A stretch of 64,000 nt of DNA, from the NCBI GenBank assembly GCA_021018995.1, contig CM037585.1:127624831-127688830 (forward strand). The letters are read 5' to 3'. A program made the translations under genes and the position numbers. Positions within the stretch are counted from its first letter, which is position 1, and the number at the start of each line of letters is the position of its first letter. Shown in pieces: positions 1-64,000 of the stretch. The DNA is from Chloranthus sessilifolius (taxonomy: Eukaryota; Streptophyta; Magnoliopsida; Chloranthales; Chloranthaceae). Under the pieces are notes generated by a model, which was not told the origin of the DNA, did not search any database, and saw only the letters and a program-made list of their open reading frames with translations.

Positions 1-2019
1 TACACGCATAGCTAGCAGCATCTAGTCTAATACGTGCAAGGTGAATAGCACGCGAACGAAGCGTTAGCGGGTCACAAGGTCGGAGTGCGCGGGTGACTTT
101 TTGAATTCCACGCATCAGTATAGGCATGTAATTTGATTACGCGTGAGGTCTTCGGCCCGGGATCGATTCGTCGGGGCTTTTACGGTGATGGAAGATTAAT
201 CGCGCGCTTGGAGTGTGACGTTTAATTCAGAAAACGCGCGGTTGTGCCAGCGCTAAATTGGATTACGCACTGTGTTTTTGGCACTTAATTAGGCAAACGT
301 CTATATATGTCCAAACTTCTTTGTTTTTCTTCATCCCTTCCTAGTGCTTCTTGATTTCATTGTTTTGGCAATATTTTTGGATCTGACAGTCTGATTTTAA
401 TGTCGTTTCTTTCATTATATGTTATTTTGCGTTTTCTACGTCTTGAAGTGACATCTGATGGCGGTGTGAATGGAGATATTGTTGTGGTTTGGGAGTGTTG
501 GGATTGAGCGGCGGTATACGTCCATTATTATTGTTAGGAGGTGAAGATGGCGGGAGAGAAGTTTTTCAAATGGGTGGAGAGGGTGTTACCCAACCAATCC
601 TCCTACTTTTTTGTTGCTTCTAATTGGACGTTTCGTGCATCGTGTTTTGGATTTGTGCTCGTTTTAGGTTCCGTGTTTGTTTTAAGTTGTATGTTCAAGT
701 TCTAAATCTTCGTTTTGTGTTGTGGAGGCATGCCTCCGGTGATACTTGTAAAATTTTTGTCATAAATAAAGCGGTGTTTTGTTTATTGTGTTTATTTCAT
801 TTATGATTGTTCATGTTTATTGTTATATTTTTTTTGTGGTCTTGTTTTGGATGCTTATTTTTTGGGGTCCCATGATGGAAAAGTAAGAACTAAATTAAAA
901 AATTGAAAAATAAAAAAAATGCTCCCTGTTTGGGGTATCGATCTTGTGACCTGATTATCACTGCCAAGGTGCTTGCGCTCTTAAAAAAATGCCTCTGTGT
1001 CAACTGACGGTAGAACTTTTATCAGCCTCACAGATGTCCTAGAGTGTATTTGTGATGCCCCGCGTTGGAAAGTAGTTTCATTATTTCGGCCACATGTCGG
1101 GCTTGATTGTGTAAGTATTGAATGATCATCTTGTATCGTAGTTTTTAGGGAGGTTGGGATGAATGATAGATAATATGTGATTGCATCACTTGCCATTCGA
1201 GAGTTTTCGATTTTATTCCGAGGAGATTTTGAAAATTATTTTACTCATTGTATGAAAGAGAAATAAAGGGATGAAGAAGAGATAAGGTTCATTGATCTGG
1301 GGGTAACTTCTTATTTAACAACTTTCTGAAATAACAGTCATCTATTTTCTTCACGAGTTGATAATGTGGTGTCATAATTGACGACTGAGATTGAAAGCTG
1401 GAAGATTAGTGTAGATATATGTAGTTTCTTAGAAGCAATTGATGTCTGTGGCTGAGGGGTGAAAGATATAATTTTTATTGCTTTCTAGTTTAGATTTATT
1501 TTTATTACAATTTACTGTTTTGTAAGCATCTCCAAGTTTTAATTTGAATTGACGACTCAAGTTGAGATTTGCATGTTAGTGTAATGATTTTTATCTTTCC
1601 ATCTTTGATTTTCTGGAGTTTGATTAACGCCCAAATTTCTGATAAATTAAATATTAGTATAGATCTATGTTGAAGGATGTTAGTTTTTTATTGACGACCA
1701 AATTCTAGAGGATTAAGATATAATGTAACAGTATTTTAAATTTGTAAACATCTGATAGCTGAAGATTGTGATTGACAACCACAATCTGAAGAATAAGGAT
1801 TTAGGATTTATTTTTTACAAATTAGTTTAAGAAATAATTTTTTTATTCATATTTCTCAAGTAGTTTAGGATCTTAAAAGATAAATATAAGTTTTCATAAA
1901 ATCAATAAATAGGTAAATCACTTTCCCGTGGGAACAATCATATGCTAGTATTACAATTTCCATTGTGCACTTGCAATAGGTTAAGACTTAATTAGAACAA
2001 CATAAAGAGCAATAATAAT
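1..2019. other. Unassigned sequence 3' of the helicase gene
   Basis: I recognise no gene. The first 300 bases are CG-rich relative to the rest. A short open stretch near 547-650 resembles nothing I know. Between 1378 and 1800 the motif TTGACGAC recurs in degenerate form. Confidence 0.4.
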
Positions 2020-2830
2020 GGGCACGATACATAGTGCCTTTTTTGTGAAGTGATGGGTGTCATGGGCCCACTTTACTAACTAAGGTTAAACTTTTAAAAT
2101 ATTTTAAAAGTTATAGTCCTTTTCAGCCGTCATTCTTGACTTTTTTAGAAGTCTTTTTAAAGTCTTTTTTTTTTTCTCTCTTTTTCTAAGAAAATGTCAG
2201 ACTTACTTTTTTAAGTACATTTTACTAAAAAAATGTTGAGTGCCCGATAGCGAAGCGCTAACACCTCGATAACGAAGCATCGACACCCCGATAGAGAGGC
2301 GTTGTCACCCCAGCGCCGAAGTGTCGTCGCCTCTATATCGAAGTGTCAACGCTTCGCTAAAATAAAAAAATGGGGCGGCGGCGCCTCTATATCGAGGTGT
2401 CGACGCTTCGATAAAAAAAAAAATTAGCGAAGTGTCGAGGCGTTGGCGCTTCGATAAAAAAAATTATTTTTTTTAAGCGAAGCGCTGGCACCTAAGAGTC
2501 GGGTGCCAGCACTTCGCCACCGGGGTGCCATCGCCTCACTATCGAGGTGTCGACGTCTTGCTTTCGAGTTGCCGACACTTAACTGCCGAGGTACTAGTGC
2601 TTCGCTACCTGACGACCAAATTTTTTGAGTAAAATATACCTGAAAAAAAAAAATCAGACATTTTTTTGGAAAAATGGAGAGAAGAGAGAGAAATGAGACT
2701 TTTAAAAAGTCATAAATGACGGTTGGAAGGGTATTTAATTTTTAAAATATTTTTAAAATGTAACCCTAGTTAGTAAAATAGACTCCATACCACCCATCAC
2801 TTCACAAAAAGGGTGTTACGTGTCACGCCC
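2020..2830. mobile_element. MULE-like foldback element with long terminal inverted repeats
   Basis: The left end (gggcacgatacatag..., from 2020) is inverted at the right end (...cgtgtcacgccc, to 2830). The inverted similarity continues inward for roughly 200 bp, through gtgaagtgatgggtg and actttactaacta. No ORF is present, so it is non-autonomous. The core (2240-2610) repeats cgaagcg, cgataaaaa and cgaggtgtcgacg motifs. TIRs of this length suggest a Mutator-like or foldback element. The 9-bp flanks (aataataat and atatcaatt) do not match, so the class is uncertain. Confidence 0.65.
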
Positions 2831-2844
2831 ATATCAATTGGCGT

Positions 2845-2848
<4 letters not shown>

Positions 2849-2934
<86 letters not shown>
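2849..2934. repeat. (AT)43 microsatellite
   Basis: Uninterrupted AT dinucleotide run of 86 bp, directly 3' of the foldback element. Confidence 0.98.
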
Positions 2935-2936
<2 letters not shown>

Positions 2937-3359
2937 GTTGTTGGGTTTGACCAAATGGATGAACCCATACATTCGAATCCCATATCACTTCCGTGATATG
3001 TGATCCTAACACCCATTTTGGGTTCATGTACTACGTGGCTTGTCATTTAAAAAAAATATTAGAAAAAAGCTTTTGACCTTTCTAAACTTTGGTCAAAGTT
3101 TCCCTAACGCTTGACTAATATGATGCATTGGAAACTTCGGGCAAGTTTCCGTGGTACCTGATCACATGGATGGGTGCCATGTGGACCCCACCTGATTCAA
3201 ACGCATGGGGTTCACCCATATATATCATTGGGTTTGGGTCATGATTAGGGTTAACTTGGATTCTACGTCTTTAATAAGAAGTTCGAGAATTTTTTACCTG
3301 ACCTATAACAGCTCGAGTACGAAAAACTCAGGTCAACGTTGACCTGTTTGCAGCACGAT

Positions 3360-3725
3360 TAGGATGCAAGTTCGGGGTACCGAACCAATACCAATTTTTT
3401 CGATATTCGGTACACCCCAAACTGAAACCGAACCGAAATGAATAGGTTTCGGTTCGGTTTTGTTTTTTTTTGAAACCGATACCAAACTGAAACTGAAATA
3501 TTTTGATTTTTCCGATTTGGTTTCTGTATTTTTATTTTTTATTTTTAATGTAATTTTTCAATTTTTTTACGGTTTCTTTCGGTTTTCTCATCCTACCCCC
3601 TCAGTTTTTGCCACCCTAAGCCGAAACTAAACCGAACTGAAATCAGTTCGGTTCAGTTCAATTTTTTCGGTTTTCAGTCCAATTTTTATTTAGTGTCGGG
3701 GTTCGGTTCAAAACTTGCATCCCTA
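3360..3725. mobile_element. hAT-type MITE, 366 bp
   Basis: The ends taggatgcaagtt and aacttgcatcccta are inverted repeats. The body is AT-rich with repeated cggttcggtt blocks and no ORF. The 8-bp flanks agcacgat and aacatgat agree at six of eight positions, consistent with a decayed hAT target duplication. Confidence 0.65.
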
Positions 3726-4049
3726 AACATGATTGGGGCATTTAACAGCGAGCATCAAATAAGTTTGTTGTTGTACTCTCATTGATTTGGTGCACATAAA
3801 TATGTGTGCATCTCCCAAGGTTTGACTAATTTAATCTAAGGAGGCTGATGTGTGCCCTGTGTACAGATCGAGCACCAAGATGTTTTCAAAATTTTGGCTC
3901 CCCCAAGTGATAGTCCCACATCGAATAGAGATTTTTCCTTAGCCTGAGCTATAAGGTGCGATCGGCCTATGTAGCAATGTTTTAGGTAGGAGGGCGATAT
4001 GTAATGCCTGTCACCCAGAACTAGACAATATCGTTGGCATGTGGGTCTT

Positions 4050-4752
4050 AGTCGTCACAATGTTTGACCTGACCCCGACACGATGGGTCAAGGGTATATG
4101 CCCACCCAACCCAAGCTGAAAATCCTACCCCATCCAAAATTCCCTAAAACCTCATTTGGATTTAAAATCTTGGATTTGAGACCTCAATTCTAAATCCACA
4201 AACGACACCCACTGTCTTAAAATTTGGAATTTCAAATAACTCCTTTCACCCATTATTTGAAATCCACAACCTTGTACTTGGAGTAGTGTGTGCGCGGGAC
4301 TCTTGCCGTCTTTCCTTGCCAAGGGTATATGCCCACCAAACCCAACCTTGTACTTGAAATCCACAACCTTGTCAAGGGTATATGCCCACCCAACCCAAGC
4401 TGAAAATCCTACCCCATTCAAAATTCCCTAAAACCTCATTTGAATTTAAAATCTTGGATTTGAGACCTCGATTCTAAATCCACAAAGGACACCCACTGTC
4501 ATAAAACTTGGAATTTCAAATAACTCCTTCCACCCGTTATTTGAAATTCACAACCTTGTACTTGGAGTAGTGTGCGCGTAGGACTCTTGCCCTCTTTCCT
4601 TGCCTCTCTGCCATACTCTCACTCTTCATTCTCTTTCTTTCTAGATCTCCCTCCCACGCTATCTCCCTTCGTTCTCTTTTTTCTCTCTCTAGATCTCTCT
4701 CGTTCTCCTCTTCTCTGTCTCGTTCTCTCTAGATCTCCCTATGTTTCTCTCT

Positions 4753-4798
<46 letters not shown>

Positions 4799-5470
4799 TA
4801 TAACAACGCTTTAGATAGGACAGCAATACGTAATGCCTATGTCAGGAACAAAATTAGGGCGGGGACCTAAACCCAGAACTAGACAATATCGTTGGCATGT
4901 GGGTCTGGGTCGTCACAATTTTCGACCCGACCCCGACACGGTGGGTCAAGGGTATATATATGCCCACCAAACCCAAGCTGAAAATCCTACCCCATTCAAA
5001 ATTCCCTAAAACACGGCTGCGTTTGGAAAGAGTCATTTGGATTTAAAATCTTGGATTTGAGACCTCAATTCTAAATCCACCATTTGGATATGCACTCTTG
5101 GAGAAGGATTTGGATTTTGCCAAATCTAATGTCATTTGAAGCGACACCCATTGTCTTAAAATTTGAAATTTCAAATAACTCCTTTCACCCGTTATTTGAA
5201 ATCCACAACCTTGTATTTGGAGTAGTGTGCGCGCGGGACTCTTGCCCTCTTTCCTTGCCTCTCTCTACTATACTCACTCTTCCTTCGTTCTCTCTCTAGA
5301 TCTCCCTCCCACGCTATCTCCCTTCGTTCTCGCTTTTTTCTCTCCCTGGATCTCTCTTGTTCTCCTCTTCTCTGTCCCATTCTCTCTAGATCTCTCTCTG
5401 TTTCTCTCTCCCCTCGTTCTCTCTGTTCCTCTCTAGTCTCTCTCTCTTTCCCTCTCACCATTGACTGCCT
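4050..5470. repeat. Triplicated ~185-bp block with CT-rich tails
   Basis: A block beginning near cctcatttggatttaaaatc and ending gactcttgcc is present at about 4137-4318, 4421-4606 and 5012-5266. It is interleaved with copies of gggtatatgcccacc at 4090, 4325, 4380 and 4950. Two copies lead into CT-rich tracts (4600-4793 and 5270-5460). The third copy has an extra ~60 bp inserted. Long open frames here are simple-sequence artefacts. Confidence 0.75.
4756..4793. repeat. (CT)n microsatellite
   Basis: CT dinucleotide run closing a longer CT-rich tract. Confidence 0.9.
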
Positions 5471-6440
5471 TGAATCATATGATGACAATAGTTTTTAGTC
5501 CCAACTTTTAGAAAATAAATCTTGAGATCACTGCCCACGTATCAGACGGTTAGATATTGATTAGGTATGAAACACATTTTAAAAGTTACCCAAGAACCCT
5601 TCTCATGGTAGATTGTGAACACAGATCTGTGCCATGTGGAATCAATATTGGACCATCTGATAAGTGGTCCATGATCTCAAGATTTAGTATACAAAATATC
5701 GGCCAAAACGCATCGGTTTCGGACCCCACCGAAACGAAATCCCAAAATTTTCGATCAAAAATCATGACCTTCAAATTCTCGGCTGATCATTTGAAGTTAT
5801 CGGTCGATAATTTGCTAATCATTAAATTATCGGCGGATAATTTTGGGTTATATATATATATGGCCACTGAAATTTCGGGCCTTGCCCACAAGATTTCAGC
5901 CGACATTTCGTCCTGTATTTTCGGCTGAAATCTCAAAATTTCGGTGAAAATCCCGGATTCGGTTTCGGTCCCAACCGAAATTTTGGTGCCCGATGACTTT
6001 TTAACTATTTTTCTAAACCCAAAATTATCACCCTTCAAATTATCGGCTGATATTTTGCTAATCATCAAATCTTTGGCCGATATTTTGAAGGCCAACAATT
6101 TTGGGTTTTAAAAAATAAAAATAATATATATGGGCACCGAATTTTCGGCTTGGCCTACAATATTTCGGCCGAAATTTCGTCTGAGATTTTCGGCAAAAAT
6201 CCCGAAATTTTGGTGGGGTCGAAAGCGATTCGTTTCGAACCAAAATTTGGGAAAGGGGTACTGGTATTTGCAACTGAATATTCGATATTTGCAATTAAGG
6301 TTTTCGCACAAGAGAGCTATTGACTGCCTTGAATCAGATGATGGAGATTGTTTTTAGTCTTAATCTTCCACACAATAGATCTTGAGATTATGGCTCAACT
6401 ATAGAACATTCAGATGTTGATTCTTCGTGGAATGTTGAAG
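5461..6440. repeat. Interspersed repeat copies flanking a duplicated CGGCCGAAATTTCG-rich unit
   Basis: The phrase ttgactgccttgaatca starts related ~110-bp segments at 5461 and 6317. Between them, two related units (about 5770-5990 and 6020-6230) share caaattatcggctgat, ttttgggtt and an AT run. A series of tttcggc/gccgaaa palindromic words follows in each. No coding potential is evident. Confidence 0.6.
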
Positions 6441-7110
6441 TTTAGTCTCCCCTTATAATCATGGGCCCCTCTATTCATAGCCAACTGATTTTGAGATGAA
6501 TATCCAATTTATAAGCTTTTGACTAAAAGTTTGCATGTGCATATTCTAATTGCTCAAAAATAGAAGGTATTTCTAGAAACATTGCAACATGGGCTGAATA
6601 TGAGTTACTTCAGAGCCAGTACACCGAAGCTTGTTTAGCATGTCAATTTGTTCCCTCTGAGTTAAAAAAATTTCAGACTATTTCAGTGGGAGCGCATCAA
6701 TATTATCGCATATGCTTTAGGGCTAACCCTCTAAGCTGTTTTTTATGCTGCTAGGCCAGCCCACCAAAAGCTGATTTTCAGTTCACAACATGGGTCGTGT
6801 ACACCCGCATCGTGAGACATCTTGGTCAAAAAAAAAAATAAACCTCTTTAGTTTCGGTGATTAAAAGAGGGGCACGAAACGTTTTGATAATTAATCCCTT
6901 TAAAAGCTTGGGCCCACGTATGCATATAGTCTTGGCCATTGGCCATTCTGATCCTAGGTCAAACGTTTACTTTCATTGATTTCACACCTCCAAATATCAA
7001 TAGGTTTTGGCAGCTGGTGTGGCACAGCGAGCCTGATCCTTGGCGCATGTCCGGCACACCAAGTATCAGTTGCTCGAAAAAATTCCAAAAGCCTTGGAAT
7101 ATGGTATAGC
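6441..7110. other. Unassigned sequence
   Basis: No gene, terminal repeat or tandem repeat recognised; a short ORF at 7040 runs into the downstream MITE and is not convincing. Confidence 0.4.
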
Positions 7111-7118
7111 AGTGGTGG

Positions 7119-7873
7119 TAGTGCTGCAACAGAGCCGGGCTGAGCCCGAGCTCAGGTCAGCTCTAGCTCGGCTCTACCTTATACGAGCCGAGCTGGAGGT
7201 TGGCTTTAGACTCTTCGAACTCGAAAATTCCAAATTCTAGCTTGGCTCTCCGAGCTCGAGCCGAACTCGGGCCAAGCTACGAGCCAAGTATATTCTATTA
7301 TAAAAAAAAATTATCCTATTACTTTTTAAAACTTTTACTCAATTAAATATTCATTCTATGGGAGAGAGAGAAGATGAGAGAGTTGGCATAGCTCATATGT
7401 GTGAGACTGTAACTTCGTGAGAGAAAGAAGATGAGAGAGCTTCAACAACAAGAGAGAAGAAGTACAATTTGAGTACTTGAGTTGCAGGAGGCAACCCATA
7501 GGTATAGGAGTAACAGTGCGTACTATAGTCTATATAATATATACAGTGAAAATTAGAACAAGTTGAGGGTAAAAGTTTCTATTTTACCCTTCAAAGTAAC
7601 CGTTAGCTAAACTTAAACGGTTACTTTGAAGGGTAAAATAGACCTCTCAAAGTTAATTACTTATTATATAGATATAAAAATAAAAAAACAATTATAAAGC
7701 GAACCATAGAGCCAAGTCGGGCAGAGCTGGCCTTGGCTCAAGCTCAGCTCTGTTCATTCGAGCTATAAATTGTCCAGCTCGGCTTGACTTTCGAGTCGAG
7801 CTCTAAAGATAAAAGCTCTTATTTTTCTGGCCGAGCCGAGTTGTCAAGCTGACTAGGCTCTGTTGCAGCCCTA
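7119..7873. mobile_element. Non-autonomous hAT element, 755 bp, perfect 8-bp target duplication
   Basis: The 8-bp direct repeat agtggtgg flanks it exactly (7111-7118 and 7874-7881). The termini tagtgctgcaacagagcc and ggctctgttgcagccct(a) are inverted with one mismatch. Subterminal regions are dense in gagctcg-type words in both orientations, as is usual for hAT transposase-binding zones. A 24-bp perfect hairpin arm pair sits centrally (7581-7604 and 7616-7639). It has no transposase ORF. Confidence 0.9.
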
Positions 7874-7881
7874 AGTGGTGG

Positions 7882-10105
7882 GATCTCAAATGGGCAACCT
7901 TGAAAAATAAGAAGATATTTTTTTGGGACCAAATCAGTGAGTGGATGACTCTATTTGCACTATCTAAAACTTTAGATCATTCCATTAGAGAATCATAAAT
8001 TTCTTTGAATTAGACAATGGAAATTGTTTTTGTCTCAATCCTCCATATGATAGATCTTGGGATCATGATCATACCATCAAATGGCTCAAACTATAATTTC
8101 GCATGGCACACATCCTAAAAAATGAATTGAAAATCAATTGCATTTATGACTTTTTTACATGTGTGTCATATAGAATCAACTCCGAAAAAGGGATTATCCT
8201 ATGTATTAATTTCAAAAATTCATTATTAGCATGCTTAATACCGTTATATTTATAAATCTAGGAGATTTAAAATCTAATCCACCAGTTGAGTTTTCCACCA
8301 GTTGAGTTTATCCACTTCCCTTTGTAAGCAACAGGTCATGGGTTTTAATCCCCCCGCCTGCTCTCACCCCTTGTGTGGGTCTCCTCCCGGACTCAATGTG
8401 TTGAGTCGAATCAGCTCCAATTTGTTTACAATTTGCCCAGGCACTACATGGGCTGTTATGGTATCCTCAAAAAATAAAAAATATAAAAAATATATGTTGG
8501 GAGTAGAAATGATTCATAACCCTTATAAGTATACTTCCTCATAGATATTAGAGAATGTCATAAGAAAAGTTGACCCATGGGGTCCCATCGGGCATGAGAC
8601 ATCTGACCCGACCTTCGTGTTTGATCAGGTCAAACTGATCTCCAACCTTCCACATGGAGCTCCACATGACACCCAAAACACTTTTTGGGTGCCACATGGA
8701 CCTTGGGTGCATTGCTTAGATCATCTTTGAAAAAAAAAAATTAAAAACTCATCTCCACCATGTATATTTTGAATCGTGAAATATGGACCAATGAAAATCG
8801 TCAAACTTTGACTTGTGAGTTTAAAATTTATTTTACGAATATTTTTTCTTAATATTGATCTAAACTGTCCACCTGTGCTCCACATAGCACCCAAAAAGTG
8901 TTTTAGGTGCCACGCGAAGCTCCACGTGGATCTTAGGGGACGGTCATCGTCCTCCATTGGTGGACCTAACCGACTATAATTTTATGGAAAAAATGACTAT
9001 AATTAGTAGGTCGAAAGAATCACACAAATTAATTATGAGTTGGTTTATGGCAACTGATTCATTCTAGACTGATTTGGATTGGATCAATTTTTTGGGAGGA
9101 GTGTCATGTTGAGTCACCGTGTGTTGTTTGATGGTACACTCATGAAGATTAAGACAAAAAAACATATAAATATCATAAGACAAAAAACATATGTGGTGTT
9201 GAAGATTAAGACAAAAAACATATAAATATCATAAGATTTAAAGTGAGACATTACTTGGTATTTTAGGGACATGTGACATGTGAAAACACAATCTGATTTG
9301 GAGTTCATGATCTATAGATCTTTGGTGCATAATATTGGAGCAAAACACAATATTTGTCATATGATTTAGTATAATCAATTGTTGAATCAGATAATAGACT
9401 TTGACTATATTTAATTATATGATAAAAATTATATTTCATGCTAATCTTTTACACTTAATATCTTTATATCATGACCTTCAAATCAAAGGGTTTAAATAGT
9501 GTTTTCATATAGTAGAGATCACCAAACTTGCAAGTCTTTATTTTAAATTCGATGCAAGCACCAAGTTTCCAGAGTGCAAGTAATGGGCTCGTATTATCGC
9601 TCTTTGAATCAATGGTAAGTTGATTTTAGACATTTATATGGTTGTGATTCATTTTAACGGTGTGAGAGTTGGATTAGAGTGAAGAATATGAATCATGGGC
9701 CATTGAGCATACTCGGAGAGACCTTAATAGATGTGTTGACTTGGCCAGAGCCTAAACAAACGGGGTGAGGACCCTACAACCTCTAAGCAGAATAACCAAA
9801 ACAAAAGATGAGCCGTTTGATGGTATGCTCCTGATCTAAGATCTCTGATGCTAAAGAATGGATGAAAAAACATATCTATCACGTGATTCAAAGCAGCAGC
9901 GTTCTTTCAATGAACCGCTGAACTAATTTTAGACATTTACATAGTTGTTATTTATTTTTAAGGCATCAACTGCTTTGAATCACACGATAAGACTTTAGAT
10001 CTAGATCATGAGTGTAGCATCAAATGGTTGTACCTATGGTGAATTCAGCAGGGACTTATCCCTAGTGACAGGTGCGCGATGTAGGTGTTGTACGTACCCA
10101 GGGAC
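7882..10105. other. Sequence 3' of the helicase gene, repeat fragments only
   Basis: It contains dispersed-repeat copies near 8008 and 9968. Two hairpin-prone copies of cacccaaaa...gggtgccac lie near 8665 and 8885. A 58-bp tandem pair starts at 9143 and 9201. No gene seen. Confidence 0.5.
8290..8470 (+). repeat. Possible degenerate tRNA-derived SINE
   Basis: caacaggtcatgggttttaa followed by tcc at about 8330 resembles a mutated Pol III B box (GGTTCGAATCC) preceded by a leader, followed by a C/T-rich body. No clear A box or target duplication. Confidence 0.25.
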
Positions 10106-10120
10106 CTAGTCAGTTGAGAG

Positions 10121-10123
<3 letters not shown>

Positions 10124-10163
<40 letters not shown>
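10124..10163. repeat. (GA)20 microsatellite
   Basis: GA dinucleotide run of about 40 bp, roughly 460 bp beyond the helicase stop codon. Confidence 0.97.
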
Positions 10164-10167
<4 letters not shown>

Positions 10168-10624
10168 TTTGTTTTAAGTGACTCTTTGCCGGTGCAGGCA
10201 ATTTAATATACAGCATAAGAATACTGAAAATCTCAAACAAAGCGATGTTATCGCAACCATTAAAGGGAAGAGAGGGAACCACATAGTGCATCCTCTATAG
10301 TGTATTAGCATCTATATCTAGCTGTGAACATGAGCTGATACGGCCGAGCCGGAAACCCCCCTCATACACAAGCGGAAGAACTCTCAATGCAGCGTCAATT
10401 ATACTGCATGCCGACACATTGCCTTTTCTTGTATATGATTAGAAGAGAAATGAGCCATTTTGTGAAGGTGAACACAATCACCATATCCATTTAAGCAACC
10501 TGAGAGTTCTTTAAACTGTTTACTTTCTCGTTAGTGATCTCTTCTAACAACACAAAGGAAGTGTTTTCACCACTCCGACTAGGATCTTCGAGACTGAAGG
10601 GTTTTAAGGGATACCCGGCCATAC
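10164..10624 (-). other. Probable 3' UTR and downstream region of the helicase gene
   Basis: This is the sequence after the stop codon on the minus strand. No second ORF and no canonical polyadenylation hexamer stands out, so the transcript end is not located. Confidence 0.4.
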
Positions 10625-11045
10625 TTAACTTCTTTTATTAGTCTTCGCTCGAAAATCAGATTTCAAATGCTTAATTCCTTTGCTTCTGCCATATTTCCCT
10701 CCTGTTCCTTTCACCCTTCTTTTTTGTTTGTCGATTTTAGGCTCCCTGGTATTGCAATCCGGTGAATCCTGTTCGTCAAAGCAACTTTCATTACCGGTAA
10801 GCTTTTCAAACTCGCTTTCATCGATATCCCCCCGCTTCAGCTTTTTCAGTAAGCGATAATCCCGCTCTAACTCTTCATCATCTTCCATTGTCTGAGCAGC
10901 CCGGCGCTGCTTGCCTGTTTTCTTCCTTGTGGCAGTTACGGTACCACCGGGATTTGGTTTCAGCTTTACACGTTTCGCTTCCTGATGGTCTACCACTTTC
11001 TTTGCCTGCAAGTTCTTCTGTCTCTGCTTTTCGCGAGCTTTATCT
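10625..11045 (-). CDS. RH18: RH18-like terminal exon, basic tail and stop
   Basis: The exon is 421 bp, acceptor ctttag, ending at TAA (10627-10625). It encodes [13 protein letters not shown], a lysine-rich stretch with [19 protein letters not shown], and the end [16 protein letters not shown] then AKTNKRS. Such basic tails are usual in nucleolar helicases and may bind RNA or act as a localisation signal (inference). No clear AATAAA follows within 300 bases. Confidence 0.9.
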
Positions 11046-14000
11046 CTAAAGACCAGATAATAAAACTGTATTTATTAGTTAAAAAAGTTTTTGACTCTGG
11101 TTACCAACATCAATACACAGCACGCCTTAGGCCATGGCGGTGCGACATGGTGCATATTTTTTAACAATTCACTTCGTCCAAGTGGTATGATATCATGTGA
11201 ACATACACTAACCCTAAAGAATATAGCCATCAATTGATCCACACCATCCAATATGAGCACTTCAACATGGACACTGTTAAACATGAAAAACAACCTGTAT
11301 CGCATTTGCCTGAATCAAATGGTACAAATCCTTTGATGGGCACCCTTTTTAGGCTAACATCAATTCACATGGTGTTTTGCTACGCGGACAACTTCGATTG
11401 TCAAATATGCGTGCCCCATCGCATAAAAAGTGCACTTTTGAGTGGTATATCTATTGATGTAAGTGATGCCCAATAACCCAAATTAAAATCGTGTTTATGA
11501 GCCAATGGTCACGAAACAAATTGAACAGTAAGTGGGGTCGAGAAAAATAATGCTTACTTAAACTTGATCTCCATCACATTAACATCATGTGCAGGTGTAA
11601 AACCAGCAATTGAGAGGTTGTAGTGTTTCACCTCAGGCATTGCAGGGAGCTGCAGAAGGCCGAATCCCATGCCCAACTTCCCGATTTCCAGTTCTTTCCA
11701 CCTGAAATATCCAACTTGAGCTCATTGAAAATGGAAAGTGCATTCAAATGGCTCATAAGGTATTGAAATAACCTGAAAATGTAAGAGCAATGATGCTCTT
11801 TATATGCACGGATGTATGATACAAATGCCTTGAGGCCCTTCTCCATGACATCACGGTCCCTCTTAGCAGCAGAACGTATCTGGAACAGATGTATGTAACC
11901 AAGATTAATATAGTCGTAAAAAATAAAAATTAAATTAATAAAAATAAAAATAAGGAAGTAAATTTTGTCTACAATGAGCACACTGTTCAAAAAATAATTG
12001 GGAAGTAAGGACAACATTTCACAATCAAAATAAAGATGGCTTTTTATAAAACATAAGAAGGTAAATCCATATCAGACCTAAGGTGCAGCTTAGCAGGTCT
12101 GTGAGAAACCAAAAGCAAAAAAACAAAAGAACAAAAAAGGAAGGGGAAAAGAGACCGCAGCAGCGGCCCACAACACCAACAGTTCAGCAACAAGGCAATG
12201 AACAAGACCCAACAATAACGACCTAAACAGATACAACACTATTCCCCATAGCAGATTCTATCCAGGCTTTAATACATCTGATTATCTACATTATCAGCTC
12301 TTGAAAAGAACGCGTAAGATCTTCGAAAACTCTGCAGTTCCTCTCTTCTCCCCATATGATCCCAAAAAGAGGCAATGGGAAGCACTTTAAGAAAACTGAC
12401 AGAATCCTGGACAACCGAATGAGGAGTTTCTACAGCCAACACCTTACCCGATCTTGGCATGCAACCCACCAACCCAAAAACTACTCTAAAAAAATTCCAA
12501 ATTGCCGACAATACAAAGCAATGCAGAAACACGTGCTCAGCCGATCTTGGTATGCAACCCACCAACCCAAAAAAATTTCTAAACCTATTCCATGAGACCA
12601 TTCCTATTTTGATTATCGACAGTTCTGAACCTATTCCATGAGACACACCAAGCAAAACAAGAGCACGCATGGAGGAGCCTTTAATATGCCATATCCCGGT
12701 CCATGCTTGGCCAATAAGAGGTCTCCGATCCAGGTGCCTATAAAAAGACAACAAAGAACCAGGGATTGCGCCCATAGCCAAATGGAAGGTTGATAATATT
12801 GCAACCTCGAGGTTGCAGGTTCAATCCCAACCTATTAGAAGATTCCAGCTGCTTCCGGTAACTAAGATTCAGATTAACAATCGACACTCTGTTGTCTTCC
12901 ACGCATTACACCAGGGATTGAGCAGACCCAACAGATTAGCAAATTCAGCACACTCTTCATCACAAAGGTTCCTCCTCAACCATATGCCAATTGTCCACCT
13001 GATTAGAGACAACTGCATTTTTATCCATGCAAAGCTGGAAGAGCCTCGTGTGCCTCTCTTTAAGAGGAAATTCTCCTATCCTACCATCAGCCAAGAATTT
13101 AATAGCATCACCCCTACCCAATTTATACTTAATGCACCGCAGACGCCTTTCCACCATCCCGATGCTCATTACATACCTTCAACATTGAGTCCCAACCGTT
13201 CCTGGTCACTTTATATTTATCTGCAATCAACTTAGCCCAGCATGCAATATTCCCATGTCAAGTGTCCATAACCACTTACCCAGAAGCACTTATTCATCTG
13301 GGCTAATCTACAAATTCCGAGACGCCCTTCCACTTTAGAGAAGCAAACAGTATCCCAACTAATAAGATGAATTTTATTTCCTTCCTCCCCTCCACTCCAC
13401 AGAAACTGCTTCATCATGCTTTCCATTCAGTTACTTACCGAAACCAGGCAATGACAGTGGCGGAGCTAAGATTTTCTTCCAAGGGGACCAAGTTATGGTC
13501 GACATAGAAAATGAGCTACTATTAGTATGAGTTGGTATCAGGTAAGTAGCGGCAGCTCCATGTGATTTGGTACTCAGGTCACATTTTGGGATGTATGGCA
13601 TGTGTACTGTCTGATAGGTGTGTGACGTGTGATATAAAGATCAGTAGTGTAGAATATTGGGATGAAAAACTAACTCCATTTTATTCAAAGCCATCAAACG
13701 CCATCTAAAAGCAATGGCTACCATGTAAACCCCGCATACCATTTGTTTTGGATGTGTGAATCAGACGATGGAGATTGTTTTTCGCTCCATGTTTTTATAA
13801 AACAAATCTTGAGATCATGGGCCTCAAATCAAATGAAAGACATTATGGTTCCACATGGCATACCTCCCAAAAAGTGACCCAAGGGGGGGGCAAGCATAGT
13901 AAAAAGAGGGGGGAACTGTCTTTAATAAAGTAGCCTGTTACCATTCTCTGACTAGGCCAAACTGGCCTATTGCTTTATGATATCAAAAGTTTAGGAAGAG

Positions 14001-17000
14001 AGGATTGGGGTGGGGGGGGGAGGGGGGGTGCAACTGCCTCCCTAAGCCTCTGCCTGGCTCCTCCCCTAGGCAATGATGCATTGAGAGGTAGTAGACGGGC
14101 AGATTGGCAAGAGCAGATTTTATTAACGTTAATCTTCCACAAAGAGGAGAAGTTTTCCTTTCCACGCCGCCAGCGTTCATTCCATTCTTTCAAAGATAGG
14201 AACTGATGTAGAGCATAAATGAGGCAGGTTTTGGACAGTTATCGACAACGAAAAAGGGGCATTGTAGGACTGGAGATGCTTCAGAATTTCAAATTTCAAG
14301 GAGGGTGCAAAGAAAGGAAGGGACACCAAAATAAAGCCCATTGGGCCTATTAAATAGGAAGTCAGTAAATAAATTTACTTTGTTTAGTTACCTGGAGTCC
14401 TAATAGAATGGGATTCTACTTAGGATAGAAATAGGAACTTAATAATAAGACTTGCTCAGAAAGCAGCTACGAGTTCTTTTCTTCTTTCTATATATTTCTA
14501 CTGAACTGAGACAGAACCGAATATGACCGTGGAATAAGATTTTATTTTTGTTTTTCTTATGAGAAAAAAAAAACCTTGTGTGAATTTTTTTAGACTCTGA
14601 TATCTCGGTGGCTTTTGAGCCAGTGTTGATAACCAGTATCACGGGTTTCCCCCCCCCCCCCCCCCCCCCCCCCACCTGTATTGCTGCTGATTATGGAACT
14701 TATTGGACTGTGGTCTGGTCGCATACTCCTAAGGACCTACTGCTGAAGTTGCATTATCAACAAGCTGCAGAGGATCATAATTAATATTTACTGCCCCTCA
14801 TAAAAGGTGTTAGTTTAATTTTATTTTCCTGATAAGCACTGATCTACTAGAACATATACGGTTCATATACAGTATATCAGAATTAAGGAGCAGAATTTTC
14901 GTACTATCACAGTGATTAATTGGACTGATATTGTCATTAACTATTTTAGATCGGGGCAGTTTGGGATGGTCTCTTGACACTTCTAAATTGGTCTTTAAGT
15001 GGGTTTTCTGTAACAACTCATATTTTCATATCAATAATATACGTAGATATCATATTTGTGGTTACTAACGTTTGGTCTTCAAGCTTCTCTATTTAATTAA
15101 GTCATTAGTTAACGCAAGTCATGTGATAGCCTACTGATTAAAGGCCTGAGTTATAGACAAGGGGTCTAAGGATCAAACCTATATTTAATTAAGTCATTAG
15201 TTAACACAAGTCATGTGATAGCCTATTGGTTAAAGGCTTGAGCTATAGACAAGGGGTCTAAGGATCAAACCTTGGCACGTGAGTATAAGACTTTTATTTT
15301 GGGCCTAGAAGTAAAACACCTATACACAATTCTTTGGTGTGTCAGCTTAACACTAGATAACCTCCTTTAAGTGATAGAAAAGAAGGTTACGGAGAAACCT
15401 AATCATAATCTCTTCGAAAATTCTCCTTAAGAAAAGAACCGTAAGAAAACCTTCTTTTTTCTTTCAGAGAAAACCCTAGCCGTCACCACTCTCCTTTCTC
15501 AACCATCTCTTCAACCCACCTTAAAACTTTTGAGGATTCTTCCACAAGGAGCACTTGATCCCTTCCACCATCAAGATCAAAGGAGAAGAAGAAAGAAATA
15601 TCGGACAGATGAGAGTTTTGGACGCCAATCTCCTCAAACATCGATCATCATAGATCTACCGTTCATGCCTCAAAAAGGTAGATATCATCGTTCCCAATCA
15701 CGGTTCTATTTTCGAAAAATTTAGATTCTAGTTAATAATTGTCGGGTTTGTATATTGTAATTCATGACTTCAATTTCAGCCTAGAAAAGAAAAAGGAATT
15801 ACTTTCGCGCTCGCCCAAGGTCGCTCGAGCGAATTCACATGTTGCTCGAGCGAGAATGCCTTAGGAAACAAGGCTAAACTTTCGGTCGAAACTCGCTCGA
15901 GCGAGATGTCGAGAGTGCACAAAAATCCTTCGGAAGTAAGTCGCTCAAGCAAGAATTGCTTGTTGCTCGAGCGAGTTCAGTCAGATTTGTCTGTTGCAAC
16001 CCCTTTCTTGAAGTAAAGTCAAGTACCTTCAATCATTTGAAATTATAATCAACCTCTGATGCATCATTTGTATATGTGATGTAGAAAAGGAAATCGGTCG
16101 TTATCAATCAGGATTATCTCATTTCTGCTTGCGACATTAGGACCCGAGGTAGGGGAATTTCAATACACACTTATCTCTAAATTCATAGTCATATAGTGAT
16201 TATCGAGTTAGAAAATGACCCCGTATTGTTAGCATTAGAATGTTGAAACTATCAATTGTAGTACCATTATTGCGTAAATGAAATTGATTGAACGTACATT
16301 GAACATGTGGCATACTTAGAACACGGAACCCTCACTAAATGTCGAAACCCATTGAACATTGAAACACATCGAAACTCATTTAATATTGGAACTCATTGAA
16401 CATCGGAAACGCGTTGAACTCTCATTGAATATTGGAACTCATCGAACATTGAACATTGAACTTTCATTGAATATTGGAGATTGGATCTGAATTCTGAATT
16501 AGCTATGTATTATGAACTCAATATCATGTGTTAAAAACATGCATGTGATTTGAAGAGTTGATCTGAACGAATCCTGTGCGATGGCACCAATTGAACCGTG
16601 CTCCAGCACATACTGAACTGTGTTTCGACACCTACTGAATCGTGCTTCGGCACCTACTGAAAAATTGTTCATGAACAACGATAGTTAGGATTGCCATCGG
16701 CTGCCTCTAGTTCGAGCGCTATACTTGCGTTAGAGATTTTTAAGTTATTATTTAAGTCACGCATGAACATAAGAAATTGCATATAAAATGTAACGAAAAT
16801 CATGTTATTTCAGCATTCATATGAAACAAGAAACATTGAGACTAGAAAAATCAGATGTAATCCATGCATGAGCATGATATTGAAACTCCCTGAATTTAAA
16901 TTCTTAAACATCAACATCGAAATGATCACTGATAGCTATGTATTGAGTGAATAAGATGCAACTGATATTGTGATCATCCTACTGAGCTCGTAAAATTTTT

Positions 17001-20000
17001 AGCTTAGCCCGACACTATGTGTCATAGGTACTGAAGCTACTTGGGAACCCGAACTTGGAGGAGCCCCTACGTTTGCGCCAGAAGGCAAAGGAGATCTTCA
17101 GCTTGAGGATTATTATCCTTAGGCAATTGGTGATTTGGCTTGGTACAAATTAAAGAACTTCTTTTGAACAACTGTCTAAGTTTTTTTCGTACACAGATGC
17201 GATTGCCGCTGTTTGTGTGACAAACGGCCGTCAAAGTGGTTGAACCAGATGGAGAAGATATTCTGTGTGATACCCTGCACGGAAGATGAGAAAGTAAGAT
17301 GGGCATCTTTCCAACTTGAAGGAGAGGCCGACCATTGGTGGAAATCAGTGGAGAGGACTAGAGAACAGGAGACACCAAACACACCATGGACGTGGGCCCA
17401 ATTTACTGAGAAGTACTTCCTCGAATTCGTCAGAGAACAGTGGGAAGTAGATTTCATTTCCCTGACTCAAGGGCAAATGACAGTGATCGAGAACAAGGCA
17501 GAATTCACGAGAATCTCGAGGTTCTCGCGACAACACGTGGCAACTGAAACCATGAAACCCAAGAAGTTCGAACATGGTGTAACACCGAACATCCAGGAGA
17601 GGATCCCCCTATTTAAGTTGAGGACCTACGCAGAAGTCATGGATAGGGACCTCATCGTTGAACGCGATATAAAGATGTATAAATGAAGAGAGGAGCAGAA
17701 TAAGGATAAAGGGAGTCAGACACAATCATTTCTCGACGATCAAACCAATAAAAGGACTAAGTTCTCAATTCCAGCACCGTCTCGGCCAGCAACAGCTACA
17801 AATTTCAGCCAAGCTTCTTCAGTGCCTATGAAGTCCTTTCACCCCTCACAGCCTACTACAACTAAAGCATCGGTAGCACAAAAGACATCATATACCACTA
17901 CGTCCATTCCGCCTGAGTCATGCCCACGATGTGGAAGGAGTCATAAGTTAGAGAATTATCGATGGACCACGGGCTCATGTTTCCGTTGTAGCCATAAAGG
18001 ACATTTGATAAAGGATTGTCCCCAAGAAGAACAAGGAACAAACAACACCGTCATCTACTCAGAGGTTTCGACCTATAGTCCAGGGTCGCACCTACGAGGT
18101 TTCTACCCGTGATGCTCAAGCCACGAACGACGTCATACAACACCGTCATCTACTCAAAGGTCCTCCCAACCTATAGTCCAGGGTCACGCCTACACGGTTT
18201 CTACCCGTGATGCCCAAGCCACGAACGACATTATACAAGGTATAATTTAAATTATTGCCGATTAAAGTCATTGATTCTCCTTCAAGCTAATGAATATTCT
18301 TGATAATCATTCGATTATGAAATTTCATGAACACTATAACATGTAGCTTAGAGTTGATTTATTTAATTATATGAACCCTAGGTACCTTACGCATGTATTG
18401 AAGTAGCGGCATTTGTCAAGACAAGGCACTTGTATTGATAGACCTCGGCTCTACGCACTCCTTTGTGACCTCACAATTTTCCGCCGAATTGAGTATTGCA
18501 CCAGAGCCTTTAGACTTCGTCTTGTCCTTTTCAGTTCCTACGGGAAACTCAGTGATTAACACCATTTGCCGATCGGCCATCGTTCCGATCGAAGATCATA
18601 AAACAACGGTCAACCTGATTATCTTGGACATGCAAGGATTCGATGTAATCCTTGGCATGGATTGGTTATCCACCTACCATGTGAGCGTTGACTGCCTACG
18701 AAAGATGGATCACTTTTCGCCCCTCTAAGGGTGTGTCGTTCAGATTCTATGGCATTAAATCAAGCATCGCACCGTTCATCTCAGCTATTCGAGCTCAACG
18801 GTTATTGAAGAAACGATGCCATGGATACCTCACCTTTATGCAAGACCAACGCAAAGAAAAGGCCAATATCGCAGACATTCCTGCCGCGTGCAAGTTCCTG
18901 GACGTGTTTCCAAAAGACCTGCCTGAATTACCGCCAGATAGAGAAGTTGAATTCTCAATCAATTTACCTTCGGGCACAAAACCTATTTCTAAAGCTCCAT
19001 ACCGTATGGCGCCGGCTGAACTGAAGGAACTTAAGGAGCAATTGCAAGAGCTATTAGATAAGGGGTTCATCAGACCCAGTGTTTCCCCATGGGGAGCCCC
19101 TATCTTGTTCGTCAAAAAGAAAAGACGGTTCGATGAGGCTATGAATTGATTATCGTCAACTTAACAAGTTGACGATCAAGAACCGCTATCCACTCCCTCG
19201 CATTGATGACCTCTTCGATCAACCCCAAGGGGAAAATTTCTTCTGAAAACTGCTTTTCGCACTAGGTATGGTCACTATGAATTTCTGGTGCTGCCCTTCG
19301 GTTTAACAAACGCACCAGCATCGTTCATGGACTTGATGAACCGAGTGTTCAAACCATGCCTTAACCAATTTGCAGTTGTCTTCGTAGATGACATCCTCAT
19401 CTGTTCAAAGACGAGGGAAGCCCATGAGCAACATTTACGCATCACGCTTTAAACTCTTCGTGAGCATCAGTTGTATGCAAAGCTAAGTGCGACTTTTGGC
19501 TCAAACAGGTCGGTTTCTTAGGGCATGTCATCTCTAAAGCGGGTGTAGTCGTTGATCCTGCTAAAATTGAAGTCGTCATGAAATGGGAACAACCAAAGAT
19601 AGTAACAGAGGATTGCAATTTTCTGGGCCTAGCTGGTTATTATAGGAGATTCGTTGAGGGTTTTTCCAAGCTTGCAGGACCACTCACTCAGCTTACAAGG
19701 AAAAATACAAGGTTCGAGTGGAATAGTACGTGTGAAAAGAGCTTCAAAGAACTTATGAAGAAACTGACTTCCGCACCGGTCCTAGCTATACCCTCAGGCT
19801 ATGGGAGTTTTGTAGTGTTCAACGATGCATCACACCACGGGTTGGGTTGTGTGCTAAATCAACATGAAAAGTCATTGCATATGGTTCACGGCAACTCAAC
19901 GACCGCGAAAAGAACTATCCAACTCACGACTTGGAACTAGCGGCAGTGATCTTTGCCTTGAAATTTGGAGACACCTCTACAGAGAAACATTTGAAATCCT

Positions 20001-23000
20001 CACAGACCACAAAAGTCTAAAGTACCTCTTCACTCAGAAGGATTTGAACATGAAACAAAGGAGGTAGATAGAGTTTCTTAAAGACTATGATTGTTCAATC
20101 CAATATCACTCCGGGAAAGCAAATGTAGTAGCCGATGCACTAAGTAGGAAGTCATCTGCGCAGTTGTCTAACCTTGCTACAAGAATCCATCGATGGCAAC
20201 TATTTGAAAGTATTTCTTAGGGCATGTCATCTTTGAAGCGAGTGTAGTCGTTGATCCTGCTAAAATTGAAGTTGTTGTGAAATGGGAACAACCAAAGACA
20301 ATAACAGAGGGTCGCAGTTTTCTGGGCCTAGCTGGTTATTATAGGAGATTCGTTGAGGGTTTTTCCAAGCTTGCAGGACCACTCACTCAGCTTACAAGGA
20401 AAAATACAAGGTTCGAGTGGAATAGTACGTGTGAAAAGAGCTTCCAAGAACTTATGAAGATACTGACTTCCACACCAGTCCTGGCTATACCCTCAAGCAA
20501 TGGGGGCTTTGTAGTGTTCAACGATGCATCACACCACGGGTTGGGTTGCGTGCTAAATCAACATGAAAAAGTCATTGCATATGGTTCACGGCAACTCAAG
20601 GATCGCGAAAAGAACTATCCAACTCACGACTTGGAACTAGCAGCAGTGATCTTTGCCTTGAAATTTGGAGACACCTCTACAGAGAAACATTTGAAATCCT
20701 CGCGGACCACAAAAAAGTCTAAAGTACCTCTTCACTCAGAAGGATTTGAACATGAGACAAAGGAGGTGGATAGAGTTTCTTAAAGGCTATGATTGTTCAA
20801 TCCAATATCACCCCGGGAAAGCAAATGTAGTAGCCGATGCACTAAGTAGGAAGTCATTTGCACAGTTGTCTAACCTTGCTACAAGAATCCATCGATGGCA
20901 ACTATTTGAAAGTATTTCCTAATCTGATGCAAAATTCACTATGAAGGCCTCAGGGGCCTTAATGGCTATCATAACAAATGTAGTCCAGGGGGACAAACCT
21001 GATTTCTCTCTACGAGAGGATGGTGCTCTACTCTTCAAAGGACGACTTTGTGTGCCATCCAACATTCAAATTCGGCGTCAGATTCTTGATGAAGCACACA
21101 AGTCAAAATACACAATCCACCCAGGAAGTACAAAAATATATCAGGATCTTAAGAAAAGTTTTTGGTGGAGAGGTTTAAAATAAAAGGAGATACTTGAATA
21201 CATTTCAAAATGCATAGTTTGCCAACAAGTTAAGATCGATCATCAAAACTCATCGGGTTTGCTACAACCGTTACCCATTCGTGAGTGGAAGTGGGAGAAT
21301 ATTTCCATGGATTTTATCATCGGTCTACCGAAAACTATGAAAGGGTATAATGTCATTTGGGTAGTGATCGACCGATTAACAAAATCCGCACACTTTCTAC
21401 CTTATCGTACTACGTACACCGTCGATCAACTAATCGACTTGTACATCAGAGAAATCATCAGACTTCATGGCATTCCGATTAGCATCGTCTCAGATAAAGA
21501 TCGATTACTCACTTCAAAGTTTTAGCAGAGTTTTCAAAAAGGCATGGGTTCAAGGTTAGACTTCAGCTCTGCTTTTCGCCCTCAGTCTGTCGGTTAAACA
21601 GAAAGGGTAAATCAAGTTATTGAAGATATGATTCGGGCTTATATGTTAGATTTTCGGGGATCTTGGGACAAACATCTACCGTTGATCGAATTTGCCTACA
21701 ACAATAGCCACCAGGTAAGCATTGGGATGGCTCCTTTTGAACCGCTTTATGACCGGAGGTGCGAATCTCCACTAAATTGGGACGAGGCTAGAGAAAGAAT
21801 ATTGTTAGGCTCAAAACTTATTGAGAGCACAACTGAAGTCATTAAGGTGATCCGAGAAAGACTAAAGACTGCACAAAGTCGATAGAAGAGTTATGCAGAC
21901 CTATGTAGAACGAATGTTGAATTTCAGGTAAATTGATGAATAGTTGTTATTTTTAAATTTTTTGAAATTATTTATATTCCCCATACAGTCATACGAAAGT
22001 TGTTTTTCAGAAAGGGGACCGTCTTTATCAAAATATCACCAACAAAGGGAGTGATGTGATTCGAGAAGTGTGGAAAATTGAGCCCACGATACGTTGGACC
22101 CTTCGAGATTTTGGGTCAGGTCAGTGAGGTTGCCTATCGGATAGCATTACCACCCCAGCTATCCAGCATGCACGTCTTCCATGTATCTATTTTACGGAAG
22201 TACGTAAAAGACCCAACTCATGTCTTGGACTATTAGCCGATTGAGCTACACGAGGAATGACCGTTATTGAGGAGCCAATGCAAATCCTTGATCGTAAAGA
22301 ATAAGTCTTGCGTGCAAAACGGATTCCGCTTGTACTTGTGAAGTGGCAGAATCATTCATCCAAAGAGGCTACCTGGGAGCGCGAGGTTGATATCCGTGAC
22401 AAATATCCGAATCTCTTCAAATAAGGTATGAAATCTTTCGAGTACCAACATTCGATGAATTTTACGATAGAACTTAACACCAATTATTGAGCGATCACAG
22501 CCAAAATTTTGCTTTCAGGAAACTTTCTGAAGTCATTCGCTTGAGCGACCTTTCATTTTCGCTCGAGTGACACCTTCAGAGTTATTTTTTTTTTACAAAA
22601 TATAAAATTCAGTCATTTTTCGCTCGAGCGATAGCGGTTACCGCTCGAGCGAGATCCCTTATTTCCCCCTGGTTAAAACTTCTGTCACTTTTCGCTCGAG
22701 CGACATTCAGTTGTTGCTCGAGCGATTTTGAAATCGGCTCTTTGTACATTACATACTAGCTCGAGCGACAACTAGTTGTCACTCGAGCGAACTTGACGGA
22801 TTATATACCCCTAGCAATAGTTCCTCTTCAATTTCACACGCGATTTTGCTATCGAAACGTTCCAGCTACCTTCTCCGCACGCGAGAACTCGTCGTGTTGC
22901 ACAATGTTATCGACTTTCGGCACCTTCTCTTCTCTTGCACGTACTTTCACCTATTTCCTTGGCGCCAAAGGTAACATTTATTTTTTAAATTGAAATACAC

Positions 23001-26000
23001 CTAAGAGGACAACGTCTTCAAAGAGTATCCGGACTGATCCCCCACTTACAAAAGAGAAACCCAATCCACGGTGGAGTGGTAAAACCTTCGAACCCAAGTG
23101 GTCATTCCATCGGGACTACTTCATGGATGAACAAACTACACAATGGGCGTTGAACTATCTTGCTCAAGCCCAATTGATGGCCCTGCTCACACCTTTCCAC
23201 ACACACTACTATCCTCGCCTAGTTAGCTTATGCTACCAAAATCTCGAGGAGCATGAGACCACCATCACCACGAAGATCGATGGACGGGTATTCCGCTTCG
23301 ATATTAACCATATTGTGGCAGCCATGGGGTGCCATACGATTTTCAGACAGGATTTCGGGCCTACAAGCACCGGCCTCAGAACTAACATCATTTCCAAACA
23401 TTGTTGCTGAAATGGGCCGTGGAGAGCAAGGATCTGAGCAATCAGTACGGAGAGCCCAATTACCAGCCCATATGTGGCTATTGGAAATTTTTTCAAGAAC
23501 CTATATCATGTTCGACATTAACAGGAGCGTGTGGGCATACTTCCCCAGGCCCTTTTCTCTACCTTTAGAGGGCGCTGGTTCAATGCGCCTGCAATTCTGT
23601 TTTGAAGGGTTACTTTACGCCCATGGAGCTATGCTTCCACCTTCGTTGAAAAGGAAGCCATTGACCTCAATCCCCTATGCTCGCTTGATTTCTCGTCTCA
23701 TCGATGAATACGAAGACGAGTTGGATGATTATGTGGTGCCACCTGATGAAGAAAAGAGAACTAATAACGTTAGGTATTATGGTATGGACGAGTGGAGTTT
23801 GAATTATATGAAGATAAACAAAAGTGCTCAGGATCGAGAATTCTAACGCATAGCCGCCTGTGCACAAAATGAACCTGTTGTCCAACCACAGGAGCCTCCA
23901 CCACAGCAATCCCCATTCCAGCATGTACTTGCCCCCTAGGATGATTGGATCACCCAGGCTGAATTCAATCGTTGTATAGATTTCCAGGATGCCCCTGCTC
24001 ATCGAAATGATGAGCAACATGTTTCCAACGGATTCGACTGCACACATCGCAAGAGCTCGCACTCATGTTGTTGGCTCGTCTAGTTCGCAACCCGGAGGGG
24101 GCATCGAGGAGGAGGTCTACTAGACCGATGAGGAGGCGGACTAGTAAGGGAAAATGGTCATTAGGTTCTTTTTTTGTTTAACTTTGTGGTTGCGACAATT
24201 TTCTAACTCTTTTTACTAACGGTATCAGTGTGCTTAAATTTGTTTATTAAATTTGTTTATGGTATCATTGTATTTTATTGAAGGTTTTTGCTGAATGGTA
24301 CCAACATACTTTTCTCAATTGTTTGATCGTATTAATAGACTATTGTTAATGGTATCAATTGTCTACTATGTCAGTTTGAATCAAAACATAGAAATTGTAA
24401 AAAATCTTGTGCCAAATTTTCAAGGACGAAAATTTCAGAGGGGAGAATGTAACGATTCAGATATCTTTACCTTAGTCGAACAATTGACCCATTAGATGTG
24501 GCCCTTCAAACCAATTTCATTTGAGAAGCATGAACAAATACGAAATCTGAAGCGACCTTCGGATTATTAAGTGCGCAAATTTTCAAGGACGAAAATTTTA
24601 AAAGGGGGGAAGAATGTAACGGCCCAGATTTTCGTACCAGTAATATACCTAGATGTCGTATTTGTGGTTAATAACGTTTGGTCTTCAAGCTTCTATATTT
24701 AATTAAGTCATTAGTTAACACAAGTCATGTGATAGCCTACTAGTTAAAGGTTTGTTATTGAGTGAATAAGATGCAACTGGTATTGTGATCATCCTATTGA
24801 GCTCGTGAAATTTTTAGCTTAGCCCGACACTATGTGTCACAGGTACTGAAGCTACTCAGGAACCCGAACTTGGAGGAGCTGCGTTTGCGCCAGGAGACAA
24901 AGGAGATCTTAAGCTTGAAGATTCTTATCCTTAGGCAATTGGTGATTTGGCTTGGTACAAATGAAAGAACTTCTTTTGAACAACAGTCTATGGTTTTTCG
25001 TACACTGATGCGAATGACACTGTTTATGTGACGAACAGCCGTCACCGGTGACACATTACTTTGGATGGATGGTTTAGTTATAGATGTTGAACATTTATTT
25101 CAATTTATAATAGTTTGATCTCCATTGATACTAATTGAAACTCTGTCGAGTCATCACATTTTCATCCATGTACCTTGATTTAGACCATTGAGGATCCTCA
25201 TCAGAATCCTATAGAGAAACCTTCGGCCCACAACAAACATAAGGGAAGACTCAGATACTTTACTAGAAGATTACTCGAATTGCACCCAAAAAAGAGTTGA
25301 AATCGGCCAGCTAAGCCTCACAAGTTCGCCCATTCATACTAGTAGACTTACTGATGTTAATCTTCTGCCCAGAGACGACTCAAAACAATGGAGAATGAAT
25401 TTGATGTAGAACAAATGGGCTCTACTAGTGTCACAAAACAGAATAAAATTGTCATCAAATTGAAGATGGGATACTCACCCCCATTGATTTGAGATGTTAA
25501 AGCCCTCAATATCACGATTATGCACTCCGAGATCGATTATGCACTCCTTAGACTTCTCCAGCAAAGTTAAATAGAAAGGGAGAAAGAGGATCCCCTTCCC
25601 GGAGTCCCATTTAGCAAGTGAAGAAACCATTAGAGGACCCATTTATTAGAATCGAGAAGCGTTTCAAATAGATACAAGCCTTAAGCAACTCCCTCCATTT
25701 GCTACCATAGCCCATCCTATTTAGCAAGTAATCAAGGAATCCACAACACACCCTATCGTAGGCTTTCTCCATGTCCAACTTACAGACAATGCCTGCTTTT
25801 TTTCTCCACATTTCTTGAATGAATGCATTCATACGCTAATCAAGGAATCCGCAACTCATCCTATCATAAGCTTTTGCTATGTCCAACGTATAGATAGGCT
25901 TGGGGAAATGTCGGTTAACACCTGAACCTTTCCTTCACTTTCCAAAATAGTCATTGCATTTACGCTCATTGCATCTCCCCCCCTATGATAGAACTGGTGA

Positions 26001-29000
26001 TGACCAAGATTTCAGCTGCCATACTTCCAATCCCCTTCATGATAATTGGTGGAAGCTGAGTATCAAAATCTTTGCGTTTCTCCAAGCACTTTCTTCCTCC
26101 CTAAGCTTTTGATAGAAAGCAACTTCTCTCCATCTCTCTTATCTGATATCTTGCTAGTCTTTCAGTTTCTTTGCTGGATTTCGGAAGGACGAGCTTCTCT
26201 ACCAGAAAGCTTCACCCATATTCTTTCGCGACAAGCTTCTTCCAGACAAATTTACCTTGAATCCTCTCCTTTCACCCAAACAATCATATTACCTTCTACT
26301 TTCCACACAGCCTACTTTTAGGTTCACTGCACCTCCTCCAATTTTTTTTTTGCTACAAAACATAAAGTACAGGCATTTTTAAAAAATTTTACAACCCTAA
26401 GCAACATCCTAAAAAATATGGATTTTTTTTTTTTTTTTAAATATAGTCATTAGTCAGATTTTAAATAAGGCATTTTTGGTATCAAATAGATGGCATGGCA
26501 TCTTTTCTAACCACATACAAAATAGAACATGGTTACTCCATGGTCAGCCCAAACACAGACCCTTCTGATTTATATGCTTTTTTTATAGGGCCATACCCTT
26601 TTTAAGAGGGGGCCTTCCAGAAGTTCTCGATGTCCAGGGCTGAACCCAGCCAAAGAACCAGCAATAATTTATCATGCTATGCACAAGTAAATAGTATATG
26701 TGATGCCGAAACTAACACATGCAATGCTAGGGCTGAGATTAAATATAGAATTAATTTAAACAATTAAAAGTTTTTCTTAACAAATTATCACGGAAAATAT
26801 TAAGAGATTCAATCGAACAATTTAATTTCGGCCCAAAATAGTGTTACTTTCGCGTACGTTCCCTATCGGATCTACAAGATTAGGGTTCTTTACAAACGAC
26901 TAGATCTCTGATAGTTTTAGGGCATCGAACGAACTTGCAAGCGGCGGGTTCTTTCGATACCAAGCGAAAACAAAGCAAAATTTGATTTTAATGGTGGAAG
27001 GATAGGTTAAACTTATTTTTTTTTTATAGTGAAATAAATAGGCTAGGGTTACACTACTTACGCAACTTGTAGATCATAAGAAGATAGAGAATGAGAAAAA
27101 GTTGGTTCACTCTTCGATTTGAAAGAATCACACCCTCATAGAAAGTTCAATCACAAAACTCTCAAAGTTGCAAAAACAATGTTCATAAACCAATAATTAA
27201 ATCCTAAAGTTTTTTTTACAAGCCTTTAATAGGCTAACCAAACCCTAACTTGAAATAAAGCATTCCTAAAAATTTAAAACACTTAAAACGGCAAGTTTTG
27301 CCGAAAAAAATAAAATCCCGTCGAATCTAGCGTGATGAATCGATCGATTATGGAGTCGATCGATCGACTGAGAAATAAATAAATTGCCCGAAGGCTCTAA
27401 CCATAATCGATTGATCAAAATTTCAAAATCGATCGATTGACTGAGAAATATAAATGCACCCAAAATATTATGCCCTCTGTCCTCAATCGATCAATCAACC
27501 ATCCGGGCTCGATTGATCAACCCAAAATACTTCTCAGTTTCGCGAATCTGTGTAGTCCTTCTTTCTGACCATTTTCACATTCTTCTTTTGTCTTCGATGC
27601 GTTACGGGCGGCTGCTTGAATCGGACGTCCCCATCAATAAGCAGAATCCATATAGGTGCATCACGTGCAAGGAGAGTGCAGGGGACATAAATCACTGATC
27701 CAATGCAGGCTAACACACACTATGTCATTTTATTGACTTGTTTGGATTGTCTTACCTCCAAAAGTATGGCTGCTGTATTTGGGGAATGGGGGTTCCCTTC
27801 GCAAGAGAGGTAGGGTCCTTCAGAAAATTACCCCAATGGCCACCTTATGGATCACTTAGTCAGAAAGAGAGTTGTGTTTTGAAGACAGAATTAAAGTCCA
27901 GGTAATCAGAAGAAGGGTTCCAAATTCAGTCATTGGGTTGCCGGAAGTGCACAATCATTTAGAACAGTGTTATCCAATGACTCACAAAGGAGCTGGTGGG
28001 TAGTCATAAATAGTGGGCTAACAACGAATGCAAAAAGGGTGGCATGGGCACCCCCTCCGAGGAGGCACATCAAACAAAAATTTTATGCAAATTCAGTTGA
28101 CAATCCAGGGCCCACTGGATCTGATGGAGTGAACAGAAGGCATATTGGGACCATCCAAAATGCTTTCCAGGGTCCGTTACGGTAGTGTGACTGCAACAAA
28201 CTGGAGATAAGCTTCTTTGGCAGGAACACATCTACTTTGCAACACATAACATCCCACTATGATCGAAGGGGACTCAACATGTGCCATCTTGACTTCAAGG
28301 TAAGGGGGTTGTCCCAAAGGAATGCCTGGCCTACGGGGACCAGACCCCACAGGAAAGAAAATTCCAACATATTTAATATAAAGTTCTCCACATATAAATG
28401 AAAAGATTGTTACAAGGAAAACTACTTACCTGGGGAACTATATCTAGAACATTATCAGAATATGTCCTTTTTTGAAGAGGGACCCTTCTTATTTGAAGGA
28501 ACTCCACGTAAGCATCCTCCTGCATAGAGAAGATAAATATTCTCAACTTTAGAAACAATAAGCAGTGAGAAAAAAAAAAGTGATATTTTGAGCAGCAAGT
28601 TTCAACAATAAACTAGTAGGAAGTAGATCTGCACGTGAGAAGTAAACCTTCGGTAAAAGGAAAACAATAGCACAGCCCTGTTTGCCCATTCGTGCAGTTC
28701 TTCCTACTCTATGTACAAATACATTTGGATCTTGAGGGGGATCATACTGCATGGTCAACAAAAAAGTTAACACCCTTTTTCTATCGGTAAAAAAGTAATT
28801 TCATTAAGATTAACGAGCGTTACAAAAAACCCCTAAACGAGATGCTTAGAAGTACCAAAATGCAAAAAGATCAGGCCATTGTAACTATTAGGGAAAGCTT
28901 AGTTTATTATCATTTTGTTTAGTAAATCAATGTATCCTGGGCACAAAAAAAATAGCACAAATAATGGGCAAGCATCATCATCGCCATATCCTTCTCTTAT

Positions 29001-29809
29001 CTATTATAGACAAAATTATAGCATCAAATATTAGGAGGATGCCGTCTAGTCTTATGGACCAACTAACTTAGCTGGTCCACAGTCTTTGACTTCCTTGTGG
29101 CACCCGATCACACGCTCGGATGCCACGTGAAGGAGCAGCCCAATGATCATGGTTGAATATATATATACATATATATAGTCAATGGTGTCAACCGTGCGGA
29201 AAATGAATGGTGAAACCATATTTGGTTTCACCGTTCATTTTCAACACTGTTGACTGTGCAGTTATATGTAAAAATGCTTTAATTTTTTTTCAATGATCAC
29301 AATCATCAGAGCACACGTTCACATAGAAGCCGATCATGTGATCAGGTGCCACATGGCAGCCATGAGCCAACTAAAGCTATGGACCAACAAACCTATCACC
29401 ACTTTTGAATTGCTTAGAAAATAATGGAAGTAACCTTGCCAACTACCATGGCCCAATCATGGGCTTTAATCACTCTTCGAAGAGCATTGAGAAAATTGGT
29501 ACCCTAGCTTGCATATGGAAGAAGAATGAAAATGCATAACACTAGATTTTTTATCAGCAAGAAAAATGCCGAAAGAAGCCAACTTTTAAGTGACTCCACA
29601 TTCGTCAGTGCCATTTACATATTTATCGTTAGTGTGGGTGTTCACAGTTTCATATGTTACATCATTTAATGTGGTGTGCAATACTGTATAGTATGTGTGC
29701 ATGTAGCATTCTGTTTAACGTGGTACGTAATACTGTATAGTGTGGGTGTATGTAGGCTAGCATTCTTCGATTAATATAAAAGCGAGTGAGGAACATTTCC
29801 TCATTAAGC

Positions 29810-29866
<57 letters not shown>

Positions 29867-32800
29867 ACACTAAACCTAAAACCAATTTCCTAATCCTAAC
29901 CTTAACCGACCTTATTGCACCTATCGTGCGGCGAATTGGTTCACAGCAAAAAACATATGGGAAGTGGGGGAGGAGAGTGGAACCCACACCCTCTAGCATC
30001 TTGTTCTTAAGCAACATACTGCCTTACCAACTAAACAGATGGCTTTTATACGAAAAAATTTAGTTCAATTACTATATTTAACTATTTCTAGCGTACAAAA
30101 AATAATAATAATAAATAACAATAAAATATTAAAAACTCATACCAACCCTAGTGAATCCGATTTGCATACCAGTAGCGAATTGCGAATTACAAACCCAAAT
30201 TCAAATCAAATAAATTACCGAATTAAGTAACATAGACCTTAACTTTCTCCACCTAACCTAAAAGCTTTTTCTCCTTCTACTAATTAGAAACGTTTAAAAT
30301 GGATCCCCACCAATGTATCAAGTAAAAATTGGGTTGAAAATATGCAACGGTATACTGGTGCACAACTGCTTTCATGGAGTTAATTTTTGTTCAGTGCGTT
30401 CATGAAGGTCATTGCCCATTGTTTTGGTTGTAACATGATTTTCAAATTTGCACATTATATCTTCCAGTTGTCTATAGAAGATCAAACTATGCAATATTTA
30501 CCTCCAGTTGTCTATAGAAGATCAAACTACGCAATCTTTACCTGTATTCATGCTTATATGAATAAGCTCAACTGCTCAAGTGACAAGAAGTCGTACAGTT
30601 AAGTTTTACAAGGTCGGATAGTTTTCATAATTAAGTTGGAAGATATACGGTTTCACGGAGTAACATGATGAAATTGCAACTTTAAGCACTGAAACAGTAT
30701 AAATATTCAAAATGCTCCACTCATAGTTTCCAGAGTGGAAGTGAGATAGCAAATAAGAGCTTCAAAAATTGAAATCAGTAACAAATAAACCACACAAGTG
30801 GCCAGAAGTCTGATATAAGGTTTGAAAGTTATGTTTTCTAAAGGACATGCTATAAGATATCATATAGGTTACGAAAGGTGAATAGAAGATATCTTACAAG
30901 AAGTTATAGGGTATTAAAGTTTATTTGAAAGAAATAACATATTATATTTCACAGGATTCCCTAAAAGTGGGGAAACCAAATTTGTTTGTCCGACTCACTT
31001 TCCCATCATTTCCCAATGTTTTCCCCATAATGTATCAATGTTTCGCATTCCTTTCTCCTGCTTTATCTAAAAAATATGTCAACATTCGCAGCATTTCCGA
31101 GATATTCGAACAAATAGCAGAAACCCGATTAAAATGAATCAACATCGCATTTCCCCTCTGCAAGTGTTTTCCTGAAACTATGGTTCAGCTTATGGTTTGA
31201 ATTCCCGGATTCAGGCAATGTTCCATTCAGTCCCCAAAACGGAAAATTGCAAAATTCTAGGTGGAATTTTGACATTTTCGGCAGAACTTTGACAGATGTT
31301 CCGCCGGTACAATTTTTTAAAAATTAAAAAATCTGAAAATTCATAAAAATTCCAGAAAAATATATTTTTTTAAAAATTGACGATGGTGACCATGGATCAA
31401 AATCCAGGTTTTCCGTGTTGTATCGTCCACCCTCAAAACGATATACAACGAAGAAAAAAAATTTAGGCACCGGACAACGGTACAAACAATACGTATCGTG
31501 TACTGCTGGTGACGGGAACGCCAACATTGTAGACATCGGATATGGACCGTTTCGCGTGTACCGGAGTCGAAAGAAGCAGAACGAAAATCAGAATCAGGCG
31601 TAAATGAGCAGAATCTGTGTATTGGAGCAATGCACAATCGATCGATTGTGGTCAATGAAAACTCATTTTGGTGACGTTATATATATATATATATGTACTT
31701 CGATCGATCGAGCACCTTTTCGATCGATCAATTGATTAGTGACCAGCGAGCTATATTTTATATATATATGCTCGATCGATCGATGCGTAACATTGATCGA
31801 TCGAATTTTCACGAAAAGGGTTTTCGTCAAAAGTAGAAGTTGAGTTTTAGAGGCATACTCGCCTTTTTTTTTAGTATTTTGTTTAGGGTTTTCTTTTGTT
31901 TTAGAGGCCTCCTATCTAAGGTCTTTTAATAAACAATGTAATTAGTTTTAATTATCGAATGAAAGAGTTTTTGTTTTTGGAACTTGAGATGAGTTTCCTC
32001 TAAGAGTGATTCTTCGCTTCCCGATAAGGGTTTGCTGTGAAGCCAAGGGTGTGAAGCCCAAAATCTATCTCTTTATCTTTTATTTTCTTTCTCTGCCATG
32101 TTTTGATCCCATAAACCTTAAATCCAGCTGTTATCTTTTCCAAAATTTCCAAATCAGAACCATTGATTCGAACCAATCTCATAAATCCTAAATTCAATCA
32201 TCCAGCCAGAAATACCCTGAAATTCATAAACCATCAGAACATCGAATCGATCTGATTCAAACCCTAGATCTCATACGAGCCATTAGCCAACTCGAATCAG
32301 AACCCTTTAGAGGACTCGTGATTCTATCATTGAATCCCGAGCGGCACCCTAATATGGAAAAGCTAGAGTTCTACCTCTAGGATCGATCTGCACTGTAAAG
32401 CTAACGGATCTAGCGCACAGACCGGACCCTACTCGAATCAAGCGCGATTCTCCAATGGAAAATTACGAAACCCTAAGGTATCCGCATTATTTTTAGGTTT
32501 ATTGTTTAATTAATCTAGTTTAATTTCGGTAAATCATCACTTCATAAGCATCCACGTAGTTTAGGGTTCTGTCCCGAATCTCTTTGGTATTGGAAGCATT
32601 ACCGTAGACTGCAGGAATTTGTATTGTTTTCTGACCATGAAGCTTTATGCTTCCCTACTTCATAGAAAAAGTTGAACCCGAAGCATGCAAAGTGGGTTGA
32701 GTACCTTCAAGGGTTCACATTTGTGTTAAAGCATAAGGCGGCTGTTGAGAACAAGGCAGGTGATGCACTTAGTCGTCGAGTGACGACTTACAGTCTATGA

Positions 32801-35800
32801 GCACCGAGGTTATCGGATTTGAGCAGTTGAAACAAGGTTATCCTAAGTGCCCAGATTTTGGGGCGAAATACACTGCTCTCCTGGAAAATCCGAACAGCAT
32901 TAATTCCAATTATACCATGCAAGACGAGTATTTGTTCAAAGGAAATCATCTGTGCATCCCCCCCACCTCATTGCATGACTTTCTCATTTGGGAGTTACAT
33001 GCTGGAGGGATTGCCGGACATTTCGAGCGCAACAAGACCATTGCACTCTTGGAGGATAGGTTTTATTGGCCTAGCCTTATGAGAGATGTTTCACGGGTCA
33101 TGAAACAATGCCATACATGCCAAGTGTCCAAGCAAAAGAAACAAAATATTGGTTTGTACACCCCCGTTACCCATGTCACACACCCCGTGGCAAGACATCT
33201 CTATGGATTTCGTGCTCGGACTTCCCAAGACTCAACAAAAGTACGATTCTATTTTTGTGGTGGTGGACCGCTTCTCTAAGATGACCCACTTCATTCCTTG
33301 CTCCAAAACCTCCAATGCAGCTCACATAACCAAATTATTTTCCAGGGAGGTTGTGCATCTCCATGGGTTACCCAAAACCATAGTGTCGGATCGGGACGTG
33401 AAGTTCACCAGTTACTTCTGAAAAACTTTATGGCATATGATGGATACCATGTTCCAATTTTCTTCGGCCTATCATCCTCAAACTAATGGCCAAACAGAAG
33501 TCACTGATAGGAACTTGGGAAATCTCCTTTGTTGTCTAGTCGGTGATCATATTAGGACCTGGGATTCTACATTACCAATAGTCGAATTTGCATACAACTC
33601 TATCAATAGGTCGCCAGGTATGAATTCGTTTGAGGTCGTACATGGGCATAGGCCAAGGGCACCATAAGATTTGATCCCCATGTCAGCATCACATCGAGTG
33701 TCAGAGTCTGTGGACGCATTTGCACAACACATTCATAGCTTGCACACCGAAATTACACAAAAGATTGATTCAAGCAATGAACAATACAAGATAACTGCGG
33801 ATGCGCGTAGGGGCTTCAAAGAATTTCAAGTGGGGGATCATGTGATGGTTCGGGTTAGGCCTGAACAATTTCCATCGAGAGTCGCAAAGAAGCTCCAAGC
33901 CCACGGCGCTGGGCCTTTTAGAATTGTAGCAAGGAGCGGGCCTAATGCATATGTTCTCGAACTTCCGCCGGATATTGGGATCAGCTCTACGCTCAATGTG
34001 GAGGATCTAGTCCCTTCTTTGAGCTCAACCCCACCCCCCACCAACCCCTTCCACGCAGCCTCGAGCCCAACTTCCAGCCCCATCCTGCAACCTCTACCAT
34101 TCCCTTCCCCATGCAAGCAGAGAGATGAAATCGACGGGATACTTGATGATTTTGCGGGATCCACCCATGGTGGAGGATTTCAGAAATACTTGGTTAAGTG
34201 GGTGGGAAAGCCAAACTCCGAGAATACGTGGTTAACTGAAGACGAGGTGTGACGCCTGAACCCCAACATGCTCAATCGCTATCACCACGCCGCTTCATCG
34301 GTGATGAAGCCTTTTCGGCCCGGGAGAATTGACTGGGACACCAATATTGTAGACATCGGATATGGACTGTTTCGCGTGTACCGGCATCGGAAGAAGCGGA
34401 ACAAAAATCAAAACCAGACGTAAGGGAGCAGAATCTGCGTATTAGACAAATGCACAATTGATCGATCGATCCCAAGTCTCGAACGATCAATTGTGGTCAG
34501 TGAAAACTCATTTTGGCGAAGTTATATATATATATATATGCTTCGATCGATTGATTGATTAGTGACCCGAGAGCTATATTTTATATATATATATATATGC
34601 TCGATCGATCGAATTTTCATAAAAAAGGTTTTCGTCAGAAGTCGAAGTTGCGTTTTAGGGGCATACTTGTCTTTTTTTTAGTATTTGTTTTAGGGTTTTC
34701 TTTTATTTTAGAGGACTCCTATATAAATAATGTAATTAATTTTTTATTATTGAATGAAAAAGTTTTTGCTTTTGGAACTTGAGATGAGTTTCCTCGAAGA
34801 GTGATTCTTCGCTTCCCGAGAAGGATTTGGTGTGAAGCCAAGTGTGTGAAGCCCAAAATCTATCTTCTATCTATCTCTTTATCTTTTATTTTCTTTCTCT
34901 GCCTTGTTTTGATCCCATAAACCTTAAATTCAGCCGTTATCTTTTCCAAAATTCTCAAATCAGAACCATTGATTCAAACCAATCTCATAAATCCTAAATT
35001 CAGCCATCCAGCCATAAATACCCCGAAATTCATGAACCCTAGACCCCATCAGAACCATCGAATCGGCCTAATTCGAACCCTAGATCTCATACAAGCCATT
35101 AACCAACCCAAATCAGAACCCCTTAGAGGACTCGTGATTCCATCATTGAATCCCGAGCGGCGCCCTAATCTGGAAAAACTAAAGTTCTACCTCTAAGATC
35201 GATCTGCACCGCAAGGCTAACGGATCTAGCACATGGACCGAACCCTACTCGAATCAAGTGCGATTCTCCAACGGAAAACTACGAAATCCTAAGGTATCCG
35301 CATTATTTTCAGGTTTACTGTTAAATTAATCTAGTTTAATTTCGGCAAATCATCACTTCATAAGCATTCACGTAGTTTAGGGTTCTGTCCTACATCAGTT
35401 GGCCACTGATACCGATACGTACCGGTATCTCCCGTATTTTGACCCATGATGGTGACCTCTTTTTTAGCTAAGTTTTAAGCTATTACACGATACTTAAGTC
35501 TGTATTTTATCAATTATTTTCATACACTGACATAAGCAATCATAAATACGATATTTCCAGTGGATTTATGTTGATTATCTGCCAAAATCTCGATGGATGA
35601 GGCTAGATTTAAGGAGATAAGGTTTCAACTAGTATAGGGGGTTGTAGAGAGGAGAAAAAAAGGGGATGAGTTTTTCGAGCATTTATATTCTGTCACTTCA
35701 AGTGGGATCGGTTTATAAAACATTAAGAAATTACCGGGAGGAATTTTCTAAATTCCGTCAGGAATTTTGAAATTTTTCTCGGAATTACCGAAATTTTGAA

Positions 35801-38800
35801 ATTGTCGGGCAGTAAAGAGGTGGAAATTAGAGAGAAGGGGGGATTTGTGTCAATATCATTCGGGTCGAGGCCAGAACCGGAACGTTTTGTGTAACGACCC
35901 TAAAATTCTGAGACTTTCTGACTGCTTTGGTATACGTGTTTGGCACGGAAATCAAGGCAAATTTAACATTTAATAATAAGAATATTAATGTCAAGAGTAA
36001 TAATCCGTAAGCGTGTGAAGTGAGATGTCACTTACGACACATGTCTGAGATGCGATTAGAGCCTTCGTAGGATGTTATATATGTGAGTGTAGTGTATGCA
36101 CCCAACACCGGAGCGTAGGATTAGAAATGGAGAAATATCCTGGATATTTCCAAGAGTTAGCTTATAAGAGAAGGAAGAGAGTTGGAATGCATTCTCTCTA
36201 CTCCTCTTTGCTCCCCTGTCGATTTGTGGCTAAAAGAGTTGGTTCTGAAGTCTTCTGCTGTGAAACCAAGTGTGAGAGAAACCTAGATTTCGGATCCTCT
36301 GGGTTAAAGCGTGAAGGAATCAACGTGTGGACGTTGAATACATTTGAGAGAGCAAAACACATCAGTGTGTTAGCGTGGAGTCGTATCTCTGGTGCTTCGG
36401 AGAGCACAAGTGGTAAACTCTTCGATTCGGATCTGAAACCCATGTCGGATCGCAAATGTCGTGAACCAAGAAAGCAAAGCTAAAGGAGTTGAGTTATTAT
36501 GCATTTGTAGGAGATTTACATGTCATAATTATATATTTAATGAGAGCTTGAATGATTCGTGGAGAATCATAAAGGCTATGGTTGAAAAGGGTTAAGGATC
36601 AACGATCTGTATTAATAACAGAAACTGTCATTTCCGATCGATCAAATTGAGTATTTGATCGATCAAACTAAAATCCGATCCATCAAATTTGAGATTTGAT
36701 CGATCGAATTTTATAAATCCCTTATGTAACAGAAGGGTGATTTTTAAGAGGTTGAGGCCCGATATGTCCGATCAATCAAATTGAAGATTTGATCAATCAA
36801 ATTTGGAGCTGATCGATCAAGTGTGAGCTGATCGATCAAGTGTGAGCTGATCGATCAATGTAGAATTGATCAATCGAACAGTAAGAATGATCGATCAAAT
36901 TGGGGATTTGATCGATCGAATTTTATAAATAACCTATAGAACAGGAGGTTTGTTTTTCTGAATTTTTTAACCTTGAAAATCCGATCGATCAAACTTGAGG
37001 ATTGATCGATCAAATTGAGGATTCGATCGATCAAATAGGAAGATTGATCGATCAAGTTTCCTTTGTATTGAAAAGTTGAAATGTTGGTTTTGATCGATCA
37101 AAAAATGAGAATTGGTCGATCAACTTGTGAATCCGATCGATCAAATAGGAAATTGATCGATCGAATTCCCTGGTTTGGCCTATTTTGGTTTTTTTGGGAA
37201 AAACACTACTAGGCAGTGTACTATTTTCTGTTCTAACACTTCTGACACTTAGTACACCATCCGTATGGTCTAGGTCAAGACCAGGACACTTTAAAAAGCT
37301 TTGGATTTGCTTAGAGAGACCTGATCTGAGGTAGGGGAAATTCAACCTAACTTGTATCCAATTTGACTGCATGGTTTCTAAGTATCTGTATCTGACTTCC
37401 GTTGTTTCAAAAGCATGCCATGCATATGATAAAGTTCTGTTATCTCTAATTTTTGTATCTCTGCTCTGCTCTGATTCCTAATATATGCTCTGATTTAAAG
37501 ATCATGTGACGAATCCCGCTGACATGACAGGATATCCACGACCGGCACGGCGGAATATCCGTGTATCTGATTTGTAAACCCCCTGGCACAAGTTGCTCTC
37601 CTTTAAAGAGGCTTGATGCAAATATCTGAAATTGTTCATTGAACGATGATAGTCAAGGTTACCCATCGGCACACATCTGGCTACCACGTGTTATATTCAC
37701 GGGAGTTACTTAAGTATAGAATTTAAGTCATTAAATATTGTATGCATGCATCTGGAAACTCTGAGAATGTAGTCTGTTTCTGATACTTCTACATCTGATA
37801 TCTGATCACATGTCTACATTTGTTTTGTTCTGTCTGCACTCGCTGATTTAATCATTTGTTCTGAGTTATGTTCTGCAAACCATGTTTTACATTTTAGATA
37901 CAATTTACTTGAGTTTCTTCTATTTAGCTTAGATGGTTAGCTCACTTTGTTTCTATATAATAGGTTCTGATGCTAGGGCTCTCGGCACGGAGAGTGATCC
38001 TGATTATCAACCCGAGGTGGAGGCTGAGGCTGAGGCCGTGGAAGACACTGATATCCCTGCTGACGAGTTCTATCAATAGCTAGGGTATTAGTTTTATGTT
38101 TTGGGTTCTGTACTTGTATTTCTATATTATTTGTGTGCCTGGTGGCCACTTTCTGTATTTATTTACTGTAGATGTTTTATTTATAGCATTATACATTCTA
38201 TAGGAACCACTATTGGGAACCATTGTTTTGAGTGATGGATGTCCATCACTAGTGGTTCTTCTTGATTCCTTTTTGAGGATGTATATTCTTTTTATTTACA
38301 TATATGTATTGTTTTGTTCCTTTCTTTTATTTTAGAGCCTTATATGATAACTTGTACGCTCGATTTCCGCTAAACTGACGAGACACTCTTTAATTTGTTA
38401 GGATCATCCGAGTTATGATCTGATGGGAATGATTACAGGTGCAAAAATCGTCACGGTTGGTATCGAGCCTGGCTTTAAATTTGAACCACGGGTTTAGGTT
38501 TGATTGTTTTTACAATCTATGTACTGATCAATGTTGTTGTTTTCACAATGACAGACCAGTATAATGGGCCCAAGGTTCAACAGCTGACGTGGTAGAGGAA
38601 GAGAGGGACCGAGATTGGTTCCAATGCGAGAGATCCCTGAGGTTACTGGTACATCTCGGGAATTAGGATTCCTATCGGGTGAGAATGTTGTTTCAGTAGG
38701 ACCAAGAAGGGGAAGAGGAGGTGGTGATAGTAGAATGGAGCAGGTGTTGGAAACTTTCGCTGCCAACGTAGCTCAACAGACGGCTGCGATGAATCAACAA

Positions 38801-41800
38801 GCAGCTAGACCACCTCATCAACCTGGCGGCTTTGCTGAGTTTAGGAGAATGAGACCTCCTAATTTCTCAAGTCAGATAGATCCTATTGAGGCTGAAGGTT
38901 GGATAGAGGAGATGAAGAAAGTTTTTGAAGTGCTTCAATGCACTGATGTAGAGAAGGTGCGTTGGGCAACCTTCAAACTCAATGGGGAAGCGAGGCCTTG
39001 GTGGAAATCAGTATCAAGACATCGAGAGCAAGAACTTCCCAATACCCCTTGGACGTGGGCTGAGTTCGTTGAAACTTTCAACGATAAGTACTTTCCCAAG
39101 ATTGTGAGGCATCAGTGGGAAGTGAAGTTTATCAAGTTGGAACAAGGAGCTATGATTGTGCACGAGTATAGTGCCGAGTTTGATATATTATCAAGGTTTG
39201 CTCCGCAGCACGTAGCCACCGAGTCGATGCGAGATTGGAAGTTTCAGCTTGGCTTGAGACCAAACCTACAGAAAGAAGTGGTCATATGGGAGTTGGAGAC
39301 ATATGCAGCAGTTATGTCTAAGGCTCTTATTTCTGAAGAGGAAAACCATATGCAATTTGCTTAGAGAGATAGGCAAAACAAAGATAGGTCATTTCAGGGA
39401 CAATCTCATGACCCTGAGCAGAACAAGACGGCTATGTTCTTCAGACCTCCTAGATACCCTACTCACTCTAGGCCAGCAATATCTTCAGGACCGAGTTCTT
39501 ATCAGAGGCCAGCAGCACCTGTATCATCCAAACCATTCAGATCGTCTGGTTCTTCAGTTAGTGGAGCTTCTATCGCACAGGGATCTTCACGGGTCTCTTC
39601 TTTTACTCCGGCTCCATCATGTGCCAAGTGTGAGAAACCACACAAGACTAAAAACTGCAGAAGAGATACAGGAGCTTGCTTCAAGTGGCAAGATGGGTCA
39701 CATGGTTAAGAATTGCCCTAAGGAAAGCAAGGAAAGCAAGGAGCGAGTTGGATCGGTATCCACTCAGAGGTCTTCTCGACTTGTTGTTCAAGATCGAGCA
39801 TATGTCGTCACCGCAATGGATGCCCCGACATCAAATGATGTCATCCAAGGTATCTTTATACTTTTGAGAGTTAATTTAATTCTTTGATATTCATTAATAT
39901 AGCATGCTTTGATAAGTTTATGCATAGGAATATTAGTGATTCTGTACCCTTAACTTGTATGTTTAATATACAAATAAAAAAAGGTACCCTTGTCATGCGT
40001 CGTAAAGGCAACGAGAGTTAAGCAGAAGCTCGTGTATTGATAGACCCTGGGTCTAGTCATTCGTTTATCACTTCGTCGTTCTCCGAGAAGTTAGGCATCA
40101 TCCCCAAGACCCTTGATTTTATCTTGGTTGTATCTGTACCTACGGGAAATTCAGTAAACACAGATACGGTATGTCAGTCAGTTATAGTGATGATTGAGGA
40201 TCACGTGACGATGACTGATATGATCACTTTGGATATGGAAGGGTTTAACGTAATCCTTGGAATGGATTGGTTGTCAGAATACCATGCAAGTGTGGACTAT
40301 CTTCAGAAAATTGTGACCTTCCGACCTCCAAAGAGAAAGTCCTTTCGCTTCTATGGAATCAAATCCAAAGTCGCACCGTTCATTTCAGCTATTCGAGCGG
40401 AGCGTATGATGAAGAATGAATGTTGTGGATATCTTGCTTACTTGCAAGATCATTAGGAGAAGAAGAGTGACATCGCTCTTATCACCGTTGCATGTGAATT
40501 CCCAGATGTCTTTCCTGAGGAATTACCCGAATTGCCACCGGGTTGGGAGATCAAGTTCGCAATTGATTTAGCACTGGGTACTGAACCGTTGTCAAAGGCT
40601 CCGTACAAAATGGCGCCTGCTGAGTTAAAGGAACTGAAGGAACAACTTCAGGAACTGTTGGACAAAGGTTTCATCAGGCCGAGTGTGTCTCCTTGGGGAG
40701 CACCGGTTTTATTTGTGAAAAGAAGGATGGTTCGATGCGGCTGTGCATCGATTACCGTCAATTGAACAAGATGACGATTAAGAATCGTTACCCACTTCCA
40801 CGGATTGACGACCTCTTTGATCAGTTGCAAGGTGCGAGGTTCTTTTCAAAGATTGATCTAAGGTCAGGTTACCACCAACTTAAGATTAAGGTGGACAACG
40901 TTTCCAAGACCGCATTCCGCACTAGGTATGGTCATTACGAGTTCTTGGTTATGCCGTTTGGGCTAACGAACGCACCGGCATCGTTCATGGACTTGGTGAA
41001 CCGGGTATTCAAGCCACACCTCGATAAATCAGTGGTGTTTTTTGTTGACAATATCCTCATATATTCAAAGACAAGGGAGGAACACATTCAGCAATTACGA
41101 GTTGCTCTTCAAACACTCAGGGACAACCAACTGTACGCCAAGCTTAGCAAATGCGAGTTTTGGTTTGATAGGGTCAGTTTCTTAGGCCACGTTGTTTTTG
41201 AGGAGGGTATAACGGTCGATCCTGTAAAAATCGAATCTGTAGTGAATTGGGAGCAACGGAATACGGTAACAGAAGTCCGTAGTTTCCTTGGCTTAGCGGG
41301 ATATTATAGACGGTTTGTAGAAGGGTTCTCTAAACTCTCAGGTCCACTTACTCAGTTTACAAAGAAGAACGCTAAATTTGATTGGACAAAGCAGTGTGAC
41401 AAGAGCTTTCAAGAACTCAAAACTCGTCTGACTACAGCACCAGTGCTAGCTATACCTTTTGGTGGAGGAGGTTTTGCTATATATAGTTATGCGTCTTACA
41501 GTGGATTGGATTGTGTTCTCAATCAACACAAGGTTACCGCTTACGGCTCTAGACAACTCAAGGAACACGAGAAGAGTTATCCCACACATGATCTGGAGTT
41601 AGCAGCGGTAATTTTTGCTTTGAAGATCTGGAGGCACTATTTATATGGTGAGACATTTGATATCTTCACTGACCACAAGAGCCTTAAGTATCTATTCACC
41701 CATAAGGACCTGAACATGCGACAACGAAGATGGATGGAGTTCTTGAAAGATTACGATTGTTTCATCCAGTATCATCCTGGGAAGGCCAACGTAGTAACGG

Positions 41801-44800
41801 ATACTTCTAGTCGAAAATCTTCAGTTCAGTTAGCGCATCTCATTGCGAGGGTGCATCGGTGGCGCTTGCTTGAGGGCATGGCCTTATGTGATACGAGGTT
41901 CGATGTGAAAGGTTCAGGCTCTTTGATGGCCACCCTTGTTATCAGGCCGACATTGTTTGAAACTATTCGTAAACTTCAAATGGTCGTGATGAGCTTATGA
42001 CCATTAGACAGGGTGTGATCAGCGGGACCAGAGCAGATTTCTCCATTAGGGATGATGGTACTTTATTATTTCAGGATAGCGTGCATACCTATTAATGTTG
42101 AACTCCGAGACACCATTTTAGAGGAGGCTCATAAATCCATATACGTTATACATCCTGGGAGTATCAAGATGTATCAGGACTTGAAGAAAAGCTTCTGGTG
42201 GAGATGCTTGAAGGACGTAGCAGAGTACGTGTCCAGATGCTTAGTCTGCCAGCAAGTAAAGGTAGATCATCGGAATCCAGCGGGATTGTTGCAACCTTTG
42301 CTGATACCTGAGTGGAAATGGGAAGCCATTTCTATAGATTTTATATTGGAGTTGCCGGAGACGTTGAGGAAACACAATGCCATCTGGGTCATTGTGGATA
42401 GACTGACCAAGTCTGCACACTTTCTGCCGTACTGTACTACGTACGCCGCCAGCAAGCTTGTAGAGTTGTATCTTAAAGAGATAGTCAGACTTCATGGTAT
42501 ATCAGTCAGTATTGTGAGTGATCGAGATCCGCTTTATACATCACAGTTCTTGCAGAGATTTTAAGAAGGCATAGGGTCTAAACTTGATTTCAGTTCAGCG
42601 TTTCATCCTCGGACTGATGGGCAGACTGAAAGAGTGAACCAGATCATAGAGGATATGTTACGAGCATGGATGTTAAAACTTTCACGGGTCATGAGATCAA
42701 CATTTGTCTCTAATTGAGTTCGCGTACAGTAATAGCTATCAGTCTAGTATTGGCATGACTCCCTACGAAGCTTTATACAGACGACGATGCAGATCTCTGT
42801 TGAATTGGGAGGAAGTCGGTGAGAAACTTACTTTGGGACCTGATATCGTGGACAGTACAACCTAGACGGTTCGATTGATCCGCGAGAGATTGAGAGTTGC
42901 TCAAAGTCGCCAGAAAAGTTATGCCAATCTTCATCGAGCGCAAGTCGGGTTTCAGGTATACTTGATTGTGTTCAATACATTAAGTATCCTTATCTGCTCA
43001 ATTAGTATTGAGCTAACACCTGTTTTCAGGTAGGAGACGAGGTCTTTGTCAAGATCTCGCCAACCAAAGGCGTGATGCATTTTGGGAAACGTGAAAAGCT
43101 AAGTCCGCTTTACATTGGACCTTTTGAAGTGCTAGGTCAGGTTGGAGAAGTCGCATATCGGATTGCAATGCCACCACAGTTGGCAAGCATGCATAATGTA
43201 TTTCATGTTTCGATGTTGAAGAGACACGTGAAAGACCCAACACGCATTCTGGATTTTCGGCCGATTGAGCTTCAAGAAGATCTAACCCTGGTAGAAGAAC
43301 CTACGCAGATTCTAGACCGTAAGGAGCAGATGTTACGGACTAAGGTGATCCCACTAGTGCTAGTAAAGTGGCAGAATCATTCTTCTACGGAGGCTACCTG
43401 GGAGCGGGAGCGCGAAGCCGAAATTCACGAGCAATACCCACAGCTGTTTCTTTGAGATGCGAGGTAACAATTAAACTTGAATTACCTCGTTATGTACTTA
43501 ATATTTGATGATAAAGTACAATTACTCTGATGTTAAATAGTGTTTGATACATGGAATGCTAGTGTATCAGTAGGAGATAACACTTGGTTCTTAATATTAG
43601 GCTCACAGGTCAGTTACACTTGAAAATTTAGAAAACAGCTTTGTTGTTAAATTCGATCGATCAAATTAAGGGTCTGATCGACCAAACACTTATCTGATCG
43701 ATCAAACTAACTAGTTGATCGATCAACCATGCATTCTATTTTGACCCATTCGATCAATTAAAGGGAGGATTTGATAGATCAAATGTGAATCCGATCGATC
43801 AAACTGAAGAGTTGATCGATCAACCGACTTTGAATTTTGTGCTATGTGCGACCTATCCGATCGATCAAATTTGAAATTCGATCGATCAATCTATCGAGTT
43901 AGGATTTTTTCATTTTGAAATCCGATCAATCAATTTAGCATTGATCGATCGAATCTATCGATTTAAGTGGCGCTGGATTTTAAAATACGATTTAAGTGGC
44001 GCTGGATTTTAAAATACCCATTTTGAACGATCAAGGAAACTCAATCAAGCGAGAGCACCTTGCTTCCTTTGCGTTCGAACTTGATTTTCAGCTACTCCCG
44101 GCTGCCGGAGCTCCGCATTTTTGTTTCCTTGGATCGTGTTTCGATCTTCTAACACGGTAAACCCTCGATTTCTCAATTCTTTTGGGGTTTTTGGTTTATT
44201 TTGTCATTTTTAATCTATGGGACAGCAAACGAAGAACGCGTCGCATAAAGCCCCTACCTCACGGGCTCGTGTGCCCATACCACAGGTTGAACCAGTCGTA
44301 CAACACATTGTACAACCCGAGGCACCACCCGTGCCACCCATTCAACCACCCCAACAACCACTCATCGAACACGAATTACCAAAAGACTGGTGGAATGCCA
44401 AAATCTTCTTGCCCGAGTACGAGTTCACCCCGACTCTCTTTGAAGATCGACCCGAAATGGTATGGGCGATCAAGTACATAACCAACCTAGGGCTCAAACC
44501 CTTACACGAGCCCTTTCACGATCAACTATTGCCCACGCATAGTGAGGTTATTTTACCAACACCTTAGACGGGGCGGTAACTGTCATCTAATGATTACGAA
44601 AATCGATGGGTTGGAATACAAGTTCAACCAATTCCACGTCTCCGCCGCCTTGCAATGCCCATTCGGGTATGTGGAGACGTGTGATTTAGCGGCACCTATG
44701 TGAAGGATGTTCCCTTTGAGGACGTCGTCGCAAAGATGATGCACGGGCTTCAAGGATCGGGCCAATCGATCAAATGGGCCCAACTTCCCGACAATTTATG

Positions 44801-47800
44801 GATGCTTGATACCTACATCAAGTGTACCATCTACCCGTTACACAAATCTGAGCGTACGGATATAGTACAACAATTCCTCTTCTCGGCCTTCGAGAACCGT
44901 TGGTTCTTCATTGCCGACATCGTTATCGATGGCATGCTTGATGTCGTGGATCGGATGTCCGAGAAGAAGACCAAGCCTAAGAAAGAGATGTCATATGCCC
45001 GACTAATTACACGGATGGTCGAGCAATACAATGTCGTACGGGAGGCGTATAGTATGGCATCGGGGGAACCAAGACGGAACAATAACATAAGGTTTTCCAA
45101 CTAAAGGACTGGACCAAAAGCTACAACCTTTTGGTGAAGATATTACCCGAGGAAGAGGAGGTTCCACCCGTTGAGGCCGAAGCCGAGGCTGCTGAGCGAG
45201 CTCCAGATGTGGAGGAGGCACAGCCTGACCTTCCACCTCAGCCTGAGGTCCCTGCTTGACCGGCACCCGTTCCACAGCGCCGACCTACTCGTGCTAGCAC
45301 CGCAAGCCGTCCTGAGCCTTCCACTGCTACACTCGAAACTGTGTTTGCGGCGTTCAACGAGGGCAACAAGAGGGTTCACGAGAGGCTTGATGAGATGCAG
45401 GAGTTCCATCATCAGGTGCATTGACGATTGGACTTTCATGAGGGGATGCTCACTCTACTGATGCAGCACGCTTATGCGACCACTGCTACCGCCATGATCG
45501 GTCATGCCCGCCTGCATGCAGTGGATCCTCGTGATTACAGTGTCGAGCCATCCAGACCCAACCAACCGGACATACCTACGGAGCCAGGTTCATCATCCGC
45601 TCCACCAACAGGTGACCACTATACTTTTATGTTATTTTTATAATTATATAGGTATATATAACTCTGTTTTCCATAATAAATTTCTTCTTTGCATGCACGA
45701 TTATTCCTGCATGATTTCTGTTTTGACTGTTTCTGCCTGTTTTATTCGATATTTGTTTTGCATGTTGTGTACTCTGCTCTGTCTGATACCTCTGACTTAA
45801 CTGGTTAGATACTGTGTGTGTGGTTGTTTGAGTCACCGTGGAGTGTTCTTCCGAGCACTTAACACTTGGGACGGATGCAATCCACTATGACATTCTCGGA
45901 TGTCACACGCAGTACATCCAGGTTACTACGGATCCGAGCCCTTCATACGCGTGCTTCGCAAAGACTATTGCACTGTGACCCACTCTTATAGTTAGGATTG
46001 TTTATTCTGCTTCGTTCTGAAAGTTAGGACTAGGGAATACCATAGACCTGTCTGAGTCTGACTGACATTTTCGAGGACAAAAATTCCTAAGGGGGGGAGA
46101 ATGTAACAACCCTAAAATTCTGAAATTTTCTAAATTTTTTGGTATACGTGCTTGGCACGGAAATCAGGGCAAATTTAAAATTTAATAATAAGAATATTAA
46201 TGTCAAGAGTAATAATCTGTAAGCGTGTGAAGTGAGATGTCACTTACGACACATGTCTGAGATGCGATTAGAGCCTTCGTAGGATATTATATACGTGTGT
46301 AGTGTATGTGCTCAACATCGGAGCGAAGGATTAGAAATGGAGAAATATCCTGGATATTTCCAAGAGTTAGCTTATAAGAGAAGGAAGAGAGTTGGAGTGC
46401 ATTCTCTCTACTCCTCTTTGCTCCCCTGTCGATCTGTGGCTAAAAGAGTTGGTTCTGAAGTCTTCTGTTGTGAAACCAAGTGTGAGAGAAACCTAGATTT
46501 CGAATCCTCTGAGTTAAAGCGTGAAGGAATCAACGTGTGGACGTTGAATACATTTGAGAGAGCAAAACACATCAGCGTGGAGTCATACCTCTGGTGCTTC
46601 GGAGAGCACAAGCGGTAAACTCTCTGATTCAGATCCAAAACCCACGTCGGATCGCAAGTGTCGTGAACCAAGAAAGCGAAGCTAAAGGAGTTGAGTTATT
46701 ATGCATTTGCAGGAGATTTACATGTCATAATTATATATTTAATGAGAGCTTGAATGATTCGTGGAGAATCATAAAGGCTATGGTTGAAAAGGGTTACGAA
46801 TCAACAATCTGTATTAATGACAGAAATTGTCATTTCCGATCGATCAAATTAAGTATTTGATCGATCAAACTATAATCCAATCGATCAAATTTGAGATTTG
46901 ATCAATCGAATTTTATAAATCCCTTATGTAACAGAAGGGTGATTTTTAAGAGGTTGAGGCCCGATATGTCCGATCGATCAAATTGGAGATTTGATCGATC
47001 AAATTTAGATGCGATCGATAAAATTGGGAATTTGATCGATCAAATTTGGAGCTGATCAATCAAATTAGGAAGTGATCGATCAAGTGTGAACTGATCGATC
47101 AATTGAGAATTGATCAATCGAATAGTAAGATTGATCGATTAAATTGGGGATTTGATCGATCGAATTTTATAAATAACCTATAGAACAGGAGGTCTGTTTT
47201 TCTGAATTTTTTAACTTTGAAAATCCGATCGATCAAACTTGGGGATTGATCGATCAAATTGAGGATTCGATCGATCAGATAGGAAGATTGATCGATCAAA
47301 TTTCCTCTGTTCTGAAAAGTTGAAATGTTGGTTTTGATCGATCAAAAAATGAGAATTGATCAATCAACTTGTGAATCTGATTGATCAAACAGAGAATTGA
47401 TCAATTAGATTTCCTCTGTTCTGTCTGTATAGGAGGAAGACATCCGATCAATCTATTGATGAATTGATCGATCAGATGTGAATCCGATCGATCAAAGAGG
47501 AAATTGATCGATCGAATTCCCTGTTTTGGTTTTTTTGGGAAAAACACTACTGGGCAGTGTACCATTTTCTGTTCCGACACTTAGTACACTATACGTATGG
47601 TCTAGGTCAAGACCAGGACACTTTAAAAAATTTTGGATTTGCTTAGAAAGACCTGATCTGAGATAGGGGAAATTCAACCTAACTTGTATCCAATTTGACT
47701 ACATGGTTTCTGAGTATCTGTATCTGACTTCCGTTGTTTCAAAAGCATGCCATGCATATGATAAAGCTCTGTTATCTATGATTTATGTATCTCTGCTCTG

Positions 47801-50800
47801 CTCTGATTCCTGATATATGCTTTGATTTAAAGAGCATGTGACGAATCCCCCTGACGTGACAGGATATCCACAACCGGCACGGCGAGATATCCGTGTATCT
47901 GATTTTTAAATCCCCTTGCACAAGTTGCTCTCCTTTGAAGAGGCTTGATGCAAATATCTGAAATTGTTCATTGAACGACGATGATTGGGGTTACCCATCA
48001 ACACACATCTGGCTACCACGTGCTATATTCACGGGAGTTACTTAAGTATAGAATTTAAGTCATTAAATACTGTATGCATGCATCTGAAAACTCTGAGAAT
48101 GTAGTTTGTTTCTGATACTTCTGCATGTGATATCTGATCACTTGTCTGCATCTGTTCTGTTATGTCTGCACTCACTGATTTAATCATCTGTTCTGAGTTA
48201 TGTTCTGCAAACCATGTTTTACATTTTAGATGTAATTTACTTGAGTTTCTTCTATTGAGCTTAGATGGTTAGCTCACCCAGTTTTTATATAATAGGTTCT
48301 GAGGCTAGGGCTCTCAGCACGGAGAGTGATCCTGATTACCAGCCCGAGGTGGAGGCTGAGGCCGAAGAGGACACTGATACCCCTGCTGACGAGTTCTATC
48401 AGTAGCTAGGGTATTAGTTCTGTGTTTTGGGTTCTATATTTGTATTTTTGAATTATCTCTGTGCCTGGCAGCCACTTTTCTATATTTATTTATTGTAGAT
48501 GTTTATTTATAGCATTATACATTCTATAGGAACCACTATTGGGAACCATTGTTTTGAGTGATGGATGTCCATCACCAGTGGTTCTTCTTGGTTCCGTTTT
48601 GAGGATGTATATTCTTTTGATTTACATATATGTATTGCTTTATTCTTTTCTTTTATTTTAGAGCCTTATATGATAACTCGATTTGCCACTTTCGATAGTG
48701 TCTTCTCTAATTTCCGTTAGACGAGCAGACACTCTTTGGTTTGTTCCGGGGATCATCCAGAGTTATGATCCTGATGGCACAGGTTTCCGGGTGCAGAAAT
48801 CCGGGCTGTCACATTTTGGGCGGAATTTTGAACCATGGTTCAAATATCTACTCAATGATATGAACCTTTCTACACAGCCTCTAACTGTGACATCCATTAA
48901 GCTTGTATGAAATTCAACATGCAAACTAGAAAAAGAAATCAAGTTTCGCCCTTATTACTTGGATGCAAAAGACAGAGCATGAATGGGAATGAGAGCAGCC
49001 AAAAAGCCCCATACCAGTACATAACTAACAACACAGTGTTAACTCATTTACAGCTTGGAAAAAATAAATGTGAAAACTGTAAGAACAAACATGCATCAAA
49101 AACATTGAACACTAAGCAAATGTGGATAACAAAAATCCCAATCCAAAATCAATATCCAGCTGTAAAAGCTAGCATCAAAAACATTGAACACTAAGCAAAT
49201 GTGGATAACTAAAATCCCAATCCAAAATCAATGTCCAGCTGTAACATGCTAGCCAGTCTCTTTGACAATGATGTAATTCTCAAATGCATAGCATCACGCA
49301 TAAGGATGGGTGAACCCTATGGGAATCTCACATGCCAAAAATTGGCCTCAACTCAAATAGGCTAATATAGCATAAAGCATATCAGATTTTACAAGTGTTT
49401 GATAAAATAGGATTTAGATCAGGCAATATAGAAAACCAAATCCAAGTCACGTAAACAGTATGACCTCTATAAGTGGAATTTCCATGCCATTCATGTCGCT
49501 TTTTTGCTAAAGATCATAAAAAATCCAAAGAATACTATTCTATTTGATTATCAACCAATTAATAGATAAGTGTGTCATATATGCAAGAAACAAGCAAGCC
49601 ATTCATTGATTTTGGATAGAAAATTCTACAGTATATCAAAACATAAGCAAGAAACAAGAAAGCCATACATTGATTTTGAATAGAAAATTCTACAGCATAC
49701 AAAACCATATGCCAGAAAGGAAAAAAAAAAACTGACTTTACGTAATTCTTTGTGTATCAGATTACATGCAAGCCAATCTACATATAAATCACAGGATTTG
49801 TGTATGTGGAGATATTAATTGGCATTGGCATATGGTACACTGGATGAGATCAAATGTCTATAACAACAGTAGCATGCAAACTCATAATGACTCTGATCAA
49901 AGCTAAAAATTTCCACAAGAAGAATTCACTGCCACAATCTTGTCTTTATTGAGAAAAACGTACGTCAAGGTAAAAATCCATCCTGTAAGAGAAAATGGCA
50001 CTGATGATTGGATTATCGAAAATTATGGCCGAGTTGCTTAATAAAGCTACACAAATAATGGCATATATTCTAGTGGGTATTGGTATATCCATGTTCTCTG
50101 TTTTGAGGGGACGATCAAAATGTATGTCAACCATATCAATATTGTTTCATTTGTTTTTGCATTTTGTGAATTGCCCTCTTAGTCTTTAACTGAAATCAAT
50201 TAACTTCACAGTAAATGAGAGCTTTTGCTAGTAAAAATCTTGTCAATAATCAACCATGTACGTACTAGTTTCCATTTCCGCCTAACGCATTTGATGAATG
50301 CTTTGAATTATGAACAAACAAATAAATGAAAGAATGTTGGGCATTTTATTCAAGACTGATTAATTTGCAAGCAAGACACGCTTCCAATATGATCAATAAA
50401 AATATTATAAACTACACAAAAAAAGAGAAATAACGATAGGAACGAAACATTGCAACCATTATCAACCACAGTGGACATTAAGAACCTTCAGGCACTTCAA
50501 ATATGAAATATGCATAACCATTGCCCCTGGGATTATTCGGATGTTAAGAGGCTTGGACACTTAGGTTATCAGAAAAAAAAAATTGCATAAACATGGTCCA
50601 TTCTTTTCACTAAAACTAAAAAATTAAAATAATGACAGCCATGCCATAAACAGTACCTGCACTATCCAATCAACACCCGGAATGTCAAGTCCCCGTGCTG
50701 CTACATCAGTACATAGAAGAATACCACTTGAAAGGGCTGTAAAAGAAGCCAATGCTTTCTCCCTGGCAATCTACAGAATGATCAAAAGCATGCATAATTT

Positions 50801-53800
50801 AGTATGTCTTGTACATAGATAACTGGAAAGACCTGTTTGATGGGCTAGCTAGTGTTGATGTAAATTCAAATAAACATGTATTAATTTACTTGCTTCATTC
50901 TCCCATGAAGAGGAATCAGAGGGCATCCTTTAAGAACCACAAGCTGTGGAAGAACAACTCCCCAATAATCGACACAAGCACATGTCATAAAGTAACTGCA
51001 ATCGTAACAAAAACAGAGGATCAAAATTATGGTCCATCTTCTACTCCAAAGCCACATCATTTCAACTTTATGTTCTTTATATGTGCATGAAAGACAAACA
51101 ACCAGAAAATCTAATTGGCTTGTCATGCATAACATACATGATGATCTTTTTCGACAGGTTCTTTGATAAGAAGTTGACAAGATGTGATGGCTTCTTTTCT
51201 GCTTCACATTCCATATACTGAAATAATGCAGAAAAAAAAATATTATATTAAATTGCAGATGACAACAACTGCTCAAAATATCATTTGCGGAAGACATGTT
51301 ATGTTGATAACAAGAAAAAAACCTTGTGATCACTAATATAATAAAAATAGATATACTGTTCGATGAGTATGACTGAAATCTAAAATATAGAAAATAATAC
51401 ACAAAGGAAGTCGAACTCGAGGCACGTAATCGCTTTCTAATGCGTTATTTTCTCCTAATCAAGTACCAACTTAAGTTTGCAACATGGCACCAGCAAGTTG
51501 TCTCCAAGATACAATGAGTCCAACCCTTACTCATGATTCGTGTCTTGCAAAGACAGAATTTCCTAGATAATTCCCTAAGAGAAAGCTTGTAAAAAATGTA
51601 TATTTAACTTGTATGCTACAGACTGTAATTATTGCTATCTAAGATCTCAGCTCACATATCTCATTTATACATCCTTAAGTGGTTGTTCAAACAGTCGCTA
51701 TGTAGGTTTTTTCAAGTCATATTTTAGATAGCTCAGGTCATTAGGATCATCACATCAGTCTATACTCAATCCAACAGGCCAATGGTCATTCAAATAGGAA
51801 CAACTCTGCATCCCAACAGTTTCATTTTCAATGGTAAAGATGAATCAGATCAACGGCTTTCATAAATCCAAAGGTACAGATGAACAGTCATGCCCTCTAG
51901 TTTCATGTCCACTACTTACATACTAGAGTCGTCGTGTTCCAGCATACCGTCCCAGTTGACACACTAGTCGAACTGCCTAGTTGGAACCTTCGTCGAACAG
52001 TCACCCCAATGGTTCGGCCATATTCGAATCCGTTGAACCAACAGTTCACTAGCTGATCAGTCACGATGGCTATAACCTATTCAAGTGAACTAGTGTTTGG
52101 ATCGACACATTTGAACCTCTATTTGAATATCTAACATAGTTCGAACCTATTTGAACCGCTATGGTTTGAACCCATTCGAACAACCAACAATTCAAACTAT
52201 TTGACCAACTATGGATTGAATCTATTCGAACCGCCCTGGTTTATATCATCAAACCAGCCCAGTGGTATCATGGGTCACACTCATTAGAGCTTTGTTTGGC
52301 CAATCATTGTTCAAACCATCAAACCAACCCAATGACAGCCATGATTCGAACACATTTGAATTCAAACTAACAACTGGCAAATAAGAAAGTGCTCATCAGC
52401 TCCTCGTGACAATGCGTAATGAGAAGCACAAAATGTATCTCAAGAACCAATGCACACTTCCCACACCCACGTGCATGTGCATGATCACGACGGCTTCAGG
52501 GCAAAGCATTCTTAGCTCTCCTCAAGAGAAACTAAGAACAAGAGGTGTCAGGCATTAAATATGCTAAATAATTTTTTTAGCTCTTTCCAATGTGGGACTA
52601 AATTTGTTTATAGTGAAACAAGTAGCATTAAATTTAAAACTTAAGATTCCCTGCAAATTATTTTTAGCATATAAAATATTTAACTACCAATTAACTACCA
52701 CGAACCCAAGAGAGTAAACCAAGGAAAGAGAACAAAGGCTTTCAGTTTTTGTTGAAACTATATTATATAATATATGTATAATATATAAAAACAGAGATAA
52801 ATATAACAATCCCCCACTAGTTTCAAATAAAAATACAAAAGGAAGGTACCAAGAATATCTCCTTACCCCAAGAGATATCTTATCTGTTTGAATTCCCAGT
52901 TAGTGTACTTATCAAAGCTTTATCAGGATGCACAGAGACCTTGGTCCTGAACTGAGGACCCTATACGACAACAAGACCAGATAAATAACACATATATTCC
53001 CTCACGATCGAGTTATCTATTAAACACTTCTACGGCTTTTTGTTAAAAAAACAGCACGATGAGGATGAAGTATATCACCCCTCGAAAGTTCAGAACTATA
53101 AGGAACTGGAAACTGTAACATCTCCATAATAAGATGGCAACATACCTTACCAAATAAAATAAGTTACAAAACTTCAAATATAACAAGAATCAAGTATTAC
53201 GATTATCCAAATTAGCCATTAAGCAGCAAAGGCAGAAGCCCAAACAAATGGGGTATCTGTAGCTCCAAAGACCAAATTCGCAAATATAAAGTTCAGAAAA
53301 CACAGCCATATACCTCAATATGAAGCCCCAATGGTGTTCTGGAAGAAGTTAATTCTTTTGAGGATGCTAGTTCACCTTGCGGTTTGATTTCTGTCCGAAC
53401 TTCAACCCTTACAGGATTTCTCAATCCTGCCCTCGAAAGCTCTTCAACTGCCTCAGTTTGAGTGGCTGAGAAAAGACCAGTTCTACGTAGTTTTGGTAAA
53501 TGAGATATTATTGAAGTTATCTGCTTCTGAAATCCCATATCCAAGAGCCTATCGGCCTCATCTAAGATCAAAATCTGCTTCAACCCAAAAAATCAGAATT
53601 CAATAAGAACCCAATCCATAAAACTGAAAATAGGATTTTAAACAGAGAGAGAGAGAAGGAAGGGTTTGAGCCTTCATCGTCGGATCCAGGACTGGATGGC
53701 GATGGAAGGTGGTTCTCTCACCAGCAAAAAAAGGTAGAACATACTGGGGCCTCCTGCACTAATGGGTCCCACCTCTCATCACTGTTTAGTCAAAATCAAA

Positions 53801-56800
53801 AGGTCCTAATTACCAAAGATTGATAAGTTTATATTTGAACCAATACTCAAGTTTTTCCAATTTTAAGAATTCTCCAATGTAGTCAAAATGGTTGACATAC
53901 GTTTCAAATATTAATATGTGGTAGATGTATGGCTCTTAGGTATCCCAAGAGTATTTTAAAGTTCTCCTTTTAAAACTTTAAGTTTTGTCCTACGCATCTA
54001 TATTTAGTTTCAGACTGATTAGCTTAAAAAATTAAACCAGCGTGTAGGGGTGCAAATTAAAACCGAAAACTGAGTCTTCCGAACCGGACCAAAACCGACT
54101 GAAAACCAACACAGAACCGAACCGGTTCAGCCCAGTTAGGTTTCGGTTTTGGTAGCTGAAAACCGAAAACTGGCCGGGTAGGGTGAGAAAACAAACCAAA
54201 AATCGAAAAATTTTAAAAATCAAAACTCTTACTTCAAAAAAGGAAAAATAAAATATGAAGAAAAATCGAAAACCGAACCGTACTGACCGATATTGGATCG
54301 GTTCGTTTCGGTTTAGGGGGGTGGGAAGTTCGGTTAACCGAAACGTTTCGGGTTCGGTATAGCAGGAACCGACCCAAAAACCGAAATTTCAGTTTCAATT
54401 CGGTTGACCAAAACTGAAACGTTTTGGATTCAGTAGAGCAGAAACAGTCCCGAAAACCGAAGTTTCAGTTCGGCTACTCGAATTTACACCCCTACCAACA
54501 TCTATGCTTTTAAATCTTCTATTTGTTTTTGGCTTTTGAATCTCCTATTTGTTCATGTGCAGCAGCCCCTAGAATGGTGTGTGAGAGATTGGCTGCGATG
54601 GAACTGGAAACGTACTTTGCAGTATGCATAAGCATGTCACTTATGAGTTGCATTATTCAAGCGTGGACTCAAGCTGATCATGGTTAAATGACTTGCCAAG
54701 TTGTGGTGAACTAACATCAGTTAGAGAAATAAGTCAAAAGCTTAACTGAGCTACAAACTGTGGTTTGGTGGGTCGTGTCTACCTAAATACCTTGCTTGGG
54801 AACTGCTCTTCTAGGCTCCTTTGAAGTATTTCATAAGATTATAGGAAGTTGTAGCATATATAGTCTTGCTAACTCCCATGTGACTTAGTTTGGTGGCTAA
54901 GTTAAATGGCACATGTAAGGCTAAATCAAGCATTACGAATTACATGTTGCAACCTGAAAACAGAGACTGAAAAGCCTAATAAAAGAGAGAAGAAAAGGAG
55001 GAAAACCGGAGAGAAATAGAAGCAAACTGAAGATATAAAGAAGCAGCTTTACTTGACTCATAGGATACCTCCCTTTTCTTCTTTAATTTTCTTTGTAGAA
55101 GGTTTCCGTGATCAGACTATTGAATCTAAGAGCTTCCTTCTATTGAGAAATACACAAATGAAGTTACTAAGATTCTAGATTGTGTCTCTACAAGGGGAAT
55201 TCCTAGAGGAAATCCTAGAACCTAGAAGTTTATTTTTAGATCAATTGGTATCATAGTAGGTTTAGCAATGGAATCTTTGAGCTCTCTTAGACATGTCCAT
55301 GAAGATTAAAATGAAATGAAAAATGGGCGAGGTGCTCACAAAAGATATGCAAAATGCATCGCTCCCCCCATGATCTGAAAAGGCAGATCAATAGACTAAC
55401 ACCAGCCATGTAGACAACAGACGCAAACTCATGGAAAGTGGCAGGAAACGGTGTCAAGATTGAATTCAAATGTTGCGAGCTACGAACAACTCCGAACACA
55501 GATCAAAATTTTGCCTGATTCACTTATCATTACTAGGGTCAGAAGACCAATGTTAAAGATCACTAGAATCTCTCTTATCGAAATCAGATGGACCAAAAGA
55601 TGACAAAAAAAAAATCATTGAGAAATGAAGTTTGTGCCTAAGGTCAAGTCAACTAAGATTAGTATGAACATGGTAGAGGATGCAACTAAGGAAATGATTG
55701 AGGATGTAGGCAAGGGCATGATTGACAATATGATGGAACACATGGCCAACAGCCCGAGGATGAGATTCAAAATGCAGTTGCACTAGAAATAAATTGAATT
55801 AAAAATTATTAAAAATATATATCATGTCCTAACAATCAAACGGACGAAAAAATACTCATTAACAGGCATGAGAATGTCAAGAAATGGTGAAAATATACTG
55901 CTAGAAGATGGAATGAAGATCTAAAAATTAGAACTGAAGTGTTATCATACAAATAGCCCAATCTAATTCATCGAAGTCGAGTTCTTTTCCAAAGATCATA
56001 AATTTGGATCATGGTAATTGATTGACTCGATTCAAAGCCTCTGGACATCTACATTTCAATGTGCTCACTTGTGACTCACTTGTGGCATCCACTATATTGC
56101 CAAAATAAACAATAAACAAACAAAATGGGAAAGAAAAAGTAAACGAAAAATAGATACAATTACATGCAAACACAGTGGCACCAGCCCCCAGCCCACCACT
56201 CACCGCCATATACAATGAACCTACTTTCTCATAGGATATCTCAGTAAAGTGGAAAGCCGAGGCTGCTTCATTGGAAAATTGGTCAGACCTGTAGCTGCCT
56301 TCCCCGTGTATATGAGAGCACAAGCACTCATCTAGCTAACTGAGAATACAACTCATCTCTTGGAATCTAGTAATACAACCCCATGGAGGAACAACTCTGC
56401 ATTAGATCCCTTAAATAACCAAGGAGGAGTATCCCTCAATCCATAATCTAGAACCCTAGAACCGTCCCCCCCCCCCCCCCCCCCGCCAAGTCCACGGTTT
56501 GATCTTCAGATTTGTCTTTAGAAATTTTCTTGAACTAATTCTTTTAGGGATCCCTTTTTGGAAAATTTAGTGTTAAAATTGGATAAGAGATTAGTTTGAT
56601 TTACTTTTATATCAAGGTACTTCAATAAGTTACTTTTGTAAATACAGGCTTAAGAATTAAAAAACCATTATACATTGTTGTCACAAGTATTTAGAATTAC
56701 GTTTTGTTTAGACTTGAACAACGAAACTATTGCCCTTTAAGTGTTGCTCTTGTGGAAGTCATGAAAAGAATTTCCAGACCATAGATCATCCTATATGATT

Positions 56801-59800
56801 TTGGGGTTTTATCTGCAAAGCCCTTGTAGAAGCTTTGGGGCATAGTGGCAAAGGCCCTGTTTGGCAATCCTCTTCCACAAAGCACTTTCTAAGAGAGAAA
56901 ATGTTGGGTGAGAAGCACATTTCAGCTAGAGGTACATTTCACCTAAAGACATGACTAGGGCTGTCAACGGGTCGGGTTTCAGCCCGGGCCCGGCCTGGAC
57001 CGGATGGGCCGGGTTCGGGCCTATATTTTTTTAAAATTTTCATAAACGGGCCGGGCCGGGCTAAGCCCGAATATAAACCGTTCGGGTTCGGGCCTTGACA
57101 TATGACATAAACGGGCTCTAATATATCTTAAACTAAACGGGCCAGTAAGCCCGGCCCGAAACCGACCCGTTCATAAGTACCCTTTTAACCCCTCTCATTA
57201 CCGTTCAACGGATAGATGGGGGGTTAAAAGGGTAATTTCCCTAGATTTTGGCCTATAAAAGAACAAATTAGGGTTTTTAACCCTCATTTCATTTCAGTTT
57301 CAAAGCTCCTCCTCCATCTCGACAGCGGCCCTTCTTCTCCATCTCGACCGACGACTCTCACCCTGCTCACTGCTCACAACGGTTCACGGGTTCAGTTGGT
57401 TCTCCATCTCCAAGGCTTCATATTCTTCTCCATCTCGAGTTCTCGACGGTTGGTTCAGCAGCCCTTGCAGCCGGCTGCTGGCACCACTGCAGCCCAAAAT
57501 ACCTCTCTCTCTACGGCTCTACCTAGCCCAACCCTCTCTGGCTCTCTCTCTCTACCAGGCCCAACCTCTCTCTTTCTCTCTCTCTACCCAGCCCAACCCT
57601 CTCTCTCTCTACCAGACTACTAGGCCCAACCTCTCTCTCTCTACCCAGCCCAACCCTCTCTCTCTCTACCAGAATACCAATCCCAATTTCTCTCTCTCTA
57701 CTCAAATTTGGTGCTAATTCTCTGCCAGTGACCCAATCCCAACCTCTCTCTCTCTCTACCCAAGCTACCCAGCCTAACCTTCTCTATTTAGCTCTCACAA
57801 AGTACATAGCTCCTTGGCTTTCTTGAAGAGGTTGTCTCTTCTTTTATAAAAAGAAGCTTGTCTCTGAGTTGGGTTTTCATTTTTCAATCCTCTTTAACTC
57901 CCTCTTTCCACTCCTCATCTCTTCTCTACTACTCTAAAAGCCAACCCAACCCCAAACCAACTCCAACAGAACTCTACAACTTATAAAGCTGAAACCTTTC
58001 ATACATGTAAATAGTAATAGCCCCTACCACCTTTTATAAAAGTAGCTAGTAACACATGTCAACAGCATAATTTTCTGAAAGATTTAGCTTTGCCGGATAT
58101 CAAGGTGGAGTACAAATAGTTTCCAATCCCGAGATCCGTGAGCGTCAACTTTTCAAGGAAGGAAATAGTCGTTTGTAGTTCTCTCTCTACCAGTCGGTTC
58201 AATCCCAACCCCCCCCCCCTCTCTCTCTCTACCCAGCCCAAGTGCACAACCGACCAACCCTCTATCCATTATTCCATTTTCACTTCTCAGCCGACAGCCA
58301 GTCCCAACTCCCAAATCCCAATCTCTCTCTCTACCCAGCCCAACCCTCTATCTCTGCCGCCTTGCGCGGTTGCGCCTTGACGCCGATCTGATTAGGGTTT
58401 CTTCGTCGCCGTCGGTGATCTAATTGGGCCACGCACCACCACGACGCCACCAGCACGCCGCGCACCACCACCAACACCATTAGTCCACCACCGGCTCTGC
58501 CATTCCCCCAATAAGCAATAAGTTTTATTTTTAATTTTAATTTTAATTTTATTATTTTATTAGTTTAAAATGTTGTATTGATGTGGTATGCTGCAATTAG
58601 TGATTAAATTTTTTTTTTTTTAAATCAGTTATTAATTTAAAATCAGTGTTTAATTTTTTATTTAAACTCTGATTATCTGATTATCTATTTATCTGCCAAT
58701 AGTGAATTAGTGATTAAACTTTGATTATCTGATTATCTGCCAATAGTGATTAAACTCTGATTAATTTAAACTCTGATTATCTGCCAAATGCCAATAGTGA
58801 TTATCTGATTATAATTTATCTGCCAATAGTGATTATCTGATTTTTTATTTAAACTCTGCAATTAGTGTTTAATTTAAAATATGATTATCTGCCAATAGTG
58901 ATTAATTTAAACTTCTGCAATCTGTCAATAGTGGTTAAATTTTTTTTAAGAAAAAATCAGTTATTAGTTTAAATTCAGTAATTAATTTTTCATTTAAAAT
59001 TCTGCAATTGATGTGGTATTAAAGTGATTAGTTTAATATTTGATTATATTTAAATATGTCGTATCTAAAAAAATTATTTGAATTATATTTGCCATATGTC
59101 AAATCCCTTTGATCTATTTGAGGATTGTGGCATCGTGGAGATAGTGGCAGCGAACGATGATGTTGATATCATTAGCAGTCCTCCTCTTCAAGGAAATCCA
59201 TCACCGACAGGTGGTGTGGGTCCCTCTACCTCTACAATGCCTATTGATCCAACAATTCTTGCATCTTCTACAGTAAGCCCTTAAGCCCTCTACCTTCATA
59301 ATGCCCTGATCGTAAAAAAAGTAGAAAGGCATCTAGTGCCTGGCAGTATTTTAACGAAGTGACGGTTGACGGAGTCCTCAAAGCGGAATGTAAGCTTTGT
59401 AAGGAACTTTTAGGTGGTGATAGTGGAAATAATGGAACTAGTCATTTAAAAAGACACGCCGAAATTAATTGTCCAAAAATAAAAGGAGTTAATAATGATA
59501 ATAAACAACAGCACTTGTGTGTGGATGGAAAAGGAGTTGGTAACTCTAAGTTTGACCCAATGAAATGTCGTGAGCTAGTTGCTCGGATGATAATTTTGCA
59601 TGAATTACCATTTAAATTTGTTAGTCACGTAGGGTTTATTGACTTACTTCAAGGTCTACAACCCAAATTTAAAATGGTTTCTAGTAACACGGTTAAAAAA
59701 AATTATTTTGATGTCTATAAAAAAGATAGAGTAAAATTATATGACTTATTTCATAAAATATCAGGAAGGATTAGCTTCACTTCGGATATTTGGACTTCTA

Positions 59801-62800
59801 ATCAACAACTTGGGTATATGTGTCTAACTGCTCATTTTATTGGTGAGAGTTGGAATTTGCAAAGCCGTGTGATTAACTTCCCTTTAATCCCTTATCCTCA
59901 CACGGGTCAATCTCTTTTTGATCATATTTTATCATGTATCACTGAAAGGAAATTAGAACATAAAATTTCTTCTATAACATTAGATAATGCATCTAATAAT
60001 ACTGTTATGGCTAAATATTTAAGAGAACATCTTACTAGAAGGAACTTGCTTCCACTTGGAGGTAAGTTATTTCACGTTCGATGTTCCGCGCATATTCTCA
60101 ATTTGATTGTGCAAGATGGGTTGAAAGACATTAAAGATACTGTTGGAAATATTAGGGAGAGCATCAAGTATATTAAATCATCACCATCCCGCCAACAAAA
60201 TTTTAATATTTGGGTAAAGGCAAATGCTAGGCACATTGCTGGAGGATTATCTCTAGATGTCGCAACTCGATGGAATTCCACATTTTTAATGGTAAAATCT
60301 GCATTTCCATTTAGAGATGGGTTCTCTTGGTTAAAAGATCGCGATTCAAACTATCCATTTGCGCCATCGGCTGAAGATTGGGCTAAGGCCAAAGCCCTTT
60401 TTGGGTATTTGGAAATTTTTTTCGAAGCTACAAAAATTTTTTCCGGTACAAAATATCCAACCATTCATTTATTTTTTCATCAGGTAATCGAAATTTATAT
60501 ACAACTTAAAAAACAAATGGCGGATGAAAAGGTTGTGTGGGCCCATAATATGGCTAAGATAATGCTAGATAAATTTGATAAATACTAGAAAGAATATTCT
60601 TTACTCCTCTCAATTGCTGTGATATTAGATCCTCAATTTAAAATGGAATATTTAGCCTTTGTTTTTGGTATTTTATATGAAGAAGATGGTGAAAAATATT
60701 ATAAGGACGTGCTCCGTAATTTGACGATCATATTCGATGAGTATAATAGTAAATATAATTTGAATGATGATAATGGTTGTGAATTACCTCCAAGTGTTCC
60801 AATTAAAGAGGGTGGTCCTCAAGATTTTTCATTGTGGCAACAATTTAAAAATAATGGTAGGCGTAAAGGCCCGGCCGCTTTAGGAACAAAGTCTGAATTA
60901 GACTTGTATTTAGAGAGCCCACAAGAGCCTCAAACCGAAAAGTTTGATATTTTAGCATGGTGGAAAAATAACTCAACTACATACCCGGTTCTTTCGCGAA
61001 TTGTGTAGGATATATTAGCAATTCCTCTTTCTACGGTTGCTTCAGAATCTGTTTTTAGCACCGGGGGAAGGGTGCTTGATCAAACTAGGAGTTCATTACA
61101 TTCGGAAACGGTATAAATGCTCATTTGCGGTCAAGATTTGATACGTCATGATTATAGTGGTGTTGTCGATGTTGATGAGAATGAAGGAATATGATTTCCT
61201 TTTGAGGTGAGTTTGATCATTTATATTGAAGTGAGTTTGATTAGTTATATAATGTACAAGTTATAATTCTTTTGTTTTCTTTGTTTTACAGGTTATTGAA
61301 GAAGAGGATTTTCATGGAAAATGGTCAAAAAAGGACTAAGGAGAGGATGGCTGAATGAGAAGATGGACACAGAAAATTTTTTAAAAGATGATTTGAGAGT
61401 TTCTAAAATATGATTAATTTTTTGTAATTTATGCTACCATTATTAGCATAGTTAATTTTTTGTCATTTATATCCGGTTTGTATTATATAGTCTCTAAAAT
61501 ATGGTTTACAAGTTGGGTTTTCAGGTTGGTCTTGTATGAAAGTGAAGCAGGTTGGGTCTTTTAGTTTTTTGGTTTTTTATGAAACAGGTTCTGGTCTTGT
61601 TATGGTTTATAGGTTGAGTTTTTATGAAACAGGTTCTGGTCTTGTATGGTTTACAGGTTGGGTCTTTTAGTTTTTGGTTTTTTATGAAAGGTCTTGTATG
61701 GTTTACAGGTTTTGTATGGGTCTTTTAATTTTATGAAACAGGTTCTGGACCCAGCCCAAATAGAATGCTCGCCTGGGCCGAACTACTGTTGGGCAAAACT
61801 CATAAAATGCTCGCTCGGCCCGAACCCAGCCCGAATAGAAAAAATATAAGACAAAAACTATAAAAGGCCCGTCCGGCCCGAGTTTCGGCCCGATTAGTAT
61901 CGGGCCGGGTTTATTCGCGTCGGGCTCGGGCTCACATATTTCATAATCGGGCGGGCTGGGCCCAGCCCGAATAAGATATCGGGCCGGGTTCGGGCTTCAC
62001 TTTTATTCTAAAACTTAAACTGGCCTATCAAAAACCCAAATTAACTCCGCCCACCACCTCTAAGTGTTGTCTTGAGAAGTTGCCCAATGCTGCTTCTCTC
62101 GCAACGCCATTTTTAACATGAGATAAACTTTTTTGAAAAGCAGTATTTGAGAAATAGCATGTAAACCACCTCTTCACAGCAACTGAAAAGTGCTTTTTGG
62201 AGAAGGGTAGCCAAACAGGGCCAAAATACAGCATGCTTTTTAAAATATGCGTATATGTGTCCTTTTGACCCAAGGTACTAAACCTCATTCTTTTATCGAA
62301 TTTTAAAAATATTATTTAAAATATTTTAAAATATATATACTGTAAAACTAGAAAACATGTGAATATCCATTTTTCTGTCTTATATGTTTTATAGTTTTTT
62401 TTTAGCTTCAGATTTTTCCCCTTTTTTTCAATTTTTCGTGTTTTGTTGTCTTTTGTCAACTTTTTCGGTCGCCGTATTAAACCTGCATCCGTATTTTGTC
62501 ACTATGCTTTGGGGTTTTCCTCTTTCAAAACCCTATGGAGGAAAATGTAGAATCCTAGATTTTGTCTACATCAAACACTACGCTGAAAACAGATTCCTTG
62601 ATGAATTTGGGACTTCATGTGAAAATTTTCTTGCAAAAACTCTAGGCCACACCTATTGGGAAATAGCTTCTCCAGTGCACTAGGTATATTATTCCTTTTT
62701 CTAATCAACACTCTAGTTTTAACCATTTGACAGCAAGCTTCCCATTAAAAACAAGGATCTTAAAGACAATTTTTCTAGAATAGAATCAATCGCAAGCATA

Positions 62801-63632
62801 AGATTTGCCAGTTGGATATCCACATATATCTACAAATATATGACAGATGTCACAAAGCGGAATACTTCTACCTACTCCTTTGTTGTTTCATGGATGCTCC
62901 GCTCTACTCTTGTGCATTCAGTAAGGAAATCAACGATGCATTCATGACATAAAATGCAAATGGGTCAAGAGATGCAAGTATTAACTGCACTTTGGTTGAA
63001 TCCTGCGGATAGTGTAGGAGGCTCCAACAAGCTTCAAGAAGTGACTTATCAGCAAATCTTTGAGCTCAGATCCATGAAATTTAGTTAATTAGATAATTAT
63101 TTGCTACCAGTATATCACCAATATTTCTAACAAAAATGACATACCATCATGAATATCAATGACAAACGATACCATCGAAAACCACGCAAATTGAAACGCG
63201 GAATCCTTTCTCTTTTAAAAGTCTACGTGATTTATATTTATATAAAAAGGAACTCAAGAGTCAAGAATTGCTTTTCTCATTTTCCAGTCATTTAATTTGA
63301 TAAGACCCATCGTGACTTTTCCAACACAGAGGCAATGCATATGCACAGATTCAAGACTCCTAATGTGAGCAAGAAAGTGAGACGGTAATAAATACCTCAA
63401 GGTTCCGAAAATCTAAGACATCCATACGTTCCATTATGTCATATAGCCTCCCTGGTGTGCCAATCAACAAGTTAACTCCTTCCTCCACTATCTTCCTCAT
63501 GTCTTCTTTGATGTCTAATCCTCCAACAAGAAGCATGGACCTAACATTCAACAGCGTTGAAATGAAAGGCATAGCAACTTGGTGTATCTGTGAAGAAAGC
63601 TCTCTTGTTGGAGATATGATTATCCCCATAAC
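10625..63632 (-). CDS. RH18: DEAD-box ATP-dependent RNA helicase, Spb4/DDX55/RH18 type (10 exons visible, 5' end outside window)
   Basis: This is the only intact host gene seen. Ten exons (63396-63632, 53314-53574, 51138-51217, 50890-50995, 50657-50770, 28648-28746, 28430-28519, 11773-11879, 11558-11701, 10625-11045) have GT-AG borders and sum to 1659 bp, giving 552 codons plus stop in one frame. Visible residues include motif Ia SPTREL (7-12), TPGRL (59-63), DEAD (84-87), SAT (115-117), TDVAARGLD (249-257) and HRVGRTAR (278-285). A DUF4217-like extension (about 330-395) and a lysine/arginine-rich tail follow. The Q motif and Walker A loop must be upstream of 64000; plant RH18 is roughly 590-640 residues, so about 85 are missing. 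Family knowledge: Spb4/DDX55 unwinds pre-rRNA during nucleolar 60S subunit assembly. The subfamily call rests on the order of C-terminal blocks and recalled similarity, not a search. Introns of 9821, 2096, 142, 119, 21910, 128, 16550, 71 and 512 bp make up about 97% of the span. Confidence 0.93.
11558..11701 (-). CDS. RH18: RH18-like exon, C-terminal extension
   Basis: The exon is 144 bp, acceptor tttcag, donor gtaagc. It completes the split arginine codon and encodes [19 protein letters not shown] and MPEVKHY, then MEIKF. Its last two bases join the next exon in frame. Confidence 0.92.
11773..11879 (-). CDS. RH18: RH18-like exon, start of DUF4217-like extension
   Basis: The exon is 107 bp (35 codons plus two bases), acceptor ttccag, donor gttatt. 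It encodes [20 protein letters not shown] and a cysteine/histidine segment before IFR, typical of the C-terminal extension of Spb4/Dbp4-type helicases. Confidence 0.92.
12770..12850 (+). repeat. tRNA-like A and B box words inside the LINE region
   Basis: atagccaaatggaaggttga followed 30 bp later by ggttcaatccc resembles Pol III A and B boxes. It could be a short SINE insertion or chance within LINE sequence. Confidence 0.25.
13455..14068. mobile_element. Non-autonomous hAT-type element inserted in the LINE, 8-bp TSD
   Basis: The left terminus cagtggcggagctaag matches the common plant hAT end. The right terminus ctggctcctccccta is its degenerate complement. The 8-bp direct repeat ggcaatga flanks it (13447-13454 and 14069-14076). 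It contains one copy of the dispersed gaatcagacgatgga repeat (about 13752) and no transposase. Confidence 0.82.
14211..15008. other. Intronic sequence, unassigned, with poly-C tract
   Basis: No gene or element recognised. A run of 25 C lies at 14649-14673. Confidence 0.5.
14649..14673. repeat. Poly-C tract (25 C)
   Basis: Uninterrupted cytosine homopolymer; exact length may be affected by sequencing or assembly. Confidence 0.9.
15009..17227 (+). repeat. Element A 5' LTR
   Basis: Starts TGTAACAACTCA, homologous to TGTAACGGCCCA at 24615. It includes a 92-bp tandem duplication (15091-15274), paired GCTCGAGC palindromes (15823-15972), short repeats of cattgaac type (16290-16490) and gtgcttcggcac type (16600-16670). 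The final part (16935-17227) matches 24755-25044. Its terminal bases run straight into gag, so the true LTR end, primer-binding site and gag start are deleted. Confidence 0.85.
17213..18239 (+). pseudogene. Element A gag (capsid part and two zinc knuckles)
   Basis: It begins inside a retrotransposon-gag domain ([20 protein letters not shown], then [10 protein letters not shown]), missing the N-terminus. A stop falls at about 17684. Zinc-knuckle clusters [13 protein letters not shown] and [14 protein letters not shown] follow at 17920-18015. A ~94-bp tandem duplication (about 18045-18232) disrupts the region before the intron. Confidence 0.85.
18240..18380 (+). other. Putative intron 1 of element A (gag-protease junction, phase 1)
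   Basis: CAAG|gtataa ... ccctag|GTACC, 141 bp. Upstream codes DIIQ and downstream continues G-T-L, the same residues found across the equivalent gap in element B. Unspliced reading stops within a few codons. Confidence 0.75.
19514..20914 (+). repeat. Tandem duplication of RT/RNase H segment in element A
   Basis: Unit 1 is 19514-20212 (699 bp) and unit 2 is 20213-20914 (702 bp). The extra 3 bp are small indels in A runs. The junction shares the microhomology tttctta with the start of unit 1. Confidence 0.92.
21928..22010 (+). other. Putative intron 2 of element A (integrase C-terminal region, phase 0)
   Basis: TTTCAG|gtaaat ... tttttcag|AAAGGGGAC, 83 bp. It falls between EFQ and KGDRLY, the same place and phase as intron 2 of element B. 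Unspliced translation reaches TGA at the third codon. Confidence 0.75.
22530..22790 (+). repeat. Paired GCTCGAGC palindromes, pol-to-additional-ORF spacer of element A
   Basis: Eight palindrome or near-palindrome starts at 22539/22561, 22622/22643, 22694/22716 and 22759/22781. Spacing inside pairs is 21-22 bp. Confidence 0.9.
22990..24135 (+). pseudogene. Element A additional ORF (aORF) between integrase and 3' LTR
   Basis: Two overlapping frames, joined by a frameshift near 23390, cover about 270 residues: [95 protein letters not shown] proline/glutamine-rich tail follows. Element B carries a recognisable homologue in the same position. The segment before SRLIDEY resembles, from memory, the domain called putative plant transposon protein (PF20167) in Pfam. 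No envelope-like signal peptide or membrane segment is seen. Function unknown. Confidence 0.75.
24436..24614 (+). other. Two polypurine tract/LTR-start junctions in element A
   Basis: ggacgaaaatttcagagggg precedes TGTAACGATTCAG at 24449. ggacgaaaattttaaaaggg precedes the true 3' LTR start TGTAACGGCCC at 24615. The second is the functional-looking polypurine tract. Confidence 0.75.
24615..25044 (+). repeat. Element A 3' LTR with ~1.7-kb internal deletion
   Basis: 24615-24755 matches the LTR start and 24757-25044 matches the LTR end (gagtgaataagatgcaact onward). The middle, including the palindrome cluster, is missing compared with the 5' LTR. Confidence 0.85.
25045..25340. other. Intronic sequence between element A and LINE fragment
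   Basis: Nothing recognised. Confidence 0.4.
25343..25905 (-). pseudogene. LINE reverse transcriptase core fragment, decayed
   Basis: The minus strand reads [20 protein letters not shown] and [13 protein letters not shown] (25830-25615). Further on come [14 protein letters not shown] and [14 protein letters not shown] (about 25560-25430), where FADD-type catalytic residues are altered to FDDN, then HCFESSLG. A partial repeat of the KAYDR segment lies at 25850-25905. It is a different fragment from the LINE at 12.3-14.2 kb and is unlikely to be active. Confidence 0.8.
25906..27300. other. Intronic sequence, unassigned
   Basis: An ORF at 26046-26321 shows no recognisable domain. From about 26700 the sequence has the look of an LTR or old element, but I could not fix borders. 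Confidence 0.4.
27330..27520. repeat. Paired TCGATCGA-type palindromes
   Basis: Pairs at 27340/27360, 27407/27429 and 27487/27509, spacing 20-22 bp. The parent element is not identified; it could be part of a solo LTR spanning roughly 26.7-27.7 kb. Confidence 0.75.
27521..28429. other. Intronic sequence before the helicase exon, unassigned
   Basis: A 72-codon open frame at 27967-28185 has no recognisable domain and is flanked by non-coding sequence. I see no support for a gene. Confidence 0.4.
28430..28519 (-). CDS. RH18: RH18-like exon after motif VI
   Basis: The exon is 90 bp (30 codons), phase 0, acceptor atgcag, donor gtaagt. It encodes [15 protein letters not shown], the end of RecA domain 2 as in the plant RH18 family. 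The following intron is 16.6 kb. Confidence 0.93.
28648..28746 (-). CDS. RH18: RH18-like exon with motif VI
   Basis: The exon is 99 bp (33 codons), phase 0, with acceptor atgcag. It encodes [19 protein letters not shown], including the arginine-finger motif VI. A probable LINE 3' tail lies just upstream of its acceptor at about 28770-28870. Confidence 0.95.
28770..28870 (-). repeat. Probable 3' tail of a truncated LINE
   Basis: Minus-strand taatgaaattacttttttac before an A-rich end is the usual closing sequence of plant LINEs. It sits about 25 bp upstream of the acceptor of the motif VI exon. Confidence 0.4.
28871..31509. other. Intronic sequence with small repeats
   Basis: A foldback segment lies at about 29050-29400, with a central hairpin (29198-29243, arms gaaaatgaatggtgaaacca). 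Other small repeats are (CT)n at 29813-29865 and a 40-bp tandem pair at 30463-30542. No gene. Confidence 0.5.
29813..29865. repeat. (CT)26 microsatellite
   Basis: CT dinucleotide run of about 53 bp. Confidence 0.97.
31510..32582 (+). repeat. Element C 5' LTR
   Basis: Matches 34330-35397 in order. It contains GATCGATC pairs at 31702/31722 and 31774/31795, AT microsatellites, and an A/T-rich second half. The 3' boundary is approximate. Confidence 0.8.
32600..34320 (+). pseudogene. Element C pol remnant (RNase H end, integrase, chromodomain)
   Basis: The RNase H end reads [16 protein letters not shown] (about 32730-32780). Integrase has [18 protein letters not shown] at 33020-33135, [11 protein letters not shown] (33195), [12 protein letters not shown] (33395) and [11 protein letters not shown] (33470), so all three catalytic acidic blocks are represented. 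Frameshifts occur near 33170 and 33435 and a stop at 33667. The chromodomain reads [20 protein letters not shown] (34187-34246). The reading frame continues into the first bases of the 3' LTR. Confidence 0.85.
34330..35397 (+). repeat. Element C 3' LTR
   Basis: Homologous to the 5' LTR along its length. The paired palindromes are mostly eroded here (single sites near 34460, 34545 and 34603). Confidence 0.8.
35403..35889. other. Intronic spacer between elements C and B
   Basis: The first part (gataccgatacgtaccggta and tattttgacccatgatggtg) is roughly the inverse of sequence just left of element C (31385-31500), so C may lie inside an older inverted-repeat element. No gene. Confidence 0.45.
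35890..38453 (+). repeat. Element B 5' LTR (~2.56 kb)
   Basis: Homologous to 46102-48813 throughout. It carries about 20 GATCGATC-type palindromes in blocks of 4, 8, 4 and 4 between 36636 and 37162. An ORF-like stretch at 36127-36480 is repeated in both LTRs and is probably untranslated leader. The 3' end is placed at TCA 38451-38453, a few bases before the primer-binding site. Confidence 0.92.
38458..38470 (+). other. Element B primer-binding site
   Basis: tggtatcgagcct differs from the usual plant initiator-Met primer site TGGTATCAGAGCC by one missing base. Confidence 0.75.
38615..39849 (+). pseudogene. Element B gag
   Basis: A 249-residue frame to 39364 holds the gag domain ([49 protein letters not shown]). 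After a stop, a second frame carries zinc-knuckle remnants [13 protein letters not shown] and [10 protein letters not shown], then a frameshift into [11 protein letters not shown]. The gag C-terminus runs to VIQ just before intron 1. Confidence 0.9.
39850..39983 (+). other. Putative intron 1 of element B (gag-protease junction, phase 1)
   Basis: CCAAG|gtatct ... aaaaaaag|GTACC, 134 bp. Upstream SNDVIQ and downstream GTL join exactly as in element A. Retention gives a stop 13 codons into the intron. Confidence 0.75.
39984..43455 (+). pseudogene. Element B pol (protease, RT, RNase H, integrase, chromodomain)
   Basis: Protease: [12 protein letters not shown] (40045). [20 protein letters not shown] (40600), a one-base frameshift near 40725, [13 protein letters not shown] (40850), [11 protein letters not shown], and FFVDNILIY (41040), where the second catalytic aspartate is asparagine. 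RNase [21 protein letters not shown] and [10 protein letters not shown]. Integrase: [10 protein letters not shown]...CLVCQQVK finger, [33 protein letters not shown]; stops at about 42562 and 42715. Intron 2 at 42956-43029. The C-terminal part [15 protein letters not shown] ends in a chromodomain [18 protein letters not shown], with TGA at 43453. Confidence 0.93.
42956..43029 (+). other. Putative intron 2 of element B (integrase C-terminal region, phase 0)
   Basis: TTTCAG|gtatac ... tgttttcag|GTAGGAG, 74 bp, between VGFQ and VGDEVFVK. Its length is not a multiple of three, and reading through ends at TAG right at the acceptor. Confidence 0.78.
43655..43950 (+). repeat. GATCGATC palindrome array, pol-to-additional-ORF spacer of element B
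   Basis: Motif starts at 43655, 43676, 43696, 43717; 43752, 43773, 43793, 43814; 43859, 43880; 43924, 43943. Steps within groups are 19-21 bp. Some copies carry one mismatch. Confidence 0.9.
44217..45655 (+). pseudogene. Element B additional ORF (aORF) between integrase and 3' LTR
   Basis: It starts [20 protein letters not shown] with a proline-rich region, then [20 protein letters not shown] and [20 protein letters not shown]. Stops and frameshifts around 44567-44700 and at 45104 break it. Conserved blocks with element A are [57 protein letters not shown] and [12 protein letters not shown]. An acidic, alanine/proline-rich linker and a tail with [14 protein letters not shown] (possible coiled coil) follow. 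The middle resembles, from memory, the PF20167 putative plant transposon protein domain. No membrane segment. Function unknown. Confidence 0.8.
45656..46101 (+). other. Element B region between aORF and 3' LTR, with polypurine tract
   Basis: Non-coding, T-rich, ending in the purine tract aagggggggagaa at 46089-46101 immediately before the LTR. Confidence 0.8.
46102..48813 (+). repeat. Element B 3' LTR (2712 bp)
   Basis: Begins TGTAACAACCC and ends GGCTGTCACA. It carries 26 GATCGATC-type palindromes in blocks of 4, 10, 4, 4 and 4 between 46838 and 47513. It is about 150 bp longer than the 5' LTR, largely from extra palindrome units. Visible point differences between the two LTRs show the insertion is not recent. 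Confidence 0.94.
48819..50656. other. Intronic sequence 5' of element B (gene orientation), tandem duplications
   Basis: A 79-bp tandem pair (from 49093 and 49172) and a 67-bp tandem pair (from 49581 and 49648) are clear. Open frames at 48907 and 49995 have no recognisable domain. No gene seen besides the helicase. Confidence 0.5.
50657..50770 (-). CDS. RH18: RH18-like exon with motif V
   Basis: The exon is 114 bp (38 codons), phase 0. It encodes [18 protein letters not shown], the conserved motif V segment. Its donor opens the 21.9-kb intron that contains Gypsy elements B and C. Confidence 0.95.
50890..50995 (-). CDS. RH18: RH18-like exon, RecA domain 2 (motif IV region)
   Basis: The exon is 106 bp. 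One base completes the split isoleucine codon, followed by 35 codons including [11 protein letters not shown] and PLHGRMKQ. It ends on a codon boundary with donor gtaaat. Confidence 0.92.
51138..51217 (-). CDS. RH18: RH18-like exon, start of RecA domain 2
   Basis: The exon is 80 bp with acceptor tttcag and donor gtatgt. It carries 26 codons plus two bases. It begins YMECEAEKK and ends in KKII, with the last codon completed by the next exon. Confidence 0.92.
51218..53313. other. Helicase intron of 2.1 kb, unassigned
   Basis: Between 51900 and 52400 words such as attcgaacc and tttgaacc recur in a degenerate array. An AT-rich stretch with a possible old LTR lies at 52540-53130. No terminal repeats confirmed. 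Confidence 0.45.
53314..53574 (-). CDS. RH18: RH18-like exon with DEAD box and SAT motif
   Basis: The exon is 261 bp (87 codons), phase 0 at both ends. It encodes [12 protein letters not shown] (motif II) and LFSATQTE (motif III), then the linker to RecA domain 2. It is separated from the previous exon by a 9.8-kb intron that holds a hAT element nested in a MITE. Confidence 0.95.
53575..54044. other. Intronic sequence, unassigned
   Basis: No element or gene recognised. Confidence 0.4.
54045..54494. mobile_element. hAT-type MITE, 450 bp
   Basis: Termini taggggtgcaaatta and gaatttacacccct(a) are inverted repeats. The body is filled with aaccgaaa/ttcggtt words. The 8-bp flanks ccagcgtg and ccaacatc match at five positions, so target duplication is only weakly supported. 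It resembles the MITE at 3360-3725 in design. Confidence 0.62.
54550..55260 (+). mobile_element. Possible old LTR with primer-binding site
   Basis: A non-coding stretch ends before attggtatcatagtaggttt (about 55240), which resembles the initiator-Met primer site that follows an LTR. It is preceded by leader-like sequence. No partner LTR or pol was found. Confidence 0.35.
55261..56852. other. Intronic sequence, unassigned, with 19-base poly-C tract
   Basis: An open frame at 56009-56323 (minus) has no recognisable domain. Poly-C lies at 56466-56484. Part of 55261-55800 could be the inside of the element starting at 54550, but nothing confirms it. Confidence 0.4.
57254..59095 (+). promoter_or_regulatory. 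hAT 5' leader: TATA-like box and repeat-rich untranslated region
   Basis: tataaaag near 57254 is followed by a CT-rich leader. The phrase cccagcccaaccctctctct recurs imperfectly between 57520 and 58350. From 58670 to 58930 attatctgccaatagtga recurs about seven times. Confidence 0.5.
59096..61200 (+). pseudogene. hAT transposase pseudogene (BED zinc finger, RICESLEEPER/DAYSLEEPER-like)
   Basis: The likely start [12 protein letters not shown] (59096) is separated by a stop and frameshift from the main frame. That frame has a BED-type finger [10 protein letters not shown]...HLKRH (59390-59460) and the catalytic core ([16 protein letters not shown] at about 59980, [15 protein letters not shown] at 60078, RWNSTFLM at 60265). 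The C-terminal dimerisation motif is [18 protein letters not shown] (61029-61080). In-frame stops at 60586, 61006 and 61114 interrupt it. A 3' intron (gaggtgag...ttttacag) precedes a last short exon near 61291. Full-length relatives are about 600-700 residues, similar to the span here. It cannot make full-length protein. Confidence 0.9.
62223..63395. other. Intronic sequence next to the helicase exon, unassigned
   Basis: A 99-codon frame at 62384 is T-rich with no recognisable domain. No repeats of note. Confidence 0.4.
63396..63632 (-). CDS. RH18: RH18-like exon with motifs Ia and Ib
   Basis: The exon is 237 bp (79 codons), phase 0 at both ends. Its acceptor is the cag read from 63635-63633 and its donor gt is read from 63395-63394. 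It encodes the middle of RecA domain 1, with SPTREL, a GG pair and GTPGRL. It is the most 5' exon in the window. Confidence 0.93.
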
Positions 63633-64000
63633 CTGTAAAATAAGATAAATAAATCATCAACTAACACTAGAACTTAGTATAAACACAGATGCACCAACCT
63701 ACATGTATGATGAAACTAATAAGAATAAAAGCAATATTAGTGAAGCTGATTTGTAAATTGCAACTTTTCATTTTAATTTATCTATTTCTAAAATTAAAAT
63801 GGGCAACATAACTAATCGAGAGGTGCGCATTAGGGCGAGTTCTGATGTATGGCTCATATACTTGGGGTTAGGTATTTGAGCCCCTATCACTGTTTAATCT
63901 CGCTGGGACAATGGAGGTAGGATCTGTGGCAAAAAAAATCATAATATGTTTTAGTTTTTGCTGATCATGGGATTTTGGATAGTGATGATGGAAGAAGACT
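63633..64000. other. Helicase intron at window edge
   Basis: Upstream intron on the minus strand; no exon encoding the Walker A or Q motif found here. Confidence 0.6.

Follow-up and report, generated by a model that had tools for sequence, protein, structure and literature searches.

The 64-kb window of Chloranthus sessilifolius DNA analyzed here, by which we mean the whole stretch, contains element B (35890-48813), which is a Ty3/gypsy chromovirus. Its 5' LTR (35890..38456, plus strand) starts with TGTAAC, its 3' LTR (46092..48813, plus strand) follows a polypurine tract that ends at about 46091, and the 5-bp target duplication TTTTG flanks the element at 35885-35889 and 48814-48818. The two LTRs are 91.8% identical over 2541 aligned columns. 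Between them, all on the plus strand, are a gag piece (38588..39361; Retrotrans_gag, 3.1e-17), the reverse transcriptase and RNase H (40624..41997; RVT_1, 2.2e-31; RT_RNaseH, 6.9e-29), an integrase piece (42019..42561; Integrase_H2C2, 9.6e-16), and the integrase C-terminus with a chromodomain (43012..43452; SH3_Tf2-1, 6.4e-24; Chromo, 1.1e-05). The order of the pol domains, with the reverse transcriptase at 40624 preceding the integrase at 42019, is that of Ty3/gypsy elements, and the chromodomain (PF00385) scores 25.6 bits against a cut-off of 25.1. The LTR start, the tRNA-Met-like PBS, and the chromodomain ending of B resemble those of the Tekay/Del lineage, to which it may belong. An extra open reading frame (aORF; 44217..45640, plus strand) lies downstream of the chromodomain in the sense orientation, with its pieces in different frames.

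Palindrome arrays of element B

Element B carries three arrays of the 8-bp palindrome GATCGATC. Array 1, in the 5' LTR (36636..37162), has 20 palindromic units in groups of 4, 8, 4, and 4; array 3, in the 3' LTR (46838..47513), has 26 units in groups of 4, 10, 4, 4, and 4; and array 2 (43655..43950), located between the chromodomain and the aORF, has eight exact units. The initial annotation, made from the sequence alone, overlooked array 2 and a second element in the window, described below. All 46 starts that it listed for the LTRs carry the motif or a decayed copy of it, but the exact word is found at 15 of the 20 starts in the 5' LTR and 16 of the 26 in the 3' LTR; among the 15 others, 14 have one mismatch, GATCAATC being the commonest form, and one (47399) has two. 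The statement that many copies extend to TTTGATCGATCAAA was too strong, as the window holds six of them. On the other hand, the grouping by about four is visible, and the unequal number of units in the two LTRs is borne out by alignment gaps of 42 bp within the array and 97 bp right after the last aligned unit.

The exact word occurs 15, 16, and 8 times in the 5' LTR, the 3' LTR, and the internal region, compared with means of 0.13, 0.13, and 0.06 in 300 dinucleotide shuffles per region. Across 300 shuffles of the whole element, no palindromic 8-mer with a CpG forms a single adjacent pair spaced at 18-23 bp; the observed number is 19. The observed-to-expected CpG ratio is 1.66 in array 1 versus 0.88 and 0.55 in its flanks, and 1.73 and 1.57 in arrays 2 and 3, respectively. 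Outside the 8-bp core, the units show no clear excess of dyad symmetry (lowest p of 0.026 among 24 tests). An off-register internal unit (at about 43751) was left out of the base-composition, linker, helical-phase, and parsimony counts.

TATA-like boxes accompany some of the arrays. A TATAAAT (36712..36718, plus strand) stands directly 3' of group 1 in the 5' LTR and a second one follows group 2 at 36924, with the 3' LTR copies at 46914 and 47168. Other TATA-like words stand elsewhere in the LTRs of B, and the third and later groups have none after them. Near the internal array, TTTAAAA is the only such box.

Spacing and evolution of the units

The step of 19-22 bp described in the initial annotation is confirmed for 38 of the 60 adjacent gaps over the three arrays of B, counting sites with at most one mismatch and thereby some that are out of register; 18 of the 38 gaps are 21 bp, 12 are 20 bp, six are 19 bp, and two are 22 bp. 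With exact sites, gaps of 19-22 bp make up 8 of 14, 8 of 15, and 3 of 7 (5' LTR, 3' LTR, and internal), whereas random placement gives 0.9, 0.9, and 0.5. Because the maximum reached in 5000 simulations was five, both LTR arrays exceed chance spacing; the internal array, on exact sites, falls inside the simulated range. The further claim that all dyads point to one side of the helix was not supported for a whole array. Coherence at 10.5 bp over the whole arrays is 0.23, 0.20, and 0.23, which is not above nulls with jittered group spacers, and helical phasing of all B sites at this period was rejected. In a period scan, the best fits of the LTR arrays were at 19.15 and 21.65 bp, and the internal array apparently agrees well with 10.75 bp, at a raw coherence of 0.84.

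How the units multiplied can be read in part from their linkers. Tandem Repeats Finder (TRF) reports units of 19-21 bp in the arrays of B, and the linkers between palindromes are weakly homologous; therefore, tandem duplication built the spacing in B. The palindrome, however, resists change while the linkers drift. Comparison of units gives 94-98% identity at the six non-CpG core positions, whereas linker centers are 37-53% identical and shuffled ones 34-39%; it covers pairs within arrays and between the LTR and internal arrays. The linker comparisons used units closely followed by another (16, 21, and 6 of them), without the one at 43924. Similarly, parsimony over 27 units, leaving out one mostly gapped column and the 5' LTR, places four changes on the six non-CpG core columns and 59 on 13 linker columns (about 4.5 per column). 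The sites persist even though variation in the core is greatest at the central CpG, whose G position reads G in 46 and A in 10 of 57 units. The LTR pair of B, with differences of 11.5% in linkers, 7.5% in cores, and 3.6% in spacers, was not usable for reading selection after insertion, since misaligned units add part of the differences and CpG sites account for 9 of the 12 core changes.

These results bear on whether the arrays are a neutral minisatellite, in which slippage and unequal exchange multiplied a functionless 20-bp unit that chanced to hold a palindrome. The TRF units, the weak homology of the linkers in both B and the second element, and the two-unit length of the 42-bp gap seen when the LTR arrays are aligned all fit this account, but core changes far fewer than linker changes do not, and neutral duplication does not predict that different palindromes would occupy the same two places at a near-equal step in two elements. 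We consider it unlikely. A single tandem unit, which was to refute the idea of a binding array if it explained all spacing, thus accounts for how the spacing of B arose and leaves unexplained the conserved core and the second element.

Element D, the extra ORF, and related elements

The second element, D (15009 to about 25044), is related to B and keeps the palindromy, the near-equal step, and the placement of the arrays, but changes the word. Its 5' LTR (15009..17236, plus strand; 3' limit approximate) was recognized as a repeat with 24615-25044, and its 3' LTR (24615..25044, plus strand) has an internal deletion that took the array. The LTR array (15821..15974) has five units of TCGCTCGAGCGA, allowing at most two mismatches, with gaps of 21, 51, 48, and 22 bp; the internal array (22537..22790) has eight units forming four pairs 21-22 bp apart and precedes the homologous extra ORF. 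Gaps of 21-22 bp number 6 of 11 against about 0.7 expected, and none of 20,000 simulations reached six. The linkers of D keep some homology (0.47 versus 0.32 when shuffled), so duplication may explain part of its step too. Within the LTR, the array lies at 746 bp in B and at 812 bp in D; the internal arrays lie 200 bp (B) and 113 bp (D) past the chromodomain stop. A TATATA (22802..22807, plus strand) lies 11 bp past the last internal unit of D, with the next ATG at 22904; no TATA-like box was found near its LTR array.

The word of B is also the junction that ligation creates in Hi-C or Chicago libraries, as named in the accessible portion of PMC5288721, which raises the question of an assembly artifact. 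This was rejected as extremely improbable: the step is regular, decayed copies are present, the two LTRs share spacers, and the word of D is not that junction.

The aORF region of D (23072..23843, plus strand) is in part similar to that of B, with which it is homologous, and its frames are broken; the pieces are sense-oriented in both elements. Aligned aORF pieces are 30-40% identical, compared with 56% for gag proper and 62-78% in seven of eight segments of the reverse transcriptase and RNase H; the C-terminal gag piece (31% and 49%) and one segment of the chromodomain region (41%) also diverge. In Pfam and NCBIfam, no family reached its cut-off with the aORF and no DNA-binding domain was found. 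Among 5.8 billion proteins, a 139-residue piece had no homologue at E 0.001, in a search whose length window leaves out full-length relatives, and a 296-residue one-frame reading had none at E 0.1. The single match among PDB sequences (E 0.35) is at chance level, and the aORF pieces contain no strong transmembrane stretch. An AlphaFold model of a B piece was uninformative (mean pLDDT of 40) and was set aside.

Among the genome contigs, eight related loci were found, none with a repeated palindrome array, and only one, L002, shows the junction between chromodomain and LTR clearly. In L002, a relative with 67% identity in the reverse transcriptase, no aORF lies at this junction, and the 1.7 kb of LTR covered holds a 63-bp tandem repeat instead of a palindrome array. 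In all, the analysis covered two array-bearing families (B and D) and one good negative. A distant chromovirus, element A, has GATCGATC near its TATA repeats, and no aORF was found in it. No DNA relatives were detected among viral contigs or plasmids. Titles and abstracts on GATCGATC with retrotransposon and LTR mentioned no such array, and none of the matches listed for gypsy palindrome arrays, or for chromovirus palindromes with additional ORFs, described one.

Putative binding sites and known systems

We consider it probable that the arrays are clusters of putative palindromic binding sites for a dimeric protein, which would control the LTR promoter and a probable internal promoter of the aORF. 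This is the best-supported reading because the palindrome outlasts the linkers and because D keeps palindromy, step, and placement with another word; the TATA-like boxes beside some arrays and the lack of both aORF and array in L002 also speak for it. Counting against it are the failure of 10.5-bp phasing across whole arrays, the patchy occurrence of TATA-like boxes, the chance-range spacing of exact sites in the internal array of B, and the residual linker homology of D. In the LTR, the arrays would serve as a control region located before the promoter, and a second copy would do so for the internal promoter. New sites would come from tandem duplication, both of single units of about 20 bp and of blocks of four; selection acting on active copies may retain the palindrome while linkers drift, and the preferred two-turn step (19-22 bp) could let neighboring dimers touch.

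A transcribed array might instead act as an RNA platform, forming hairpins that feed small-RNA production or shield the transcript. Folding is strong, with z values of -7.4, -8.0, and -5.2 for the arrays of B and -8.1 and -5.9 for those of D, versus +1.4 and +0.6 for controls (one of the runs used 20 shuffles). However, any palindrome array folds in this manner, so that folding gives no independent evidence here, and the link to 21-nt small RNAs drawn in the initial annotation is unsupported. Small RNAs are indeed enriched over the palindrome regions of maize Sireviruses (Bousios 2016, cited in the available part of PMC10760457), but this is discussed as recognition by the host, at a cost to the element. 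An RNA role is quite improbable in our estimation.

The closest precedent for this layout is the repeated motifs (RM) of Sireviruses, which are Ty1/copia elements. According to the portion of PMC2829016 available to us, many palindromic copies lie in the LTR, and more just upstream of the extra (ENV) gene when it is present, with local CpG enrichment, a TATA box after the cluster, and a word that varies between elements. B and D likewise have palindromic arrays both inside the LTR and ahead of an extra gene, but their pol is that of Ty3/gypsy chromoviruses. Moreover, 12 of the 13 motifs tabulated in that source have a CGG-CCG core, which is absent from GATCGATC and GCTCGAGC, whereas B and D have a TCGA center and a preferred step of 19-22 bp; the nearest Sirevirus motif in sequence is Tnd-1 (ACAATCGATTGT, Table 3). 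As for a TATA box shortly past the cluster, the picture is mixed: one follows the internal array of D, those in the LTRs of B lie inside the cluster past groups 1 and 2, none is near the LTR array of D, and the internal array of B has only TTTAAAA.

Sense ORFs between pol and the 3' LTR, often called ENV-like, are known in plant LTR retrotransposons, as are tandem repeats in the same region of Retand (available parts of PMC7264820, PMC11963269, and PMC11728184). In contrast to the sense aORF of B and D, the ORFs of Retand and Grande described there are antisense, and that of sunflower Tekay is 5' of gag-pol, whereas the aORF is 3' and had no known domain found.

The dimeric protein could also be the aORF product itself, which would bind the palindromes of the element that encodes it and keep that element active or unsilenced, as VANC does for VANDAL; we hold this possibility to be rather unlikely. 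As far as the consulted part of PMC5735166 goes, VANC binding has been demonstrated to a nine-base motif in one orientation in noncoding tandem arrays, and the system shares with B and D the short-word arrays in noncoding DNA, a word that differs between related elements, and a fast-evolving element-encoded protein. Homologous aORFs accompany LTR and internal arrays in both elements, the aORF diverges more than gag proper and most of the reverse transcriptase and RNase H while the DNA word differs too, and L002 has neither aORF nor array. However, VANC motifs are not palindromic, VANDALs are DNA transposons, the aORF pieces have no Pfam match to DUF1985 or DUF287, no DNA-binding domain or informative structure model supports binding, and the C-terminal gag piece and one chromodomain-region segment diverge as well. 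Element A, which bears GATCGATC and in which no aORF was found, speaks for a host factor. It is conceivable, though doubtful, that in chromoviruses of this type a fast-evolving extra protein and the palindromic word in the LTR and in its own promoter change together as a matched lock and key, each family activating or unsilencing only itself; if true, retrotransposons would have an equivalent of the VANC system, independently arrived at.

With elements B and D, a layout known as a Sirevirus feature is now extended to Ty3/gypsy chromoviruses. The two related elements inside one 64-kb window also present a natural word swap, and with two words and two homologous proteins at hand, a direct swap experiment could decide whether the putative binder comes from the host or is the extra protein that the element itself encodes.

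The palindrome arrays of element B

The chromovirus element B (35890-48813) starts with TGTAAC, ends with CA and is flanked on both sides by TTTTG; its coding order is that of Ty3/gypsy elements (gag, RT-RNaseH, integrase, chromodomain), and its LTR pair shows 91.8% identity across 2541 aligned columns. The initial annotation had reported stepped palindromes in both LTRs. All of its motif positions are correct, but exact GATCGATC stands at just 31 of 46, the remainder being mostly GATCAATC, and the extended 14-mer ascribed to many copies has six occurrences and is absent from most units. A third array, overlooked there, lies at 43655-43950, 3' of the chromodomain and 5' of an extra sense ORF (aORF). 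A 29-bp perfect tandem repeat (43959-44017) follows immediately 3' of this internal array.

Shuffling predicts 0.13 exact GATCGATC per LTR. B has 19 adjacent pairs, 18-23 bp apart, in which a CpG-containing palindrome is repeated, and none of 300 whole-element shuffles yields any. Between exact sites, gaps of 19-22 bp make up 8 of 14 in the 5' LTR, 8 of 15 in the 3' LTR and 3 of 7 in the internal array, against random-placement means of 0.9, 0.9 and 0.5, respectively; as the maximum in 5000 runs was 5, the internal spacing is not significant by the exact-site test alone. The proposal of a single helix face shared by every dyad is not supported: coherence at 10.5 bp is 0.20-0.23 per array, no higher than under jittered nulls. 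The best-fitting periods of the LTR arrays are 19.15 and 21.65 bp, and a period of 10.75 bp nominally fits the internal array, at a raw coherence of 0.84. RNA folding is strong for the arrays and not for control stretches, but any palindrome array would fold by construction.

Elsewhere in the window, sites resembling GATCGATC (AATCGATCGATT, TCGATCGATCGA) also cluster loosely at 27338-27511, in a stretch for which blastn gives no match to element A (a distant chromovirus) or to the 5' LTR of either B or a related chromovirus, element D. A hAT-like transposase piece with a BED zinc finger lies at 59302-60588.

Duplicated units and their core

Judged from the sequence, tandem duplication did produce the units of B, given the 19-21 bp units found by TRF, the weak homology of the linkers to each other, and the gaps in the LTR alignment (42 bp within the array and 97 bp directly past the last unit). 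With LTR versus internal comparisons included, between-unit identity is 94-98% at the six non-CpG positions of the 8-bp core and 37-53% at linker centres (shuffled 34-39%); whole linkers reach 56-58% (shuffled 31-33%). On a tree of 27 units with a close follower (21 of 26 from the 3' LTR and 6 of 12 internal; 43924 excluded), 4 changes fall across the six non-CpG core columns, 6 across the two CpG columns and 59 across 13 linker columns, counts that are a rough measure since the tree derives from the same short units.

Within the core, the CpG is the most variable part. Across 57 in-register units (36636-37162, 43655-43950 and 46838-47513), among which LTR copies are non-independent, its G position reads G in 46 units and A in 10, with 1 other; decay is lopsided, T appearing just once at the C position, whereas the rest of the LTR pair shows balanced CpG losses (11 CA, 9 TG). 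Observed/expected CpG is 1.57-1.73 in the B arrays and 1.54-1.73 in those of D, compared with 0.50-0.91 in LTR flanks.

A second palindrome in the same layout

When all palindromic 8-mers in the window were scanned for adjacent pairs at 18-23 bp and the best eight words considered, GATCGATC ranked first (21 pairs, 50 sites), followed by GCTCGAGC (3 pairs, 10 sites), which belongs to element D; two further words had one pair each. The 5' LTR of D occupies 15009-17236, and its 3' LTR (24615 to about 25044) has lost the array through deletion. Two successive purine-tract-plus-TGTAAC starts, at 24448 and 24615, stand ahead of that LTR, and a tandem duplication of ~700 bp (19514-20918, 95% identity) lies within the D RT/RNase H. 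D matches B at 62-78% identity in seven of eight RT/RNase H segments (58% in the remaining one, of 24 residues) and at 65% in integrase.

The D word is TCGCTCGAGCGA, which shares a TCGA centre with that of B. Counting up to 2 mismatches, it forms five LTR units (gaps 21, 51, 48 and 22) and eight between chromodomain and aORF (gaps 22, 61, 21, 51, 22, 43 and 22). Six of these 11 gaps are 21-22 bp, against a random expectation of ~0.7, and 6 was never reached in 20,000 simulations. The LTR array begins 746 bp (B) or 812 bp (D) from the LTR start, and the internal array 200 bp (B) or 113 bp (D) from the chromodomain stop. Blastn finds no B-D DNA similarity in the LTR or post-chromodomain region. 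Shared placement with different palindromes thus indicates that the layout was kept while the word changed between two related elements.

Similarly, Sireviruses are described as carrying palindromic repeated motifs in the LTR, close to a TATA box, with a further set ahead of the ENV gene in elements that have one; such motifs are called absent from the 'classic' retrotransposons compared in that report (PMC2829016). Palindromes in the LTR and ahead of an extra gene are common to Sirevirus elements and chromoviruses B and D. A maize survey states that an obvious peak of hairpin-like structures is generally missing in Ty3 elements (PMC10760457). No report of this layout in a chromovirus was found in a literature search lying mostly outside subscription titles.

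The extra ORF, putative promoters and candidate binders

The aORF is broken in both copies. Its B and D pieces share homology, with 30% identity over 130 residues (E 3e-18) and 40% over 50 residues (E 3e-10). By tblastn, three pieces show 30%, 33% and 40% identity and the two C-terminal pieces have no B-D match, as compared with 56% for gag proper, 31% and 49% for its C-terminal piece, 65% for integrase, and 64% and 41% for the chromodomain region; divergence of the aORF thus exceeds that of RT and integrase, without clearly exceeding that of the gag end. No Pfam or NCBIfam family scored above cut-off, no strong transmembrane stretch was seen (top 19-residue hydropathy 1.13), and no homologues were found among 5.8 billion proteins with a 139-residue piece (in a length window excluding full-length relatives) or a 296-residue one-frame reading. 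Two contigs with plant-type chromovirus pol, in Streptomyces clavifer (L001) and Mycobacterium sp. (L002) records, are probably plant contamination. In the plant-like L002 contig (RT 67% identical), the chromodomain lies within about 50 bp of a TGTAAC LTR, with no aORF between the two, and no palindrome array was seen in the 1.7 kb of LTR examined; this is a single negative, the other seven of the eight loci recovered from genome contigs being too short or too distant for judgement.

The arrays are best read as clusters of putative dimer-binding sites for the LTR promoter and a probable internal aORF promoter. In both B LTRs, TATAAAT stands after groups 1 and 2 and not after the later ones; TATA-like words also occur elsewhere in these LTRs, and TTTAAAA is the only one at the B internal array. 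In D, no TATA-like box lies near the LTR array. TATATA stands 11 bp past the internal one, with the next ATG about 100 bp further and a stop codon between that ATG and the B-matching part of the aORF.

The binder may be a host factor, as suggested by element A, in which no aORF was found and which has GATCGATC beside TATA repeats. The two long repeats of A (31510-32574 and 34330-35390, 83.5% identical) surround integrase and chromodomain pieces; TCGATCGATCGA sites adjoin TATATATA runs, the first copy has two pairs 20-21 bp apart, and the 17-mer TTGATCGATCGAATTTT is common to A and B. Alternatively, the aORF protein itself may bind, as suggested by word and protein having changed together. VANC proteins bind the fast-changing tandem targets carried by the transposons that encode them (PMC5735166, PMC10398659), extra ORFs occur in Tekay, Athila, Retand and others (PMC11728184, PMC7264820, PMC11963269), and VANC-like action by extra ORFs of LTR elements is posed as an open question (PMC12844716). 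Read as dimer-binding sites, one cluster would serve the LTR promoter and a second would serve the internal promoter of the extra ORF.
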